Shown here piece by piece: positions 1-64,000 of a stretch of 64,000 nt of DNA (position 1 is its first letter; each line of letters opens with the position of its first letter). The stretch is from an uncultured Sphingomonas sp. (GTDB taxonomy: Bacteria > Pseudomonadota > Alphaproteobacteria > Sphingomonadales > Sphingomonadaceae). Both the position numbers and the translations under genes were made by a program. The stretch lies in assembly GCA_913776045.1 (NCBI GenBank), contig CAJYOI010000017.1:1-64000 (forward strand). The letters are read 5' to 3'. Under the pieces are notes generated by a model that saw only the letters and a program-made list of their open reading frames with translations, searched no databases and was not told where the DNA came from.

Positions 1-930
1 CTGCCGGCGAGTTTCGGTCGCAACGCGCGGCTGGAGCGGATTGCGGGGCTGCTCGACTGGGGGCCGATCGAGGTGCTGGTGCGGCGGGTGCGGCCGGGGA
101 CGAGCGGTCGGCCGCCATACCGGGCGCTGGCGATGGTGAAGGCGCTGTTGCTTCAGCAATGGTACGGCCTGTCCGATCCGGGGCTGGAGGAAGCCTTGTC
201 CGACCGGGTGTCGTTCCGGCGCTTCTGCGGACTCGCGCTGGAGGAGCCGACACCGGATGAGACGACGCTGTGCCGGTTCCGGCTGGCGCTGGCCGAGGCG
301 GGGCTGGGCGAGGCACTGTTCGCCGAGGTCGCGCGTCAGCTCGATGCGGCGGGCTTTCTGGTCAAGGCGGGCACGCTTATCGATGCCTCGCTGGTCGAGG
401 CGGCGGTGCGTCGACCCGCCGATGGTTCGAGCCCCAGGGGGCAGGAGAGCCGGTCGGCGCTCGATCCCGATGCCAACTGGACGCGGGCGGGCAAGGCGCG
501 GCGGCCCTTCTTCGGCTACAAGATCCATATCGGGATCGATCAGGGGTCGGGCCTCATCCGGTCGCGCCGGCTGACACCCGCCAAGGTCTACGAGAGCGAG
601 GTCGCCGACGACCTCATCTGCGGCGACGAGCGCGCGGTCTATGCCGACAAGGCGTATGAGAAGCGCGCCCGGCGCGAGGCGCTCAAGGTCCGCGGCGTCA
701 AGGACCGCATCCAGCATCGGCGCACCAGGGGCCAGCCCCGGCTGCCGCACTGGCAGACCGTTCGCAACACGCTGATCGGCCGCGTCCGTACCGCCGTCGA
801 ACGCACCTTCGCACGCCTCAAGACCGGCCCCTACGGCCTCGCCCGCATGCGATACCGCAGTCTCTCGCGCTGCAGCTTCCACCTCGATCTCGCCGCCATC
901 GCCTACAACCTGCGACGCGCTACCGCCTGA
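1..930 (+). CDS. IS5-family transposase, 5' end outside window
   Basis: DDE transposase that would move an insertion sequence. The frame is open from base 1, so the true start lies upstream; the GTG at 73 is only the first start-like codon inside the window. The order of blocks fits the IS5 group: an N-terminal helix-turn-helix-like part (GRPPYRALAMVKALLLQQWY), the first catalytic Asp in GTLIDASLVEA, the second in YADKAYEKRARR, and the C-terminal ERTFARLK block with the catalytic Glu. The reading frame is intact to its TGA, so it may be active. The right inverted repeat was not identified. Confidence is high for the family and low for the exact element. Confidence 0.9.
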   Translation: MPASFGRNARLERIAGLLDWGPIEVLVRRVRPGTSGRPPYRALAMVKALLLQQWYGLSDPGLEEALSDRVSFRRFCGLALEEPTPDETTLCRFRLALAEAGLGEALFAEVARQLDAAGFLVKAGTLIDASLVEAAVRRPADGSSPRGQESRSALDPDANWTRAGKARRPFFGYKIHIGIDQGSGLIRSRRLTPAKVYESEVADDLICGDERAVYADKAYEKRARREALKVRGVKDRIQHRRTRGQPRLPHWQTVRNTLIGRVRTAVERTFARLKTGPYGLARMRYRSLSRCSFHLDLAAIAYNLRRATA

Positions 931-1060
931 TCCCCGAACACGACAGAGACGGGTTGCGACATCGAATTTGCCACAACTGTCAAGCCAACTCCCGTCAAAC
1001 CAACCGCCACCGCCTCGGCTACACGTCATACCAACGCCAGACCTCCTTTCGCAGAGGTCT

Positions 1061-1137
1061 CGCGAAGGCGGGGATCAATTATGGCTGGCTTTCGTGAGTC
1101 TCACGACGTTCAGCGACTATCGATTCTCGCCTTCGCG
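1061..1137. repeat. Palindromic intergenic repeat
   Basis: The arm at 1061-1076 (CGCGAAGGCGGGGATC) is repeated in inverted form at 1122-1137 with 14 of 16 positions matching. Read on the minus strand it gives the peptide SFPRRRESI, which often appears in spurious ORFs from this kind of dispersed repeat. It sits between the IS5 transposase and the convergent hydrolase gene and could form a hairpin. The name of the repeat family is not claimed. Confidence 0.7.
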
Positions 1138-1166
1138 GGAATGACGGTGGAAAGAGCTTCGCGTAG

Positions 1167-1940
1167 TTATCGAACTGCGCGGAGCAGCTGGTCCCGTAGC
1201 CACTCGAAGTCACCGTCGCCGGCATAACTGTGGCTGGCCGATGCCCGCATCTCCAGCGACGCGTGCGGCCGGTCCGGCAGCTTCGCCCAGGCATCCGCGA
1301 ATGCGACCGCGGTATTGTCCTGCGCGGCGAGCAGGATCGTCACCGGCACCGCCGACGCGCGCAGCGCCGCGGCCATGCGTGCGGCCAGCCCGCTCTCGTC
1401 CGGTGCTCGCACGACCTTCATCAGTCCCCCGGCCAGCTTGCGCAGGTTCACGCCGCCGCGCAGCAATCGTAGCCATTCGCGGGGGTTCCGCAGCCGCTCG
1501 GCGTAACGCGCACGGATCGCCGCGGCCTGGGGCAGGGCGTCGTCGCTGCCGCCGATCCAGGGGTTCGACAGCACCACCGCATCGAGCCCGGCCTGTGCAT
1601 GGAACAGCGCCAGCGCACTCGCCGCGTCGCAATTGCCGAAGCCTACCACGCGCGCGACTCCACTCTCCCGCAACGCCGCCGCCGCCGCCACCATGTCCGC
1701 GGCGCCGCTCTCAAACCCGGCGTTGATCCCCGACGAATCCCCGATCCCGCGCCGGTCGTAGCGCAGTACCGGCACGCCGCGCTGGGCCAACGTCTGAGCC
1801 AGCAGCGCCATCCCGCGATGTGCGCCGCAGCGGAGCTCGTTGCCGCCGGAGACGATCAGCATTCCGGTCTCGCCTGGCGCTTCGTCCAACGTCGCGACGA
1901 GCGTCTCGCCGTCACAGGGGATCTCGATCAGCCGGCGCAT
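1167..1940 (-). CDS. Exosortase A system-associated hydrolase 1
   Basis: Alpha/beta-hydrolase-fold protein of the kind called hydrolase 1 in XrtA loci (TIGR03100 type); its substrate is unknown. Visible are the strand-turn region YDRRGIGDS and the nucleophile elbow GFGNCDAAS, where a Cys near residue 104 stands in the usual Ser position, as I recall for this family. The ATG at 1940 gives 257 residues; a GTG at 1952 would add four. The start overlaps the end of the upstream hydrolase 2 gene, so the two are probably co-translated. ACP, hydrolase 2 and hydrolase 1 form a minus-strand operon divergent from the ligase-decarboxylase pair. A cytoplasmic role in tailoring a lipid or acyl group is inferred from the neighbours only. 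Confidence 0.85.
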   Translation of the reverse strand: MRRLIEIPCDGETLVATLDEAPGETGMLIVSGGNELRCGAHRGMALLAQTLAQRGVPVLRYDRRGIGDSSGINAGFESGAADMVAAAAALRESGVARVVGFGNCDAASALALFHAQAGLDAVVLSNPWIGGSDDALPQAAAIRARYAERLRNPREWLRLLRGGVNLRKLAGGLMKVVRAPDESGLAARMAAALRASAVPVTILLAAQDNTAVAFADAWAKLPDRPHASLEMRASASHSYAGDGDFEWLRDQLLRAVR

Positions 1941-2638
1941 GTTCGCACCCACTGCGCGATGTCGTCGGCAAGCGTTTCGGCGAGCGACAGATCATTGTCG
2001 GGCTCGGCACGACGCCAGAGCGGAACTCCCGTCACCTTGCGGTCGGCAGGCGCTGGATCGATCTCCAGACGAACCGTTCGCTGTGTCGGGCCGTCGCCGG
2101 CGAAGAGCAGCGCACCAGAAAGATCGGCGAGCAGGTCAGGGGACAACGACTGGCCACCGATCCGGATCGGCCCATCTTCCGCACCGATGATCGTGTGGCG
2201 ATCGTAGCGGCCACCACCCGCTTCCGCATTCTTGATCCGGACAAGCTCGCGCAGCACATTCTCACCCGCTTGCGGAGCAAAATGCCAGCGCCCGAAACTG
2301 AGCGAGAGGGCATCGAGCAACGCACCGCTGCGGATGCCGATGGCGTAGGTCTGGCGGCCTTGAGCATCGAACGAAAGCGTCAGCGCCTCGTGCGCTACTC
2401 GAATTGCCATCAGCGTCACATCTTGCAGCGCGACTAGGCTCTCGCCCGTCCCCGGTAGATCCGGCAACACACTCGCTACGCCGCGCGCCGCCAGCGCGCG
2501 CATCATCGTGACCGCGAAGGTGCGCGTGCGGTTCGCTTCCTCGAACAGGGGCAGCGCGACGATGACGACCGGGCCAGTGTCGGGGCCGAGGCGGATCATC
2601 GCCTCGCGCCCGCCGGCCCAGTCGTACCAATCGATCAA
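1928..2638 (-). CDS. Exosortase A system-associated hydrolase 2
   Basis: Second alpha/beta-hydrolase-like protein of XrtA loci (TIGR03101 type), 236 residues. The LPGTGES segment and the elbow-like GIRSGALL fit the fold; the substrate is unknown. The longest form starts with a TTG that overlaps the TGA of the ACP gene (TTGA), which suggests translational coupling. An ATG at 2599 preceded by GAGG is a plausible alternative and would give 223 residues. It overlaps the start of hydrolase 1 by 13 bases. The pair is normally found together in XrtA clusters, so the call rests on both sequence and context. Confidence 0.8.
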   Translation of the reverse strand: MIDWYDWAGGREAMIRLGPDTGPVVIVALPLFEEANRTRTFAVTMMRALAARGVASVLPDLPGTGESLVALQDVTLMAIRVAHEALTLSFDAQGRQTYAIGIRSGALLDALSLSFGRWHFAPQAGENVLRELVRIKNAEAGGGRYDRHTIIGAEDGPIRIGGQSLSPDLLADLSGALLFAGDGPTQRTVRLEIDPAPADRKVTGVPLWRRAEPDNDLSLAETLADDIAQWVRTCAG

Positions 2639-2907
2639 CCGAGCGCCTTGCGCTTGGCGAATTCGGTAAGGCTACCGAAGCTTTCCAGCGTCTCGCCGTC
2701 GATATCGTCGTCGTCGATCAGGATGCCCAGCCGGTCCTCGATCTCGGTCAGCACGCCGGCGACCGCCATCGAATCGAGCTCGGGCAGCGCGCCGAACAGG
2801 GGGGTATCCTCGCGGAACGCCGCGGCCCGCTCTTCGCTCACGCCGAGCACGTCACGCAGCACCGCGCGGACGGTTTCGACGATTTCGGCTGCCCCATCGG
2901 GTTGCAC
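2635..2907 (-). CDS. Acyl carrier protein of the XrtA locus
   Basis: Small acidic acyl carrier protein, about 90 residues. The phosphopantetheine site is the Ser in ELDSMAVAGV, followed by the helix TEIEDRLGI. I chose the GTG at 2907 because GGGGGAAG lies seven bases upstream of it; the open frame continues to 2988 but that part overlaps the promoter side of the divergent ligase gene and does not look like ACP. It would carry an acyl group activated by the neighbouring ligase. First gene of the minus-strand ACP-hydrolase-hydrolase operon. Confidence 0.85.
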   Translation of the reverse strand: MQPDGAAEIVETVRAVLRDVLGVSEERAAAFREDTPLFGALPELDSMAVAGVLTEIEDRLGILIDDDDIDGETLESFGSLTEFAKRKALG

Positions 2908-2996
2908 GGCCAGACTTCCCCCGGAAAAATCTTTTGCGCGCCCTACTTTGGGCGACACGCCTTGCCAAGTCCGTGCGGCCGAAGCCATGTGTCGTC

Positions 2997-4496
2997 ATGG
3001 CGCAGCCCGATCCCACGCCCCGGCCGATCGACCAAGTCCTGCGCGGGCGCCCGGACGCTGTCGCGGTGGAGGACCGCGCCGGGGCGCTGACCTATGCAAA
3101 AGCGGAGGACGCCGTCGCGCGGCTGGCGGGCTGGCTCGCCGGGTTCGGCCTGCCGCCGGGCACGCGCGTCGCCAGCTGGCTGCCGAAGACGCGCGAGGCG
3201 TGCTTGCTGCCGCTCGCCGCGCCGCGGGCAGGGCTCGTGCATGTCCCGATCAACCCGGTCCTGAAACGCGCGCAGGTCGCGCATATCCTGGCCGACAGCG
3301 GCGCGGCGCTGTTGGTCAGCCAGCCGAGCCGGATCGCGACGCTGGAGCCTAGCGACGTGGCTACTTCCGTCATCGTGCCGGAGGCGATCGGGCAGGGCGA
3401 TCCGTTGCCCCCGAGCGATTCCGATCCGGACGCGCTCGCCGCGATCCTCTACACTTCGGGCTCGACGGGCCGGCCCAAGGGGGTGATGCTTAGCCACGCC
3501 AATCTGTGGCTCGGCGCGGTCAGCGTCGCACACTATCTGCGCCTGTCGCCGGACGACCGCGTGCTCGGCGTGCTGCCGCTCAGTTTCGACTACGGCCAGA
3601 ACCAGCTGCTTTCGACCTGGTATGCCGGCGCGCGCGTCATTCCGCTCGACTATCTGACCGCGCGCGACGTGGTGAAGGCGGTGGTGCGTCATAAGGTCAC
3701 GACGCTCGCTGGGGTGCCGCCTTTGTGGGTGCAGTTGCTCGAAGCTGAGTGGGGCGATGCCGTCGTCACGCTGCGTCGCCTGACCAATTCCGGCGGCGCG
3801 CTCACCCCGCGGCTGGTACGTGGCTTACGCGAGCGATTTCCGCACGCCGACCTCTACCCTATGTACGGCCTGACCGAAGCGTTTCGATCGACCTACCTCG
3901 AGCCTGCGCTGGTCGATGCCCATCCGGACTCGATCGGCCGCGCGATCCCCTTTGCCGAGATCATGATCGTCCGCCCCGACGGCACCGAAGCTGCACCCGA
4001 AGAACCTGGTGAACTGGTCCACGCTGGTCCGCTCGTTGCACGGGGCTATTGGCAGGACGCAGAGCGTACCGCTGCGCGCTTCCGCCCGGCGCCTAGCTGG
4101 TCACGGTACGGCGGCACGGCGGTCTGGTCGGGCGACACCGCGGTTGCGGACGCGCAGGGCCTGCTGCGCTTTGTCGGGCGCGATGACGAGATGATCAAAT
4201 CTTCAGGCAACCGCATCAGTCCGACCGAGGTCGAGGAGGCCGTCGTCGCAGGGGGCGAAGCGGCCGAAGCGATGGCGATCGGCGTGGCGGATGCGCGGCT
4301 GGGGCAGGCGATCGTCGTCGTCGTCCGCGGCGATTCCGCACGCGAGGATGATCTGCGGGCACGCTTGCGCCGCGACCTGCCGAGCTTCATGCAGCCGACA
4401 CGCTATGAGTGGCTGGCGGAGCTGCCACGCAACGCCAATGGAAAGCTCGATCGGGCGGCGCTCGCCCGGTCGGTGCGCGAAGGGAAGCCCTTGTGA
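2997..4496 (+). CDS. Acyl-CoA/AMP-dependent ligase, XrtA-associated
   Basis: Adenylate-forming ligase (ANL superfamily, TIGR03098 type), 499 residues from the ATG at 2997. The phosphate-binding loop YTSGSTGRPKGV is near residue 152, the YPMYGLTEAF motif near 288, the hinge Asp block FVGRDDEMIKSSGNRI near 400, and the C-terminal lysine motif NANGKLDRAA near 480, so the enzyme looks complete. It probably activates a carboxylic acid and loads the divergently encoded ACP. Its TGA overlaps the GTG of the decarboxylase gene (GTGA), so the pair is likely co-translated. The acyl substrate is not known. Confidence 0.9.
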   Translation: MAQPDPTPRPIDQVLRGRPDAVAVEDRAGALTYAKAEDAVARLAGWLAGFGLPPGTRVASWLPKTREACLLPLAAPRAGLVHVPINPVLKRAQVAHILADSGAALLVSQPSRIATLEPSDVATSVIVPEAIGQGDPLPPSDSDPDALAAILYTSGSTGRPKGVMLSHANLWLGAVSVAHYLRLSPDDRVLGVLPLSFDYGQNQLLSTWYAGARVIPLDYLTARDVVKAVVRHKVTTLAGVPPLWVQLLEAEWGDAVVTLRRLTNSGGALTPRLVRGLRERFPHADLYPMYGLTEAFRSTYLEPALVDAHPDSIGRAIPFAEIMIVRPDGTEAAPEEPGELVHAGPLVARGYWQDAERTAARFRPAPSWSRYGGTAVWSGDTAVADAQGLLRFVGRDDEMIKSSGNRISPTEVEEAVVAGGEAAEAMAIGVADARLGQAIVVVVRGDSAREDDLRARLRRDLPSFMQPTRYEWLAELPRNANGKLDRAALARSVREGKPL

Positions 4497-5698
4497 AGCC
4501 GACTGGTCCGATCCCGCCCTGGTTCGCCGGTGACGGTCCGTTGACCATCGCCGGCCGCGCGGCGGAGGACTGGGCGGCCGAACATGGCACGCCGCTGTTC
4601 GTCTATGATTTCGCGATCGTCGCCGACCGGGTCGCGACGTTGCGCGCGGCTATGCCCGACGCGGTCGAAATCCATTATGCGATCAAGGCCAATCCTCACC
4701 CGCCGCTGCTCGCCGCGATCGCATCGTTGGTCGGGGGACTCGACGTCGCGTCGGCGGGCGAACTCGACAAGGCGTTGGTGGTAAAGCCGGCCGCGCACAT
4801 CAGCTTCGCCGGGCCGGGCAAGCGCGACCGCGAGCTCGAAGCCGCGATCCGCGCGGGCGCGACGATCAATCTGGAAAGCGACGGCGAAGCGACCCGCGCG
4901 CTCGCCATCGCCGATCGCATCGGCATCACGCCGAAGCTGGCCGTCCGGGTGAACCCCAGCTTCGAGTTGAAGGGTTCGGGGATGAAGATGGGCGGGCGTC
5001 CGTCGCCGTTCGGCATCGACGGGCCCCACGTGCCCGCACTCGTCCGCCGCCTGATCGACGCGGGCGCGGACTGGCGCGGCTTTCATATCTTTGCCGGATC
5101 GCAGGCGCTGGATACCGCGGCGATCATCGAAACGCAGGCGGCGACCGTGCGGCTGGCGCGCGAGCTTGCCGACAGTGCCGGCGCGGCGCCGCCGCTGGTC
5201 AATCTGGGCGGTGGGCTGGGCGTGCCGTATTTCAACGGCGATACCCCGGTCGACATCTCCGCGGTCGGCGCGGCGCTGGGCGAAATGCTGGAGCCCGGCT
5301 GGGCCTATGCGATTGAGCTCGGCCGCTGGCTGGTGGCGGAAAGCGGCGTGTACCTGACCCGTGTGGTCGACCGGAAGGAGAGTGGCGGCGAAATCTTTCT
5401 GGTGGTCGACGGGGGCCTCAACCACCAGCTCGCCGCCACGGGCAATTTCGGCACAGTCGTCCGTCGCAACTATCCGGTGGCCCACGCCCGCAGGGACGAG
5501 GCGACCGAGACGGTGTCGATCGTCGGCCCGCTCTGCACGCCGCTCGATCGACTGGCGGATCGCATCGCCTTTCCGCGCGCCGATGTCGACGACGTCGTCG
5601 CGATCTTTCTGGCCGGCGCCTACGGCCCGACCGCGAGCCCTTCGGGCTTTCTGGGGCACCCGGCAGCAGCGGAAGTGCTGGTATCGGGCGACGTCTGA
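4493..5698 (+). CDS. PLP-dependent decarboxylase, XrtA-associated
   Basis: Fold-type III pyridoxal-phosphate decarboxylase related to diaminopimelate/ornithine decarboxylases (TIGR03099 type), 401 residues. The PLP lysine is in YAIKANPHP near residue 64; HIFAGSQ and NLGGGLGVPY form the phosphate-binding parts; GPLCTPLDRLA and GAYGPTASPSGF carry C-terminal active-site residues. The GTG at 4493 overlaps the stop of the ligase. Upstream in-frame codons lie inside the ligase gene and are not homologous. It probably makes an amine or amino-acid derivative for the XrtA-linked polymer or a lipid; the substrate is inferred, not shown. Confidence 0.9.
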   Translation: MKPTGPIPPWFAGDGPLTIAGRAAEDWAAEHGTPLFVYDFAIVADRVATLRAAMPDAVEIHYAIKANPHPPLLAAIASLVGGLDVASAGELDKALVVKPAAHISFAGPGKRDRELEAAIRAGATINLESDGEATRALAIADRIGITPKLAVRVNPSFELKGSGMKMGGRPSPFGIDGPHVPALVRRLIDAGADWRGFHIFAGSQALDTAAIIETQAATVRLARELADSAGAAPPLVNLGGGLGVPYFNGDTPVDISAVGAALGEMLEPGWAYAIELGRWLVAESGVYLTRVVDRKESGGEIFLVVDGGLNHQLAATGNFGTVVRRNYPVAHARRDEATETVSIVGPLCTPLDRLADRIAFPRADVDDVVAIFLAGAYGPTASPSGFLGHPAAAEVLVSGDV

Positions 5699-5780
5699 GC
5701 CAGGTTTGTGATCGGCGTGAAGGTCCACCCATCGAACAGCATCGGTACGGGCCTGTCGGCGCCGCTCCGCTTCGGCGGCG

Positions 5781-5936
5781 TCACGACTTCGGCTCGTGTT
5801 CGCGCACGGCGATGCGGCGGCGCGATGCGCGGCGATAGCGTTTCGCGTGCGAATTGCGTCGTAGGATGAACAGGGCGGTGCCGATGCCGACGACCAGAAC
5901 GGCCATCAGCATATAGGCGATAAGTTCGCGGGACAT
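5781..5936 (-). CDS. Small single-span membrane protein (hypothetical)
   Basis: A 51-residue frame from ATG 5936 to TGA 5781. It has one hydrophobic segment near residues 6-25 (IAYMLMAVLVVGIGTALFIL) followed by a very basic tail rich in Arg, which predicts an inner-membrane protein with the tail in the cytoplasm. There is no convincing Shine-Dalgarno sequence. It lies alone, antisense, between the decarboxylase gene and the export operon. I do not recognise a family, and it could be a chance frame in GC-rich DNA. Confidence 0.45.
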   Translation of the reverse strand: MSRELIAYMLMAVLVVGIGTALFILRRNSHAKRYRRASRRRIAVREHEPKS

Positions 5937-6134
5937 TGTGGCCGTCTATCTGATCGCCGGTCGATCGCCCGCCGGCTTTTCCTTACAAATCTCTATGTGG
6001 ATCAAAATTTTAGTGCCGGTGCGACTGGCCGCCGCGCAGCGTCCCTAACCCAAATTTTACCTCTCACGACCATAGCTGACCTGTCCTGCGTGGAATCGTG
6101 ATTCACGGATCCGCGCGCAGACGGAGATGATTTG

Positions 6135-6779
6135 ATGCGTTCGCGTGATTCGATGAAGGTGGTCCTGGGGGCCGGCGCAGCGTCGCTGCTGCTCACCGCA
6201 TGCGGCGGGGCGGGCGGTCGTCCCGAACTGCCACCCGCCGCTTTCGTCGCGTCGAAGGAGGGGCCGGGCGAGGAATATGTCATCGGTCCGCTAGACCAGC
6301 TACAAATCTTCGTCTGGCGCAATCCCGAACTGACCGCGGACGTGCAGGTCCGCCCGGACGGCCGCATCACCGTGCCGCTGGTCACCGATATGCCTGCTGT
6401 CGGGAAGACCCCGACGATGCTGGCCGATGACCTGAAGCTGGCGCTGGGCGAATATATCAAGGACCCGATCGTCAGCGTCATCGTCAAGAATTTCGCCGGC
6501 ACGTTCAGCCAGCAGGTCCGCATCGTCGGCGCGACCGAAAAGCCCGCGTCGATCCCCTACCGCGCCAACATGACGCTGCTCGATGCGATGATCGCGGTCG
6601 GGGGGCTCAATCAGTTCGCCGCCGGCAATCGCGCCCGCCTGGTCCGGTTCGACAAGAATACGGGCAAGCAGAAGGAATATGCGGTGAAGCTCGGTAGCCT
6701 GCTGAAGAACGGCGATTCGCGCGCGAACGTCCGGCTGGAACCGGGCGACGTCATCATCATCCCGCAGAGCATGTTCTGA
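6135..6779 (+). CDS. Polysaccharide export lipoprotein, XrtA system
   Basis: Wza-like outer-membrane export protein (TIGR03027 type), 214 residues from the ATG at 6135, with GGAG nine bases upstream. The signal peptide ends in the lipobox LTAC, so the mature protein should be a lipoprotein. The Poly_export domain covers roughly residues 45-120 (YVIGPLDQLQIFVWRNPEL) and an SLBB-type ligand domain follows to the end. It begins the long exopolysaccharide operon, and its TGA overlaps the ATG of the chain-length gene. It should form the outer-membrane channel for the polymer. Confidence 0.93.
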   Translation: MRSRDSMKVVLGAGAASLLLTACGGAGGRPELPPAAFVASKEGPGEEYVIGPLDQLQIFVWRNPELTADVQVRPDGRITVPLVTDMPAVGKTPTMLADDLKLALGEYIKDPIVSVIVKNFAGTFSQQVRIVGATEKPASIPYRANMTLLDAMIAVGGLNQFAAGNRARLVRFDKNTGKQKEYAVKLGSLLKNGDSRANVRLEPGDVIIIPQSMF

Positions 6780-8320
6780 TGGGCAGCGGCCTCTTCGACG
6801 AACTGCGCCTGGCGCTGCATGCGGTGTGGACGCGCCGCTGGATCGCGCTCGCCGTCGCCTGGGGCATCTGCCTGATCGGCTGGCTGGTCGTGTCGCAGAT
6901 TCCCAATCAGTATGAATCGCACGCGCGCGTCTTCGTCCAGCTGCGCAACATTCTGCCGACCCAGAACGGCGCGACCCAGGCCGACCAGACCAAGGCGGTC
7001 GATCGCATCCGCCAAACGCTGACCTCGGCGGTCAACCTCGAGAAGGTCGTCCGCGGCACCGACATCGCGCAGACGGTGTCGAGCGACCGCGACGTCGCCG
7101 ATCGCATCGCCGGCCTGCAGAAGGCGATCAAGATCACCTCGACGCAGGACAATCTGTTCGAAATCTCCGCGACAATCGCCAATGCCGGCGCGTCGGATGC
7201 GGCCAATGCGAAGCTGGCCCGCCAGATCGTGCAAAAGCTGATCGACATCTTCGTCGAGGACAATCTGTCGAACAACCGCGACGAAACCTCGCAGTCGCTC
7301 GCCTTCCTCGACAACCAGCTCGCCGCGCGTCAGCGCCAGTTGCAGGATGCCGAGGCCAAGCGCGCCGAGTTCCAGGCGAAGTTCCTCGGCTCGCTGCCCG
7401 GCACGGGGACGCTCGACGACCGCATGTCGCAGGCGCGCACCCAGCTCGCGCAGATCGACAGCGACCTCGCTGCCGCCCAGTCGAGCCTGGCCGCGGTCAA
7501 CGGCCAGATGGCGGGTACGTCGCCGACCGTCGCCGGGGGTGGCGCAGCGGGTGGTGCCGGCCCGGCTCGTGCGCGGTTGCAGGCCATCCAGGGACAGATC
7601 GCCGAAGGCCGCGGTCGCGGCTGGACCGACAACCACCCCGACATGATCGCGCTGCGCAATCAGCTGGCCGCCGCGACTGCTGCAGCGCGCGGCGAACCGG
7701 TCGGCGGCGGCGACGGCGGGAGCCCGAACCCGCTCTACCTGTCGCTGAAGTCGATGCAGGCCGACAAGGCTTCGCAGGTCGCCGCCCTTCAGGAGCGCCG
7801 CAATCAGATCAGCCGCGATCTCAACGCCTTCGACGCCAAGGTCGCGCAGTCGCCCGGTGCCGCGGCGCAACAGGCCGCGATCGACCGCGACTATCAGGTG
7901 CTGAAAAGCCAGTACGACCAGCTGCTCGCCGACCGCGAACAGACCCAGCTGCGCAACCAGGTCCAGACCCAGACTGACGCGGTGAAGTTCAACGTGGTCG
8001 ATCCGCCGACGTCCCCACGCGCGCCGACCGCGCCCAATCGCCCGCTGTTCCTGACCGGCGTGCTGATCCTGGGCCTGTGCGGTGGAATCGGGGCGGCGTG
8101 GGCGATGTCGCAGATGCGCACGACCTTCGCGACCTCCAGCCGGCTGGAAAAGGCCAGCGGTATGCCGATCCTGGGGTCGATCGGGGAAACCGTGTCGGCG
8201 GCGCAGATCGCGCTGCGCCGTCGCCGGCTGCGTCTGTTCGCCGGCGGGGCAGGGGCGCTCGCCGCAGCCTGGGCCCTGCTGCTCGGTCTAGAATTCTTCC
8301 AGCGCGGCATGGTCGCCTGA
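6779..8320 (+). CDS. XrtA-system chain-length determinant protein (Wzz-like)
   Basis: Polysaccharide co-polymerase of 513 residues (TIGR03007 type). One membrane span lies near residues 18-37, a long periplasmic part rich in Gln, Ala and charged residues (about 180-400) looks like coiled coil, and C-terminal hydrophobic spans lie near 420-440 and 480-505. The kinase domain is separate and is encoded by the next gene. It should set polymer length at the inner membrane together with the autokinase and the export lipoprotein. The start overlaps the previous stop (TGATG). Confidence 0.9.
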   Translation: MGSGLFDELRLALHAVWTRRWIALAVAWGICLIGWLVVSQIPNQYESHARVFVQLRNILPTQNGATQADQTKAVDRIRQTLTSAVNLEKVVRGTDIAQTVSSDRDVADRIAGLQKAIKITSTQDNLFEISATIANAGASDAANAKLARQIVQKLIDIFVEDNLSNNRDETSQSLAFLDNQLAARQRQLQDAEAKRAEFQAKFLGSLPGTGTLDDRMSQARTQLAQIDSDLAAAQSSLAAVNGQMAGTSPTVAGGGAAGGAGPARARLQAIQGQIAEGRGRGWTDNHPDMIALRNQLAAATAAARGEPVGGGDGGSPNPLYLSLKSMQADKASQVAALQERRNQISRDLNAFDAKVAQSPGAAAQQAAIDRDYQVLKSQYDQLLADREQTQLRNQVQTQTDAVKFNVVDPPTSPRAPTAPNRPLFLTGVLILGLCGGIGAAWAMSQMRTTFATSSRLEKASGMPILGSIGETVSAAQIALRRRRLRLFAGGAGALAAAWALLLGLEFFQRGMVA

Positions 8321-8331
8321 GGAAGGTCACG

Positions 8332-9264
8332 ATGAACGACGCCACACCCAATCGCCTGACCGGAAGCCTGGTCGAACGCGCCGCCCTGAAATGGGATCTG
8401 GCGCCGCCGCCGCTTGCGTATGAGGCGCCGCAACCGACCCGTCCGGTCGAGCGGGAGGCTCCCGCCGCTGCGACGCCGTTCGGCCCGGTCATCGCGCCGG
8501 CCGCAGCCCCGATCCGCCCGCGGCGTAGCGGGCACCCGATCGCGACGATCGACCGCGCCGCCCTGCGCCAGCACGGCCTGATCGTTCCGGGCACCGCGGT
8601 CACCGCGCTGGCGGAGGAGTTCCGTCTGGTGAAGCGCAACCTTCTGACCACCGCGCGCGAGATCGCCGACCCGGCCAAGGCACGCGCGATCCTGATCTGC
8701 TCGGCCCAGCCGGACGAGGGTAAGACCTTCTGCGCGATCAACCTCGCGCTGTCGCTCGCCGCCGAACGCGACGTCGAGGTGCTGCTGGTCGACGCCGATT
8801 TCGCCAAGCCCGACGTGTTCGAGACGTTGGGCATCACCGCCGACGCGCCGGGCGTGCTCGATGCCATCGCCGACCCGTCGATCGACGTCGAGGACGGCGT
8901 CATCGACACCGACGTGCCGCACCTGTCGGTGCTGGGGGCAGGCAAAAGGTCGAACGACGACACCGAATTGCTCGCCAGTGCGCGTGCGGCAGAGGTGCTG
9001 CGCCGCCTGACGACGGCCAACCCGAACCGCATCGTGGTCTTCGATTCGCCACCCGCACTCGCCGCATCGCCCGCCGCAGTGCTGGCGCAGCACGTCGGGC
9101 AAACGATGCTGGTCGTTCGCGCCGATTCGACCAGCGAGAGCGACCTGCGCGAAGCGGTGACGCTGCTCGGCGCGTGCGATCACATCGGCCTGGTGCTCAA
9201 CTCCGTAGTCTTTCAGCCCGGCGGCCGGCGCTTCGGCTATTATGGTCAGGAGGGCGCGGAATGA
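8332..9264 (+). CDS. XrtA-associated tyrosine autokinase (CpsD/CapB-like)
   Basis: Bacterial tyrosine kinase of the P-loop ATPase type (TIGR03018), 310 residues. The ATG at 8332 follows GGAAGG; frames further upstream belong to the chain-length gene. The Walker A region is SAQPDEGKTF near residue 124 and the Walker A' strand is VLLVDADFAKPD near 150; the switch region is VVFDSPPA. The C-terminal tail is short with only two tyrosines (GYYGQ), fewer than classical BY-kinases. It probably cycles phosphorylation with the chain-length protein to control assembly. The stop overlaps the next start (ATGA). Confidence 0.88.
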   Translation: MNDATPNRLTGSLVERAALKWDLAPPPLAYEAPQPTRPVEREAPAAATPFGPVIAPAAAPIRPRRSGHPIATIDRAALRQHGLIVPGTAVTALAEEFRLVKRNLLTTAREIADPAKARAILICSAQPDEGKTFCAINLALSLAAERDVEVLLVDADFAKPDVFETLGITADAPGVLDAIADPSIDVEDGVIDTDVPHLSVLGAGKRSNDDTELLASARAAEVLRRLTTANPNRIVVFDSPPALAASPAAVLAQHVGQTMLVVRADSTSESDLREAVTLLGACDHIGLVLNSVVFQPGGRRFGYYGQEGAE

Positions 9265-10901
9265 CCCGTCTTCGCACGCTGTTGCTCACGAGCGCCGTCT
9301 GTGCCGCAACGGTCGCGACCCCCGCCGCTGCCCAGCGCACGACGCGGCAGATCACGCCCTACGTCGAGGTCGCGCAGGTCCTGACCGCGGACCTGGATGG
9401 CCCGAACGACGTGCTGACCTATACCCAGCTGTCGGCCGGTATCGACGCGTCGGTGCAGAACCAGCGCATGTCGGTGCAGGTCAGCTATCGCTACGACCAC
9501 CGCATCGATTGGCAGGACCCGGTCGCGCAGGGCAGCGTCCATTCGGGTCTGGCGCAGGCGTCGATCCAGCTGTCGCCAGCTCTCAGCTTCGAAGGCGGGG
9601 CGCTCGCCGCCCGGGCCCGCGACGACATCCGTGGTGCTGCACCGGGCCTTGCCGGCAATTCTCGCAATATCAGTCAGCTCTATTCGGCCTATGCCGGGCC
9701 GACATTGGTCACGCAGCTCGATCAGACGACGATCAACGCCGCATACCGCTTCGGCTATACCAAGGTAGAGGCGCCGAGCCTCGACTTTGGCATTCCCGGC
9801 CAGCCTGTTCTCGACAACTACGATGCATCGACCAACCACATGGCGATGGCCTCGATCGGGACGCGCGCGGGCACCTACCTGCCGATCGGCCTGACGCTGA
9901 GTGGCGCGTGGGAGCGGGAGGACATCAGCCAGCTCGACCAGCGCTACGACGGCAAATACGCCCGGATCGACGCGGTGCTGCCAGTGACGCCGACCGTCGC
10001 ACTGACCGCAGGCGCCGGGTACGAGAATATCCGCCTGAGCGCGCGCGATGCGGTGGTCGATCCGGTCACCGGTGCACCGGTGCTCGACAACAACGGGCGT
10101 TTCGTCACGGACGTTACCTCACTGCGTCGTCTGGCGTACGAGACCGACGGTCTGTTCTGGGATGCCGGCGTCATCTGGCGGCCGAGCGAGCGTACCACGC
10201 TGCAGGGCCGCGTCGGGCGCCGCTACGACACGACGAGCTACACCGGATCGTTCAGCTGGGCGGTGTCGAACCGCACCGGCGTCAACATCGGCGTGTACGA
10301 CAGCATCGACAGCATCGGCCGGGGCCTGAGCGACACGCTATCATCGCTGCCTGCCAGCTTCGTCACGCAGCCCGATCCGTTCGGCGACCAGTTCAGCGGC
10401 TGCGTGTTCGGCGACGGGCAGAGCGCAGGCGGCTTCACCGGGGTGCAGGCGTCCGGCGGCTGTCTGACGCCGCTGCTCGGCGCGCTGACCACCGCCAGCT
10501 TCCGATCGCGCGGCATCGTCGGCGTCGTGTCGACCGTGTCGGGGCCGTGGTCGCTGGGCGTGGGCGCCGGCTATGCCAACCGCAGCTTCCTGGTGCCTAA
10601 CCGCGGACCCGCCGCGGTGCTGCGCGGCATCCGCGACGACATGTACTTCGGCCAGGTCACGATGGGCCGGGCGTTCGGCCCGCGCTCGTCGCTGACCGCG
10701 GACGCTTATGTCACCTATTTCGACTCTGGTCTCGGCGGCGCGCCCAACGTGCTCGGGGTGGGGGGTAATACCAGCTATTCCTACACCTTCGGGCGGCTGG
10801 GCGCGATCGCGTCCCTGGGCGTGTACGCATTCGACCCGACCAACGTCGGCTCCGACGTGTCCGGCCAGGCGCTGCTCGGCCTGCGCTACTCCCTCCGCTG
10901 A
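9261..10901 (+). CDS. XrtA-system outer-membrane beta-barrel protein
   Basis: Predicted outer-membrane barrel of 546 residues (TIGR03016-type PEP-CTERM-associated protein). It has an N-terminal signal peptide ending in PAAAQ, then many alternating strands (for example SVQVSYRYDHRI, TTINAAYRFGYTK) and a C-terminus GLRYSLR near what would be the last strand. Its position between the autokinase and the ATPase gene is standard for XrtA loci. It may be an export or assembly component for the polymer; the precise role is not established. Confidence 0.85.
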   Translation: MTRLRTLLLTSAVCAATVATPAAAQRTTRQITPYVEVAQVLTADLDGPNDVLTYTQLSAGIDASVQNQRMSVQVSYRYDHRIDWQDPVAQGSVHSGLAQASIQLSPALSFEGGALAARARDDIRGAAPGLAGNSRNISQLYSAYAGPTLVTQLDQTTINAAYRFGYTKVEAPSLDFGIPGQPVLDNYDASTNHMAMASIGTRAGTYLPIGLTLSGAWEREDISQLDQRYDGKYARIDAVLPVTPTVALTAGAGYENIRLSARDAVVDPVTGAPVLDNNGRFVTDVTSLRRLAYETDGLFWDAGVIWRPSERTTLQGRVGRRYDTTSYTGSFSWAVSNRTGVNIGVYDSIDSIGRGLSDTLSSLPASFVTQPDPFGDQFSGCVFGDGQSAGGFTGVQASGGCLTPLLGALTTASFRSRGIVGVVSTVSGPWSLGVGAGYANRSFLVPNRGPAAVLRGIRDDMYFGQVTMGRAFGPRSSLTADAYVTYFDSGLGGAPNVLGVGGNTSYSYTFGRLGAIASLGVYAFDPTNVGSDVSGQALLGLRYSLR

Positions 10902-10934
10902 TCCTGTTTCGAGCCTGAAGAGAGGCAACGCACG

Positions 10935-12452
10935 ATGTACGAAGACCATTACGGGCTGACCGGTCGCCCCTTCCAGCTGACCCCCGACCCGCGTTTCTGG
11001 TTCGACACCGCCACGCACAGGAAGGCGATGGCCTATCTCGGCTATGGGCTTAGCCAGGGTGAAGGCTTCATCGTCATCACCGGCGACATCGGTGCGGGCA
11101 AGACGACGCTGGTCGGCCACCTGACCGACACGATCGACGGCGATCGGCTGAACGTCATCAAGATCGTGTCGACCCAGATCGTCGCCGACGACCTGCTGCG
11201 CACCGTCTGCGCGGGCCTGGGCATCGATGCCGACGGCATGACCAAGGCGGCGATGCTGGCGAGCATCGAGCGCGGCCTGCACGCGGTCGCGCGCGGCGGA
11301 CGCCGCACGCTCCTCATCGTCGACGAAGCGCAGGCGCTGCCGGTCGACAGCCTGGAGGAGCTTCGTATGCTCTCCAACTTCCAAGCCGGCGGCCATGCGA
11401 TGTTGCAGATCTTCCTGCTCGGCCAGCCCGAGTTTCGTGACAAGCTGGCCGCCGATGGCCTCGAACAGCTTCGCCAGCGCGTCATCGCGATGCATCATCT
11501 GGGGCCGATGGAGGCCGACGAGCTGGAGGCGTATCTGATCCATCGCCTGAGCATCTGCGGCTGGACCGGCACCCCGCGGTTCAAGACGGATGCGCTCGCG
11601 ACGATCTACGCCTGGTCGGGCGGCATTCCGCGGCGGATCAACAATCTGGTCAGCCGCGTGCTGCTGTACGGCGCGATGGAGGGCGTGGAAACCTTCACCG
11701 CAGCGCACGTCCATGCGGTGGCCGATGACCTGGCGACCGACGGGATGCGCGGTGTCGCTCCAACGGAGCCGACTGCGGTAGCTGTCGAGATCGAGCCCGC
11801 AATGCCTGTCGAGCCGGACTTCGTCGATGAACCGACCCCGGCGCCGCTGCCGATCCAGGCCGAAGTGTCCTTGATTGACGTGCCCCGGCCGATCGCCGTC
11901 GAGACGCCGGCCGAAGACCCCGTGGAGGAAACCTCGGAGGAGCCCGTCGAAGCCCCGGTCGCGCTGCCGGCCGATCCGGAACCGATCGCGATGCGCCCGG
12001 TCGAGATCAGTACCACGCCGCGCCTGTTCGACCCCGTGAAGCTGCGTGGACGTCGTTCGATCCTCGCCCCGGTGGATCTCGCTCCGGAAGGCTCGATCGA
12101 ACCCGCGCCGCACATCGAGTCCGAACCGGAGCGCGAGCCCGAACCGGAGCGCGAGCCCGAACCGGTCATCGCGGCGCCCGCGCCCGTGCCCGCGTCGGAG
12201 CCCGCCCCCGAGCCGACCGTGATGGAATGGCCGCTCCGCCAGCCCGAGCGCCAGCCGGAGCCGGAACCGACACCCGCTGCGGAAGCGGCACCGGCCCCCG
12301 TCGCCGACCTCGACCTCGCCCGCCGACTCGCCGCGATCGACAAGCGGATGGAGGAACAGGACGAAGCCATGCGCCGCATCCTGACGCTGATGGTCGACTG
12401 GATGGAAACCGGCCGCGGCGACGCGGGCGAGTTGCGCGGCAAGCTGGGCTGA
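10935..12452 (+). CDS. XrtA-associated AAA ATPase with Pro/Glu-rich tail
   Basis: GspA/ExeA-like ATPase (TIGR03015 type) of 505 residues. The start MYEDHYGLTGRPFQL is typical. Walker A (GDIGAGKTT) is near residue 50, Walker B (LLIVDEAQ) near 127, and a sensor-like arginine region lies in GGIPRRINNLVSRVLLYG. After about residue 270 the protein is a low-complexity Pro/Glu-rich stretch to about 460, including an 18-bp exact tandem DNA repeat at 12123-12158 that encodes EPEREP units, and it ends in a short coiled-coil-like helix. The tail is longer than I expect for the family and may span or tether. It probably energises or regulates assembly. Confidence 0.9.
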   Translation: MYEDHYGLTGRPFQLTPDPRFWFDTATHRKAMAYLGYGLSQGEGFIVITGDIGAGKTTLVGHLTDTIDGDRLNVIKIVSTQIVADDLLRTVCAGLGIDADGMTKAAMLASIERGLHAVARGGRRTLLIVDEAQALPVDSLEELRMLSNFQAGGHAMLQIFLLGQPEFRDKLAADGLEQLRQRVIAMHHLGPMEADELEAYLIHRLSICGWTGTPRFKTDALATIYAWSGGIPRRINNLVSRVLLYGAMEGVETFTAAHVHAVADDLATDGMRGVAPTEPTAVAVEIEPAMPVEPDFVDEPTPAPLPIQAEVSLIDVPRPIAVETPAEDPVEETSEEPVEAPVALPADPEPIAMRPVEISTTPRLFDPVKLRGRRSILAPVDLAPEGSIEPAPHIESEPEREPEPEREPEPVIAAPAPVPASEPAPEPTVMEWPLRQPERQPEPEPTPAAEAAPAPVADLDLARRLAAIDKRMEEQDEAMRRILTLMVDWMETGRGDAGELRGKLG

Positions 12453-12540
12453 AGCCGTAAATTCCCGGGAAGGCTGCAATGACGGACTAGAGTGCCGTCA
12501 CTGACGACTTCGTAAGACATCTCCGATAGGCTCCGACCCC

Positions 12541-13383
12541 ATGCAGAACGCCCTGTCCGTCGATGTCGAGGAATGGTTCCAGGTCGGCGCCTTCGAGACC
12601 ACGATCGACCGCGCCGACTGGGACGGCCTGGAATCGCGCGTCGCCGACAATACCGCGCGGGTGCTCGACCTGTTCGGCGAAGCGGGTGTCAAGGCGACCT
12701 TCTTCACGCTTGGCTGGGTCGCCGAACGTCACGGCGCGCTGATGCGGCGGATCGTGGCGGAGGGGCATGAGCTCGCCAGCCACGGCTACGACCACGCGCG
12801 CGTCTTCACCTTCACGCCCGAACGATTTCGGGCGGATCTCAAGCGGTCGCGCGCGGCGCTGGAAGATGCCGGCGGCGTCGCGATCACCGGATACCGCGCG
12901 CCGAGCTTTTCGATCGATCCACGCACACCTTGGGCGCACCCCATCCTGGCCGATGAAGGCTATGCCTATTCCTCCAGCGTCGCGCCGATCACACATGACC
13001 ATTACGGTTGGACCGAATCGCCGACGACGGCGCATCGGCCGGTCGCGGGCAGCGATTTCATCGAGCTGCCGATTTCGACGATGCGTGTCGCCGGGCGCAG
13101 CGTGACGACCGGCGGCGGATTCTTCCGTCTGCTGCCGAATTACCTGATCGACCGCGCGGTGACGCAGCTGAACGCCGACGCCAGTCGACCCGGCATCTTC
13201 TACTTCCACCCGTGGGAAGTCGATCCCGGCCAGCCCCGCGTTACGGGTGCGCCCTTGAAGTCGAAGCTGCGCCATTACAGCCGCCTGGGCGCGATGACGG
13301 GCAAGCTCAGTCAGCTGATCCGCCGCCATGATTGGGGCCGCGTCGACCACGTCGTGGCGCGCGAAGCGGAGCGGTTGTCGTGA
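12541..13383 (+). CDS. XrtA-system polysaccharide deacetylase
   Basis: NodB-type carbohydrate esterase family 4 protein (TIGR03006 type with DUF3473), 280 residues. The metal and catalytic Asp lie in SVDVEEWF near residue 8; the His pair motif ASHGYDH is near 80; RAPSFSID is near 120; the late catalytic His is in FYFHPWEVDP near 222. No signal peptide is visible, as in related proteins of these loci. It should remove acetyl groups from sugar residues of the XrtA-linked exopolysaccharide or its lipid-linked precursor. Confidence 0.9.
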   Translation: MQNALSVDVEEWFQVGAFETTIDRADWDGLESRVADNTARVLDLFGEAGVKATFFTLGWVAERHGALMRRIVAEGHELASHGYDHARVFTFTPERFRADLKRSRAALEDAGGVAITGYRAPSFSIDPRTPWAHPILADEGYAYSSSVAPITHDHYGWTESPTTAHRPVAGSDFIELPISTMRVAGRSVTTGGGFFRLLPNYLIDRAVTQLNADASRPGIFYFHPWEVDPGQPRVTGAPLKSKLRHYSRLGAMTGKLSQLIRRHDWGRVDHVVAREAERLS

Positions 13384-14432
13384 CCATGCCGCTGCTCGCC
13401 CGGCCGGTCGCCATCCGCCGCGCGAACGCTGCCGATGCGCCGCGCATCGCCGCCTATGTCGCGGCGCATGTCGACGGCACGCCGTTCCACCTCGCCGAAT
13501 GGAGCACCGCAGTCGCCACGGGCTGCGGCCAGCAGGACCGTTACCTGATCGCCGAAGGGGCGGACGGCGCCATTGCCGGCGTGCTACCGCTGACGCTGGT
13601 GACCTCGCGCCTTTTCGGCACGGCGCTCGTCTCCGCCGGGTTCGGCGTCGATGGCGGCGTGCTGGCCGACGACGCGACGACCGCGCAGGCGCTGGCCGAC
13701 GATGCCTGGCGCATTGCAGAGGCGGAAGGCGCGACGTCGCTCGAACTGCGCGGCGGGCCGGCGCCCGCGGGCTTTCACACCAATACCGAAAGCTACCTCG
13801 GCTTCGTCCGCGATCTGGCCGACGCCGCCGACGCGCAACTGCTCGCCATCCCGCGCAAACAGCGTGCCGAGGTACGCAAGTCGTTCGGCTATGACCTCGA
13901 CATCGACGTGGGCAACGACCGCGCGGCCCACTATCGCGTCTATGCCGAATCGGTGCGCAACCTCGGGACGCCGGTGTTTCCGAAAACGTTGTTCGCCGCC
14001 GTGCTCGATGCGTTCGGCGATGCCGCCGACATCCTGACCGTCCGCTACGAAGGCGCGCCCGTCGCCAGCGTCCTCAGCCTCTACTGGCGCGGCACCGTCT
14101 ACCCTTACTGGGGCGGCGGCACGGAAGCGGCGCGCGTGCTGAGGGCGAACGACGCCATGTACTTCGCGCTGATGAACCACGCCCGCGCGCGCGGCTGTAC
14201 CCGGTTCGATTTCGGCCGGTCGAAGGTCGGCACCGGTGCCGCGGCATTCAAGCGCAACTGGGGCTTCGAGGGGCGGCCGCTCGCCTATCACGTCCGTACC
14301 GCAGACGGCGCCGCACCGCGCAGCGTCAATCCGCTCGACCCGAAATACGCGCGCAAGATCGCTGCGTGGAGGAAACTCCCGCTGCCGGTCGCGAACCTGA
14401 TCGGCCCGTGGCTGTCGCGCGGCCTGGGCTGA
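13380..14432 (+). CDS. FemAB-like protein, XrtA system
   Basis: GNAT-fold FemAB-related protein (TIGR03019 type), about 350 residues. Two candidate starts exist: a GTG at 13380 that overlaps the deacetylase stop (GTGA) and has GGAG at a good distance, and an ATG at 13386. I chose the GTG. The C-terminal half carries the conserved acetyltransferase-like part (YPYWGGGTEAAR, FDFGRSKVGTGAAAFKRNWG). FemAB proteins transfer amino acids from aminoacyl-tRNA; in XrtA loci the substrate is not known, but it may decorate the polymer or its carrier. The stop overlaps the glycosyltransferase start. Confidence 0.88.
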   Translation: MTMPLLARPVAIRRANAADAPRIAAYVAAHVDGTPFHLAEWSTAVATGCGQQDRYLIAEGADGAIAGVLPLTLVTSRLFGTALVSAGFGVDGGVLADDATTAQALADDAWRIAEAEGATSLELRGGPAPAGFHTNTESYLGFVRDLADAADAQLLAIPRKQRAEVRKSFGYDLDIDVGNDRAAHYRVYAESVRNLGTPVFPKTLFAAVLDAFGDAADILTVRYEGAPVASVLSLYWRGTVYPYWGGGTEAARVLRANDAMYFALMNHARARGCTRFDFGRSKVGTGAAAFKRNWGFEGRPLAYHVRTADGAAPRSVNPLDPKYARKIAAWRKLPLPVANLIGPWLSRGLG

Positions 14433-15721
14433 TGGACGTCCTGTTCCTCGCCCACCGCGTGCCGTTCCCGCCCGACCGCGGCGACAAGATCCGCGCGTAC
14501 AACGTGCTCAAATATCTGAGCGCGCGGGCGAATGTGCACTTGGTCGCCTTCGCCGACGATCCGCGCGATCTCGACACGCACGATCTGTGCGCGAGCCAGC
14601 ACATCGTGCCGCGCAGCAAGTCGAAGCTGCGCGCCGCCATCGAAGCGCTGCTGTCAGGCCGGTCCGTGTCCGAGGCCGCCTTCGCCGACGCGCGGTTCCA
14701 GGCGGCGGTGGATCAGGTGCTCGCAAAGCATCCAATCGACGCGATATACGTCTTCTCCAGCGCGATGGCGCAATATCTGCCCGCGACGTTGCCTGCGCGG
14801 ACGATCATGGACTTCTGCGACGTCGATTCGGTGAAGTTCGGCGAATATGCCCGCGGCGCGGGCTTCCCCCAGCGCTGGCTGTTCGCGCGCGAGGAGCGGC
14901 TGCTCGCGCGCTTCGATCGCGCCGTTGCCGCGCGGGTCGATGCCAGCCTGTTCGTCAGCGAGGCGGAGGCCGCGCTGTTCCGCTCGATCGGCGGCACGGG
15001 CGACATCCGCGTCGTCGAAAACGGCATCGACACGGTGAAGTTCGATCCCGCCGCCACTTTCCCGCCCGTCGATGCCGGCGATCCGCTGATCGTCTTCACC
15101 GGCCAGATGGATTACGCGCCGAACGTCGAGGCTGTCCGCTGGTTCGCGCGCGACGTCCTGCCGCGCATCCCCGACGCGACCTTCGCCATCGTCGGCCGCG
15201 CGCCGACGCCGGAGGTGCTGGCGCTGGAGACCGATCGAGTGATCGTCACCGGCGAAGTCGGCGACGTCCGCGGCTGGCTGGCAGCAGCCACGGTCGCGGT
15301 CGCGCCGCTCAGGATCGCGCGCGGTATCCAGAACAAGGTGCTGGAGGGGATGGCGATGGCGCGGCCGGTGGTCGTATCCGACGCCGCGGCGGAAGGCATC
15401 GACCATGGCGGCACACTGCGAACTGCGAGCGATGCGGCCGAATTTGCGAAGGAGGTCTCGGCGCTGATCGCCGACCGCGCGGCGAGCGACGCGCTGGGCC
15501 GGGCGGCGCGGCGGCAGGTCCAAGCGCGCTACGGCTGGGACGCACGGTTGACGGGACTGGATGACCTCCTGAACCTATCAAAACCCGTTCGCGCTGAGCC
15601 TATCGAACCGCCGTTCTGCGATACCTCCGCTGATCGCTCGCGGCCCGAAGACCGGCGCTTCGACAAGCTCAGCACGAATGAGGAGGGGGCACGGGGCTTA
15701 CCCAGCGAGCAGGCGGCATGA
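14432..15721 (+). CDS. XrtA-system glycosyltransferase with repeat-derived tail
   Basis: GT-B-fold glycosyltransferase (TIGR03087 type), 429 residues, start MDVLFLAHRVPFPPDRGDK. The donor-binding C-lobe shows VFTGQMDYAPNVEAVRWF, VGRAPTPEVL, VAPLRIARGIQNKVLEGMA and a final helix near residue 380. The last 45 or so residues (from about LLNLSKPVRAEP) have no family character: they are encoded by an inverted repeat (arms 15587-15607 and 15659-15679) that appears to have inserted at the 3' end. The frame ends by overlapping the ATG of xrtA. It should transfer a sugar during repeat-unit assembly. Confidence 0.9.
   Translation: MDVLFLAHRVPFPPDRGDKIRAYNVLKYLSARANVHLVAFADDPRDLDTHDLCASQHIVPRSKSKLRAAIEALLSGRSVSEAAFADARFQAAVDQVLAKHPIDAIYVFSSAMAQYLPATLPARTIMDFCDVDSVKFGEYARGAGFPQRWLFAREERLLARFDRAVAARVDASLFVSEAEAALFRSIGGTGDIRVVENGIDTVKFDPAATFPPVDAGDPLIVFTGQMDYAPNVEAVRWFARDVLPRIPDATFAIVGRAPTPEVLALETDRVIVTGEVGDVRGWLAAATVAVAPLRIARGIQNKVLEGMAMARPVVVSDAAAEGIDHGGTLRTASDAAEFAKEVSALIADRAASDALGRAARRQVQARYGWDARLTGLDDLLNLSKPVRAEPIEPPFCDTSADRSRPEDRRFDKLSTNEEGARGLPSEQAA
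15587..15679. repeat. Inverted repeat inside the 3' end of the glycosyltransferase gene
   Basis: The arm GTTCGCGCTGAGCCTATCGA(A) at 15587-15607 matches the inverted arm at 15659-15679 in 17 of 21 positions. The minus-strand peptide SFVLSLSKRRSSG is typical of this widespread sphingomonad palindrome. Unusually it lies in coding sequence, where it extends the protein, rather than between genes. Confidence 0.75.
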
Positions 15722-17241
15722 CCATCGCCATCCCCGCCGACGCCTTCGCCACCGTCGACCGCTGGCGCAGCGCGCTTGCGACGGTCGCCGGTGTGTGGGC
15801 TGCGACCCTGGTCATCTTTCACCGCGACGTCGCCGACCTCGCGCAAATCTACTGGAATTCGACCACCTTCGGCCATTGCCTGTTCGTCCTGCCGGTCGTC
15901 GGCTGGCTCGTGTGGCAGCGCCGCAGCGAAGTCGCGCAGCTGACTCCTGCCGCCTGGTGGTCGGGCCTCGCCGTCTTCGCCGCGGGGGCCACCGGCTGGT
16001 TTCTGGGCGACATCGCCGGCATCGCGCTGTTTCGCCACGCCGGTGTCGTACTGATGCTGCAAGGTGCGGTCGTCGGACTGCTGGGGCCGCAGGTTACCCG
16101 CGCGCTGTCGTTCCCGCTCGCCTACCTCCTTTTCCTCGTCCCCTTCGGTGAAGCGCTCGACGCGCCGCTCCAGGTCGTCACGCGCGACATCGCGGTGCCG
16201 CTGCTTCACCTGGTCGGCGTGCCGGCGACGACGGATGGCGTTCTCATCACCACGTCGACCGGTTGGTTCGAGGTGGCGGAGGCCTGTTCGGGCGCGAAGT
16301 TCGTCATCGCGATGATCGCCTATGGCGCGCTCGTCGCCAACGTCTGTTATGTATCGTGGCGACGCCGGACGGCCTTCTTCGCCATGGCGATGATCGTGCC
16401 GGTCCTTGCCAACGGCGTCCGCGCGTTCGGGACGATCTATGCCGCGCATCTGACGTCGGTCGCGGCAGCCACGGGCTTCGACCATATCGTCTATGGCTGG
16501 GTGTTCTTCGCGCTCGTCATGGCGGGCGTGCTGGCGATCGGCTGGCGCTGGTTCGACCGTGATCCCGATGCCGCCTGGGTCGACATCGACCGCATCGGAG
16601 CGACGCCGTTCCGCACCGCGAACGGCGGGCTGGTCGGCGGCGCGGCCATCGCGGTCGCTGCCCTCGCGTACCTGACCGGCGCAGTCGTGGCTTCTCGCGC
16701 CGATGCGCTGCCGGCGCAGCTCCGTCTGCCCGACGTCCCCGGATTCAGCCGCGTGGGCATCGACCGCCAGGCCCTCTGGCAGCCGAGCTATCCGACCGCC
16801 GATCACCATCTCTACGGCCGGTATGCCGATGCCGCGGGTCATGTCGTCGATGTCGCCGTCGCGGTCTATGCCGGGCAGCGCGAGGGGCATGAACTGGTCG
16901 CGTTCGGCCAGGGCACGCTCGGTGAGAACGACCGTTGGGTGAAGGTCATGGACGAAGCGTCGCTCGAAAACGGCCGGATCGAGCGGATTACCACGGCGGG
17001 GGCGGTGGAACGTCTGGTCGGGACTTGGTATCGCGTCGGCGATATGGTTACCGCGAGCGACAATCAGGTGAAGGTACAGACGCTGAAGGCGAAGCTGCTG
17101 GGCGGACGACAGGTGGGCGTCGCGCTGCACGTTTCGGCCGTGAAGGGCCGCGGCGCCGACGCCCGCGCGTCGATTGCCGCCTTCCTGCGCGCCGCGGGCT
17201 CGCCAGTACAGGTGACCGACGCCGTCCTGTCGGGGCACTGA
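15718..17241 (+). CDS. xrtA: Exosortase A fused to an EpsI-type domain
   Basis: Membrane transpeptidase-like exosortase (TIGR03109 type), 507 residues. The first 290 or so residues hold about eight membrane spans and the catalytic set: Cys190 in EACSGAKF, Arg235 in NGVRAFG and His256 in FDHIVYGWVFF. From about residue 300 a periplasmic EpsI/DUF3485 domain follows (LPDVPGF, GQREGHELVAFG). The family is believed to cut PEP-CTERM proteins at the C-terminus and is linked to exopolysaccharide; no PEP-CTERM substrate was seen in the window. The ATG overlaps the stop of the glycosyltransferase. Confidence 0.95.
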   Translation: MTIAIPADAFATVDRWRSALATVAGVWAATLVIFHRDVADLAQIYWNSTTFGHCLFVLPVVGWLVWQRRSEVAQLTPAAWWSGLAVFAAGATGWFLGDIAGIALFRHAGVVLMLQGAVVGLLGPQVTRALSFPLAYLLFLVPFGEALDAPLQVVTRDIAVPLLHLVGVPATTDGVLITTSTGWFEVAEACSGAKFVIAMIAYGALVANVCYVSWRRRTAFFAMAMIVPVLANGVRAFGTIYAAHLTSVAAATGFDHIVYGWVFFALVMAGVLAIGWRWFDRDPDAAWVDIDRIGATPFRTANGGLVGGAAIAVAALAYLTGAVVASRADALPAQLRLPDVPGFSRVGIDRQALWQPSYPTADHHLYGRYADAAGHVVDVAVAVYAGQREGHELVAFGQGTLGENDRWVKVMDEASLENGRIERITTAGAVERLVGTWYRVGDMVTASDNQVKVQTLKAKLLGGRQVGVALHVSAVKGRGADARASIAAFLRAAGSPVQVTDAVLSGH

Positions 17242-17245
17242 GCGC

Positions 17246-19126
17246 ATGTGCGGTATCGCAGGGGTTTTCTACCCCGGCACGCCCAAACCGGCCGATCCTG
17301 CCCGTATCGTCGCCATGACCGAGGCTCAGGCGCATCGCGGGCCGGACGGGGCGGGGGTGTGGACCGGCAGCGGCGTCGGGCTGGGGCACCGGCGCCTGTC
17401 GATCATCGACGTCGCCGGATCGCCGCAGCCGATGCAGGCCGGCAGCCTGACGATAACCTATAACGGCGAAGTCTATAATTTCGCCGAGTTGCGTGCCGAA
17501 CTGGAGACGATGGGCGCCCGCTTCGTCACCTCGGGCGATACCGAAGTGCTCCTTCACGGCTGGCGCGCGTGGGGGACGGGGCTGCTCGACCGGCTGGTCG
17601 GCATGTTTGCCTTCGCGATTCACGATGCCGATGCCAACACGCTGACGCTGGTCCGCGACCGGCTGGGGGTTAAGCCGCTCCACTATGTCGAACTGAGCGA
17701 CGGCGCGGTCGCCTTCGCGTCGGAGCTCAAGGGATTGCTCGCCCATCCTTTAGTCCGGCGCGAAGTTGACGTCCGCGCGGTCGAGGATTTCATGGCGCTC
17801 GGCTACGTCCCCGACCACGCCTGTATCGTAGCGGGCGTGAAGAAGCTGCCCGCCGCCGGGTTGCTGGTGCTGGAGCGCGGGAAGCCGGTTCCGCCCCCGC
17901 GCCGCTGGTGGGACATCGACTTCTCGCAGCGCGCGAAGGGCTCGGCGAAGGACTTGGAAGCGGAGATGATCGACCGCCTGCGCGCGTCGGTGCGGAGCCG
18001 GATGGTCGCCGACGTGCCGTTGGGGGCCTTTCTGTCGGGCGGTGTCGACAGCTCCGCGGTTGTCGCGCTGATGGCGGAATCGTCTCCCCGCGCGGTCAAG
18101 ACGCTGTCGATCGGCTTCGACGAGGCGGGACATGACGAAAGCGCCTACGCCCGCGCGGTCGCCGACCGCTTCGCCACCGACCATCGCACCCGCACCGTGG
18201 CGGCCGACGATTTCGCGCTGATCGACACGTTGGTTCAGGCGTTCGACGAACCCTTCGCCGACGCCTCCGCGCTCGCCACCTATCGCGTGTGCGAACTGGC
18301 GCGCGAAAGCGTCACCGTCGCGCTGTCGGGCGACGGCGCGGACGAGGCGTTCGCGGGCTACCGTCGCTATCGATTCCATGCCGCCGAAGAAAGCTTCCGC
18401 GGTCTGCTGCCCGGTGACGTGCGGCAAAAGGTCTTCGGCACGCTCGGCCGGCTCTATCCCAAGGCCGACTGGGCGCCGCGGCCGCTTCGCGCCAAGTCGA
18501 CGCTCCTCGCGCTCGCCGACGATGGCGCTACCGCCTACGCCCGTGCGGTCGGAGTGACGACACCGACGACGCGCGACCGGCTTTATGGCGATGCTTTCCG
18601 CCGCAGTCTGGGCGGTCACCGCGGCGAGGACGCGATGATCGCGACGATGCGCGCTGCGCCAGCACGCTCGGGGCTCGATGCCGCGCAATATGCCGACATC
18701 CACCACTGGCTGCCCGGCGACATTCTGACCAAGGTCGACCGCACGTCGATGGCGGTCAGCCTGGAGGCGCGCGAGCCGCTGCTCGACCACCGCCTGCTCG
18801 AATTCGCCGCGACCCTGCCGGAGCGGATGCGCATCCAGGGCGGGCAGGGCAAATGGCTGATGAAGAAGGCGCTCGAGCCGTGGCTGCCGAAGGACGTGCT
18901 CTACCGGCCGAAGATGGGATTCGTGACGCCGGTCAGCGCCTGGTTCCGACGCGAGCTTGCCGGGCAGGCGGCGGCGCTAAGCAAGTCGCCGGTGCTGGGC
19001 GCCTGGTTCGACCGCGCCGCGCTCGACCGGCTGGCAGAGGATCACCGGGCTGGCCGGGCCGAGCATGGCCGGACCTTGTGGCAACTGGTAATGCTCGACC
19101 GCAGCGTGCGGCGGATGTTCGCCTAG
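17246..19126 (+). CDS. XrtA-associated asparagine-synthase-like amidotransferase
   Basis: Class II glutamine amidotransferase plus synthetase, 626 residues (TIGR03108 type). Cys2 of MCGIAGVF is the N-terminal nucleophile for glutamine hydrolysis; the PP-loop SGGVDSSA near residue 264 binds ATP; GDGADEAFAGYRRY is conserved in the synthetase domain. It starts four bases after xrtA and closes the operon. In XrtA loci it probably amidates a uronic acid or another acid group of the polymer rather than making asparagine; that is family-level inference. Confidence 0.93.
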   Translation: MCGIAGVFYPGTPKPADPARIVAMTEAQAHRGPDGAGVWTGSGVGLGHRRLSIIDVAGSPQPMQAGSLTITYNGEVYNFAELRAELETMGARFVTSGDTEVLLHGWRAWGTGLLDRLVGMFAFAIHDADANTLTLVRDRLGVKPLHYVELSDGAVAFASELKGLLAHPLVRREVDVRAVEDFMALGYVPDHACIVAGVKKLPAAGLLVLERGKPVPPPRRWWDIDFSQRAKGSAKDLEAEMIDRLRASVRSRMVADVPLGAFLSGGVDSSAVVALMAESSPRAVKTLSIGFDEAGHDESAYARAVADRFATDHRTRTVAADDFALIDTLVQAFDEPFADASALATYRVCELARESVTVALSGDGADEAFAGYRRYRFHAAEESFRGLLPGDVRQKVFGTLGRLYPKADWAPRPLRAKSTLLALADDGATAYARAVGVTTPTTRDRLYGDAFRRSLGGHRGEDAMIATMRAAPARSGLDAAQYADIHHWLPGDILTKVDRTSMAVSLEAREPLLDHRLLEFAATLPERMRIQGGQGKWLMKKALEPWLPKDVLYRPKMGFVTPVSAWFRRELAGQAAALSKSPVLGAWFDRAALDRLAEDHRAGRAEHGRTLWQLVMLDRSVRRMFA

Positions 19127-19165
19127 CCTTCTTGCCTCCCTTGCGCGGGAGACCGGCGGACGAGG

Positions 19166-19858
19166 TTAAAGCGTATCGATCCACGCCGGCAGATCACCCA
19201 GTCGGTCGAGCTGGCGAAAGCGTGGGTGGTCGCTCGGTACCGCGGCGACCTCGTGGCTCCACGCGCCGGGTTGCGGGACATAGGCGGCCCATGCGCCGAC
19301 CTCGAGCGCGGGGCGTATGTCGGAGCGGAGCGAGTCGCCCCCCATCACCGCTTCGTCCGGCGCCACGCCTTCGCGCGCGAACAGGCGGCGAAAGGTGTCG
19401 GCGGTCTTGTCGCTGACGATCTCGATGCCGTGGAAGCGGTCGCCCAGCCCCGAGGCGGCGAGCTTCGCTTCCTGGTGGAGCAGATCGCCCTTGGTCACCA
19501 GCACCACCCGCCCGCGATCCGCCAGCGCGTCGAGCGTGTCGGCGATGCCGTCGAACAGCTCGACCGGATGCGAGAGCAGCGCCCGGCCGGCGGTCAGGAT
19601 GTCGGCGATCAGCCCGGCGGGCAGGGGATCGCCGACCAATTCGACCGCTGTCTCGATCATCGACAGCGTGAAACCCTTGGCGCCATAGCCATAGAGCTTC
19701 AGGTTGCGCGTCTCGCACGCCGTCAGCGTCTCGTGCGTGATCTGCCGGTCGGCGAACGGCGCGATCAGGTCGTGCAGCGCCGCTTCGGTCGCGTTGAAGT
19801 GGCGCATATTGTGCCACAGCGTGTCATCGGCATCGAGGCAGATCAGACGGATCGGCAT
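19166..19858 (-). CDS. HAD-superfamily hydrolase
   Basis: Haloacid-dehalogenase-like phosphatase of 230 residues. Motif I is LDADDTLWH (nucleophilic Asp near residue 9), motif II is VTKGD, the motif III lysine lies in SDKTADTF, and motif IV is MGGDSLRSDI. The ATG at 19858 is two bases after the stop of the acyl-CoA dehydrogenase gene, so the genes probably share a transcript; the longer open frame upstream is a shadow of that gene. The substrate is unknown. It converges on the amidotransferase gene. Confidence 0.85.
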   Translation of the reverse strand: MPIRLICLDADDTLWHNMRHFNATEAALHDLIAPFADRQITHETLTACETRNLKLYGYGAKGFTLSMIETAVELVGDPLPAGLIADILTAGRALLSHPVELFDGIADTLDALADRGRVVLVTKGDLLHQEAKLAASGLGDRFHGIEIVSDKTADTFRRLFAREGVAPDEAVMGGDSLRSDIRPALEVGAWAAYVPQPGAWSHEVAAVPSDHPRFRQLDRLGDLPAWIDTL

Positions 19859-19860
19859 GC

Positions 19861-21018
19861 TTAGCCCCCGATCAGCTCGCGCCCGATCAGGTAGCGGCGG
19901 ATTTCGTTGGTGCCGGCACCGATGTCGTAGAGTTTGGCGTCGCGCAGAAAGCGTTCGACCGGCCATTCCTTGGTATAGCCAGCCCCGCCCAGCGCCTGGA
20001 TCGCCTCGAGCGAGGTCTTCACCGCATTCTCGCTCGCCAGCAGGATCGCGCCCGCCGCGTCGAAGCGAGTGGTCTTGCCCGCATCGCACGCCCGGGCAAC
20101 GGCATAGACGTACGCGCGGGCCGAATTCAGGGCGACGTACATGTCGGCGATCTTGGCCTGCATCAGCTGGAAATGGCCGATCGGCTGGCCGAACTGCCTG
20201 CGGTCGCGCACGTACGGCAGGACGACGTCGAGACAGGCCTGCATGATGCCGATCGGACCAGCGGCCAGCACCGCGCGTTCGTAATCCAGGCCCGACATCA
20301 GCACCTTGGCGCCTTCGCCGACCTTGCCGAGCACGTTTTCGACCGGAACTTCGCAATCCTCGAACACCAGCTCGGCGGTGTCAGACCCGCGCATGCCCAT
20401 CTTGTCGAGCTTCTTGCTGACCGAAAAGCCTGGCATGTCGCGTTCGATCAGGAAGGCGGTGATGCCCCGCGGGCCCGCCGCCGGATCGGTTTTGGCATAG
20501 ACGACCAACGTCGACGCGGTCGGCGAATTGGTGATCCAGAATTTCGTGCCGTTCAAGACGTAGCGGTCGTTGCCCTTGGCCTCCGCCTTCAGCTTCATCG
20601 ACACGACGTCGCTGCCCGAACCGGCTTCCGACATGGCGAGGCTGCCGACATGTTCGCCCGAGATCAGCTTGGGCAGGTAGCGCTGCTTCTGCTCGGAATT
20701 TCCCCAGCGGCGGATCTGGTTGATGCACAGGTTGGAGTGGGCACCGTAGCTGAGACCGACCGACGCGGACGCGCGGCTGACCTCCTCCATCGCTACGCAA
20801 TGTTCGAGATAGCCGAGGCCCAGGCCGCCATATTCCTCCTCCACGGTGATGCCGTGGAGGCCGAGTTCGCCCATTTCGGGCCAGAGTTCCTGGGGGAAGC
20901 GATTGCTCTCGTCGACCTCCGCCGCGATCGGCTTGATGCGATCGGTCGCATAGCGCTCGGTCGTGTCGCGGATCATGTCGGCGTTCTCGCCAAGCCCGAA
21001 ATCGAGCGTCGCGTCCAT
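19861..21018 (-). CDS. ivd: Isovaleryl-CoA dehydrogenase
   Basis: FAD-dependent acyl-CoA dehydrogenase, 385 residues, starting at the ATG at 21018 with GAGGAGAG upstream. The first signature [15 protein letters not shown] binds FAD. The catalytic Glu lies in [14 protein letters not shown] near residue 245, the position typical of isovaleryl-CoA dehydrogenases rather than the C-terminal Glu of other family members. The C-terminal signature is [17 protein letters not shown]. It would oxidise isovaleryl-CoA in leucine breakdown, passing electrons to ETF. The rest of the leucine pathway is not next to it. Confidence 0.9.
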
Positions 21019-21112
21019 CGTAACTCTCCTCAAAACTTCACGTTTGTTGCAACCCGCTTGCGGTAGGATCGTTCGCGCGGCAAGCCCAAGCTGTGATTGA
21101 TCTTCCTCAACT

Positions 21113-23737
21113 ATGGTATCCGTCCCTCGCATCGACCAGCGCCAGACCGCTTCGATGACGCTCGCTGTCCCCGCAGCGTCGGACGAACTGTCGCGACTGA
21201 GCGCGCTGCAGCGGACGGGCGTGCTCGATACCGCGCCGGAACCGCGGTTCGATGCGATCGTCGCGGCGGTGAAGGCATTGCTCGACGTGCCGATCGCGCT
21301 GGTCAGCCTGATCGACCGCGACCGCCAGTGGTTCAAGGCACGCGATGGGGTCGATCTGAAGGAGACGCCGATCGACACGTCGGTCTGCGCACTGGCGATC
21401 CGCCAGTCGCGGCTGTTCGTCATCCACGACCTGTCGAACGATCCGCGCACGTGTCAGATGTCGCTTGTCACGGGAGATGCGCACCTACGCTATTACGCAG
21501 GCTTTCCGATCGTGACCAACGACGGGGTGGCGATCGGTAGCGTCTGCGCGATCGATACCAAGCCGCGGTTGGACGAACTGACCCCGGCGCAGAACATCGC
21601 GATGGAGGCGCTGGCGCGACAGGCGGCGATCGAGATCGAGCGCAACGCCGCCGGCGTGACGGAAGGCGACGCGGCGATGCCGTTCAGCGTCGGCAGCTGG
21701 GGCTGGGATCTGGAAGCCGGGCGGCTGACGCTCGACGCGCGGCTGGCGCGGATGATGGGGATCGATCCCGCAGAGGCGGCGCTGGGGCTGCAGGGTGAGC
21801 GGGCGATCGAGCATATTCACCCCGAGGACCGCGCCCGTCTGCGCCAGGCGATCGAGGATACGGTCGCAGCGCGCGCCCCTTATTCATGCGAATATCGCAT
21901 GCGGCTGGCCGATGGGCGTTTCACCTGGGTGTTGGCGCAGGGGCGGGTAATCCGCACGCCCGACGGGCGGCCCCGCTATTTCCCAGGCGCAATCTTCGAC
22001 ATCGACGCGCGGCGGCGGCAGGAAATGCGACTGTCGGCGCTGGTCGAACTGAACGACCGGTTGCGCGAGCCCGGGGATGCCGCCGATCTGGCGCAGGCCG
22101 CGTCGAAGATTTTGGGCCGCACGCTGGACGTAGCGCGCGCGGGCTATGGCCGTATCGATCCGGTGGCCGAGACGATCGACATGGGGCCTCACTGGTGTTC
22201 GAAGGGCGTGGCGCCGCTGCCGCCGCTGCTGCACTTCCGCGATTATGGCAGCTTCATCGACGATCTGAAGCGCGGTGAGACGGTGACGCTCGACGACGTC
22301 GCCCGCGACCCGCGCACCGCCGACCATGCCGCGGCGATCCACGCGCTGGGCGTGCATGCCCTCGTCAACATGCCGATCGTCGAGGATGGCAAGTTCGTCG
22401 CGCTGTTGGTCGTGAACGACGACGAACCGCGCGCATGGAGCGATACGGAGGTCGCCTTCATCAAGGAGGTTGCCGATCGCACTCGCAACGCGGTCGAACG
22501 TCGACGTACGGAAACCGAGCTCGGCCAGCTCAACGCGTCACTGGAGGCGGAGGTGGAGGCCCGGACCCGGGACCTGATGATCGCCGAGGAAAATCTGCGC
22601 CAGTCGGCGAAGATGGAGGCGGTGGGTCAGTTGACCGGCGGCCTGGCGCACGACCTCAACAACCTGCTGACCGGCGTGTCGGGTGCGGTCGAGATGATGG
22701 GCCTCAGGATCGCGCAGGGGCGGACGGATACGCTGGGGCGCTATCTGGGCATCGCCAGCGAAAGCGTAACGCGAGCGGCTGCGCTGACCCACCGGCTGCT
22801 CGCCTTTTCGCGGCGCCAGACGCTCGATCCCAAGCCGACCGATGGAAACCGGCTGATCGACGGGATCTCGGACCTGCTCTGCCGTACGGTCGGGCCGGCG
22901 CATCCGGTGCGGTTGGAGCTGGCGGACGATTGCTGGCCGATCCTGGTCGATTCCAACCAGCTTGAAAACGCCCTGCTCAACCTGTGCATCAACGCCCGCG
23001 ACGCGATGCCCGATGGCGGGCCGATCCGAATCGAATCGCGCAACCGCAGCATCGATGCGGCGACGGCGGTCGCGCAGCAGATGCTGGCGGGCGACTATCT
23101 GGCGATCTGCGTTTCCGACAGCGGCATCGGCATGTCGCATGAGGTGCGCCGGCGCGCGTTCGATCCCTTCTATACCACCAAGCCGCAGGGCGTGGGCACG
23201 GGGCTGGGCCTGTCGATGGTGTACGGCTTCGTCCGCCAGTCGGGCGGGCAGGTGTGGATCGAGAGCGCCGAAGGGCAGGGGACGAGCGTCACGCTCTACC
23301 TGCCGCGTACCGATGTCGAGCCCGTTGACGAGGCATCGGTCGAGCGCCAGCAGCCGATGCCGACGTCGGCCCGCACCATCCTGGTCGTCGATGACGAGGC
23401 GGCGGTGCGAACGCTGATGGCTGAAGCGATGGGCGATCAGGGGCACCGCGTGCTCACCGCGTCGGATGGCGCGGAGGCCCTGGAGCTGCTCGATGCCTAT
23501 GGGAATACGATCGACCTGGTGCTGACCGACGTCGGGCTGACCGGTGGGATGAACGGGCGTCAGGTCGCGGAAGCGGCGTTGCGGAAACGGCCGGGGCTTA
23601 AGGTCGTGTTCGTCACCGGCTATGCCGAGCAGGCGGTACTGGGCGCTGAACAACTGCCCGAGAATATGGCGCTGGTGACCAAACCCTTCGCGCTCGACGC
23701 ACTGACGTCGCGCGTGTCGAGCTTGCTCGGCGGATGA
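21113..23737 (+). CDS. Hybrid sensor histidine kinase (GAF-PAS-GAF-HisKA-HATPase-REC)
   Basis: Soluble hybrid kinase of 874 residues with no membrane span. Order: GAF about 20-165 ([17 protein letters not shown]), PAS about 185-295, GAF about 310-465, coiled coil, HisKA with phospho-acceptor His513 in [11 protein letters not shown], HATPase with [16 protein letters not shown] and [12 protein letters not shown], and a receiver domain whose acceptor is Asp806 in LVLTDVG. The sensed signal is unknown; GAF and PAS suggest a small ligand or redox cue. The start at 21113 has no clear Shine-Dalgarno; an ATG at 21155 is possible. The last codons overlap fdhD. Confidence 0.9.
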
Positions 23738-24492
23738 TATTGACCCGCGTCGTCGCGGACGGCGGCAGGACGGCGATCGATCGTGCGCTGGCCGAAGAGG
23801 TGCCGATCGCGATCGAGGTGAACGGGATCGGCTATGCCGTGCTGATGGCGACGCCAGCCGATCTTGAGGATCTGGCGGTCGGCTTTGCCGTGTCGGAGCG
23901 GCTGGCGGCCGCCGGGGCTCCGGTCGAAGTCGATGTCCATGACGCTACGACGCTCGGTGGTCAGATCGTGCGGCTGACGTTGGATGCGGCGGGCGCAGAG
24001 ACGGTCGCGGCGCGGGTGCGGCATCGGACGTCCGAATCCTCGTGCGGGCTGTGCGGGGTCGAGACCCTGGAACAGGCGATGCGCGCGCTGCCGCCGGTGA
24101 CGGCGACAAGCGCGGCGGACGATGCGGCGGTGTTTCGCGCGCTGGCGGCGCTCGACGGGCGGCAGCCACTCAATGCGCAAACCGGTGCCGTCCATGCAGC
24201 GGCGCTGTGCGGCGCTGACGGCACGATCCGGCTGGTCCGCGAGGATGTCGGGCGGCACAACGCATTCGACAAGCTGATCGGGGCGATGTGCCGGGCGGGC
24301 GTCGGCTGGAACGGCGGCTTTGCGCTGCTGACGTCGCGTTGCTCCTACGAACTGGTCGAAAAGGCGGTGCTGTCGGGCTGTCCGCTGCTCGCGACGATTT
24401 CCGCGCCGACCGCGCTTGCGGTGTCGCGGGCGCAGGACGCGGGGCTGCCGCTTCGCGTGCTCGTGCGCAGGGATGCGATGCTGGCGACATGA
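23734..24492 (+). CDS. fdhD: Formate dehydrogenase accessory sulfurtransferase
   Basis: FdhD-family protein, 252 residues, which transfers sulfur from IscS to the molybdenum-bis-MGD cofactor. The conserved cysteine loop SSCGLCGVE holds Cys104 and Cys107. The segment LAVGFAVSERL and the late VREDVGRHNAFDKLIG motif are family hallmarks. It overlaps the kinase gene and is followed by mobA, again overlapping. No formate dehydrogenase is in the window, so its client enzyme is elsewhere. Confidence 0.93.
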   Translation: MILTRVVADGGRTAIDRALAEEVPIAIEVNGIGYAVLMATPADLEDLAVGFAVSERLAAAGAPVEVDVHDATTLGGQIVRLTLDAAGAETVAARVRHRTSESSCGLCGVETLEQAMRALPPVTATSAADDAAVFRALAALDGRQPLNAQTGAVHAAALCGADGTIRLVREDVGRHNAFDKLIGAMCRAGVGWNGGFALLTSRCSYELVEKAVLSGCPLLATISAPTALAVSRAQDAGLPLRVLVRRDAMLAT

Positions 24493-25007
24493 TCCTGGGT
24501 GCGATCCTGGCCGGCGGGCAGGCGCGGCGGTTCGGCAGCGACAAGGCGCTGGCCGAGATCGAGGGCGAACGGATGATCGACCGGATTGCGGCGAGTCTGG
24601 TTGCGCAATGCGACGCGGTCCTTCTCTGCGGGCGGACGCTGGAGGGCTTTCGATCGGTCCCGGATCGCCCGGCGGCGGGGATGGGGCCGCTCGGTGGGTT
24701 GGCGGCAGCGCTGCGGGTGGCGGCGGATGAGGGCTTTGCCCAGGTGCTGACGGTGCCGTGTGACGTGCCCGACCTGTCGGGTAATCTGTCGGCGCGCTTG
24801 GGCAGGGCGCCGGTGTGTGCGGAGGATTGCCCGGTGATCGGGCTGTGGGCGGCAGACTTGGCGGATCAGATCGACGCGTTTCTGGCCGCAAGCGACGACC
24901 GGTCGTTGAGGGCTTGGGCGCGGTACTGCGGTGCTAGAGCCGCGCCGGCGTTGGCTTTGGCGAATATCAATCGGCCGGACGATTTGGCGGCGTATTTGGC
25001 GCGGTGA
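24489..25007 (+). CDS. mobA: Molybdenum cofactor guanylyltransferase
   Basis: Nucleotidyltransferase of 172 residues that adds GMP to molybdopterin to make MGD. The N-terminal nucleotide-binding loop ILAGGQARRFGSDKAL begins near residue 5 and VPCDVPDLS is the metal-binding region. It is slightly short for the family but ends naturally. The ATG overlaps the fdhD stop (ATGA). With FdhD it supports bis-MGD enzymes, not the adjacent sulfite dehydrogenase, which normally needs only molybdopterin. Confidence 0.9.
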   Translation: MILGAILAGGQARRFGSDKALAEIEGERMIDRIAASLVAQCDAVLLCGRTLEGFRSVPDRPAAGMGPLGGLAAALRVAADEGFAQVLTVPCDVPDLSGNLSARLGRAPVCAEDCPVIGLWAADLADQIDAFLAASDDRSLRAWARYCGARAAPALALANINRPDDLAAYLAR

Positions 25008-25054
25008 GGGCAATGCCGCAGCTTCAGTGCTAGCAGATAGTCCCCAACCCCCAG

Positions 25055-25076
25055 CCCCTCCCCTGAAGGGGAGGGG
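25055..25076. repeat. Perfect GC-rich inverted repeat
   Basis: CCCCTCCCCT and AGGGGAGGGG form a perfect 10-bp stem around a 2-base loop between mobA and the sulfite dehydrogenase gene. It could act as a transcription stop for the kinase-fdhD-mobA unit, but there is no T-tract, and the same palindrome type is a common dispersed repeat in sphingomonads. Confidence 0.6.
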
Positions 25077-25126
25077 AGCTGCGACGGAGGCTTGCCTCGC
25101 CGCATCGCCTCTGGTCAGATGCGGCC

Positions 25127-26335
25127 ATGACCGCGATCGATCGACGCCATGCCCTGAGATTGCTTGTCGCCGGTGGCGCGGCTGCGGGTACGCCTGCGCT
25201 GGCCCAGGCGCTGTTCGACCTGAAGCTGCCCGGCGGCAACGGCGCGCGGCCGATGACGACCGGCTTTCCGGAAAAGGGCGCGATGATTTTGCAGCGGACG
25301 CGCGCGCCTTTGCTGGAAACGCCGATGGCGGTGCTCGACGACGGGATGTTCACGCCGAATGACCGCTTCTTCGTGCGCTGGCATTATGCCGACATCCCGA
25401 CCGCCATTGATGGCGGGAAGCATCGGATCGCGGTGGGCGGGGCCGTTCGACAGCGGCTAAACCTGTCGCTGGCCGACTTGATGGCGATGCCGCGGTTCGA
25501 GATCGCGGCGGTCAACCAATGTTCGGGCAATTCGCGGGGGTATTTCAGCCCGCGCGTGCCCGGCGCCGAATGGGGCCACGGGGCGATGGGCAATGCGCGC
25601 TGGGGCGGGGTGCGGTTGCGTGACGTGCTCGACCGGGCGGGTGTCGCGCCGGGTGCGATGGCGGTTCGGTTCGGCGGGCTCGACCGACCGCCGCCGGGGG
25701 CACCGCCCTTCCTGAAGTCGCTCGACATCGACCACGCCCGTGATGGCGAGGTGATGCTGGCGTTCCTGATGAATGGCGAACGCCTGCCGATGCTGAACGG
25801 CTATCCCCTGCGGTTGGTCGTGCCGGGCTGGTATTCGACCTATTGGATCAAGGCGCTGAGCAGCATCGAAGTGCTCGACGCCCCCGACACAAGCTATTGG
25901 ATGGAGAAGGCCTATCGCATCCCGACCGCGCCACGTGCGAGCGTGGTGCCGGGCGCGAAGGATTTCCCGACCGAACCGATCAGCCGGATGAACCCGCGCG
26001 CGTTCGTCACCAACTTGGCCGATGGCGACACGATCGTCGCACGGTCGCCCTTTGCGGTCCGCGGGATTGCGTTCGGTGGCGCGACCGGCGTGAAATCGGT
26101 CGAGCTGTCGATGAATGGGGGGCGAAGCTGGCATCCGGCGCAACTGGGGCCGGACATTGGGAAGTACGGTTTCCGGCGGTGGGACATGACCGGGGGTGGG
26201 GTGGCGCCGGGCAGCTACCGATTGGCGGTGCGATGCATCAACAGCGACGGCGTGGTGCAGACCAGCGCGCCGATATGGAACCCGGCCGGCTATATGGACA
26301 ATCGGATCGAGACGATCGGACTGCGGGCAGCATGA
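25127..26335 (+). CDS. Molybdopterin sulfite dehydrogenase catalytic subunit (SorA-like)
   Basis: Sulfite-oxidase-family molybdoenzyme, 402 residues. The N-terminus DRRHALRLLVAGG followed by a hydrophobic run and LAQA is a twin-arginine signal, so the folded enzyme should go to the periplasm. Cys132 in VNQCSGNSRGYF is the molybdenum ligand. The C-terminal dimer domain (about 290-400, VELSMNGGRSWHPA) is complete. The next gene encodes a c-type cytochrome that overlaps it, matching the SorAB arrangement. It would oxidise sulfite to sulfate, though other members of the fold act on other substrates. Confidence 0.88.
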   Translation: MTAIDRRHALRLLVAGGAAAGTPALAQALFDLKLPGGNGARPMTTGFPEKGAMILQRTRAPLLETPMAVLDDGMFTPNDRFFVRWHYADIPTAIDGGKHRIAVGGAVRQRLNLSLADLMAMPRFEIAAVNQCSGNSRGYFSPRVPGAEWGHGAMGNARWGGVRLRDVLDRAGVAPGAMAVRFGGLDRPPPGAPPFLKSLDIDHARDGEVMLAFLMNGERLPMLNGYPLRLVVPGWYSTYWIKALSSIEVLDAPDTSYWMEKAYRIPTAPRASVVPGAKDFPTEPISRMNPRAFVTNLADGDTIVARSPFAVRGIAFGGATGVKSVELSMNGGRSWHPAQLGPDIGKYGFRRWDMTGGGVAPGSYRLAVRCINSDGVVQTSAPIWNPAGYMDNRIETIGLRAA

Positions 26336-26655
26336 AGCGGATCGCCTTCCTCGCCCCGTTGCTGCTGGCGGCCTGCGGTGGCCAGCCGGAAGCGCCGGCC
26401 GCGTCCAAGGCCGATGGGATGGTCCGCATCTCGCTGCCCGACGATCCCACTACGAAGCTGGGAGGAAGCAATGCTGCGCTGATCGAACGCAATTGCCTTG
26501 CCTGTCATTCGGTCGAGATGATCACCGCCCAGCCGAAGCTGCCGGCCGAGAAGTGGGCGGCGACGATCGAGAAGATGCGGACGGTCTATGGCGCTCAGAT
26601 CGCCAAAGGGGACGACGCAGCGCTGGTGGCGGCGTTGGCGTCGGCGCAGGAGTAG
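26332..26655 (+). CDS. c-type cytochrome subunit (SorB-like)
   Basis: Single-haem cytochrome c of 107 residues. The haem motif is CLACH (Cys55, Cys58, His59); a likely distal Met is in the later helix. The signal peptide ends in LLLAACGG, which looks like a lipobox, so it may be a lipoprotein anchored in the inner membrane. It overlaps the molybdoenzyme gene (ATGA) and probably takes its electrons. Confidence 0.88.
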   Translation: MKRIAFLAPLLLAACGGQPEAPAASKADGMVRISLPDDPTTKLGGSNAALIERNCLACHSVEMITAQPKLPAEKWAATIEKMRTVYGAQIAKGDDAALVAALASAQE

Positions 26656-26673
26656 CGCGCGACACACGCTGGG

Positions 26674-26871
26674 TCAGTGCCGCTTCAGCGGATCGCCGAC
26701 CGCGACGTGAATGTCTGCGGCCGACCCCGGCATGTGACGCGGTTCGATGCTGGTGTAGTGCCGCGCCTTGCGGTGCCGCCACGCCAGCACGCCGATACCG
26801 CCGATCGCCGCCGCAGCGACCGTGGCGGCAAGCGTGACAAGGACGGGGCGAGCGGATTTTCTGGCAGTCAT
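26674..26871 (-). CDS. Small membrane protein (hypothetical)
   Basis: A 65-residue protein with one membrane span near residues 9-30 (PVLVTLAATVAAAAIGGIGV) and a short hydrophilic tail. It is convergent with the cytochrome gene and 18 bases from it. I do not recognise the family; the clear hydrophobic segment and placement in an otherwise empty gap are the only support. Confidence 0.5.
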   Translation of the reverse strand: MTARKSARPVLVTLAATVAAAAIGGIGVLAWRHRKARHYTSIEPRHMPGSAADIHVAVGDPLKRH

Positions 26872-27068
26872 GCCCGTTCAAACACCGATTAACTTAAGTG
26901 TATCCGCGGCAATCCCACGAATGCGCGCTTTCGTGCCGGAGCCGGAACGACGCTTGCACGTTCGGCAATCGACCGGTCGATTAACGCACACGACCAGACT
27001 TGAAGTGGACATGGTGTCCGCTTAATTGCCGCGCCAGTTCGATTCCGTCCAGACGAAAGCCCGTTTTC

Positions 27069-28223
27069 ATGAGCGATACGCCAACCGGTGGGGACCGGCC
27101 CGATGCGACTGCCGACAGCGAAGAGCCGGTAGCCAAGAAGCGCCTGAGCGGTCGCGCGAAGCTGATCCTGCTGGCGATGGCTCTGGTCTTGCTGGTCGCG
27201 GGCGGCATCTGGTTCGTGAATTACGAAACGCGCGGCAAGTATCTGGAGGAGACCAACGACGCGACGATCCAGGCCGACATGGTCACCGTCGCGCCGAAGA
27301 TCGCGGGCTATGTCTCGGCCGTGCTGGTGAACGAGAATCAAGACGTGCGTGCCGGGCAGCCGCTGGTGCGGATCGACGGGCGCAATGCTCAGGCGCAGGC
27401 CGCCCAGGCGGAGGCGCAGATCGCGCTCGCCGGGGCACAGGTCGAAGCCACCCGCGCGCAGGTGCGCGAACAATATGCCGCGATCGAACAGGCGCGTGCG
27501 CAGCTGGCCGCAGCACGAGTGAAGGCGGCGTTCGATGCGCAGGAAGTCGCACGTTATCGCCCGCTCGCCGCATCGGGCGCCGAGACTCGCGAGCAGCTTG
27601 CCCGGCTGGAGGCGACCGCGCGCCAGTCGGCGGAAAATGTCCGGTCGTCGGCCGCGACGCTCGCCGCGCAGGAACGCCGCGTCGGTACGATCCAGAGCCA
27701 GATCCGCCAAGGCGAGGCGCAGGGCCAGGCGGCGCGCGCGCAGCTGGCCTCGGCCAATGTCGACGTCGGCGCGGCGACGCTGACCGCCGCAGTCGGAGGG
27801 CGCGTCGGCGACAAGACGGTGACGCTGGGCCAGTTCGTCCAGGCCGGCACGCGGCTGATGTCGATCGTGCCGCTCGACAAGATATACGTCACCGCAAATT
27901 TCAAGGAAACGCAGCTGGCGTTGATGCGGCCGGGGCAGCCGGTCGACATCAAGGTCGATGCGCTGGAAGGCATGGTGCTGAAAGGCCACGTCGAAAGTCT
28001 GGCGCCGGGGACGGGCGCGCAATTCTCGTTGCTGCCGCCGCAGAACGCGACGGGCAATTTCACCAAGATTACACAGCGCGTGCCCGTGCGCGTGTCGATC
28101 GAGGCGACGCCTGCCGCGCGGCGCCTGCTGGTGCCGGGCCTGTCGGTGACGGTCACAGTCGACACCATCTCCGGTAAGGACGACATCAAGCGGGTCCGCG
28201 AGCAGCAGGAAAAGGCGAACTAA
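27069..28223 (+). CDS. HlyD/EmrA-type membrane fusion protein
   Basis: Periplasmic adaptor of an efflux system, 384 residues from the ATG at 27069. One N-terminal span lies near residues 32-50, a lipoyl-like half (NDATIQADMVTVAPKIAGYV) comes before and after a long helical hairpin of about 110-230, and a beta-barrel domain follows (IYVTANFKETQLALMRPGQ). The following genes encode an MFS pump and an outer-membrane factor, giving a complete EmrAB-TolC-type exporter. A convergent TetR gene may control it. Confidence 0.92.
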   Translation: MSDTPTGGDRPDATADSEEPVAKKRLSGRAKLILLAMALVLLVAGGIWFVNYETRGKYLEETNDATIQADMVTVAPKIAGYVSAVLVNENQDVRAGQPLVRIDGRNAQAQAAQAEAQIALAGAQVEATRAQVREQYAAIEQARAQLAAARVKAAFDAQEVARYRPLAASGAETREQLARLEATARQSAENVRSSAATLAAQERRVGTIQSQIRQGEAQGQAARAQLASANVDVGAATLTAAVGGRVGDKTVTLGQFVQAGTRLMSIVPLDKIYVTANFKETQLALMRPGQPVDIKVDALEGMVLKGHVESLAPGTGAQFSLLPPQNATGNFTKITQRVPVRVSIEATPAARRLLVPGLSVTVTVDTISGKDDIKRVREQQEKAN

Positions 28224-28224
28224 G

Positions 28225-29787
28225 GTGGCATCGGCCGCCCTGTCGATGCGTGGCGCCGCCAAGCCCGAACGCGCTGACCTGACCGCGTGGCTTGCCGTCG
28301 CGGCGGGGACGCTGGGCGCGTTGATGGCGACGCTCGACATCTCGATCGTCAATTCTGCGCTGCCGACGATCCAAGGCGAGATCGGCGCGAGCGGGACCGA
28401 GGGAACCTGGATCGCCACCGCCTATCTGGTCGCTGAGATCGTCATCATTCCGATGGCGGCGTGGCTCCAGCGGCTGCTCGGCTTGCGGACCTTCCTGCTG
28501 ATCGCCGCGGGGCTGTTCACCGCCTTTTCGGTGCTCTGCGGCATCTCGACCAATTTGACGATGATGATCATCGGCCGCATCGGGCAGGGCTTCACCGGCG
28601 GGGCGATGATTCCGACCGCGCAAACGATCATCGCTCAGCGCCTGCCACCCGCGCAACAGCCGGTCGGTATCGCCGCGTTCGGGGTGACCGCGATCATGGG
28701 GCCGGTGCTGGGGCCGCTGGTCGGCGGGTGGCTGACGGAGAATATCAGCTGGCATTACGCTTTCTTCATCAACGTGCCGATCTGCGCAGTGCTCATCACC
28801 CTGCTGCTCTTCGGCCTGCCGCACGAGAAGGCGAAGCCTGAGTTACTGGGCGAGGCGGACTGGATTGGTATCGCCGGCCTTGCGCTCGGGCTGGGTGGTC
28901 TGACCGTATTTCTGGAGGACGGTCAGCGCGAACAATGGTTCTCGTCCGACCTGATCCTCTGGATGTTCGCGATCACCATCATCGGCTTCGCCATGATCGC
29001 CTGGGGGCAGTTCTTCGCCAAAAGCCCGATCGTGAAGCTGCGACTGCTGCGCGATCGCCAGTTCGGTGCGGTCATCCTGATGGGGATCGTGCTGGGCGTC
29101 GTGCTCTATGGCACCAGCTACGCCATTCCGCAGTTCTTGGCGGCGATCGCTGGGTACAATGCGTTGCAGGCGGGCAAGGTGGTGCTGCTCTCGGGCATCC
29201 CAAGCCTCTTCATGATGGCGATCGTGCCGATCCTGCTGAAACGCATCGACATTCGCATCGCGGTGGCGACGGGCCTGTTCATCATGGGCTTCAGCGCGCT
29301 GCTCGATGCCGAACTGACCGCGGCCTCGGCGGGGGCGGACTTCACCGTGTCGCAATTGCTGCGTGGCGTGGGTCAGATCCTGGGCATGTTGTTTCTCAGC
29401 CAGGCGGTCGTGCGGTCGGTCCCGCCGGAGGAAGCCGGCGACGCCTCCGGCCTGTTCAACGCCGCGCGCAACCTGGGCGGCAGCTTTGCGCTGGCCGGTA
29501 TCTCGGTCCTGCAGGACCAGCGGATGTGGTTTCATTCGCGCCGGCTGGAGGAGACGCTGAGCGCGAACAGCGTCGACGTGCAGGGCTATGTCGGCGCGCT
29601 GGGCGCGGCGGTCGGCGACCAGACTGCCGGACTGCGGCTGCTGAGCGGGCAGATCCAGCTGCAGGCGCTGACGATGACCTACAACGATATCTTCTGGATC
29701 ATGGGTGTCGGCACGCTGGCCGTGCTGCCGCTCGTCCTGTTCCTCCGGCCGCTGCCCAAGGGCGCCGGCCCGGCGATGGTGCACTGA
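28225..29787 (+). CDS. DHA2-family MFS multidrug transporter (EmrB-like)
   Basis: Inner-membrane proton-drug antiporter of 520 residues with about 14 spans. The motif LDISIVNSALPTIQGEIG in span 1 and GWLTENISWHYAFFINVP around span 5 are typical of the DHA2 group. The GTG start at 28225 follows the adaptor gene by one base; an ATG at 28246 is possible. The stop overlaps the outer-membrane factor start. It is inferred to export toxic organic compounds; the substrate is unknown. Confidence 0.93.
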   Translation: MASAALSMRGAAKPERADLTAWLAVAAGTLGALMATLDISIVNSALPTIQGEIGASGTEGTWIATAYLVAEIVIIPMAAWLQRLLGLRTFLLIAAGLFTAFSVLCGISTNLTMMIIGRIGQGFTGGAMIPTAQTIIAQRLPPAQQPVGIAAFGVTAIMGPVLGPLVGGWLTENISWHYAFFINVPICAVLITLLLFGLPHEKAKPELLGEADWIGIAGLALGLGGLTVFLEDGQREQWFSSDLILWMFAITIIGFAMIAWGQFFAKSPIVKLRLLRDRQFGAVILMGIVLGVVLYGTSYAIPQFLAAIAGYNALQAGKVVLLSGIPSLFMMAIVPILLKRIDIRIAVATGLFIMGFSALLDAELTAASAGADFTVSQLLRGVGQILGMLFLSQAVVRSVPPEEAGDASGLFNAARNLGGSFALAGISVLQDQRMWFHSRRLEETLSANSVDVQGYVGALGAAVGDQTAGLRLLSGQIQLQALTMTYNDIFWIMGVGTLAVLPLVLFLRPLPKGAGPAMVH

Positions 29788-31250
29788 TGCGAAAGCCCCT
29801 TCTTTTCCTCGTCCCCGTGATGCTGACCGGTTGCACGGTCGGTCCCAATTACGCCGGCCCGCCGACGACGGCGTCGCATGCGGTCGCGCGCGGCAGTTTC
29901 GTGCGGGCAGGCGTCCAGACGACCGCCGATACGCCCGCGCTGTCGACCTGGTGGGAGGGGTTCAACGACCCGCTCCTCAATGCTCTCGTTGCCGACGCGC
30001 TGGCGCACAGTCCGACGATCGATCAGGTGACTGCGCGCGTGCGCGAGGCGCAGGCCCAGGCGCGGCAGCAGAAGACCAGCCGGTTGCCGAGCGTCAGTGC
30101 GAACGGCACCGTCATCCGCGCCGACCTGCCGCCGATCGGCGGGCAGGGAGAAGGCACCGACCTGACCTTCTACAACCTTGGCCTCAACGCCGCGTGGGAA
30201 CTCGATCTGTTCGGCGGCGGGCGGCGGGCGAACGAGCAGGCCAATGCGAACGTCGGCGCGCGGATCGCCGATCTGGCCGATGCGCAGGTGTCGCTGACCG
30301 CCGGCGTCGCGCAGGCGTATGTGGCGTTGCGTGATGTGCAGGAGCGGATACGCCTGAACGCCCATTCGACCGATCTCCAGAAGCGCCAGATCGCGCTGAC
30401 CCGCCAGCGGTTCGACCTTGGAACGGCGTCAAAGCTCGACCTCGAACGCTTGCAGGAGCAGCTCGAACAGACGCAGGCGCAGGCGATCCCGCTGGCGGCG
30501 CAGCGCGACGAGTATCTCAACCAGCTCGCGGTGCTGACCGGGCGGACGCCCGGCGCGCTCGACGCGACGCTCAGCACGGCGATGCCGGTGCCGCTACCGC
30601 CTGCGCAGGTTGCGGTCGGCGATCCGGCGCAGCTCATCGCCCGGCGCCCCGACGTGCGCGCGGCCGAGCGGCAGCTGGCGGCGGCGACTGCGGGTGTCGG
30701 GGTCAGCAAGGCGAAGGAATTGCCGACGGTGCGCTTCCTCGGGCTGCTGGGCTTGGGCGGGACGACACCGGGGGCGGTGTTCGATCTCGGCAATCTGACG
30801 ACGCTGGCCGCCCCGTCGCTCAGCTGGTCGGTCCTCGACTTCGGCCGCGCGAAAGCCGCGACGCGCGCGTCGGAGGCGCAGCGCGACGCCGCCGATGCGA
30901 CCTATCGCCGCACGGTGCTGGAGGCGCTGGAGGATGCCGAGACGCAGCTATCGCGCTTCGCCAACACCCGCCTGCAACTCGGCCAGCTGGCGCAGGCGGA
31001 GGCGACGTCGGCACGGGCAGCGACGCTGAATCGCCAGCGCGTCGCGGCGGGGACCAGCCGGCTGATCGACCAGCTCGACATCGAGCGCCAGCAGATCGCC
31101 GCGCGGATCGCGGTTGCGCAGGCGAAGGCGGGATTGAGCACCAGCTATATCGGCGTGAACAAGGCGCTGGGACTCGGCTGGAGCGCGCCAGACACGGCGG
31201 CGATCAGCGCGGGCGCAGGCCCGAAAACAGCAGGTCCAACGCCTCGCTGA
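29787..31250 (+). CDS. Outer-membrane efflux lipoprotein (NodT/OprM type)
   Basis: TolC-like outer-membrane factor, 487 residues. The signal peptide ends in the lipobox LTGCT, so it is lipidated. Two copies of the OEP repeat are visible, with long helices (LADAQVSLTAGVAQAYVALR; DATYRRTVLEALEDAETQLS). It starts at the ATG overlapping the stop of the pump gene and completes the tripartite exporter. Its last 47 bases overlap the end of the opposite TetR gene. Confidence 0.92.
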   Translation: MRKPLLFLVPVMLTGCTVGPNYAGPPTTASHAVARGSFVRAGVQTTADTPALSTWWEGFNDPLLNALVADALAHSPTIDQVTARVREAQAQARQQKTSRLPSVSANGTVIRADLPPIGGQGEGTDLTFYNLGLNAAWELDLFGGGRRANEQANANVGARIADLADAQVSLTAGVAQAYVALRDVQERIRLNAHSTDLQKRQIALTRQRFDLGTASKLDLERLQEQLEQTQAQAIPLAAQRDEYLNQLAVLTGRTPGALDATLSTAMPVPLPPAQVAVGDPAQLIARRPDVRAAERQLAAATAGVGVSKAKELPTVRFLGLLGLGGTTPGAVFDLGNLTTLAAPSLSWSVLDFGRAKAATRASEAQRDAADATYRRTVLEALEDAETQLSRFANTRLQLGQLAQAEATSARAATLNRQRVAAGTSRLIDQLDIERQQIAARIAVAQAKAGLSTSYIGVNKALGLGWSAPDTAAISAGAGPKTAGPTPR

Positions 31251-31785
31251 GGCAATCGACCTGCTCGTCGCGCGTCATGTGCGGGAGGAGCAGGCCGCCG
31301 GCCATGCGCACGGTCAGCACGATGTGATGCGCCGTCGTGTCGGCGCCCAGCTCGCCGCGCGCGCGGGCAGCATCGACGGCGGGTGTCAGCAACGCGTCCA
31401 GCCGGTCGCCCAGCGCGCGAAAGGCGATGATGTTCGCTTCGTCCTCGCCCAGATCGGCGGCGATGCGGGCGAACAGCGTCAGCGCGGACGCACCCTGGCG
31501 GATCATCGCGGCGACCGTCTCGCGGATCGGCGCGGCCGGATCGATCATGCCGACCAGCGCTTCCACTTCGGCCGCGAAGATCGCAATGGCCAGCGCCCCG
31601 CGGTCCTTGAAGTTGCGATACAATGTCGCGCGCCCGACCCCGGCCTTTTCGGCGATCGATTCCAGGCGCACGCCGTAGCCTTCCGCGCGAAACGCGTCGG
31701 CCGCCGCGGCCAGCAGCGCCTGGCGCCGGCGCTGTGCGTCCTGTCGAGGCGCGCGGGGCGCGCGGGGGGCGGCGGGGTCGGTCAT
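31204..31785 (-). CDS. TetR/AcrR-family regulator
   Basis: DNA-binding repressor of about 193 residues from the ATG at 31785 (a GTG at 31833 would add 16 residues). The helix-turn-helix is SIAEKAGVGRATLYRNFKDR near residues 36-55; the helical C-terminal part would bind a ligand. It is convergent with and overlaps the efflux operon, and a role in controlling that operon is inferred from position only. Confidence 0.88.
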   Translation of the reverse strand: MTDPAAPRAPRAPRQDAQRRRQALLAAAADAFRAEGYGVRLESIAEKAGVGRATLYRNFKDRGALAIAIFAAEVEALVGMIDPAAPIRETVAAMIRQGASALTLFARIAADLGEDEANIIAFRALGDRLDALLTPAVDAARARGELGADTTAHHIVLTVRMAGGLLLPHMTRDEQVDCLSEALDLLFSGLRPR

Positions 31786-31858
31786 GCCGGGCGACGCATG
31801 CCTGAAGCGGCCCGCGTCTGGCAAGCGAGTCACTGACGGGAGCGGCCTTTCCTAATGC

Positions 31859-32085
31859 TCAGCGCATCCAGTCGAGCTGGATCCACAGCTTGCGCGTGTC
31901 TACCGCGGCGGTGTCGGCGCGATAGTCGGCGAAGCGGATGCCGGCGGTCGTTCGACCGAGCAGACCTTGGGCGGGCAGGTCGAGTGCGTTGCCGTAATGC
32001 CAGACCAGACGGTCGCTTTCGAACCGGTGCCAGATTGCGGTCACACTGACCGCCTTGACGCGGCCGAGATGCTTCCAGCCCCGTT
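31859..32085 (-). pseudogene. C-terminal remnant of an outer-membrane beta-barrel protein
   Basis: The minus-strand frame reads from about 32085 to TGA 31859 and ends VDTRKLWIQLDWMR. Alternating strands (AIWHRFESDRLVWHYGNALD, TTAGIRFADYRADT) and the closing RKLW-QLDW block look like the last strands of a barrel. The expected N-terminal several hundred residues are missing, and the fragment meets an IS5 piece on the other strand. The exact family is not recognised. Confidence 0.4.
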
Positions 32086-32090
32086 GTTGC

Positions 32091-32165
32091 ATCGAAACCG
32101 TATGCGGCCGCCTCAAGGACTGGCGCCGCGTCACGACCCGCTACGATCGCTGCCCATACGCCTGA
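32091..32165 (+). pseudogene. IS5-family transposase C-terminal fragment
   Basis: This stretch reads IETVCGRLKDWRRVTTRYDR then CPYA and a stop; it matches the conserved end of IS5-type (IS427-group-like) transposases. Only about 25 codons remain, and the sequence diverges before the usual hydrophobic end. It lies left of katE on the plus strand. Confidence 0.7.
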
Positions 32166-32680
32166 TCGGTCGCAGTGCGCCTTGACAGTGTGATTGGGTT
32201 GATACGTCGAGAATGTCGATCGACTGAATGACGCTCGACGCGTGCTTGCCGAACCAACGCACGAACAATGCGAAAACAGGCGCACACCGAAGCGAGCATG
32301 TCGATGGGAAGCGCCGGTTCCTGCCGGTCGGGCAGGATGGTGATCCCTGCGGGGAAAATCACCATGGCATAAGAAACTAAGAATTTCAGGTGGTAAGATC
32401 GTGCTTCCCCAAGGCCTTTATATCAGTGGGCTCGACCTATTCTTATACCTTCTCACCGTCCGCACCCCGACCTTGCCGTGATACCTTTCATCATAGGCCC
32501 TCGTCGCGTGTCAGTCATTCAGTATTGCGGTTTATCTCCAAAGGACCTGGAGATTACGGGGTTTGTGGTAGGGGGCGGCCTGTCCGGTTTTTAGGCGACG
32601 ATCGCGAGCGAAAGCGGTCGCCCGAGGACCGCAACCGGGTCTTTGCTGCCCCACCACAATCGGATCATAGCATCCCGAAT
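32166..32680. other. Gene-free stretch left of katE
   Basis: No convincing coding sequence was found on either strand. The part around 32370-32470 is richer in A and T than its surroundings. It follows an IS5 fragment and may include more degraded mobile-element DNA. Short frames here have no recognisable motif. Confidence 0.5.
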
Positions 32681-32707
32681 GGGCGAACCGACGCCGCCGG
32701 TTCGCCC
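32681..32707 (-). terminator. Hairpin after katE
   Basis: GGGCGAACC and GGTTCGCCC form a perfect 9-bp stem with a 9-base loop, starting eight bases after the katE stop codon in its direction of reading. No T-tract follows, so factor-independent termination is plausible but not certain. Confidence 0.55.
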
Positions 32708-32714
32708 TGTGCAG

Positions 32715-34784
32715 TTACACCAGCGTTCGCACGCGGGGTTCGCGGTCGTAGAAGCGTCGGGCCGCGGCGGCGACGAAGCCGTCGCCTAGGGCTGTCACGC
32801 CCGCGTCCCGCTCAACACCAGCTTTGTCGAGCAAGGGTTTTGCCGCATCGCTCGCGCCGATTGCCTTCAGATGGCCGAAGGCATCCATCACGAATTGAAC
32901 GGCGGCGGCTTCCTTCACCAGTGCCGCACACCCCTCGGCCGATACGACGACGGCGACTGCGTCGAAGATCTGGCTCGGCGTGCCCGCCAGCTGCCCGTCG
33001 GCCTTACGCCTAGACCCGTCGGCCAGCGTCGCGCCGCCGACCTTAGGCGCGACGAGAACGACCTTGCCCTTTGCCGCCTCGACAGCGGCGACCACCGCGT
33101 CGATCGCGGCACCGTCGCTGCCGTCTGCGAAGAGGATGCCAACGCTGCGACCTTCTAACGTGGCCCGCATGTTCTTGTGGATCGACAACGCGTCGGACGG
33201 CGCCATGTCAACAGGCTCGCGCTCGGCCGGTGCCTTTTCCGGCAGGTTGATGCCCAGGCCATCGGCGACGCGGGCGGCCAGATCCTCATCGACATTGCGC
33301 AGGTTCGCCACCATCCGCGGCGGAACCTGATCGAGTACCCCGACCTTCGACAACTCGAACACAAAGGACGATGCGATATGCGCCTGCTCGTTCTCAGTCT
33401 GCGAGCGATAGAACAGCCGTGCTTGACTATAATGGTCGGCGAACAGTTCGGCACGAACGCGCAGCTTGTGGCCCTGTTCGTCGGGCCCGGTCGCGGCGTT
33501 CACCGTGGCGAAGCCGCGCTCGACGCTCTCGCGTGGGCCGCCATCCTCACCGTGCGCGGCCAGACTGTTGGGTTCGTAGTTGGCGCGCCCCTTGAGCACG
33601 TGCGTCTGCATCTTGCCGTCGCGCTGGAAGTTGCCGAACGGACAGCGCGGGGCGTTGATCGGGATTTGGTGAAAGTTGGTAGTGCCGAGGCGCGAATTCT
33701 GCGTGTCGAGGTAGCTGAACAGCCGCCCCTGAAGCAGCGGGTCGTTCGAGAAATCGATCCCCGGCACGATGTTGGTCGGCAAAAACGCGACCTGTTCGGT
33801 TTCGGCAAAGAAATTGTCCGGATTGCGGTTCAGTGTCAGCGTACCGATGATCCGGACGGGGACGTCGTCCTCGGGAATAAGCTTGGTCGCATCGAGTACG
33901 TCGTACGGCTGCGCCTCGGCGAACGCTTGGTCGAATACCTGGATGCCCAGGTCCCATTGCGGAAACGCGCCGGTGTCAATCGCCTCCCAAAGGTCTCGGC
34001 GCTGATAGTCGTTGTCGGCGGCCTGCAACTTTAGTGCCTCGTCCCAGATCGTCGATTGCAACCCCAGGCGCGGCTTCCAGTGGAATTTTACGAAGCTTGT
34101 CCTGCCCTCGGCATTGACCAGCTTGAAGGTGTGGACGCCGAAGCCCTCCATCGTGCGGAACGAGCGAGGCAGGGTGCGGTCCGACATCGCCCACATCAGC
34201 ATGTGCGTCGTTTCGGGCATCAACGACGCCCAGTCCCAGAAGGTGTCGTGCGCGCTGCCCGCCTGCGGATAGGCGCGATCGGCCTCCATCTTCACCGAAT
34301 GAACGAGATCGGGGAACTTGATCGCGTCCTGAATGAAGAACACCGGAATGTTATTGCCGACCAGATCCCAATTGCCCTCGCGAGTATAGAACTTCACGGC
34401 AAAGCCACGCACGTCGCGCGGCGTGTCGACCGAGCCCGCACCGCCCGCGACCGTCGAGAAACGGACGAAAACCTCGGTCCGTTCGCCTTTCGTGAAGACC
34501 GCCGCCTTCGACAGATCAGAGATATCATCGGTGGCCTCGAACACGCCATGCGCGCCGGAGCCGCGAGCGTGGACGATCCGCTCTGGAATCCGCTCGTGGT
34601 CGAAGTGAAAGATCTTCTCGCGAAGGACGAAATCTTCGAGCAGCGTTGGGCCGCGGGCGCCGGATTTCAGGCTGTTCTGATTGTCGCTGACGGGCACGCC
34701 GTGGTTCGTGGTCAACACCCCATTGCCGGATGCGCGCTGGTGCGTTTCGCCACCGTTGCCGGTGACAGTTTTCATATCGTTCAT
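32715..34784 (-). CDS. katE: Large-subunit catalase (HPII/KatE type)
   Basis: Clade 2 monofunctional catalase, 689 residues, splitting hydrogen peroxide in the cytoplasm. The ATG at 34784 follows GAAGGA. The distal His is in RIVHARGSGAHG near residue 62, the Asn in DLVGNNIPVFFIQD near 135, and the haem-ligand Tyr in RLFSYLDTQNSRLG near 350. The extra C-terminal flavodoxin-like domain (about 550-689, VGILFADGSDGAAI) marks the large-subunit class. It stands alone between mobile-element remnants. A stationary-phase or stress promoter is likely upstream but was not recognised. Confidence 0.95.
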   Translation of the reverse strand: MNDMKTVTGNGGETHQRASGNGVLTTNHGVPVSDNQNSLKSGARGPTLLEDFVLREKIFHFDHERIPERIVHARGSGAHGVFEATDDISDLSKAAVFTKGERTEVFVRFSTVAGGAGSVDTPRDVRGFAVKFYTREGNWDLVGNNIPVFFIQDAIKFPDLVHSVKMEADRAYPQAGSAHDTFWDWASLMPETTHMLMWAMSDRTLPRSFRTMEGFGVHTFKLVNAEGRTSFVKFHWKPRLGLQSTIWDEALKLQAADNDYQRRDLWEAIDTGAFPQWDLGIQVFDQAFAEAQPYDVLDATKLIPEDDVPVRIIGTLTLNRNPDNFFAETEQVAFLPTNIVPGIDFSNDPLLQGRLFSYLDTQNSRLGTTNFHQIPINAPRCPFGNFQRDGKMQTHVLKGRANYEPNSLAAHGEDGGPRESVERGFATVNAATGPDEQGHKLRVRAELFADHYSQARLFYRSQTENEQAHIASSFVFELSKVGVLDQVPPRMVANLRNVDEDLAARVADGLGINLPEKAPAEREPVDMAPSDALSIHKNMRATLEGRSVGILFADGSDGAAIDAVVAAVEAAKGKVVLVAPKVGGATLADGSRRKADGQLAGTPSQIFDAVAVVVSAEGCAALVKEAAAVQFVMDAFGHLKAIGASDAAKPLLDKAGVERDAGVTALGDGFVAAAARRFYDREPRVRTLV

Positions 34785-35108
34785 GGGGGTCCTTCGCTCG
34801 CAATTGGGGGGCTTAGGCATGTCAACGAACGAGCGCGCGGAAGGTCCCGGGCGAGCGCATCTATCGTCTTGCCGCGCACCGAAGGACCGAGCTTTCTTTC
34901 GATGGCCAGACCACGGCGGTGATGAACGAGTCTCAGATCTCGGGAAACGCCAAATTTGCCACAGATCACGAAGTGCGGATTTCTCGTTCGCCGAACCGCA
35001 ACCGCGCGGCGTGACTGCAAGGTGATAGACATCCAGACTATGTTGCGAGCATCGAGACGCGCGTTCTGCGGACAGAATAGAATATTACTCGTCTGTCCGT
35101 GCGAACCC
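34785..35108. other. katE upstream region without a gene
   Basis: This region holds the katE promoter in principle, but no clear -35/-10 or OxyR-like site could be chosen. The plus-strand frames here are short and have no motif. The right part (about 35035-35100) leads into the IS5 fragment. Confidence 0.5.
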
Positions 35109-35234
35109 CGCTTTAGGCGGTACCGGCTGTTCGTGGACGCGATCCTGTGGATCGCTGGCAATGCGGCGCGCTGGCGTGACCTGCCGGAGGTCTTGGGCAA
35201 GTGGACAGGGGTGCATGCCCGGTTCCGACGCTAA
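35109..35234 (+). pseudogene. IS5-family transposase N-terminal fragment
   Basis: The plus frame reads RRYRLFVDAILWIAGNAARW then RDLPEVLGKWTGVHARFRR and stops at TAA 35232-35234. This is the conserved N-terminal block of IS5-type transposases (compare family pattern LFVEAVLWI, WRDLPE). The first residues and everything downstream are missing. It may be the partner of the C-terminal piece left of katE. Confidence 0.75.
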
Positions 35235-35323
35235 TCGTCCACTCGCCGCGCGCTGAGCTGGTTCGTGGGCAGACGCGGCTCGATCGCCGCCCACGCTTCA
35301 TCCGAAAACCAGAGCAGCGCCAT
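35231..35323 (-). pseudogene. Second IS5-type transposase start, opposite strand
   Basis: A minus-strand frame starts at ATG 35323 with GGAGGAG upstream and reads MALLWFSDEAWAAIEPRLPT then NQLSARRVDD before TAG. This is the typical N-terminus of IS5-family transposases. Only 30 codons remain because the sequence runs straight into the opposite IS5 fragment; their stop codons overlap (CTAA). Confidence 0.65.
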
Positions 35324-35554
35324 GCCTCTCTCCTCCTGATCCACCCACTGGTGAATCAGGAAAAGTGTCACCCCTCAAGATGCTGATTGGGTTTGGACCA
35401 TAAAAGGGACCTGTGACCACGTTCCTGATGCGAAGCCTTTAGAAAAAATGTTCGATGACGACCTAGCCTCGAGGGCGGCCTCGAGCGTCTGCGAGGGTGC
35501 AATGACCGTCCGGGCGTCACAATTAACGTTGGGACTCGCGCCATGGCTAGGCGG
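35324..35554. other. Gap between IS remnant and GGDEF-EAL gene
   Basis: No gene is supported here. The left part may hold the terminal end of the second IS5 remnant (near 35350-35385). A 7-bp stem (CTCGAGG/CCTCGAG) lies at 35469-35486, about 70 bases past the stop of the GGDEF-EAL gene, and might help end its transcript. Confidence 0.4.
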
Positions 35555-37867
35555 TCAGGCGCGCAGGCGGGTGAAGTCGTCCTGTGACGTATGCAACATA
35601 CGGTGGACTTCGGTGTTCGAGATCGGCTTGCTGAAATAATAGCCCTGAATGTGGCTGCAGCCTTGTTCGCGCAGGATGTCGAGCTGGTCGGAATTTTCGA
35701 CTCCTTCCGCGGTCGTCTCCATGCCCAGCGCTTCAGCCAGTGTCGTGATCGATTTGATGATCGCGGTCGCGCTGCCGCCGCCGTTCAGCAGGTCGATGAT
35801 GAAGCTGCGGTCGATCTTGATCTTGTCGAACGGGAACGCCCTTAGGTAGCTGAGCGAGGAATAGCCGGTCCCGAAATCGTCGAGCGCCACGCGCACGCCC
35901 AGCGCCCGCAGGCTGTGCAGCGAGGCGAGCGTCGCTTCGGGATTGTCGATGAACAGGCTCTCGGTAATCTCCAGCTCCAGCCGCTGCGGCGGAAGACCAC
36001 TTTCCGACAACGCTTGCAGGATGACCGTGGACAGACCGGGATTGCGGAACTGGACGGGCGAGACGTTCACCGCGATGCGGACGTCGTCGGGCCAGTTGCG
36101 CGCGGTGCGGCACGCCTCGCGGATTACCCATTCGCCGATCGGCACGATCAGGCCGGTATCCTCGGCGAGCGGAATGAAGTCGACCGGAGACACCAGCCCG
36201 CGGGTTGGGTGATTCCAGCGCAGCAGCGCCTCGAACGCCGACACCCGGGTTTCTGCCAGGTCGAACAGCGGCTGGAACATCAGCGACAGCTGCCCCTCGG
36301 CGATGGCGTCGTGCAGGTCGAGTTCCATCTGTCGGCGCTTGCGCGCTTCGGCATCCATCGCGGCTTCGAAGAAGCGATAGCCGCCGCGCCCGTCGTGCTT
36401 GGCGCGGTAGAGTGCGAGGTCCGCGTTCCTGGCCAGCATCACCGGGTCGCTGCCGTCGTCGCCCAGGATAGCGATGCCGACGCTTGTACCCGGCACGATC
36501 CGGTGGCCGTTGACGATGCAGGGTTCGGCGACGACGCGGATTAGTTCGTGCGCCATCCGGTCGAACGTGCGATGGTCCTCGAACAGGACGAGCGCGAATT
36601 CGTCACCACCCAGTCGCGCGACGAAGCCGTCGCCGGCGAAATCGGTCAAGCGGCGCGCGGTGTCGCACAACAGGGCGTCGCCGGTCGGGTGACCCAGCGT
36701 ATCGTTGACGACCTTGAATTGATCGAGGTCGAGATAGAACAGCGCCTGGCGCCGGTTGGTACCGTCGCGGGCGAGAGCATTGCCGAGATATTCCCGCAGC
36801 AGCACGCGATTGGCGAGGCCGGTCAGGCCATCGTGCAACGCCATGTGGGTAATCTGCCGCTCGCGCGCGCCGATATCATCGACCATGCGATTGAAGCTGG
36901 CGGCAAGCGCGCCGATCTCGTCCCGGGTCGTCACGTCGACCTGCGTATAGTCCCCCTTCGCCGCCAGTTTGGCCGCCGCCTTCAGCGCGATGATCGGCCG
37001 GGTGATCCGCCGCGCCAGCAGAAAGCTGCCGGCGCCGGCCAGGCCGACACCGACGATGCCGCAGCCGAGCAGCAGCCAGAGCATCGGGCGATAGTCGGCC
37101 AGCGCCCGGGTCACGCTGTGCTGTAACAGCAGCATTTGCGGTTCGCCCGCGCGGAAGGACGCGATCGGCGAGGCTTGGACCAGCATCCGCGTGCCGCCGA
37201 CATCCTGTTCGATGGCGTTTCCGCTGCGCTGGGCAGCGGTCAGCGTCGCGGCCGGGACGATGCGCGGAGCAAGGTCGATCGACGACAGCTTCGCCAGCCG
37301 CGCCATCTCTCCGGCGTCGAGCTCGTTGCCGAACACGACCCAGCCAATCGTCACCGGCGCCTTGACCGCGGAGGCAGCGGCGTTGAACTGCCGCGCGCCG
37401 ATGCGCAGGACACCACGCGTGCGGCCATTCTCCAGCGCCGCCAGCAACTCGTCGGCCTCGTTGGTCGACAGCGCCCCGCGATAGCCGACGACCGCGCCGT
37501 CCACACCCACGAAAAACGCCTGATCGAGGTTCAGGCGACTGCGCAGCGATTCGAGCGCCGATCCGATCGTCGGGGCATCGTCGGTCGCGACGGCGCTGCG
37601 GAAGCCGAAGTCGGCCGCCAGCACGGTGCTCGCGTCGCCCAGTTGTGCGTAGCGCATCGCCGCCACGCGGTCGAACACCTTGGCGCTGGCGGTCATCTCG
37701 CTGCGGATCATGTGCTCGGCGTAGCGGCTGATCCCCGCGTTGGCTCCCATGAGGATCAGTCCCATGGCGACCGCGAAGAGCGCGCTGTAGAACAGCGTGA
37801 GCTTGGCCGACAGCGAGGCACGGACCAGCGCGAGCAGGCGCGGCAGGAGCGGGCGGGGCAGGCGCAC
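35555..37867 (-). CDS. Membrane GGDEF-EAL protein with periplasmic sensor and HAMP
   Basis: Cyclic-di-GMP enzyme of 770 residues. It has a span near 24-41, a periplasmic sensor domain of about 42-260 (double-Cache-like), a second span near 262-285, HAMP 286-338, a GGDEF domain with intact GGDEF at 420-424, and an EAL domain with EALLRW near 546 plus DDFGTGYSSLSYL and the TAEGVEN motif. Both catalytic halves look competent, so it may make and degrade c-di-GMP. The cupredoxin gene lies eight bases upstream of its start on the same strand, which suggests one transcript. Confidence 0.93.
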   Translation of the reverse strand: MRLPRPLLPRLLALVRASLSAKLTLFYSALFAVAMGLILMGANAGISRYAEHMIRSEMTASAKVFDRVAAMRYAQLGDASTVLAADFGFRSAVATDDAPTIGSALESLRSRLNLDQAFFVGVDGAVVGYRGALSTNEADELLAALENGRTRGVLRIGARQFNAAASAVKAPVTIGWVVFGNELDAGEMARLAKLSSIDLAPRIVPAATLTAAQRSGNAIEQDVGGTRMLVQASPIASFRAGEPQMLLLQHSVTRALADYRPMLWLLLGCGIVGVGLAGAGSFLLARRITRPIIALKAAAKLAAKGDYTQVDVTTRDEIGALAASFNRMVDDIGARERQITHMALHDGLTGLANRVLLREYLGNALARDGTNRRQALFYLDLDQFKVVNDTLGHPTGDALLCDTARRLTDFAGDGFVARLGGDEFALVLFEDHRTFDRMAHELIRVVAEPCIVNGHRIVPGTSVGIAILGDDGSDPVMLARNADLALYRAKHDGRGGYRFFEAAMDAEARKRRQMELDLHDAIAEGQLSLMFQPLFDLAETRVSAFEALLRWNHPTRGLVSPVDFIPLAEDTGLIVPIGEWVIREACRTARNWPDDVRIAVNVSPVQFRNPGLSTVILQALSESGLPPQRLELEITESLFIDNPEATLASLHSLRALGVRVALDDFGTGYSSLSYLRAFPFDKIKIDRSFIIDLLNGGGSATAIIKSITTLAEALGMETTAEGVENSDQLDILREQGCSHIQGYYFSKPISNTEVHRMLHTSQDDFTRLRA

Positions 37868-37875
37868 TGGGGAGC

Positions 37876-38484
37876 TTAACGCAGCGCCACGGTGATGCGC
37901 TTGGCGATGTCGCCGGTCGCGGGCACGTCGAGGGGGAAGGTCGCCTCGTTCAATCGCGATTTCAGTCGCGGATGCCAGATCGTCAACGCCGCTCGACCGC
38001 CGGTAACGCCGGCGATGCGCGTATCGCCAGCCGCCGCGGTCTTGCCAGCGAACGGCGTATCGACGACGCGGATGAAGCCCGACATCGTATCATGGATGTT
38101 GCAACCAAGAGCCACGGTGCCGACCGATGTGAATGTATGGGTGCGGCTCTGGTCCTGGCCGAACAGCTTCAGCTCGAACTTCGCTGGCTTCGAAAAACTG
38201 TAGACGTGGTGACGCACCTTGTCCTGGTTGGGAAAGGCGACGGTCGCGCCCACCGGCACGATCAGCGTGCCCGGATTGAAGGCAATATTCTTCTGGACCA
38301 TCGTGTTGGCCCATGGAAAGCGGATCGGGCCGGCGGGTACGCCTGCGGCCGGATGGATGGTGACGACCGCATCGGGGACCGGCTGGCCGGCGGCATCAAC
38401 GATACGCACGGCGACCGTTCCGGCTTCGGCCGACATCGGTGCCACGACCGCGCTTGCCGCGATCAGGAGAGGGAGGTGCTTCAT
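37876..38484 (-). CDS. Exported cupredoxin-like protein
   Basis: Periplasmic protein of 202 residues with a signal peptide ending in MSAEAGT. It has the features of a type 1 copper site: His92/His93 in VRHHVYSF, then Cys128, His131 and Met134 in GCNIHDTMSGF. Similar proteins are often named methylamine utilization protein, but no methylamine dehydrogenase is present. It is encoded just upstream of the GGDEF-EAL gene, which suggests it takes part in periplasmic redox sensing; that is inference. Confidence 0.85.
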   Translation of the reverse strand: MKHLPLLIAASAVVAPMSAEAGTVAVRIVDAAGQPVPDAVVTIHPAAGVPAGPIRFPWANTMVQKNIAFNPGTLIVPVGATVAFPNQDKVRHHVYSFSKPAKFELKLFGQDQSRTHTFTSVGTVALGCNIHDTMSGFIRVVDTPFAGKTAAAGDTRIAGVTGGRAALTIWHPRLKSRLNEATFPLDVPATGDIAKRITVALR

Positions 38485-38587
38485 ACCGGCCGCTCTACCC
38501 AGAGATGCGTCAATTACGGGTTAAAGCCGAGATGAAGGCATTCCGGTTTTTAGGGTGATATTTACCATCCGGGTGGATAGGCGGGAT

Positions 38588-39463
38588 ATGCGTTGCTCGA
38601 ACCCCACCTCACTTTACGTAATTTGCGCGACCTTGGTTGCGACGCCCGCCGCTGCTCAGGATGTCGGGGCGCCCGGTAAACTGTTGCTGACCAACGGGAT
38701 CGGCACGATCGAGGGGGCTGCCGGCGGCGGACTGACACCCTGGGCGGTGATCGCCGGCAACGCGACCAAGGATGGCGTCGGCGGCCAGGCGAGCGCGACG
38801 GTCGTCGCTCTGCCCGACTACGACGTCAGCGCCCTGTCGGGCGCGATCGGCGGTTGGAACCGGATCGAGCTGAGCTTCGGGCGGCAGATCTTCGACACCA
38901 ACCGCGTCGGCGGGGCGCTGGGCCTGGGCAACGATTTCAAGTTCGACCAGAATGTCTTCGGTGCCAAGGTTCGCGTGGCCGGCGATGTCGTCTATGGTGC
39001 GGCGTGGATGCCCGCGATCGCTCTCGGCGTGGAGCACAAGGACAGCCTGGACGATGCCGTCGTCCGCGCCGTGGGCGCGAAGCACGGCGCCGGTACCGAC
39101 TATTATGCCAGCGCGACCAAGCTGTTCCTGAACTGGTCGCTGCTCGCCAATGTCACCGTCCGCGCGACCAAGGCCAATCAGAACGGTCTGCTGGGGCATG
39201 GCGGAACGCTCGGTGATGCGCACCGGGTGCAGATGGAAGGGTCGCTGGCGTACCAGCTGTCACGCCGGCTGGTGGTGGGGGCCGAATATCGCAGCAAGCC
39301 CAGCAACCTGGTCATTGCGCGCGAGGACGACTGGGCCGACGCCTTCGTCGCCTGGGGCGTCAACCGCCATGTGACCGCGACCGTCGCCTATACCGACCTC
39401 GGGTCGATCGCGACGTTCGACAAGCAGCGCGGCGTCCTGTTCCAGTTGCAGGGCGCGTTCTAG
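38588..39463 (+). CDS. DUF3034-type outer-membrane protein
   Basis: Predicted barrel of 291 residues with signal peptide MRCSNPTSLYVICATLVATP then AAAQ, repeated beta-strand patterns, and a C-terminal Phe (LFQLQGAF) as needed for outer-membrane insertion. The start at 38588 places the signal peptide at the N-terminus; an earlier GTG at 38555 is less likely. It is divergent from the cupredoxin gene and followed by a truncated hemoglobin gene. Function unknown. Confidence 0.8.
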   Translation: MRCSNPTSLYVICATLVATPAAAQDVGAPGKLLLTNGIGTIEGAAGGGLTPWAVIAGNATKDGVGGQASATVVALPDYDVSALSGAIGGWNRIELSFGRQIFDTNRVGGALGLGNDFKFDQNVFGAKVRVAGDVVYGAAWMPAIALGVEHKDSLDDAVVRAVGAKHGAGTDYYASATKLFLNWSLLANVTVRATKANQNGLLGHGGTLGDAHRVQMEGSLAYQLSRRLVVGAEYRSKPSNLVIAREDDWADAFVAWGVNRHVTATVAYTDLGSIATFDKQRGVLFQLQGAF

Positions 39464-39490
39464 ATCCATCGCTTTCGGAGCCGACTTTCC

Positions 39491-39979
39491 ATGTTTTTCG
39501 CTATCGTCCTGGCTCTTGCCGCCGCACCGCAGGACCTGCCCGCGCCGCACCGCATGCCGGGGGAGGAGGCGGTCGATCCGTACACGCCGTCGCCTGCCAA
39601 TGCCGGTGCGACACCGTTTGCCGGTGATGGCATGGCACGCGCGTTTCATGGCCAGGACGGCATCCGGCGCATCGTTGACCGCTTCGTCGCGAGCAATTTC
39701 GCCGACCCGCGGATCGGCGAAATCTTCATGAACCAGGACAAGGTTCGGCTGAAGCGGACGTTGTTCGAGCAATTCTGCTACATCCTGAACGCCGGCTGTT
39801 CCTACACCGGCCGCGACATGAAATCGGCGCACAAGGACATGGGCGTGCAGCAGGCCGACATGAACCGCTTAGTCGAAAACCTGCAGGCGGCGATGCGCGC
39901 CGAGAACGTCGGCTTCGCCGCGCAGAACCGCTTTCTGGCGAAGCTGGCGCCGATGAGCCGAGACGTGGTCGGGCGATAA
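39491..39979 (+). CDS. Group 1 truncated hemoglobin, apparently exported
   Basis: Haem protein of 162 residues. The core from about residue 50 to 155 is the short globin fold: FHGQDGIRRIVDRFVASNF, then the CD/E region, and proximal His114 in MKSAHKDMGV. Before the globin there is a hydrophobic start MFFAIVLALAAAPQ and a Pro-rich linker, so the protein is probably sent to the periplasm. Truncated hemoglobins bind oxygen or nitric oxide. It follows the DUF3034 gene by 27 bases. Confidence 0.88.
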   Translation: MFFAIVLALAAAPQDLPAPHRMPGEEAVDPYTPSPANAGATPFAGDGMARAFHGQDGIRRIVDRFVASNFADPRIGEIFMNQDKVRLKRTLFEQFCYILNAGCSYTGRDMKSAHKDMGVQQADMNRLVENLQAAMRAENVGFAAQNRFLAKLAPMSRDVVGR

Positions 39980-40335
39980 GCCAGATCGGGCGAATTACCG
40001 GGCATCGCCGGAGTCAGTAACGTCGGTCGGCAACCATTGTCCTGCCGCACACGCGACACGCCGTCGGGTTTCACCGAATTGCGGATCGGCGGGGCAGCGT
40101 TGAAGATCGTTCGTCGCCCGATAGATCGGGCACAATCTTAACCGCGAGCTTAACCGCGAGACCATATTCGCCCGCTTCAGGCACGAGCTTCAAATGGTTG
40201 CTTTGGGTGGTAGCACGAACCCGCTCCGCGGGATGGTTGTGTTGAGCGAGGTTGAGGCGACGTCGCGGGTGTAGCGCGTCGGTTGAGCGCTGCTCGTCAG
40301 AGGCAGAGCATCGGGGCTCCACGAGTAGGAGCCCT
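39980..40335. other. Gene-free left margin of the IS91-type unit
   Basis: No gene is supported. The stretch contains a hairpin at 40116-40131 (GCCCGAT-AG-ATCGGGC) and a 12-bp direct repeat (40137-40160). It ends where the 5'-truncated recombinase begins, so the left end of the mobile unit probably lies within it. Confidence 0.5.
40137..40160. repeat. Two tandem 12-bp copies
   Basis: CTTAACCGCGAG occurs twice in direct succession. It may be a duplication scar at the left edge of the mobile-element region. No function is claimed. Confidence 0.6.
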
Positions 40336-40825
40336 ACCTTGCGCGGGTCGGAGGTGACGGCGCTGAAGGTGCGCGACATCGACAGCGAGCGGATGCTGTT
40401 CCGGGTCGAGCATGGCAAGGGCGGGCAGGCCCGCAACGCCATGCTCCCAGAAGGCCTGCTCGCCTTGCTGCGCGTGGTGGAAGGCCGGGCGGCAGCTGGG
40501 CGTCATGCACCCGGACGGCTGGCTGTTCCCCGGCCAGCACTACCTCAAGCCGCTGAGCGCCCGGCAACTGCATGGCGTCGTCGTCGAGGCGGGGCAGGCC
40601 GCGGGGCTGGACAAGCGCATCGAACCGCACACGCTGCGGCACTGCTTCGCCACGCACCTGCTCGAAGACGGCGTCGACGTGCGCGTCATTCAGGCGCTGT
40701 TGGGCCATGTCCGGCTCGGCACCACCGCCTTCTATACCAAGGTCGCGACCCGCACGATGCGCGCCGTGACCAGCCCGCTCTACCGGCTGAGGGCAAGCAC
40801 CCCCAGGGAGAGTCCGCCCGGCTGA
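40336..40825 (+). pseudogene. Tyrosine recombinase, 5'-truncated and frameshifted
   Basis: Two frames together give the C-terminal catalytic domain of a XerC/D-type recombinase. The first reads [20 protein letters not shown] (with the first catalytic Arg) up to about LLALLR; the second continues [20 protein letters not shown] and includes [11 protein letters not shown], the LLGH box and the nucleophile Tyr in TTAFYTKV. A likely 2-base deletion in a CG run near 40470 breaks the frame. The N-terminal arm-binding domain is missing. Recombinases of this type accompany some IS91-family transposases, which fits the next gene. Confidence 0.85.
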
Positions 40826-40832
40826 CCGGGCG

Positions 40833-42026
40833 TTGCGCGCCTCGCTCGAGGTCGCCGATATATTCCGCGCTGCCGGTCCCGCATACCGGGCGGCGCGTGC
40901 CGGACACCTGGGCCTCGACCAGCTCGAGGTCATGTCGGCGATAGAGACCTGCCGCACCGCGGTCATGGGCGGGCACGTCAAGGTCTGCACCTACTGCGGG
41001 CACTGGCGGGTCGCTTACAACAGCTGCCGGAACCGGCACTGCCCGCGGTGCCAGGGCGCGGCCGCGCGCACTTGGCTCGCCGAGCGCGAGGCCGACCTGC
41101 TGCCGGTCGGCTACTTCCACGTCGTGTTCACGCTGCCGGCCGAGGTCGCTCAGGTCGCGCTCCAGAACAAGGCGGCGCTCTACGGCCTGCTTTTCCAGGC
41201 GGCGTCGGAGACGATGACGACCATCGCTGCGGACCCGAAGCACCTCGGTGCCCGCATCGGCATCACGGCTGTGCTTCACACGTGGGGGTCGGCGATGATC
41301 CACCACCCGCACATCCACTTGATTGTCCCAGGCGGCGGGTTGTCGGCGGACGGCAGCCGCTGGGTGTCGTCGCGCCCGGCCTACCTGTTACCGGTGCGCG
41401 TGCTCGGTAGGTTGTTCCACCGCCTTTTCCTGACCCGGCTGGCGGCGCTGCACGATGCCGGGCGGATCGCCTTCTTCGGCAGCCTTGCGCACCTCACCGA
41501 CCGGCGCGCCTTCATGCGTCACCTGTCACCGGTCCGGAAGAAGCGTTGAGTCGTCTACGCCAAGCCGCCATTTGCCGGACCCGAGACGGTGCTCGCCTAC
41601 CTTTCGCGCTACACCCACCGCGTCGCCATCTCGAACAGCCGGCTCCTGCGCTTCGACCAGACCGGCGTCACCTTCCGCTTTAAGGACTATCGTCGTGCCG
41701 GTGCCGAACGGCAGCAGGTTATGACCCTAGCCGCCGACGAGTTCATCCGCCGCTTCCTGCTCCATGTCCTGCCCAAGGGGTTCCACCGCATCCGCCACTA
41801 CGGCCTGCTCGCCGGCGCCACCCGCAAGACCACGCTCGATCACGTCCGCCGGCTGCTTGGGGTCGCCCCGGCGCCCGCAGACGTTGCCGAGATTGAACCG
41901 CCGGATCTGCGTCCGCCATGCCCATGCTGCGGCGGGCATATGGTCATCGTCGAGACCTTCGAGCGTCGGCGTCAGCCTCGCGCGCCACCCGCCTCGGGAC
42001 CTCTATCCGGGACGCAGATACCATGA
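40833..42026 (+). pseudogene. IS91-family transposase with in-frame stop
   Basis: HUH/Y-type rolling-circle transposase. The N-terminal zinc-finger block is CTYCGHWRVAYNSCRNRHCP, the HUH metal site is HHPHIHLIVPGGG, and the catalytic Tyr lies in YLSRYTHRVAISNSRL. The frame is interrupted by TGA at 41547-41549 between SPVRKKR and VVYAKPPF; family members have Trp there, so a TGG-to-TGA change is likely. Both parts are in the same frame, so readthrough would give a full protein of 397 residues. The start appears to be TTG at 40833. The element ends were not identified. Confidence 0.88.
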
Positions 42027-42712
42027 CCCGGCATGGCTTGCTCGCCATCTACCCCGCAGCGCCAACGATTGCGGAAACGGACGGGCATGTGCCGGTCTCC
42101 GCCGCAGGTGCCGTCGGGTCCAACGAAAGCCGGTCATCTGCCGGTGAAAAGCTACTTCGCCGCTTGGATTCGGACGGTCTGCATCCACGACATCGCGCGC
42201 GCCCACCGTGGCACCCCGACGCTTAGTCCGGCTGAAGCCGAAAACCCGATAGCGCACCGGTTGAGGCCCGCGGGTTCGGGCTTCCAGGACTTTCGTACGC
42301 CTGTCGGCTCCCGAAACTCTTCAGGAAAGCAGCCCGTCCGCTTTCCGGCAGGCAGATGGCGTAACTGTACGTGTGTTCATGAAGCTCGTATTGGCAGCTA
42401 CGCGCCTCGTTCCAGCTGTTCCGAAAGGTGACTGCGCGTACCGAAGAGCTGCCGTTCATATTCTTGTGGGAGCGGCGGCTCGAATAAGCGCCTCTGAGAA
42501 AAATTGTGCTGTTCTGGAGTGATATGTGATCGACATTGCATAGTGACAGAACTTGGGTCGGTTTCTGATTACGCTCTGGATCCCCGCCATCGTGTCCGTT
42601 CCGATAAAAATGTATGCTGCTTCGCCGAAGAGGACCGTCCTGTTCATGGGACGCCAATAACTGATTACAGAGAAGGCGATGGACGGAACCGAGCAGGCCG
42701 GTGATCACGACT
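42027..42712. other. Gene-free region right of the IS91 transposase
   Basis: No supported gene. The right part (about 42430-42690) is less GC-rich than the flanks, and short frames carry no motif. It should include the right end of the IS91-type unit and a join to the glycoside hydrolase remnant. Confidence 0.5.
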
Positions 42713-42920
42713 GGGCGCGGGATTACAATCGCGCGCGGGTTGAGCGACCCCAATCGGTATGTCGGATCGGTGCGTCTGAATGGCCGGCCGCTTCGGCGCG
42801 GCTATATTCGGCACGATGAGCTGCTGGCCGGCGGGACGCTGGAATTTCCGCATGTCGCGGACGCCAATTCGGAAATGGGCCACCGCTACGAATGAGCGAC
42901 CCTATTCGATGACCCGTTGA
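42713..42920 (+). pseudogene. C-terminal remnant of a glycoside hydrolase family 92 protein
   Basis: The frame GLSDPNRYVGSVRLNGRPLR then RGYIRHDELLAGGTLEF matches the C-terminal beta-sandwich of GH92 alpha-mannosidases. After TLEF the frame is wrong; shifting by one base gives RMSRTPIRKWATATNERPYS ending at TGA 42918-42920, as expected for this family's C-terminus. One extra T near 42841-42846 explains the shift. The rest of the roughly 750-residue enzyme is gone, probably lost when the mobile element arrived. Confidence 0.65.
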
Positions 42921-42969
42921 TCTGCCGAGCAGGCTGCCCGGCGGAACCGTCGTACGCCGCCGAGCCGGG

Positions 42970-44346
42970 TTACCACACCAGAAAATCTGCGCCGTCATCG
43001 ACAGCCAGGATCGTGTCCGCGAGGCGCGTGGCCTGTGGCCGCGTCATCGGCATCGCCGCCCGCATCGCGCAATCGACGAACTTGGCGCGCAGATCCTCGT
43101 CCGACGTCGGGTAATCGGGATGGCCGGCGGCTTGTGGTATGGCGAGGTGCAGCCGCTGGCCGTCTTGCATTACGATCGTGACGCTCCCGCTCGCAGCCTG
43201 CACGCGTCCCCAGGTTCGATTTCGGACCGGGACGACCTTATCGGCGATGGCGCGCACCTGAGGATTGGTCAGTGCTGCCGGAGCGAATGTGTCGAGCGTC
43301 ACGGCGCCGTGGACCAGTGCCGCGGCGACGGTGAAGGGGATCGAGAATTTGGCGTCGATCGCACTCGACGGCGCGACCTTGATGGCACGGGGTTCGACAA
43401 GCATCTCCTGGACCGGGCCGATCTCCACCTCGATCAGCGTAATCTCGGCGAGCGCGATCCGGGACCGGAGGGCAAGCGCGGCCTCAATATAGGCATGCGT
43501 CCCGCGACAGGCCGGCCAGGGCTTGAAGCTGACTTCGTCCCCCAGGAAGCGGGCGCCCATGTCGGCCAGCAGCACGTCGGCACGCAGTCCGCCGCCGTGG
43601 AGCGCGAAGAACCCACCACGCCCCTCCAGCGGGGCCGCGAAGGCGCGGACGCCGCGCCGGGCGAGCAGCGCGCCACTGACGGCCGCGCGGGCCGCAAACC
43701 CCTCCCGCACGCCACGCAGGCGCGTATCCGCATCGAACTTGATCTCGGCCGGAAAGCTGGCCTGGCACAGGGCAAGGCCGATCGCCTGGACGATGCCGTC
43801 GGCGTCGAGGCCGAGCAGCTTGGCGCATCCCGCCGCGGCGCCGATCGTTCCGGCGAAAGGCGGCGGATACCAGCCCCCGTCCTCGAAGGGGCGCGCCGGG
43901 GCGAGACTGATGCGACACGCCAGGTCGCTGCCGAGCGCCATTGCGGTCAGAAACGCCTGGCGATCGATCGCGGAATGCGCGTCGGCGATCGCCAGCAGCG
44001 CAGGCACCAGTGCGGCATTGGGGTGCGCGGGGCCGGCGTCGAACGTGTCGCCGAAATCGAGCGCGTGGCCCAGCGCTCCGTTCGCGAACGCCGCGGCCGC
44101 CATCGGCACGCGCGCGTCGCAGCCGAGCAGCCGCGCGTCCGGCACGCCGCCATCGGCGATGGCCTGATCCCGGAACGGCCGCGCATCGGGCGCGAGCGTT
44201 GTGGCGGCGAGCATGACGCCCATGGCATCGAGCAGCGCACGAGAGGTCGCGTGCCGGGTGGAGGGGGGCAGATCGTCGAAACCGGCCGCGGCGAAATGCT
44301 CGGCGATGCGACGTGTGACGGGCTGGACGGTTGAGTCTGTCTGCAT
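42970..44346 (-). CDS. MmgE/PrpD-family protein
   Basis: Member of the 2-methylcitrate dehydratase / cis-aconitate decarboxylase / ADS-like family, 458 residues. Conserved parts: ALGHALDFGDTFD near residue 92, the long helical domain with GSDLACRI, and the second domain with SFKPWPACRGTHAYIEAALA. The family catalyses dehydration, decarboxylation or isomerisation of small carboxylic acids; the substrate here is unknown, and no other methylcitrate gene is present. The ATG at 44346 has no Shine-Dalgarno, and a LacI-type operator lies just upstream of it. Divergent from an exported hydrolase gene. Confidence 0.85.
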   Translation of the reverse strand: MQTDSTVQPVTRRIAEHFAAAGFDDLPPSTRHATSRALLDAMGVMLAATTLAPDARPFRDQAIADGGVPDARLLGCDARVPMAAAAFANGALGHALDFGDTFDAGPAHPNAALVPALLAIADAHSAIDRQAFLTAMALGSDLACRISLAPARPFEDGGWYPPPFAGTIGAAAGCAKLLGLDADGIVQAIGLALCQASFPAEIKFDADTRLRGVREGFAARAAVSGALLARRGVRAFAAPLEGRGGFFALHGGGLRADVLLADMGARFLGDEVSFKPWPACRGTHAYIEAALALRSRIALAEITLIEVEIGPVQEMLVEPRAIKVAPSSAIDAKFSIPFTVAAALVHGAVTLDTFAPAALTNPQVRAIADKVVPVRNRTWGRVQAASGSVTIVMQDGQRLHLAIPQAAGHPDYPTSDEDLRAKFVDCAMRAAMPMTRPQATRLADTILAVDDGADFLVW

Positions 44347-44350
44347 ATTA

Positions 44351-44364
44351 TGCAAACGCTTTCA
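44351..44364. promoter_or_regulatory. Probable second LacI-type operator
   Basis: TGCAAACGCTTTCA; on the minus strand TGAAAGCGTTTGCA matches the perfect palindrome at the lacI-P450 promoter in 12 of 14 positions. It sits 4 bases upstream of the MmgE/PrpD ATG and 42 bases from the divergent hydrolase start, so binding could repress both genes. Confidence 0.55.
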
Positions 44365-44405
44365 TTTCTACAGCCCGGAAAGCAAGCGGAAAGCGACTGG
44401 TGGCT

Positions 44406-45662
44406 ATGAAGCGATATATAGTGCCCATGACCGCGATCGCGGCGATCGCACCGGTCGGGGCGCAACAGGCGCCGTCCCCGGTGCCGATCCGGTCCGCCGG
44501 AATGCAGTGGGAGGGCGAACGCCCCGCCAATTGGAACGGGACGCTGCTGCTGTGGAGCCGTGGCTACTCGCCTGTCGCCGGCCGACCGGAGAGCGCCCCC
44601 GCCTCCCTGAAGGCTGCATTGCTGGCCGAGGGCTATGCCATCGCGGGATCGGATTACGGCAGCGGCGGCTGGGCGCTGGCGGAGGCCGTGCCGGCGCAGC
44701 GCGCGATGATCGCGGCCTTCGCCGCACGCTATGGCAAGCCGCGGCGGGTAATCGCGTGGGGCTATTCGATGGGCGGGCTGGTAACGACGGCGCTCGCCGA
44801 GCAACGCCCCGCGGCGATCGACGGCGGTGTCGCGCTATGCGCGTCGATCGGTGGCGCGCTCGGCATGATGAACATGGCGCTGGATGGAGCGAGCGCGTTT
44901 CGGACGCTGGTCGCACCCGATGCCGGCATCCGCGTCGTCGGCGTCGATGACGACATGGCGAACGGCAAGCGCGTCGCGACCGCGCTGGCCACAGTCTCGG
45001 GAACACCGGCTGGGCGAGCGCGGATCGCGCTAGCCGGCGTGCTTGCGGGCATCCCGGGGTGGACGAGCCCGGACCGAGACGAGCCCACGGCGACCGACTA
45101 TGCCGCGCAGGCCGACGAGATCGCGCGCAGCTTCGTCCGCGGCGTGTTCCTGCCTCGGGTGGATCAGGAGGCGCGGGCAGGGGGCGCCTTCTCCTGGAAC
45201 GTCGGCGTCGACTATCGCCGGCAACTCGCGCTGTCGGGGCGTCGTGAGATGGTAGCGGCCCTCTATCGCGCCGCGGGGCTCGATCTCGATGCCGATCTGG
45301 CGCGGTTGGAGGCAGCACCGCGCATCGCTGCGACGCCCAAGGCGGTCCGCTACATGATGGCCCATTACACGCCGAACGCGCGGCCCACTGTGCCGCTGCT
45401 CGCGGTGCAGGCGATCGGCGATGGCCTCACATCGCCATCGCTGCAACGGGGCTATGTCGAGGCGGCGCGAGGCGACGTCCGCAACTTGTGGGTGCGAGGC
45501 GCCGGGCATTGTAGGTTCACGCCGCAGACCGTGCTCGCCAGCCTGCGCTATCTCGACACGCGGTTGGCGCGAGGCCGCTGGCCCGCGCGACCGGCGGGTT
45601 TCGTCGACCACACGCCACCACCGATGCTGCGGCCGTGCGTCCGTGGTGGGCGGTGTCGCTAG
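44406..45662 (+). CDS. Exported alpha/beta hydrolase
   Basis: Secreted serine hydrolase of 418 residues. Signal peptide MKRYIVPMTAIAAIAPVGAQ then Q; the ATG at 44406 puts it at the N-terminus. The nucleophile elbow is GYSMGGLV near residue 120, the acid is likely in AIGDGLTSP near 340, and the His is in GAGHCRF near 368. The closest functional idea is an esterase of the tannase/DUF6351 sort, by general layout only. It is divergent from the MmgE/PrpD gene with a LacI-like operator between them. Confidence 0.82.
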   Translation: MKRYIVPMTAIAAIAPVGAQQAPSPVPIRSAGMQWEGERPANWNGTLLLWSRGYSPVAGRPESAPASLKAALLAEGYAIAGSDYGSGGWALAEAVPAQRAMIAAFAARYGKPRRVIAWGYSMGGLVTTALAEQRPAAIDGGVALCASIGGALGMMNMALDGASAFRTLVAPDAGIRVVGVDDDMANGKRVATALATVSGTPAGRARIALAGVLAGIPGWTSPDRDEPTATDYAAQADEIARSFVRGVFLPRVDQEARAGGAFSWNVGVDYRRQLALSGRREMVAALYRAAGLDLDADLARLEAAPRIAATPKAVRYMMAHYTPNARPTVPLLAVQAIGDGLTSPSLQRGYVEAARGDVRNLWVRGAGHCRFTPQTVLASLRYLDTRLARGRWPARPAGFVDHTPPPMLRPCVRGGRCR

Positions 45663-45671
45663 AGACTGGCG

Positions 45672-46622
45672 TCAGCCGATCCGCTTGCGCTCGACCGTCC
45701 AGGTCGAATCGGTGCAGACGCTGCAGTCCGGGCCGACGAAGGTCTTCGCCGCTGCTCGGTCGCCGCGGAGTTGCCAGTCGAACCACCGCGCCGACACCTG
45801 CGCCACCGCCCCGCCGTTCGGCTCGCGGAACGTGCCGCCATGACCGACGTCGCGGTTCAGTAGCATGGCCGGGACGTGGGCGATGCGGCGGAAATCGTCG
45901 GTGCCGTTGGGATAGGCGACGTCGCTCGGCCCGCCGAGGATATACAGCACCGGCGTGTGAAATTTCGCCAGCATCGCCTTGTCGACGGTCAGCCCGCGGA
46001 TCGGATTGCTGCCGTCGGCGAAGACGCCGCTGTTGTGGACGATCACCGCCTTCACCCGCGGATCGGCCGCAGCCTCAATCGCCTGCAGCCCGCCGCAGCT
46101 ATGCCCTGCAACCCCGATGAGCGCACGGTCGATCCGTCCGAAATAGCGGCTGCCGCGGCGGGCGTTCTCCGCCAGGGCCCAGTCGAGACCAGCCATCACA
46201 TCGGCGGTGGTGGTGCGGATGTAGAGGCCCGGTGGCTCGGGCACCGGGGGCGGGGCGCCGGGGCCGCTCAGGATCGCGCCGGGGGCGATGACGAGATAGC
46301 CGTGGCTGGCCAGCTCGCCCAGATGCTGGCGCGCGCTCGCCCCGTCCTCGCGGCAGCCACCGTTGCCCCACAGGATGACGCCCAGCTTGCGGTCGCGGGG
46401 CAGTACGGCGGGCCGATAGACGACGTGGTTCCGCAGCGTCGGATCGACCTCCTTGATCGCCTTGTACGGTCCGGTCCCGGCGGCGTCGGGAAGTTTGTCG
46501 GCTGCCGCGCGCTGGGCCGCGTCGCGGGCGGCATCGGCGGGTGAGGGGGGGCGGGGCGGCTGTTGCTTGGCCGTGGCGACGCTTGCCGCACAGGCCAGCA
46601 GGGCAAAGATCAGCGGTCGCAT
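45672..46622 (-). CDS. Exported alpha/beta hydrolase (chlorophyllase/dienelactone-hydrolase-like)
   Basis: Secreted hydrolase of 316 residues with signal peptide MRPLIFALLACAASVATA. The oxyanion region is WGNGGCRED, the nucleophile elbow GHSCGGLQAI, and the catalytic His is likely in DVGHGGTFREPN. An Asp is expected in YILGGPSDVAYPNG. It follows lacI on the same strand after 62 bases, so it may be in the lacI transcript. It is convergent with the other exported hydrolase. Esterase activity is inferred. Confidence 0.82.
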   Translation of the reverse strand: MRPLIFALLACAASVATAKQQPPRPPSPADAARDAAQRAAADKLPDAAGTGPYKAIKEVDPTLRNHVVYRPAVLPRDRKLGVILWGNGGCREDGASARQHLGELASHGYLVIAPGAILSGPGAPPPVPEPPGLYIRTTTADVMAGLDWALAENARRGSRYFGRIDRALIGVAGHSCGGLQAIEAAADPRVKAVIVHNSGVFADGSNPIRGLTVDKAMLAKFHTPVLYILGGPSDVAYPNGTDDFRRIAHVPAMLLNRDVGHGGTFREPNGGAVAQVSARWFDWQLRGDRAAAKTFVGPDCSVCTDSTWTVERKRIG

Positions 46623-46684
46623 GTTCGCTCTCCCAATTTGTTATAGGATAAAGCTACGCGATCGGCTCCGCTATGCAAGGCCTT

Positions 46685-47680
46685 TCATGCGCTCTCCCGC
46701 GCGATGATGCGGAAGCCCACGTCGATCCGGGTGTCAAAGGTTTCGCCTGCGGTACGCGCGCGCAGGACGCGGATGACCTCGCGCGCGATCCGGCTGCCAT
46801 CGACGTCGACCGAGGTGATCGTCGGCCGCATGTCGCCGGCAAGGCGCAGGTTGCCGAAGCCGGTGACCGCGATCTGGTCGGGCACGCGGATCCCCGCCGC
46901 TTGCGCCTCGACGATCAACCCTTGCGCGATCCAGTCGGACCCGCAGACGACGACATCGGGCTGTACCGGCAGGTCGGCGAGTGCGCGATAGCTCAGCCGG
47001 CCCTGCCCGAAGTGACTGGGAACATTGACGTCCAGGCGGGTCGGCTCGGGCCCGCCCTCCCGCATCCAGCGATCGATGAAGCCGCTCGCCCGGCGTTCCG
47101 ATCGCGTCGATCGCGGAACGACCAGATGCGGCCGGCGGTAGCCGCGCCCCCGCAGAAACCGCGCGAGTTCCTCGCCGGCCTGGCGGTGCGAGAAGCCGAC
47201 CGACACGTCGATAGGATCGTCGGGCAGGCCCCAGGTCTCGATGACCGTGACCGACTGCGCGCGCAATCGCGCCCGGACATCGGGATCGCTGACGATGCCC
47301 GTCAGGATGATCGCGTCGACGCGGCGGGCCAGCGCGACGTTGATCTCGCGGTCGAGGCGGCGGTTGTCGGCGCCGGTCAGCGCCAGCACGACGCTGTTCC
47401 CGTCGGCGGACAGCTCGTCGATCATCGCCTCGACCGTGTCGTTGAAGATCGATTGCGCGATATCGGGGACCAGCGCTGCGATGAGGCGCGAGCGGTTGGT
47501 CGCCAGCGCCCCCGCGGTCATGTTCGGGACATAGCCGGTCGCTTCGATGGCCGCCCGGATGCGTTCGGCGGTCGCGATCTTGACCATGTGCGGATTGTTC
47601 AGAAAGCGCGAAACCGTCGCCGGGGACACGCCGGCTAGGGTCGCGACATCGTCCAGGCGGGGCACACGCGGCAGGGTCAT
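46685..47680 (-). CDS. LacI-family transcriptional regulator
   Basis: Repressor of 331 residues from the ATG at 47680. The N-terminal helix-turn-helix and hinge are DDVATLAGVSPATVSRFLNN, with the NMTAGAL hinge-like part near residue 55. A periplasmic-binding-protein-like effector domain follows (LIAALVPDIAQSIFNDTVEA, VTGFGNLRLAGDMRPTITSV). Such proteins usually bind sugars, but the neighbours suggest another ligand. A perfect 14-bp palindrome of the LacI/PurR type lies in its own divergent promoter with the P450 gene. Confidence 0.9.
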   Translation of the reverse strand: MTLPRVPRLDDVATLAGVSPATVSRFLNNPHMVKIATAERIRAAIEATGYVPNMTAGALATNRSRLIAALVPDIAQSIFNDTVEAMIDELSADGNSVVLALTGADNRRLDREINVALARRVDAIILTGIVSDPDVRARLRAQSVTVIETWGLPDDPIDVSVGFSHRQAGEELARFLRGRGYRRPHLVVPRSTRSERRASGFIDRWMREGGPEPTRLDVNVPSHFGQGRLSYRALADLPVQPDVVVCGSDWIAQGLIVEAQAAGIRVPDQIAVTGFGNLRLAGDMRPTITSVDVDGSRIAREVIRVLRARTAGETFDTRIDVGFRIIARESA

Positions 47681-47726
47681 TAATCGATGATAGGCCGAAG
47701 ATCGCCACTCTTGCAAAGATCATCGT

Positions 47727-47740
47727 TGAAAGCGCTTTCA
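47727..47740. promoter_or_regulatory. Perfect LacI-type operator
   Basis: TGAAAGCGCTTTCA is a perfect 14-bp palindrome with central CG, as in LacI/GalR-family operators. It lies between the divergent lacI (start 47680) and P450 (start 47762) genes, so it probably mediates autoregulation and control of the P450 operon. Confidence 0.75.
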
Positions 47741-47761
47741 TAAGTCGATAAACCGATTGTT

Positions 47762-48940
47762 ATGAGTCATGACTTCGATCCGCTCGTTCCGGAAACCTTC
47801 GATAGTCCGCACGACGATTATGCGCGGCTGCGGGCGACCTGCCCGGTCGCGCATAGCGACGCATGGGGCGGGATCTGGGCGCTGATGAAGCATGACGACG
47901 TGGCGAATGCGGCCGCCGATTGGCGAACCTTCATCACATCACAGCAGAACGTCATACCGAAGGTCGCGTTCACCGGCCGCCGCCCGCCGCTACACCTCGA
48001 CCCACCCGAGCATACGCCCTACCGCCGCGCCCTGGCCCCGCTGCTGAGCGAGCGCCGCGTCGAACGGCTGCGGCCGGTGATCCGCATGATCTGCCGCGAT
48101 CTGCTCGCCGACATGGCGGCGGCCGGCGGCGGCGACGTGGTCGCGGATTTCTCCGCGCACATGCCGATCGCGACCTTCGCGCACTGGATGAACCTGACCG
48201 CCGATCAGGTCCGCGAGCTGACCGCGGTCGGCAAGCGCTACAACATCGCCGTCCAGTCGAACGACATCGCGGCCACCAAGGAATCGAGCCTCTGGCTCTA
48301 CGATATGGCGCGCGCGATCGTCGCGGATCGCAAGGCGAACCCGATGTCGGTCGACGAGGATGCGACGAGCGCCCTGCTCGCGACCCGTGTCGACGGCGAG
48401 CCCCTCCCTGAGGACATGATCGTCGGCACGATCCGGCAGGTGCTGGTCGTCGGGATCATCGCGCCCAGTGTGATGATCGGCTCGATCGCGGTCCATCTGG
48501 GGCGCGATCGGGCGCTCCAGTCGCAGTTGCGCGGCGACCCGGAACTGGTGCCGGCGGCGGTGGACGAATTCCTTCGCCTCTACACACCGTACCGCGGCTT
48601 TGCGCGCACGGCGGCCGAGGACGTGACGATCCGCGGGCGCACCATCCCCGCCGGTGAACCGATCGCGCTGGTCTATGCCAGCGCCAACCGCGACGAGGAC
48701 GTGTTCACGGACGCCGACCGGTTCCGGATCGATCGGCCCAACATGAAGGATTCGGTCGCCTTCGGTCGCGGCCCGCACATGTGCGTGGGCGCAGCGCTCG
48801 CGCGGCTCGAACTGATCGTCGCGCTGGAGGAACTGCTGGCGGCCGCCCCCGGCTTCGCGCTGGCCGGCGAGCCCCAGCCGACCCGATTTCCGGAAATCGG
48901 CGCGCTGTCGGTTCCGATCCGCTTCGAGACTGCGGCATGA
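47762..48940 (+). CDS. Cytochrome P450 lacking the I-helix acid-alcohol pair
   Basis: Soluble bacterial P450 of 392 residues. The haem loop is AFGRGPHMCVGAALAR with ligand Cys341; the K-helix ExxR is EFLR. The I-helix reads VVGIIAPSVMIG at 229-240, where P450s normally have a (D/E)-T pair; here Ile233-Ala234-Pro235 replace it. That pair helps proton delivery for oxygen activation, so the enzyme may rely on its substrate or on peroxide, or do another reaction. No ferredoxin is next to it. It heads a co-directional run: CapA-like, permease, TonB receptor, tannase-like esterase. Confidence 0.92.
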   Translation: MSHDFDPLVPETFDSPHDDYARLRATCPVAHSDAWGGIWALMKHDDVANAAADWRTFITSQQNVIPKVAFTGRRPPLHLDPPEHTPYRRALAPLLSERRVERLRPVIRMICRDLLADMAAAGGGDVVADFSAHMPIATFAHWMNLTADQVRELTAVGKRYNIAVQSNDIAATKESSLWLYDMARAIVADRKANPMSVDEDATSALLATRVDGEPLPEDMIVGTIRQVLVVGIIAPSVMIGSIAVHLGRDRALQSQLRGDPELVPAAVDEFLRLYTPYRGFARTAAEDVTIRGRTIPAGEPIALVYASANRDEDVFTDADRFRIDRPNMKDSVAFGRGPHMCVGAALARLELIVALEELLAAAPGFALAGEPQPTRFPEIGALSVPIRFETAA

Positions 48941-50061
48941 CGCAGGTCCTTCTCGGAACCGGCGATCTGGCGATGGATCGTGACGATTACGCCGAAAGCT
49001 TCGTCGAGACACGCGACGTGCTGCGGGCGGCCGACATCGTCTTCGGCCAGCTGGAGACGAGCTTCGCGACGTCCGGCGTCCGCGCACCCCAGGCGCGCCA
49101 CGCGGTGCTCGCCCGGCCCGACGGGGCCGATGCGCTGGCGGGGGCGGGCTTCGACGTGATCTCGATGGCGGGCAACCATGTGCTCGACTGGGGCAACGAA
49201 GCCTTCTTCGAAACGCGGGCGAACATCACGCGGACGGGCATGCAGGTCGTTGGCGCCGGTGCGACGATCGCGGAGGCGCGTGCGCCCGTCAGCATCACGC
49301 TCGACGACGGCACCCACGTCGCGATCCTCGCCTATTCCTCGATCCTGCCGCAGGACTATTGGGCAACCGAGCGGCGTCCAGGCTGCGCCCCAATGCGTGC
49401 CTTCACGCATTACGAGCAGATCGAGCACGACCAGCCGGGCACACCCGCACGCATCCACAGCTGGCCGCATGGCGAGGATCTGGCGGCGATGGAGGCGGAT
49501 GTCCGGGCCGCCAAGTCGACCCACGACGTCGTCGTCGTATCGCACCATTGGGGCATCCATTTCGTCCGCGCGACGCTCGCCGACTATCAGCGCTGCGTCG
49601 CGCGCGCGACGATCGCGGCGGGGGCGGATGCGATCCTCGGCGGACACGCGCATATCCTTAAGGGCTGCGAGCTGATCGACGGCAGGCCCGTGTTCCATTC
49701 GCTCTGCAACTTTGCGACCGACCTGCGGATGGACGCGGCGCATGCGGCGTCGAGGAGCTTCAACGAAATCAGGGTCCTGGCGGAGCATTGGGAGCCGGAT
49801 TTCGACAGCCTGTACAATTTCCCGCCCGCATCGCGTCTGTCGATGGTCGCGCGGCTGGAGATCGCCGACGGTCGGATCTGCCGCGCAGGCTTCTTGCCGC
49901 TCTACATCGATCGCGACGCGGTGCCCCGCTTCTGCGCACCCGGCACCCAGCGCTACGGCGAGGTCGTCGACTATGTGGCCGCGGTCACGCGCGAGGCGGG
50001 GCTCGACACCCGCTATGTGATCACGGACGATATGGTCGAACTGGCGGGGGCGGCGGCGTGA
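48937..50061 (+). CDS. CapA-family metallophosphatase-like protein
   Basis: Protein of 374 residues with the PGA_cap/CapA fold. Motifs for a dinuclear metal site: GTGDLAM at the start, LETSF near residue 40, SMAGNHVLDWG near 73, SHHWGIHF near 200 and GGHAHI near 232. No signal peptide is seen, unlike true capsule CapA proteins. It overlaps the P450 stop (ATGA) and the next start. In this setting it may hydrolyse a phosphate or peptide bond of a catabolite; the function is not known. Confidence 0.85.
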   Translation: MTQVLLGTGDLAMDRDDYAESFVETRDVLRAADIVFGQLETSFATSGVRAPQARHAVLARPDGADALAGAGFDVISMAGNHVLDWGNEAFFETRANITRTGMQVVGAGATIAEARAPVSITLDDGTHVAILAYSSILPQDYWATERRPGCAPMRAFTHYEQIEHDQPGTPARIHSWPHGEDLAAMEADVRAAKSTHDVVVVSHHWGIHFVRATLADYQRCVARATIAAGADAILGGHAHILKGCELIDGRPVFHSLCNFATDLRMDAAHAASRSFNEIRVLAEHWEPDFDSLYNFPPASRLSMVARLEIADGRICRAGFLPLYIDRDAVPRFCAPGTQRYGEVVDYVAAVTREAGLDTRYVITDDMVELAGAAA

Positions 50062-51089
50062 TGCGCGCGCGCGACTTCCCGCTGGAGGGCTATGTCCTCC
50101 TGTATTTCCTCGCCTATCTGCCCAATGCGATCCTGCTGAAGCTGCTGTCGTCGACCCCGCATCCGGGGCTCGGCCGCCCGCTGACCGGGCTAGAGACGCT
50201 GCCGGCGTCGCTGATCATCAGCACCGTGCTCACCTACATCTTCATTTGGTGGTCGGGCTGGCACCGCGATGCGCATGGCGTGACGATCGCCGGCACGCGC
50301 GTGCCGATCCCGACGCGCTATACGTTACTGTCCGGTCTGGGCACCGCGCTAGTGCTGTTCACTGTGCCCTTGTCGTTCACCATCCCGAACGTCAGCATCC
50401 CGTTCATCCAGCTGCTGATGCGCGGCGATATTCTGATTATCGCCCCGCTGGTCGACCTCGCCTTCGGGCGGCGCGTGCGCTGGTGGAGCTGGACCGCGCT
50501 CGCGATGGTGGCAGGCGCGTTGATGCTGACGCTGGGCGATCGCGGCGGGTTGAAGCTGCCGCCGATAGCGATCCTGACGGTCGTGCTCTACACCGCGGGT
50601 TATTTCCTGCGCCTGGTCGTGATGACCAAGGTGTCGAAGAGCGGCGATCCCGCGTCGGTGCGGCGATATTTCGTCGAGGAAAAGGTGCTGGCGCTGCCGC
50701 TGTCGGTGCTGTTCCTGGCGATCGTCTCGGCAAGCGGCATCGGCGGCCAGTCGAGCGAACTCAGCTGGGGCTTCCTGTCGGTCTGGACCGATCCGGTGAT
50801 CTGGCCACTGTTCGTGATCGGCCTGACGCTGACGGTCGTCTCGGTCTTTGCGATCATCATTCTGCTCGACCCGCGCGAGAACGCCTATTGCGTGCCCCTC
50901 GAACGCGCGGCCAGCCTGGTCGCCGGCGTCGGCGCCGCGCTGATCCTCGCCTGGGGGTGGGGCCTCAAATATCCGCGCCCGGCCGAGCTGATCGGCGCCG
51001 GCATCCTGATCGCCGCGATCGTGCTGCTGTCGGTGGCGCCGCGGCTAGCAATCCGGCCGGCGCGGGCGGCGCGCGCCGAAGCCAACTGA
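50061..51089 (+). CDS. DMT/EamA-like membrane permease (hypothetical)
   Basis: Integral membrane protein of 342 residues with about ten hydrophobic segments, laid out like drug/metabolite transporters (IPFIQLLMRGDILIIAPLVD, TALAMVAGALMLTLGDRGG). The ATG at 50061 overlaps the CapA-like stop; a GTG one codon earlier is also possible. I cannot name a substrate. Between enzyme genes and a TonB receptor it is a candidate inner-membrane carrier for the pathway. Confidence 0.7.
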   Translation: MRARDFPLEGYVLLYFLAYLPNAILLKLLSSTPHPGLGRPLTGLETLPASLIISTVLTYIFIWWSGWHRDAHGVTIAGTRVPIPTRYTLLSGLGTALVLFTVPLSFTIPNVSIPFIQLLMRGDILIIAPLVDLAFGRRVRWWSWTALAMVAGALMLTLGDRGGLKLPPIAILTVVLYTAGYFLRLVVMTKVSKSGDPASVRRYFVEEKVLALPLSVLFLAIVSASGIGGQSSELSWGFLSVWTDPVIWPLFVIGLTLTVVSVFAIIILLDPRENAYCVPLERAASLVAGVGAALILAWGWGLKYPRPAELIGAGILIAAIVLLSVAPRLAIRPARAARAEAN

Positions 51090-51151
51090 ACACCAACTTA
51101 CCCTCAGGATCCGCGGACACAAGCGGGACGGGGCACGGAGAGGATTTGAGC

Positions 51152-53860
51152 ATGACCACGACGCCCACCCGACTGCTGCTGAGCTGCGCCACCGGCGTGC
51201 TCGCACTCGCCACGGCAACGGCGGGCAATGCGCAAACCGCGCAGCCCGTGGTCGACGCGCAACCGGCGGTGCCGGCGACCGCGCAGGACGTGCCGCAGGA
51301 GCAGGCCAGCGCTGAAGACATCATCATCACCGGCTCGCGGATCCGTGGCATCGCACCGGTCGGGTCCAGCGTCATTGCGATCGACCAGTCCAAGATCGCC
51401 GAGACGCCAGTCACCTCCACCAACGACCTGCTGCGCCGCGTGCCGCAAGTGGTGTCGCTGGGCGCCAACCGCGCGGGCGGATCGGCCCAGAACGGCGCGG
51501 CCAACGCGACGCGTGGCGCCGGCATCAACCTGCGCGGGCTTTCGACCAATGCGACTTTGCTGCTTTACGACGGTCGCCGGTTCCCGCCGCAGGGCACGCA
51601 GGGCCAGTTCACCGATCCGTCGGTGCTGCCCTCGATAGCGCTCAGCCGGGTCGAGGTCATCGCCGACGGCGCGTCCGCCATCTACGGCTCGGACGCGGTG
51701 GCAGGCGTCGTCAACCTGATCCTGCGCCGCGACTTCGATGGGGTCGAAGTGCGCGGACGCTATGGATTCACCGACGGCAATTACGACGAACGCCAGGCGT
51801 CCGCGATCGCGGGTAAGCGCTGGAAGGGCGGCTACGCCATGCTGGCGGGCGAATGGACCTATAATTCCGCGCTGCTCGGCACCGACCTCGATTTCTACCA
51901 GAACGACAACCGCCCGCGCGGCGGTCGCGACCTGCGTGTGCTGACCTGCAACCCGGGGACAATCACCGCGAACGGCGTGACCTATGCCATCCCCGCCGGC
52001 GGCTTGACCGCAGGCACCGCCGGCAGCCTCGTCGCCGGAACCGCCAACCGCTGCTTCTACGACAAGGATGTGGAGGTCATTCCGGACCAGCAGCGCTTCA
52101 GCGTGACGGGCGCGGTCAGCCAGCAGATCGGCGACCGCGTGCGTCTGTTCGCCGACGGATTCTGGTCGCGGCGCGAAGGCACGTTGCCGCTGATCGCGAA
52201 CATCAATACGTCGGTGCCCAGCACCAATCCCTTCTACGTCGCGCCGCCGGGCGTGACACCTGGCCTGTGCCCGGCCAGTGCCGGCGTGCCTGCAGGCACG
52301 CGCTGCGTCACCGTCGCCTATTCGCTGTATCCCGAATTCGGCCAGATCCAGCGGCGCTTCTGGAACGAGACATGGAATGCGGTGGGCGGGGTCGAGGTCG
52401 ACCTGTTCGGCGATTTTCGCGCCACCGCCTATTATTCGCACGGCGAAAGCGAGGAGGTCGACAACCGCCGGCAGAATGGTGCCAACGCGGCCGCGCTCGC
52501 CGCAGCGCTGCGCGACACCAATCCCGCGACGGCGCTGAACGTCTTCGGGGGCGCGAACAATCCGGCGACCTATGCGAGGCTGATCGACAATCTGTTCGTC
52601 ATCACCGGGCGAACGCAGCTCGACGTCTTCAACGCGCAGGCCGACGGTACGCTCTTCGCAATACCGGGCGGCAACGTCCGCCTGGCGGTCGGTGGCGAAC
52701 ACCGTGTCGAATATACCTTTACCGACCTGCAGACGGGCACGTCGGCCGCACCAATCGCGGTCGGAAGCGCTGGCGAGCGCAACGTCGATGCGGTCTTCGG
52801 CGAGCTGTTCGTACCGATCGTCGGTGCCGCCAACGCGTCGCCCGGACTGGAGCAACTCTCGCTCAGCGCAGCACTGCGCTACGAAAAGTACAGCGACTTC
52901 GGCAGCACGACCAATCCCAAGATCGGCATCACCTACAAACCGTTTCGCGGCCTGTCGCTGAAGGGCACGTACGGCACATCGTTTCGCGCGCCGACCTTTA
53001 CCGAAGTGTCGACCGTTGGCGGCGGCGCCGGGCTGTATTTCGACACACTGCCCGGGCCGACCGGCAACCAGATCGGCATCGGCATCGCCGGCGGCAACCC
53101 GAACCTGCAGCCCGAAAAGGCGAAGACCTGGTCGTTCACCGTCGAGGCGGCGCCGCCGCCGGTGCCCGGCCTGGTCGCCTCGGTCAGCTATTTTCGCATC
53201 GACTATACCGACCAGATCCAGGCGCTGCGCGGTACGCCCGGCCTGCTCACCAACCCGATCTATCGCCAGTTTGTCCAGTTCAACCCCAGCGCGGCGACGA
53301 TCGCCAGCCTGGTGGGCTCGGGCCTGCCGCTGAATGCGGTGATCGACCAGAGCCAGGTGACCTTCATCGCCGACGGGCGCCGCCAGAACCTCGGCACCTC
53401 GCTGCTGCGCGGGCTCGACTTCGCGCTCAACTACAATTGGTCGATGGGCGACGTGCGGATGGATGCGGGCATCCAGGGCAGCTACATTCTCGACTATCTG
53501 TTCGAAGCCGTGCCCGGCTCCGGCCTGATCAGCGTCGTCGACACTTTCGGCTTCACCCAGAAGTTCCGCAGCCAGGCCGATGTCGGCCTGCAATGGGGTG
53601 GACTGCGCAGCCGACTGACGTGGAATCATCTGGCTGGCTATTTCAACACCACCGTGACGCCGCGGCAGCGCATCTCGAACTACGATACCTTCGACCTGTC
53701 GGTCGGGTTCGAACTGACGCGCAACGTCACGCTCGGTGCCGACGTCCGCAACCTGTTCAACGAAGACCCGCCCTTCGTCGACACGAACTTCGGCTATGAT
53801 CCGCAGGCCGCCAACCCGATCCCGCGGGTCTTCGCGATCACGGCACAGGTAAAGTTCTGA
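51152..53860 (+). CDS. TonB-dependent outer-membrane receptor 1
   Basis: Receptor of 902 residues with a signal peptide ending in GNAQ, a TonB-box-like stretch, a plug domain (EDIIITGSRIRGIAPVGSSV; ADGASAIYGSDAVAGVVNLI) and a 22-strand barrel ending in VKF. The ATG at 51152 follows GGAGAGG. Loop Cys266-Cys301 matches receptor 2 in length and mostly in sequence (27 of 36). The stop overlaps the tannase-like gene. It probably imports the pathway substrate. Confidence 0.93.
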   Translation: MTTTPTRLLLSCATGVLALATATAGNAQTAQPVVDAQPAVPATAQDVPQEQASAEDIIITGSRIRGIAPVGSSVIAIDQSKIAETPVTSTNDLLRRVPQVVSLGANRAGGSAQNGAANATRGAGINLRGLSTNATLLLYDGRRFPPQGTQGQFTDPSVLPSIALSRVEVIADGASAIYGSDAVAGVVNLILRRDFDGVEVRGRYGFTDGNYDERQASAIAGKRWKGGYAMLAGEWTYNSALLGTDLDFYQNDNRPRGGRDLRVLTCNPGTITANGVTYAIPAGGLTAGTAGSLVAGTANRCFYDKDVEVIPDQQRFSVTGAVSQQIGDRVRLFADGFWSRREGTLPLIANINTSVPSTNPFYVAPPGVTPGLCPASAGVPAGTRCVTVAYSLYPEFGQIQRRFWNETWNAVGGVEVDLFGDFRATAYYSHGESEEVDNRRQNGANAAALAAALRDTNPATALNVFGGANNPATYARLIDNLFVITGRTQLDVFNAQADGTLFAIPGGNVRLAVGGEHRVEYTFTDLQTGTSAAPIAVGSAGERNVDAVFGELFVPIVGAANASPGLEQLSLSAALRYEKYSDFGSTTNPKIGITYKPFRGLSLKGTYGTSFRAPTFTEVSTVGGGAGLYFDTLPGPTGNQIGIGIAGGNPNLQPEKAKTWSFTVEAAPPPVPGLVASVSYFRIDYTDQIQALRGTPGLLTNPIYRQFVQFNPSAATIASLVGSGLPLNAVIDQSQVTFIADGRRQNLGTSLLRGLDFALNYNWSMGDVRMDAGIQGSYILDYLFEAVPGSGLISVVDTFGFTQKFRSQADVGLQWGGLRSRLTWNHLAGYFNTTVTPRQRISNYDTFDLSVGFELTRNVTLGADVRNLFNEDPPFVDTNFGYDPQAANPIPRVFAITAQVKF

Positions 53861-55356
53861 TGCTGCTGGCGGCGGTCGCTGCATGCGCGACTCTCGCCGG
53901 CGCCCAGTTGGGCGGTGCGACGATCGTGCGCGCGACGCCCGTCGCCGACGCCGCCGGCTGGATGCCGAAGGTCGACCAGCGCGCCTACGCCCCGCTGCCG
54001 GTGTCGCGGCCGCTGTGCCGAGTGGAGGCCGTGATCGACGGGCGCATCGGGTTCGAACTCTGGTTGCCGACGGCCTGGAACGGACGGCTGCTCGGCGCCG
54101 GGGTCGGGGGCGATGCCGGGATCTACAATTATATCGACATGAGCCGCCGCGTGGCCGAGGGCTTCGCCACGGTCACGACCGACACCGGGCACAAGGCGAC
54201 GCAGGCACGCTGGATGGCCGACCCGCGCGCCCGGGTCGACTATGAGCATCGCGCCGTCCACCTGACCGCGCAGGCCGCCAAGGCCATCGTCGCCCGCTTC
54301 TACGGCCGGCCGGCGAAGCGGAGCTATTTCACCGGCTGTTCGGGCGGCGGTCGCCAGGCGCTGAAGGAGATGCAGACCTATCCCGGCGATTATGACGGCG
54401 TGATCGCCGGGGCGCCCGGACCATATATGCCGCTCGTCTCGGTCCGGATGATGTGGAGTGCGCTGCTGCAGAAACGCGATCCCGCAGGCGCGCTCGGCGA
54501 TGCCGACTGGGCGCTGTACGAGCGCCGCGCCACGGCGGCCTGCGACCGGGCCGATGGCGTCGTCGACGGGATCGTCGAGAATCCGCTGGCCTGCCACTTC
54601 AAACCCGCGGATCTCGCCTGCAAGCCCGGACAGACGACGGACTGCCTCACCGCGCCCAAGCTTGCGATGCTCCAGCGGATCGTCGCTCCGATGCCCGACG
54701 AGCGGGGGCGGGCAATGGACCGCGGGCTGCTGCCCGGTGTCCGCACGCGACCGGGGCCGCCGTCGCCGCTGCTGCGCGCGATGTGGGCCGATGCGGTGTA
54801 CGACGATCCGCAGTGGAACGAGGACGGGTTCAGGCGAACCCCCGACCTTGCCGCGATCAACCGCGTCATGCCCGGGCTGCGCGCCGACAGCACCCGGATC
54901 GCGCCGTTCCTCGCGCGTGGTGGCAAGGCGATCATCTACCAGGGGTGGGCCGACCCCTCGGTCATCGCCCGACCGACGCTCGATTATTACGCCGACCTCG
55001 CACGCGCCAACGGCGGCGTGGAGCGGCTGGCGGCGGCGGTGCGCCTGTTCATGGTGCCCGGCATGTATCATTGCAGCGGCGGTCCCGGCGTCGACAGCTT
55101 CGGCGCGTCGGGTCAGCCGAGCTACCCCGGCGACCCGACACGCGACATGCTCTGGGCGCTCGTCCGCTGGGTCGAACAGGGACAGGCGCCCGATCGGATC
55201 GTCGGCGCCCGCAACCGAGACGGCCAGCCAGCCCTGACGCGGACACTGTGCGCCGCGCCGAAGTCGGCAGCCTATCGCGCCGGCGACCGGACGTCCGCTG
55301 CATCCTATGTCTGCCGTCCGGACCCGCTGCTCGGGCAAGCGCTCAAGTCCAAGTGA
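53860..55356 (+). CDS. Tannase/feruloyl-esterase-family hydrolase
   Basis: Secreted esterase of 498 residues with signal peptide MLLAAVAACATLAGAQ. The nucleophile is the Ser in FTGCSGGGRQAL near residue 166; the catalytic Asp lies in QGWADPSV near 368 and His in MYHCSGG near 406. The Cys residues flanking Ser and His (CSGGG, HCSGG) are the known neighbour disulfide of this family. It overlaps the receptor 1 stop. Members split ester bonds to aromatic acids such as gallate and ferulate, but other esters are possible. Confidence 0.9.
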   Translation: MLLAAVAACATLAGAQLGGATIVRATPVADAAGWMPKVDQRAYAPLPVSRPLCRVEAVIDGRIGFELWLPTAWNGRLLGAGVGGDAGIYNYIDMSRRVAEGFATVTTDTGHKATQARWMADPRARVDYEHRAVHLTAQAAKAIVARFYGRPAKRSYFTGCSGGGRQALKEMQTYPGDYDGVIAGAPGPYMPLVSVRMMWSALLQKRDPAGALGDADWALYERRATAACDRADGVVDGIVENPLACHFKPADLACKPGQTTDCLTAPKLAMLQRIVAPMPDERGRAMDRGLLPGVRTRPGPPSPLLRAMWADAVYDDPQWNEDGFRRTPDLAAINRVMPGLRADSTRIAPFLARGGKAIIYQGWADPSVIARPTLDYYADLARANGGVERLAAAVRLFMVPGMYHCSGGPGVDSFGASGQPSYPGDPTRDMLWALVRWVEQGQAPDRIVGARNRDGQPALTRTLCAAPKSAAYRAGDRTSAASYVCRPDPLLGQALKSK

Positions 55357-55416
55357 CGCGATGGCCCGGGGCGCCCGCGTTTCACAAGCGGCACGGTGGT
55401 TTCGCGGGCTCAATTC

Positions 55417-55465
55417 CGCTGATAAGCAGTATCATCTATATAAAAATAGTTGAAATACAGATGTA
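55417..55465 (+). promoter_or_regulatory. AT-rich promoter candidate
   Basis: A short AT-rich run (around TATATAAAAATAG) in very GC-rich DNA lies 55-95 bases upstream of the CocE-like start at 55518. It is the most likely promoter for the CocE-receptor 2 pair, but no exact -35/-10 is proposed. Confidence 0.35.
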
Positions 55466-55517
55466 AATGCCGCACTCTCTTTTCGAGATGACCGACAGGT
55501 CACCGGAAGGAGGATCC

Positions 55518-57227
55518 GTGAGGAGAGGAATCGCAGTCGCGATCGCGGGCGTCGTGGCAGCCGCCGGCGGCGCATCGGACGCGCAGTCGCCGGTGCCGGC
55601 CGCGCGCACGATCGAGCGTCACTCCCTCTACGTTTCGGTTCGCGACGGGACCCGCCTGGCGGTCAACGTCTATCGCCGGGCCGGCGACCCCGGCCCCGTC
55701 CCGACCATCTTCGCCTTCACTCCCTATCGCGCGCGCTACCTCAAGGACGGCGCCGTCGCGCAGACCTTCGATCAGGCCATCTTCGGATTTCCCGCGCTGG
55801 TCCAGCAGGGCTATGCCGTCGTCATTGCCGACGTGCGAGGCAAGGGCGCCTCGTTCGGAGCGCGCCGCGGCTTTCTCGACCGGACGGAGGCCAACGACGG
55901 CTACGACCTGGTCGGCTGGATCGCACGCCAGCCCTGGTCGAACGGCAAGGTCGGGCTGACCGGCTGTTCCTACCTCGGCGGCACGACCATGCTGATCGCG
56001 GGCACGCGGCCGCCCGCGGTTCGCGCAGTCTTCACCGCCGCCACCGACCTCGACAAATACAGCTTCGTCCGCAACGGCGGGGTGACCGCGCAATTCAACA
56101 CGCGCCCCGACGAGCCGCTGGAGGTAGACGCGGCAAGCGTTCCGGTCGATGCCGATCGCGACGGGTCGCTGCTGAAGCAGGCGGTCGCGCAGCACGCGCG
56201 CAACACGCCGATGGCCGCGCTGTGGGCCGGCATGCCCTATCGCGACAGCGTATCGCCGCTGACCGGCACGCGCTTCTGGGAAGAGGTCGGTCCCTACACC
56301 CATCTGAAGGCGCTGCGCGACCCGCGGATCGCCTGGTATTTCTGGAGCAATTGGGAGGACGAGCCGACCGAGCAGATGATCCTTGCGGCGCGCAATATCC
56401 CGGGCAAGCTGATCCTCGGGCCGGGCAGCCACTGCGAAGGTCCGGCCCAGTTCGACATCGCTGCCGAGCAGCGACGCTTCTTCGACCGGCATCTGAAGGG
56501 GATCGACAACGGCATCGACCGCGAGCCGCGCTACGCTTGGTGGCGGGAGGACGGCGCGGGCGGGGCGATGGTGCGCGCGAACCGGTTGCCGGGCGTCGGC
56601 ATCCGGCGTACCCCGCTGTTCCTCGCCGCCGACACCGGCGCGTCTTTGCAGGCACCGCGAGTGGCGGCGACGCGGCGCTTCCAGGTTCGCTACGACCTTG
56701 GAGCCGGTGAGTATTTTCCGTTCTGGCCGCGCCCGCTGACCGGCTTCGGGCCGAGCTGGACGACGCCGCCGCTCGCTGCCCCGGCACGGTTGCAGGGCTA
56801 TCCGATCGCGCGGATCCGCTTGGCGATCGATCGGCGCGACGCGATTCTGTTCGCCTATGTCGAGGACGTGGCACCCGACGGGAAGGTGCGGGTGATCGCG
56901 CACGGCCGGCTGGCCGCGTCGCACCGCATGATCTCGACACCGCCGTACGACAAGCTCGATCTGCCCTATCATTCGGGCCTGCGCGCCGATGTGGCGCCGA
57001 TGACGCCCGGCATGCCGGCGGAGCTCGCCTTCAGCCTGTCGCCGCGCGCTTACACCTTCGCCGCCGGGCACCGCATCCGCGTGACGCTGACCGGGGCCGA
57101 CCCGCGTCAGCGCGACCTGAAAGTGCTCGCGACCGATCCCGCGCCCGAATTCACGGTCCTGACCGGCGGCGCCGCCGGCTCCCGGATCGACCTGCCGTTC
57201 GAGGCGACACCGACATTCCAACGATAA
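55518..57227 (+). CDS. Exported CocE/NonD-family hydrolase
   Basis: Serine hydrolase of the X-Pro dipeptidyl peptidase S15 group, 569 residues. I chose the GTG at 55518 because GGAAGGAGG lies four bases before it and the signal peptide MRRGIAVAIAGVVAAAGG then begins at once; an ATG at 55467 would put extra residues in front. The nucleophile is in TGCSYLGGTT, the Asp probably in the region GLTSP-like after residue 280, and His in GPGSHCEGP. The C-terminal jelly-roll is present. CocE relatives cleave esters or acyl bonds of natural products. RBS of receptor 2 follows after 19 bases. Confidence 0.88.
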   Translation: MRRGIAVAIAGVVAAAGGASDAQSPVPAARTIERHSLYVSVRDGTRLAVNVYRRAGDPGPVPTIFAFTPYRARYLKDGAVAQTFDQAIFGFPALVQQGYAVVIADVRGKGASFGARRGFLDRTEANDGYDLVGWIARQPWSNGKVGLTGCSYLGGTTMLIAGTRPPAVRAVFTAATDLDKYSFVRNGGVTAQFNTRPDEPLEVDAASVPVDADRDGSLLKQAVAQHARNTPMAALWAGMPYRDSVSPLTGTRFWEEVGPYTHLKALRDPRIAWYFWSNWEDEPTEQMILAARNIPGKLILGPGSHCEGPAQFDIAAEQRRFFDRHLKGIDNGIDREPRYAWWREDGAGGAMVRANRLPGVGIRRTPLFLAADTGASLQAPRVAATRRFQVRYDLGAGEYFPFWPRPLTGFGPSWTTPPLAAPARLQGYPIARIRLAIDRRDAILFAYVEDVAPDGKVRVIAHGRLAASHRMISTPPYDKLDLPYHSGLRADVAPMTPGMPAELAFSLSPRAYTFAAGHRIRVTLTGADPRQRDLKVLATDPAPEFTVLTGGAAGSRIDLPFEATPTFQR

Positions 57228-57246
57228 GAACAGGGGAGGACGACCT

Positions 57247-59943
57247 ATGAAGAGCATCCGCACCGCCGCACTGGCCACGACCGGCTTGGTCCTGCTTGGC
57301 CTGTCCTCGCCGTCCTTCGCGCAGCAGACGACGCCGGCCAGTGAACCCGACGTGCAGGCGCCCGAGGCCGGTCCTTCGACGATCACGCAGGATCAGGTCG
57401 AACGCGACATCATCGTGACGGGCAGCCGCGTCCGGGGGGCGGCACCGGTCGGGTCGACCGTCATCGCGCTCGGCCGCGAAGACGTCATCGCTTCGGGTGC
57501 GGTGACGACGGACCGCCTCATCAAGCAGATCCCGCAGGTGTTCGACCTGGGCGTCAGCGAGAATTCGCGTGGCCAGTCGGGCGGCAACGGCAACATCACC
57601 TATGGCAACAGCGTCAACCTGCGCGGCATCGGCCCCTATGCGACGCTGATCCTGATCGACGGCCACCGCGCGGTGAACAACAGCCGCGCGCTCGACCCGT
57701 CAGTCATCCCGACGCTTGGCCTGGAACGGGTCGAGGTCGTCGCCGACGGCGCCTCCGCCATCTATGGCTCGGATGCGGTCGCAGGTGTCGTCAACCTTAT
57801 TCCTCGCCGCTCGCTGGACGGGGTCGAAGCCTCGGGCCGCTACGGCTTCGGCGACGACTTTCACGAATGGCAGGTGGGCGTCGCGGTCGGGCACAAGTGG
57901 AGCCAGGGCCAGATCATGCTGGCGTTCGAACATGTCCAGCGATCGAACCTCAGCGGCGACGACCGGTCGTTCTTCACCTCCGACCAGCGCGCGTCCGGCG
58001 GCAACGACTATCGTGTCAACCGCTGCGCGCCGGGCACCATCATCGCCGGTGGCACCACCTATGCCATTCCCACCGGCGGGCTGACCCAGGCGAATGCGGG
58101 CAGCCTGGTCGCCGGCACCGCCAATCTGTGCAACGACCTGATCGGGCAGGACCTGTTTCCGAAACAGGCGTACGATTCGGCGAACATGACGGTCACGCAG
58201 GAACTGGGTGACCGGGTGACGCTGTTCGCGGACGGCTTCTTCTCGCGCCGCACTTTCTTCCGCAACCCGGCCTCGCAGAGCGCGACGCTGACCGTGCCGC
58301 AGACTAACGCCTTCTTCGTGCGGCCGGCGGGCTTCACCGGCACGAGCTACACGATCGCCTATAATTTCATCAACGACCTGCCGCTCAACGGCAATCCGGG
58401 CAGCGCCGAGAACTGGCAGATTTCGCCGGGCGTGCGCGTCAAGCTGTTCGGCGATTGGGAGGCCGAGGGCATCTACAGCTACGGCCAGGGCGAGGATCAG
58501 TCCTATACCTATCGCGGCCTGACCACGGCCAATCTCAACGCCGCGCTCGCCAGCAGCAATCCGGCGACGGCATTCGATCCCTATGGTCTGGGCCGTACGA
58601 CGGAGGCGACGCGCCAGCTGATCAGCAACAGCATCTTCTTCGCTCCCACGCTCAACCATTTCACCGGCTACGAGGCGCGGCTGAACGGCACGCTGTTCGC
58701 GTTGCCCGGCGGCGACGTGAAGCTGGCCGCGGGATACGAGGGGCAGGAGATCCTGACCATCCTCGGCTCCGCGCGCGGCGTCGTGGGGACGCCGGTCGCT
58801 TATCGCTATTTCACGCGGCGGGTCGACTCGGGCTATGCTGAGGTTCTGCTGCCGATCTTCGGTGCCGAGAATGCGATCCCCGGCTTCCGCAAGCTCGTGC
58901 TGAATGCGGCCGTCCGCTATGACAAGTACAGCGACGTCGGCAAGACGACGAACCCGAAGTTCGGCGTCAATTGGACGCCGGTCGACGGACTGACGTTGCG
59001 CGGCAGCTACGGCACGTCGTTCCGCGCGCCGCTCATCTCGCAGATCTACGGGAATTCGAACAATCTGTTCGTCCAGACCTATCAGAACCCCGGCGGGTCG
59101 CCGATCGTCGGCGTCGCGCTGTCGGGGCAGAATCTGGGGCTGCGGCCGGAGGAGGCGACGACGTGGTCGGTGGGCGGCGACCTCGACATCGGCAGCCGGC
59201 TGCGCTTCAGCCTGACCTATTTCAACGTCGAATACACCAACCAGGTCGAGGCCTATCTGTCCGATCTCGCCATCCTGTCGCGAGAACAGTCGTTCGCCGG
59301 GCTCGGCATTATCACCCGCGGGGCGGAGGCCGCGACGCGCGTGCAGCAGCTGATCGCGTCGGGCATCGGCGTCGTCGGCGCGCTGCCGACCAATGTCACG
59401 CTGTTCGTCGACGGGCGCAACAACAACCTGGGCAAATCTCTTACGGAAGGGATCGACTTCGTCGCCAACTACACGCTGCCGACCGACAATTTCGGCCGGT
59501 TTCAGGTCAACCTGAGCGGCACCTTCCTGACCCGCTACGAAGTCGCGATCACCGAGAATGCGGCGCTGATCGATCGCCGCAACACGATCTTCTTCCCGCT
59601 GAAGTTCAAGGCGCGCGGGGCAATTGCCTGGGATCTCGATCCGGTGCGCCTGCAGGTCCAGGCGACGCATGTCGGCGGCTATACCAACAACGCCGTCACC
59701 GTGCCCCAGCAGGTGAAGAGCTATACGCCCGTGGACCTGAGCGTGGCCTGGGATCTGGGCGGCAGCGACAAGCGCGGTATCCTGGGCGGGCTGACGCTGG
59801 GGGCAGAGGTCCGCAATGTGTTCGACCTCCAGCCGCCGTTCGTCAATCTGGCGCCGTCGGGCAACGGCAGCGGCGGCTATGATGCGACCGCGGCCAATCC
59901 GATCGGCCGGCAGTTCGCCGTGTCGCTGCGGGCGAAGTTCTGA
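57247..59943 (+). CDS. TonB-dependent outer-membrane receptor 2
   Basis: Receptor of 898 residues with a signal peptide ending in SFAQ, plug (RDIIVTGSRVRGAAPVGSTV; ADGASAIYGSDAVAGVVNLI) and barrel ending in RAKF. GGGGAGG precedes the ATG. It is clearly a paralogue of receptor 1: the plug is similar throughout and loop Cys260-Cys295 has the same length of 36 with 27 identical residues. It forms a unit with the CocE-like gene, and it may take up the same compound or a breakdown product. Confidence 0.93.
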   Translation: MKSIRTAALATTGLVLLGLSSPSFAQQTTPASEPDVQAPEAGPSTITQDQVERDIIVTGSRVRGAAPVGSTVIALGREDVIASGAVTTDRLIKQIPQVFDLGVSENSRGQSGGNGNITYGNSVNLRGIGPYATLILIDGHRAVNNSRALDPSVIPTLGLERVEVVADGASAIYGSDAVAGVVNLIPRRSLDGVEASGRYGFGDDFHEWQVGVAVGHKWSQGQIMLAFEHVQRSNLSGDDRSFFTSDQRASGGNDYRVNRCAPGTIIAGGTTYAIPTGGLTQANAGSLVAGTANLCNDLIGQDLFPKQAYDSANMTVTQELGDRVTLFADGFFSRRTFFRNPASQSATLTVPQTNAFFVRPAGFTGTSYTIAYNFINDLPLNGNPGSAENWQISPGVRVKLFGDWEAEGIYSYGQGEDQSYTYRGLTTANLNAALASSNPATAFDPYGLGRTTEATRQLISNSIFFAPTLNHFTGYEARLNGTLFALPGGDVKLAAGYEGQEILTILGSARGVVGTPVAYRYFTRRVDSGYAEVLLPIFGAENAIPGFRKLVLNAAVRYDKYSDVGKTTNPKFGVNWTPVDGLTLRGSYGTSFRAPLISQIYGNSNNLFVQTYQNPGGSPIVGVALSGQNLGLRPEEATTWSVGGDLDIGSRLRFSLTYFNVEYTNQVEAYLSDLAILSREQSFAGLGIITRGAEAATRVQQLIASGIGVVGALPTNVTLFVDGRNNNLGKSLTEGIDFVANYTLPTDNFGRFQVNLSGTFLTRYEVAITENAALIDRRNTIFFPLKFKARGAIAWDLDPVRLQVQATHVGGYTNNAVTVPQQVKSYTPVDLSVAWDLGGSDKRGILGGLTLGAEVRNVFDLQPPFVNLAPSGNGSGGYDATAANPIGRQFAVSLRAKF

Positions 59944-60001
59944 CGCGTCGTCCGGGGGAGCGGCCGGGCGGTCGCTACCCCGCGCGCGGGCTTGCAAATA
60001 A

Positions 60002-62329
60002 TCAGCGTCGCGCGCGGTAGCGGGTGACGTCGTCGTCCAGGAAATTCTCGATCCGGCGATCGATCGCGGCGGCATCGCTGGCTTCGCGATTATAGTTGTC
60101 GAGGTCGAGCGCGAGCACTGGCACCCCGGCCCGGCGCAGCGCTCGCAGGACGAACGGGTCGGCATCCGACAGCGCGATCGCACCGTCGATCGCGTGGCTC
60201 TCCGCCTCGCGGACATGCCAGGCGCCCGCCCAGGTCGGCATGCGCAATTCGTCGCCCATGGTCACGAAGCGGGCGGCCAGCGCGCGCATCGGGTCCTGTC
60301 CCGGCGCGGCCCGGCGGATATAGCCGTCGGCGGCGAGCGCGAGGTACATCGACCAGACGAAGACCGCGCCGTGGCTCTCCTCCCAGCGCTGGTAGAAGCC
60401 CATGTCGCTCCACATGCCGCGACCGACCCACATCAGCCGCAGGCGCTCGTTCGGGCACGCCGCCTCACCGGCCGCGTGCCGCGCCGCCACCTCGTCGTGG
60501 AATGCCTTTGCCGCATCCCGTGCCCATACCGTCCCGCGGTGCCACTGCGGCACCATCGTTGCCGGCATGGTGTCGCTGATCGACACCGGCGCCGGGTGCG
60601 TGCGGGCGATCAGGTCGCGCGTGCGGCGGTAATAGTGCTCCTGCTCGTTGACCAGGTTCAGGATCTCCACGAACCGCGCCTGGTCGAAACGCCGGTCGCT
60701 GACCGCCTCGATCCGCTCGATCAGCGCGCGCAGCTCGGCGACCATCAGGTCGAGCCGTTCGGGCTCCAGCACCGTATCCCAGCGGTCTTGCAGGCTGTCC
60801 CACCAGTCGATGGGGAAGTCCGTGCGCGACTCGATGCTGCGTTCGAACAAGAACAGGTCGGCGCCCGTCTCTCGCGCCCAATGGTCAAAGATGCGCGGTG
60901 TCGCGTCGGTGCCGAGCACGGCCTGGACGAAGCTCGGCCGCGGCAGGCCGCCCCATGGCGCCTGGCCTGCATCGGTGTCGAACGCGGCGGCGATGCCTTG
61001 CGCGCTGTAGGCCTCGGTATCGCTCGGATAGCCATGCTCGGCCAGCAGCGCGAAGTAGCGGCCCGACTGCTGCTTGGCCGCGGCGATCGACGCCCACCAT
61101 TGGTTGACGACGAACGGCACGCCCATCGCGCGCAGTACCTCCTGCGGGGAGTTGGCGTTGACGACCGCAAGCGGTGCCCCGGCGTCGACCTCGGCGCGGA
61201 CCTGCTGGAACCATTCGCGCTGATAGGTGCCGAAACTGGCGAGCGAGGCGAGTGACTTGCGGCTGCGGCGGCCCGATGGCGGCGGGGCGGGGCGGGGCGC
61301 GGCGGGCGGCGCGACCGCCTGTGACGCCGTACCGACACGCTCGACCGCGAATCCCTGCGCGGCAAGCTCCCGCGCGAAATAGCCGGCGTCCCATGCCGCC
61401 GCCTCGTCACCCGCGGACTCGACGATGATGGCCTGCCGGACGCCGAGCGCGCGCATCCGCGCAGCAGCATCCGCCAGGCGATCGGGCGCACGCAGCAGCA
61501 TCCGCGGGCTCAGCCGCGTCGGGTCGGCGAGGGCATCGAGCGAGGCGGGGCTGTCGACCCAGCCGGCGACCAGCGGATCGCCCCAATCCTGGTCGTCGCC
61601 GATCGCGATCAGGCCGCGTGCGGTCAGGTCGCGCTGGCGCGCGGTCGAGTAGTGCGGTGATCCGATCACGAAGACTGGCGTTCCCACCGCTATGTCGCCC
61701 CGACGCACCGCATCGACCAGCGTGCCCCACGCCTTGGACTCCAGCGCATAGGCGGCACCGATGGCAGCGATCCGCGCAACGCCGGTCAGACCCTCCAGCA
61801 GGGCGGGGCGGACGCGCTCCATCGCCGCGTGATCGGCCAGCCCGTCGACATCGCGCCGTCCGCCGATGCGCTCCAGCCAAGCGTCCAGCTGATCGAGCCG
61901 CGCGCGGTTGTACGTCTGGCTCGACGCGCGCGGCAGATGCGCCAGATCGAGCATATGGATCGGCCTCGCCGCCACGTCCCCGTTGCGGATCAGATCGCGG
62001 ATCGTCGCGAACAGCTGCGGCAGGTCGCTGTCGGCATGGGTAAAGATCAGTGGATCGCCGCTCGTGTCCGCCGCGATCTGTTGCAGCAGCGACCGGCCGC
62101 GCTGGCTGAGCACGCCGCCGCCGACCAGCGCATCGGCCTGCGGCGTCGCGCCCGGCTGCGGCACCATCCGCACCGGCGTCAGCCCGCTCGCCCGGATCAG
62201 CGCATATGGTGCGTCCTGCCCGAGCACGCGGACCACGCACCGGCCCTCCGCACGCAGGGTCTGGGCGACGGCGCCGGGATCGTCGCATGCGGCGATGAGG
62301 CGGGCGAGGGCCGCGGCCGCATCCTCCAT
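60002..62329 (-). CDS. Fused two-half 2-hydroxyacyl-CoA-dehydratase-like protein without cluster cysteines
   Basis: Protein of 775 residues. Residues 1-335 and 370-775 each follow the HgdB/FldBC subunit pattern (for example GQDAPYALIRASGLTPVRM, TPVFVIGSPHYSTARQRDL, RLRLMWVGRGMW, GAVFVWSMYLA), joined by a Pro-rich linker at 336-358. Real enzymes bind a 4Fe-4S cluster through three Cys per subunit; here the equivalent sites are Gln38, HADSD 98-102 and SAGDE 305-309 in the first half, NQWWASI, LGTDAT and SDADP in the second. Only Cys15, Cys31 and Cys625 exist. The ATG overlaps the CoA-transferase stop. The fold call is moderately sure and the activity is unknown. Confidence 0.72.
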   Translation of the reverse strand: MEDAAAALARLIAACDDPGAVAQTLRAEGRCVVRVLGQDAPYALIRASGLTPVRMVPQPGATPQADALVGGGVLSQRGRSLLQQIAADTSGDPLIFTHADSDLPQLFATIRDLIRNGDVAARPIHMLDLAHLPRASSQTYNRARLDQLDAWLERIGGRRDVDGLADHAAMERVRPALLEGLTGVARIAAIGAAYALESKAWGTLVDAVRRGDIAVGTPVFVIGSPHYSTARQRDLTARGLIAIGDDQDWGDPLVAGWVDSPASLDALADPTRLSPRMLLRAPDRLADAAARMRALGVRQAIIVESAGDEAAAWDAGYFARELAAQGFAVERVGTASQAVAPPAAPRPAPPPSGRRSRKSLASLASFGTYQREWFQQVRAEVDAGAPLAVVNANSPQEVLRAMGVPFVVNQWWASIAAAKQQSGRYFALLAEHGYPSDTEAYSAQGIAAAFDTDAGQAPWGGLPRPSFVQAVLGTDATPRIFDHWARETGADLFLFERSIESRTDFPIDWWDSLQDRWDTVLEPERLDLMVAELRALIERIEAVSDRRFDQARFVEILNLVNEQEHYYRRTRDLIARTHPAPVSISDTMPATMVPQWHRGTVWARDAAKAFHDEVAARHAAGEAACPNERLRLMWVGRGMWSDMGFYQRWEESHGAVFVWSMYLALAADGYIRRAAPGQDPMRALAARFVTMGDELRMPTWAGAWHVREAESHAIDGAIALSDADPFVLRALRRAGVPVLALDLDNYNREASDAAAIDRRIENFLDDDVTRYRARR

Positions 62330-63576
62330 CAGATCACGCCCCGTGCGCGCAGGTCGTCGATCCGGTCTGGCGAATAGCCGAGCGTCCCGACCAGCACACG
62401 ATCGTTATGGTCGCCGATGCGGATCGGCAGCACATCGTCGAATCCGGTATCCGCATCGGAGAAGACGATCGGGACGCCCGCCGTCCGCAGGTCGATATCG
62501 GCTTCGTAGTACGGGTGCGCCACCGGAACCGCCTCGTGCCGCTCGATCACGCGGCGGTCGAGCAGGGCTTCGTCGGGATGCCGCACCGGCGCGACCGGAA
62601 CGCCCTCTGCCTCCAGCGCGGCGACCGCATCGGCGACCGACAGGCCGCACGACCATGCGGTGATGTTCGCCTCCAGCAGCGCGGCATTGGCAACCCGCGC
62701 GTCGCGGGTGGCGAAGCGCGGGTCCTCGGCGAAGTCGGGGCGCTTCATCGCGCGGAACAGACCCTGCGCCAGCTTCTCGTGCACGGCGACCAGCGCGATG
62801 AAGCCGTCGCGGCATTCGAAGACGCCGAACGGCGACAGGCGCTGCACCGTCAGTCCCGTCCGAGCCTGCATCCCCGCCGCCGCCATCGCCGACCAATTCT
62901 CGATCGCGACGAAGCTGGTCAGCGCGCCGAGCATCGACACGTCGATATGCTGGCCGACCCCGGTGCGGTGCCGCTGTTCCAGCGCCGACAGGATGCCGAT
63001 GACCGAGAACACGGGCGCCAGCATGTCGGCGATCGGGATGCCGATGCGCACCGGCGGCGCATCGGCCTCGCCGCTCGCATACATCGCGCCCGACAGGGCC
63101 TGGATGATGATGTCCATCGCCTTGCCGCCTTCGGGCGCGGTCGCGCCGAAGCCGGACAGCGAACAATAGATGATCCGCGGATTGGCGGCCTTCGCGGCCG
63201 CATAGCCAATGCCCAGGCGGTCGGCGGTGCCGGCGGTGAAATTCTCGACGACGATATCGGCGCTGCGCACCAGGTCCAGGAAGACCTCGGTCGCCCCGGG
63301 CGCCTTCAGGTTCAGCGACACACCCAGCTTGCCGCGCGCTCGCGTCAGGTGCGACACCGACAGGTCGTCGTCATGCACCTTTTCGACCGTGATCCCGTCG
63401 CGACCGACATAGGGGCTGTTGTCGCGCGCCAGGTCGCCGCCGCGCGGATCCTCGACCTTGATCACCTCGGCGCCCAGGCCCGCCAGCAGCAGCGTCGCAT
63501 AGGGACCGGCCAGCGCCCGCGTCAGGTCGATCACGCGCAGGCCCTCGAGCGGCCGTTGACGGTGCAATTCGGTCAC
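62329..63576 (-). CDS. CaiB/BaiF CoA-transferase
   Basis: Class III CoA-transferase of 415 residues. The N-terminus GLRVIDLTRALAGPYATLLL and VENFTAG are family signatures, and Asp155 in GKAMDIIIQA is the expected acyl-anhydride nucleophile. GTG at 63576 overlaps the stop of the next upstream CaiB gene; TGA overlaps the ATG of the dehydratase-like gene. It should move CoA between a CoA donor and a carboxylic acid. Paired with a dehydratase-like gene it recalls the FldA-FldBC layout of phenyllactate metabolism, by analogy only. Confidence 0.92.
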   Translation of the reverse strand: MTELHRQRPLEGLRVIDLTRALAGPYATLLLAGLGAEVIKVEDPRGGDLARDNSPYVGRDGITVEKVHDDDLSVSHLTRARGKLGVSLNLKAPGATEVFLDLVRSADIVVENFTAGTADRLGIGYAAAKAANPRIIYCSLSGFGATAPEGGKAMDIIIQALSGAMYASGEADAPPVRIGIPIADMLAPVFSVIGILSALEQRHRTGVGQHIDVSMLGALTSFVAIENWSAMAAAGMQARTGLTVQRLSPFGVFECRDGFIALVAVHEKLAQGLFRAMKRPDFAEDPRFATRDARVANAALLEANITAWSCGLSVADAVAALEAEGVPVAPVRHPDEALLDRRVIERHEAVPVAHPYYEADIDLRTAGVPIVFSDADTGFDDVLPIRIGDHNDRVLVGTLGYSPDRIDDLRARGVI

Positions 63577-64000
63577 GAGAGTCTTCCTTCGAGGGCGGTG
63601 ATCTGGGATTCGGAATAGCCGAGCGCGGCAAGAACGGTGCGGGTGTCGGCGCCGGGCGCGGAGGCGGCGTGGGCGGGGGCGGTGTCCCCCAGCCGCACGG
63701 GGCTGCCGATCTGGCGGGCGGTGCCTCCGCCGGGCAAGGCGACGTCGATCGCCATGCCGCGTGCGACGTTGTGCGGATCGTCGAGCGCCTCGGCGATCGT
63801 CAGGACCGGCGCATATTGCGTGCCGGCGCGCTCGAAGATGCCGAGCCATTCGTCGCGTGGCCGGGTCGCGATCCGCTCGGCGATGCGCGCCTTCATCTCG
63901 GCCCAACCGGCGCGGTCCATCTGGCGGTCGGCCAGCTCGGGCAGGCTGATCGCCTCGACAAACAGCCGCCAATAGCGCGGCTCCATGTCGGTGGTCACGA
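63573..64000 (-). CDS. Second CaiB/BaiF CoA-transferase, 5' end outside window
   Basis: The frame is open at the window end and gives the C-terminal 140 or so residues of a class III CoA-transferase of the racemase-like (AMACR) kind: TDMEPRYWRLFVEAISLP, then RPRDEWLGIFERAGTQYAPV and DDPHNVARGMAI. The catalytic Asp lies outside the window. Its stop overlaps the GTG of the other CaiB gene. The operon continues to the right. Confidence 0.85.
   Translation of the reverse strand, partial: VTTDMEPRYWRLFVEAISLPELADRQMDRAGWAEMKARIAERIATRPRDEWLGIFERAGTQYAPVLTIAEALDDPHNVARGMAIDVALPGGGTARQIGSPVRLGDTAPAHAASAPGADTRTVLAALGYSESQITALEGRLS

Follow-up and report, generated by a model that had tools for sequence, protein, structure and literature searches.

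The 2-hydroxyacyl-CoA dehydratases and the class I benzoyl-CoA reductases are the closest described systems to the protein analysed here. In the canonical dehydratases, as outlined in PMC8473912, an electron is supplied by an ATP-driven activator and the thioester is reduced to a ketyl radical; the same source describes 2-hydroxyglutaryl-CoA dehydratase as being inactivated at once by air. For the reductase BzdNO, the account in PMC11971306 assigns six cysteines of BzdN (Cys36, Cys73, Cys100, Cys263, Cys293 and Cys327) to an [8Fe-9S] cluster and three of BzdO (Cys95, Cys128 and Cys380) to a [4Fe-4S] cluster, with Glu65 and His131 of BzdO adjoining the cluster water and the thioester oxygen being bound by Tyr97, Tyr298 and Gln274. 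We compared these systems with HGDfus, a protein encoded in a 64,000-nucleotide stretch of DNA from an uncultured Sphingomonas sp. (the window), which had been predicted from its sequence to be a fusion of two dehydratase-like subunits without cluster cysteines. The features are listed in Table 1; numbers prefixed with L denote loci.

Results

HGDfus is a fusion of two subunits of the dehydratase/reductase fold

The HGDfus frame runs from an ATG start at 62329 to 60002 and encodes 775 residues (coordinates and length rechecked); it is a genuine ORF, with no chance explanation. The Pfam model HGD-D (PF06050) matches residues 393-765 with a score of 140.7 bits (cut-off 28.4; E=1.1e-40) and thus covers the C-half only, the N-half having no Pfam match from the single sequence, and the NCBIfam equivalogs all score below their cut-offs (HadB, 45.6 against 750 bits; BzdO, 42.2 against 448.6; double-cubane protein, 25.9 against 350). 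Since Pfam and NCBIfam detect only the C-half, a family profile was needed for the N-half. A GTDB contig scan yielded 27 loci with a relative, 22 of which encode more than 700 residues, and HGDfus and these 22 relatives were aligned across both halves (alignment A1, 23 sequences). Against solved structures, the N-half of the A1 profile matched BzdN (8s02_B; E=3.2e-22), HadC (3o3m_B; 1.4e-15) and MbdN (1.4e-12), and the C-half matched MbdO (2.8e-14), BzdO (2.5e-13) and HadB (7.1e-13). An AlphaFold2 model of HGDfus (mean pLDDT 88, pTM 0.90; linker predicted as disordered) gave 20 Foldseek matches in the PDB at E <= 0.001, all 20 of them to the same enzyme family, the next match having E=0.015. 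In this comparison the C-half matched HadB of (R)-2-hydroxyisocaproyl-CoA dehydratase with a TM score of 0.80-0.82, and the N-half matched BzdN (0.72) and HadBC (0.70; all scores target-normalised). Profile and structure searches of each half thus bear out the predicted two-subunit fusion and the dehydratase fold of both halves: HGDfus has the common fold of two homologous subunits as a single fused chain, with a BzdN/HadC-type subunit first and a BzdO/HadB-type subunit second.

Table 1. Positions of HGDfus, its parts and associated genes (window coordinates unless a locus number is given)
Feature	Position	Strand	Evidence
HGDfus, 775-aa fused HGD-D-like protein	60002..62329	minus	ORF, Pfam HGD-D, AlphaFold2, Foldseek
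HGDfus N-half, residues 1-334, BzdN/HadC-type subunit	61328..62329	minus	profile match 8s02_B, hhalign
HGDfus linker, residues 335-357, low confidence	61259..61327	minus	pLDDT <50
HGDfus C-half, residues 358-775, BzdO/HadB-type (substrate) subunit	60005..61258	minus	Pfam, profile, Foldseek, hhalign
Codon Gln410, replaces canonical active-site Glu (BzdO Glu65)	61100..61102	minus	alignment rows
Codon Glu439, replaces BzdO ligand Cys95	61013..61015	minus	alignment rows
Codon Tyr441, equivalent of BzdO Tyr97	61007..61009	minus	alignment rows
Codon Thr474, replaces BzdO ligand Cys128	60908..60910	minus	alignment rows
Codon Tyr662, equivalent of BzdO Tyr298	60344..60346	minus	alignment rows
CaiB1, type III CoA-transferase, 415 aa	62329..63576	minus	Pfam CoA_transf_3 E=4.7e-101
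CaiB2, C-terminal part	63573..64000	minus	Pfam
Catabolic neighbours	42970..59943	.	Pfam, NCBIfam CocE_NonD
Split C-subunits with CxxC and CxC	L043:11923-13224, L044:11944-13230, L061		alignment

Cluster cysteines and activator are absent

By hhalign profile-profile alignment, the six BzdN ligands fall on G37, S75, D100, D248, S274 and D308 of HGDfus, the counterpart of Cys100 being A99 in the A1 profile alignment. For BzdO, hhalign and a 47-row MAFFT alignment agree in placing Cys95 at E439 and Cys128 at T474. Position 439 holds Cys in 6/6 canonical rows and E (26) or D (3) in the 29 fusion rows that cover it, and position 474 holds Cys in 6/6 canonical rows and T (15) or S (15) in the 30 covering fusion rows. 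The stretch of the third BzdO ligand, Cys380, aligns with a gap, and the fusions read D-A-D there (31/31), without Cys. HGDfus has only three cysteines (15, 31 and 625), and the alignment rules them out as hidden ligands, none being at a ligand position; Cys625 is kept in 25 of 30 fusion rows, and the six canonical rows have V, L or F at the aligned position. Given the fold match of both halves as well, neither of the two conditions named as refuting the prediction holds. The predicted absence of cluster cysteines therefore holds for the six positions of the partner subunit and the three of the substrate subunit, and in the C-half it holds across the fusion homologues as well. The positions originally named were only partly right: the first N-half ligand position is G37 and not Gln38, the third is D100 or A99, and the last is D308 and not 307, while in the C-half E439 takes the place of a site near 414, the site near 475 is indeed T474, and Ala723 stands as a region only, in view of the gap.

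The activator model PF01869 has no match in the source genome of HGDfus, which is 99.86% complete. We also searched 24 genomes for the activase TIGR00241, which was present in all four genomes with cysteine-bearing HGD-D proteins and in none of the 20 with the HGDfus type (16 with a fusion and four with split genes only, the source genome included), two of these 20 being only 83-86% complete and nine having no stated completeness. An activator encoded elsewhere in the source genome was ruled out, as neither PF01869 nor TIGR00241 has a match there. The ligand alignment and both activator searches thus support the absence of both clusters and activator. HGDfus is a member of the fold and of the sequence family, but it lacks the cofactor ligands and the activator that define the radical enzymes, and the name 2-hydroxyacyl-CoA dehydratase is therefore inappropriate for it.

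The probable thioester pocket of the C-half

Residue counts were taken over the rows covering each position, and residue roles were read from the sequence alignment. At position 410, the site of the catalytic Glu65 of BzdO, all 29 fusion rows have Q and all five covering canonical rows have E; BzdO His131 corresponds to T477, the histidine not being kept, and BzdO Gln274 corresponds to position 637, which is R in 30/30 fusion rows. Both thioester-contacting tyrosines are present in HGDfus. Position 441 (BzdO Tyr97) is Y in all covering rows (29/29 fusion, 9/9 split, 6/6 canonical), and position 662 (BzdO Tyr298) is Y in 31/31 fusion, 10/10 split and 5/6 canonical rows. The pocket that grips the CoA ester is probably kept in HGDfus, which would suggest a CoA-ester substrate. 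Motifs invariant in the C-half of the fusions include NQWW, YSxQG, PQWHRG, GRG, SHGAV, MGDELRMP and DADP. Three histidines that are candidates for a catalytic role, His597, His653 and His712, are found in 6, 3 and 1 of the 10 split relatives, respectively.

Conservation and phylogeny of fused and split proteins

The two halves are conserved to very different degrees. The 23 A1 sequences have a mean pairwise identity of 0.357 across the N-half against 0.653 across the C-half, with the N-half lower in 253/253 pairs, and 8 positions are invariant in residues 1-334 against 121 in residues 358-775, densest around the former active site. As a control we used three canonical benzoyl-CoA-reductase-like loci, of which the close pair showed 65% identity in N and 83% in O, and the two distant pairs the opposite direction (35-36% in N, 30-31% in O). 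Because this control is mixed, part of the asymmetry of the fusions, large as it is, may be usual.

The C-half tree comprises 46 rows, namely, 30 fusion, 10 split and 6 canonical ones (three of them fragments), L026 having been dropped from the original 31 fusion rows as too short. Fusion and split rows form a clade apart from the canonical rows (support 100/99, branch 2.56), and the fusions are a single clade (support 100/100); the tree programme flags long-branch joins, chiefly among split and canonical rows. The fusion clade includes Sphingomonas, Alteromonas, Caulobacter, Niveispirillum, Povalibacter, Modestobacter and Klenkia, and intact fused frames at 42-76% identity occur in both Proteobacteria and Actinomycetota. 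PF06050 was found in 10 of 398 Pseudomonadota genomes, in eight of them above the cut-off; HGDfus has matches in 8 of 100 relatives, six with a full-length fusion, and in 5 of 289 genomes of its class, two with full-length fusions, the window's own included. As so few genomes have matches, the family is rare and patchy. The host of HGDfus is an apparent aerobe, going by its gene content and the identity of its relatives.

The split relatives (L043-L045, L047, L049-L051, L061 and L062), found in Novosphingobium, Croceicoccus, Rhizobium and Sphingomonas relatives, share this clade apart from the canonical enzymes, but unlike HGDfus they have separate N and C genes, and residues that never vary among the fusions are missing from the majority of them. 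The two genes, in most cases neighbours, occur on Novosphingobium and Croceicoccus plasmids, on a Rhizobium plasmid and in several Sphingomonadales and other alphaproteobacterial genomes; CaiB genes lie near them in L043, L044, L045, L047 and L049. L044 has, in the interval that separates its N and C genes, a gene for a 694-aa protein with two CoA-transferase-like halves (L044:9863-11947). Three of the 10 split C-subunits (L043, L044 and L061) have Cys439 and Cys474, which may have been retained or regained, and also Cys442 and Cys476, so that CxxC and CxC stand where the ligands used to be, without the third ligand; among the remaining ones, position 439 is P in four, A in one, R in one and a gap in one. 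The cysteine pairs could form a different kind of site, for a metal or a cluster, and in these three proteins the same change may have led to a second outcome, metal binding.

A conserved CoA-transferase operon

The TGA stop codon of CaiB1 shares one base with the ATG of HGDfus, the junction reading TGATG in the window. The NCBIfam models closest to CaiB1 are those of mesaconate and glutarate CoA-transferases, with succinyl-CoA:mesaconate CoA-transferase the nearest, and it scores far under their cut-offs. Beyond the window, the operon continues with CaiB3, CaiB4, DctP, DctM and DctQ (L046, contig C17:62000-80000). Among the 27 loci, L019, L022 and L026 break off at the fusion, leaving 24 with upstream DNA, and CaiB1 lies directly upstream of the fusion in 23 of these 24, L028 being the exception. 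The TRAP genes DctQ, DctM and DctP are present in 16/24 loci, and all four CaiB genes in 13/24, in the order CaiB4-CaiB3-CaiB2-CaiB1-fusion. CaiB1 and the fusion overlap in 18 of the 20 gene-called loci, by one base in 15 and by four bases in three (starts being heuristic). The actinobacterial loci L021, L023 and L024, which include Modestobacter and Klenkia, keep the CaiB1-fusion pair, with an ABC transporter replacing the TRAP system. At CaiB1 position 184, presumably the catalytic residue of these type III CoA-transferases, Asp is found in 21/21 CaiB1, 15/15 CaiB2 and 13/13 CaiB4, and in 0/14 CaiB3. CaiB3 (L046:2734-3711), which has Y, W or H instead in all 14, adjoins the Asp-bearing CaiB4, and the two perhaps form a heteromer with one non-catalytic subunit. 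The CaiB1 operon, on which the original prediction was silent, is the strongest functional clue for HGDfus.

On the other side of HGDfus, the catabolic neighbours encode MmgE/PrpD, an alpha/beta hydrolase, a PET-hydrolase-like protein (below the cut-off), a LacI regulator, a P450, a CapA-like protein, an unassigned protein, two TonB receptors, and tannase-family and CocE/NonD hydrolases. The whole catabolic island spans 42970-64000 of the window and continues to about 79800 of contig C17 (L046); it contains four CaiB genes, the TRAP transporter, MarR, GntR and LacI regulators, three TonB receptors, tannase-family and CocE/NonD hydrolases, two P450s and MmgE/PrpD. Much of the island recurs around fusion genes in other genera, where tannase-family, CocE/NonD and other hydrolases, P450s, MmgE/PrpD and TRAP or ABC transporters are found. 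VanA-type Rieske oxygenases occur near 6 of the 41 sequences searched by tblastn (L004, L023, L024, L027, L044 and L053), the one at L024:11375-12505 lying just downstream of the actinobacterial CaiB1-fusion pair. We rejected the idea of deriving the substrate from the neighbour genes, as the recurring neighbours converge on no single substrate; the gene set around HGDfus points to a carboxylate or ester catabolic pathway. A transposase (DUF772/DDE_Tnp_1) occupies the left end of the window (1-930), and short ORFs at about 40505-41549, just before the island, appear by eye to be a recombinase and a piece of an IS91-type transposase.

Discussion

HGDfus resembles HadBC (PDB 3o3m/3o3n/3o3o) in the fold of both halves and in having an adjacent gene for a type III CoA-transferase, but differs from it in lacking cluster cysteines and an activator gene in the genome, in its fused subunits and in the replacement of Glu by Gln. 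With the class I benzoyl-CoA and 3-methylbenzoyl-CoA reductases BzdNO (8s02) and MbdON (9g87) it shares the best profile match of its N-half, to BzdN, and the thioester tyrosines 97 and 298; unlike BzdNO, however, it keeps 0/9 cluster cysteines and is accompanied by no TIGR00241 protein. The double-cubane cluster protein DCCP (YjiM in E. coli) is a distant homologue (profile E about 2.5e-12; about 13-15% identity in the fold match), and unlike HGDfus it has clusters and an activase. Among the matches listed in the open-licence literature, we found no paper on a cysteine-free member or its activity, in line with the original remark that no activity is known to be described for a Cys-free fusion.

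Nothing is left in HGDfus for the ketyl-radical route, and what is left is a thioester pocket, a CoA-transferase partner and acid/base residues; we therefore propose a non-redox reaction. The strong conservation of the C-half favours an active non-redox enzyme, and it would be read most simply as marking the C-half as the seat of the active site. We thus give somewhat better than an even chance to HGDfus being an iron-sulfur-free, activator-independent, non-redox acyl-CoA enzyme descended from the dehydratase/class I benzoyl-CoA reductase fold. Against this reading count the gap at the third ligand, the mixed control for conservation, the incomplete occurrence of the three candidate histidines in the split relatives, and L028, which has no CaiB1. 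The pairing with CaiB1 and the loss of all redox cofactors could also be accommodated if HGDfus were a non-catalytic acyl-CoA-binding partner of the CaiB CoA-transferases, that is, a chaperone, carrier or allosteric subunit; CaiB3 of the same operon, without the Asp kept in CaiB1, CaiB2 and CaiB4, fits this as well, since its lack of Asp indicates that non-catalytic subunits occur in the operon. However, the 121 invariant residues of the C-half exceed those of a usual binding scaffold, and we consider such a role unlikely, if worth keeping in mind.

We regard as rather improbable that another metal or cofactor has taken over, such as a mononuclear metal held by carboxylate or His in the fusions, or a metal or Fe-S centre at the four-Cys site (C439, C442, C474 and C476) of the three Novosphingobium/Croceicoccus-type split proteins: an acidic residue is indeed fixed at 439 in the fusions, and the four cysteines do occur together in L043, L044 and L061, but the fusions have T or S at 474 and A at 723, and position 439 is P, A or R in six of the remaining split sequences, with one gap. 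It is very improbable that HGDfus has remained a radical enzyme, either a 2-hydroxyacyl-CoA dehydratase or a benzoyl-CoA reductase, that binds its clusters through unusual ligands and draws electrons from a different donor. Its fold, and a gene order of CoA-transferase followed by dehydratase, do resemble HadA-HadBC (we take the had order to have the CoA-transferase HadA beside HadBC), but cluster cysteines are absent from both halves, the canonical Glu is replaced by Gln, and TIGR00241 is absent from the source genome and 19 others. Ligand loss, taken alone, might even be read as decay, but intact fused frames over a wide range of identity, strong conservation and a conserved operon make a pseudogene or annotation artefact scarcely credible.

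For the non-redox enzyme that we favour, a working scheme can be suggested. A carboxylic acid would be taken up by the TRAP transporter and converted by CaiB1 to its CoA ester, which would be passed to the C-half of HGDfus. In this half the thioester would be held and polarised by Tyr441, Tyr662 and Arg637, and acid/base groups of the protein would replace the [4Fe-4S]-bound water, namely, Glu/Asp439 and possibly the invariant His597, His653, His712 and Asp586. The reaction would take place beside the thioester without redox, most likely, as a guess, as a hydration or dehydration or as a similar cleavage of a C-O or C-C bond, and the N-half, formerly the electron-relay subunit, would now be a structural partner or a remnant. 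In this scheme we infer the non-redox catalysis, the CoA-ester substrate and the roles of the named residues, and it would agree with the original suggestion of other chemistry or of CoA-ester binding without redox. Going further, we propose tentatively, and at somewhat less than an even chance, that these proteins form an oxygen-tolerant acyl-CoA family of aerobic bacteria in which the redox apparatus, i.e., the two cluster sites, the catalytic Glu and the ATP-driven activator, has been exchanged for acid-base residues within the unchanged thioester pocket, and which catalyses, translationally coupled to CaiB1, a CoA-ester reaction not yet described.

Annotations as "2-hydroxyacyl-CoA dehydratase family" in such organisms, as for L043 and L044, should accordingly not be taken to imply that activity. 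For extreme sensitivity to oxygen, the canonical family is a textbook example, and the cluster-free branch offers a way to ask how a radical enzyme becomes a non-radical one. HGDfus and its relatives appear to represent a branch of this oxygen-sensitive family in air-living bacteria, which probably carries out a different, oxygen-proof reaction.
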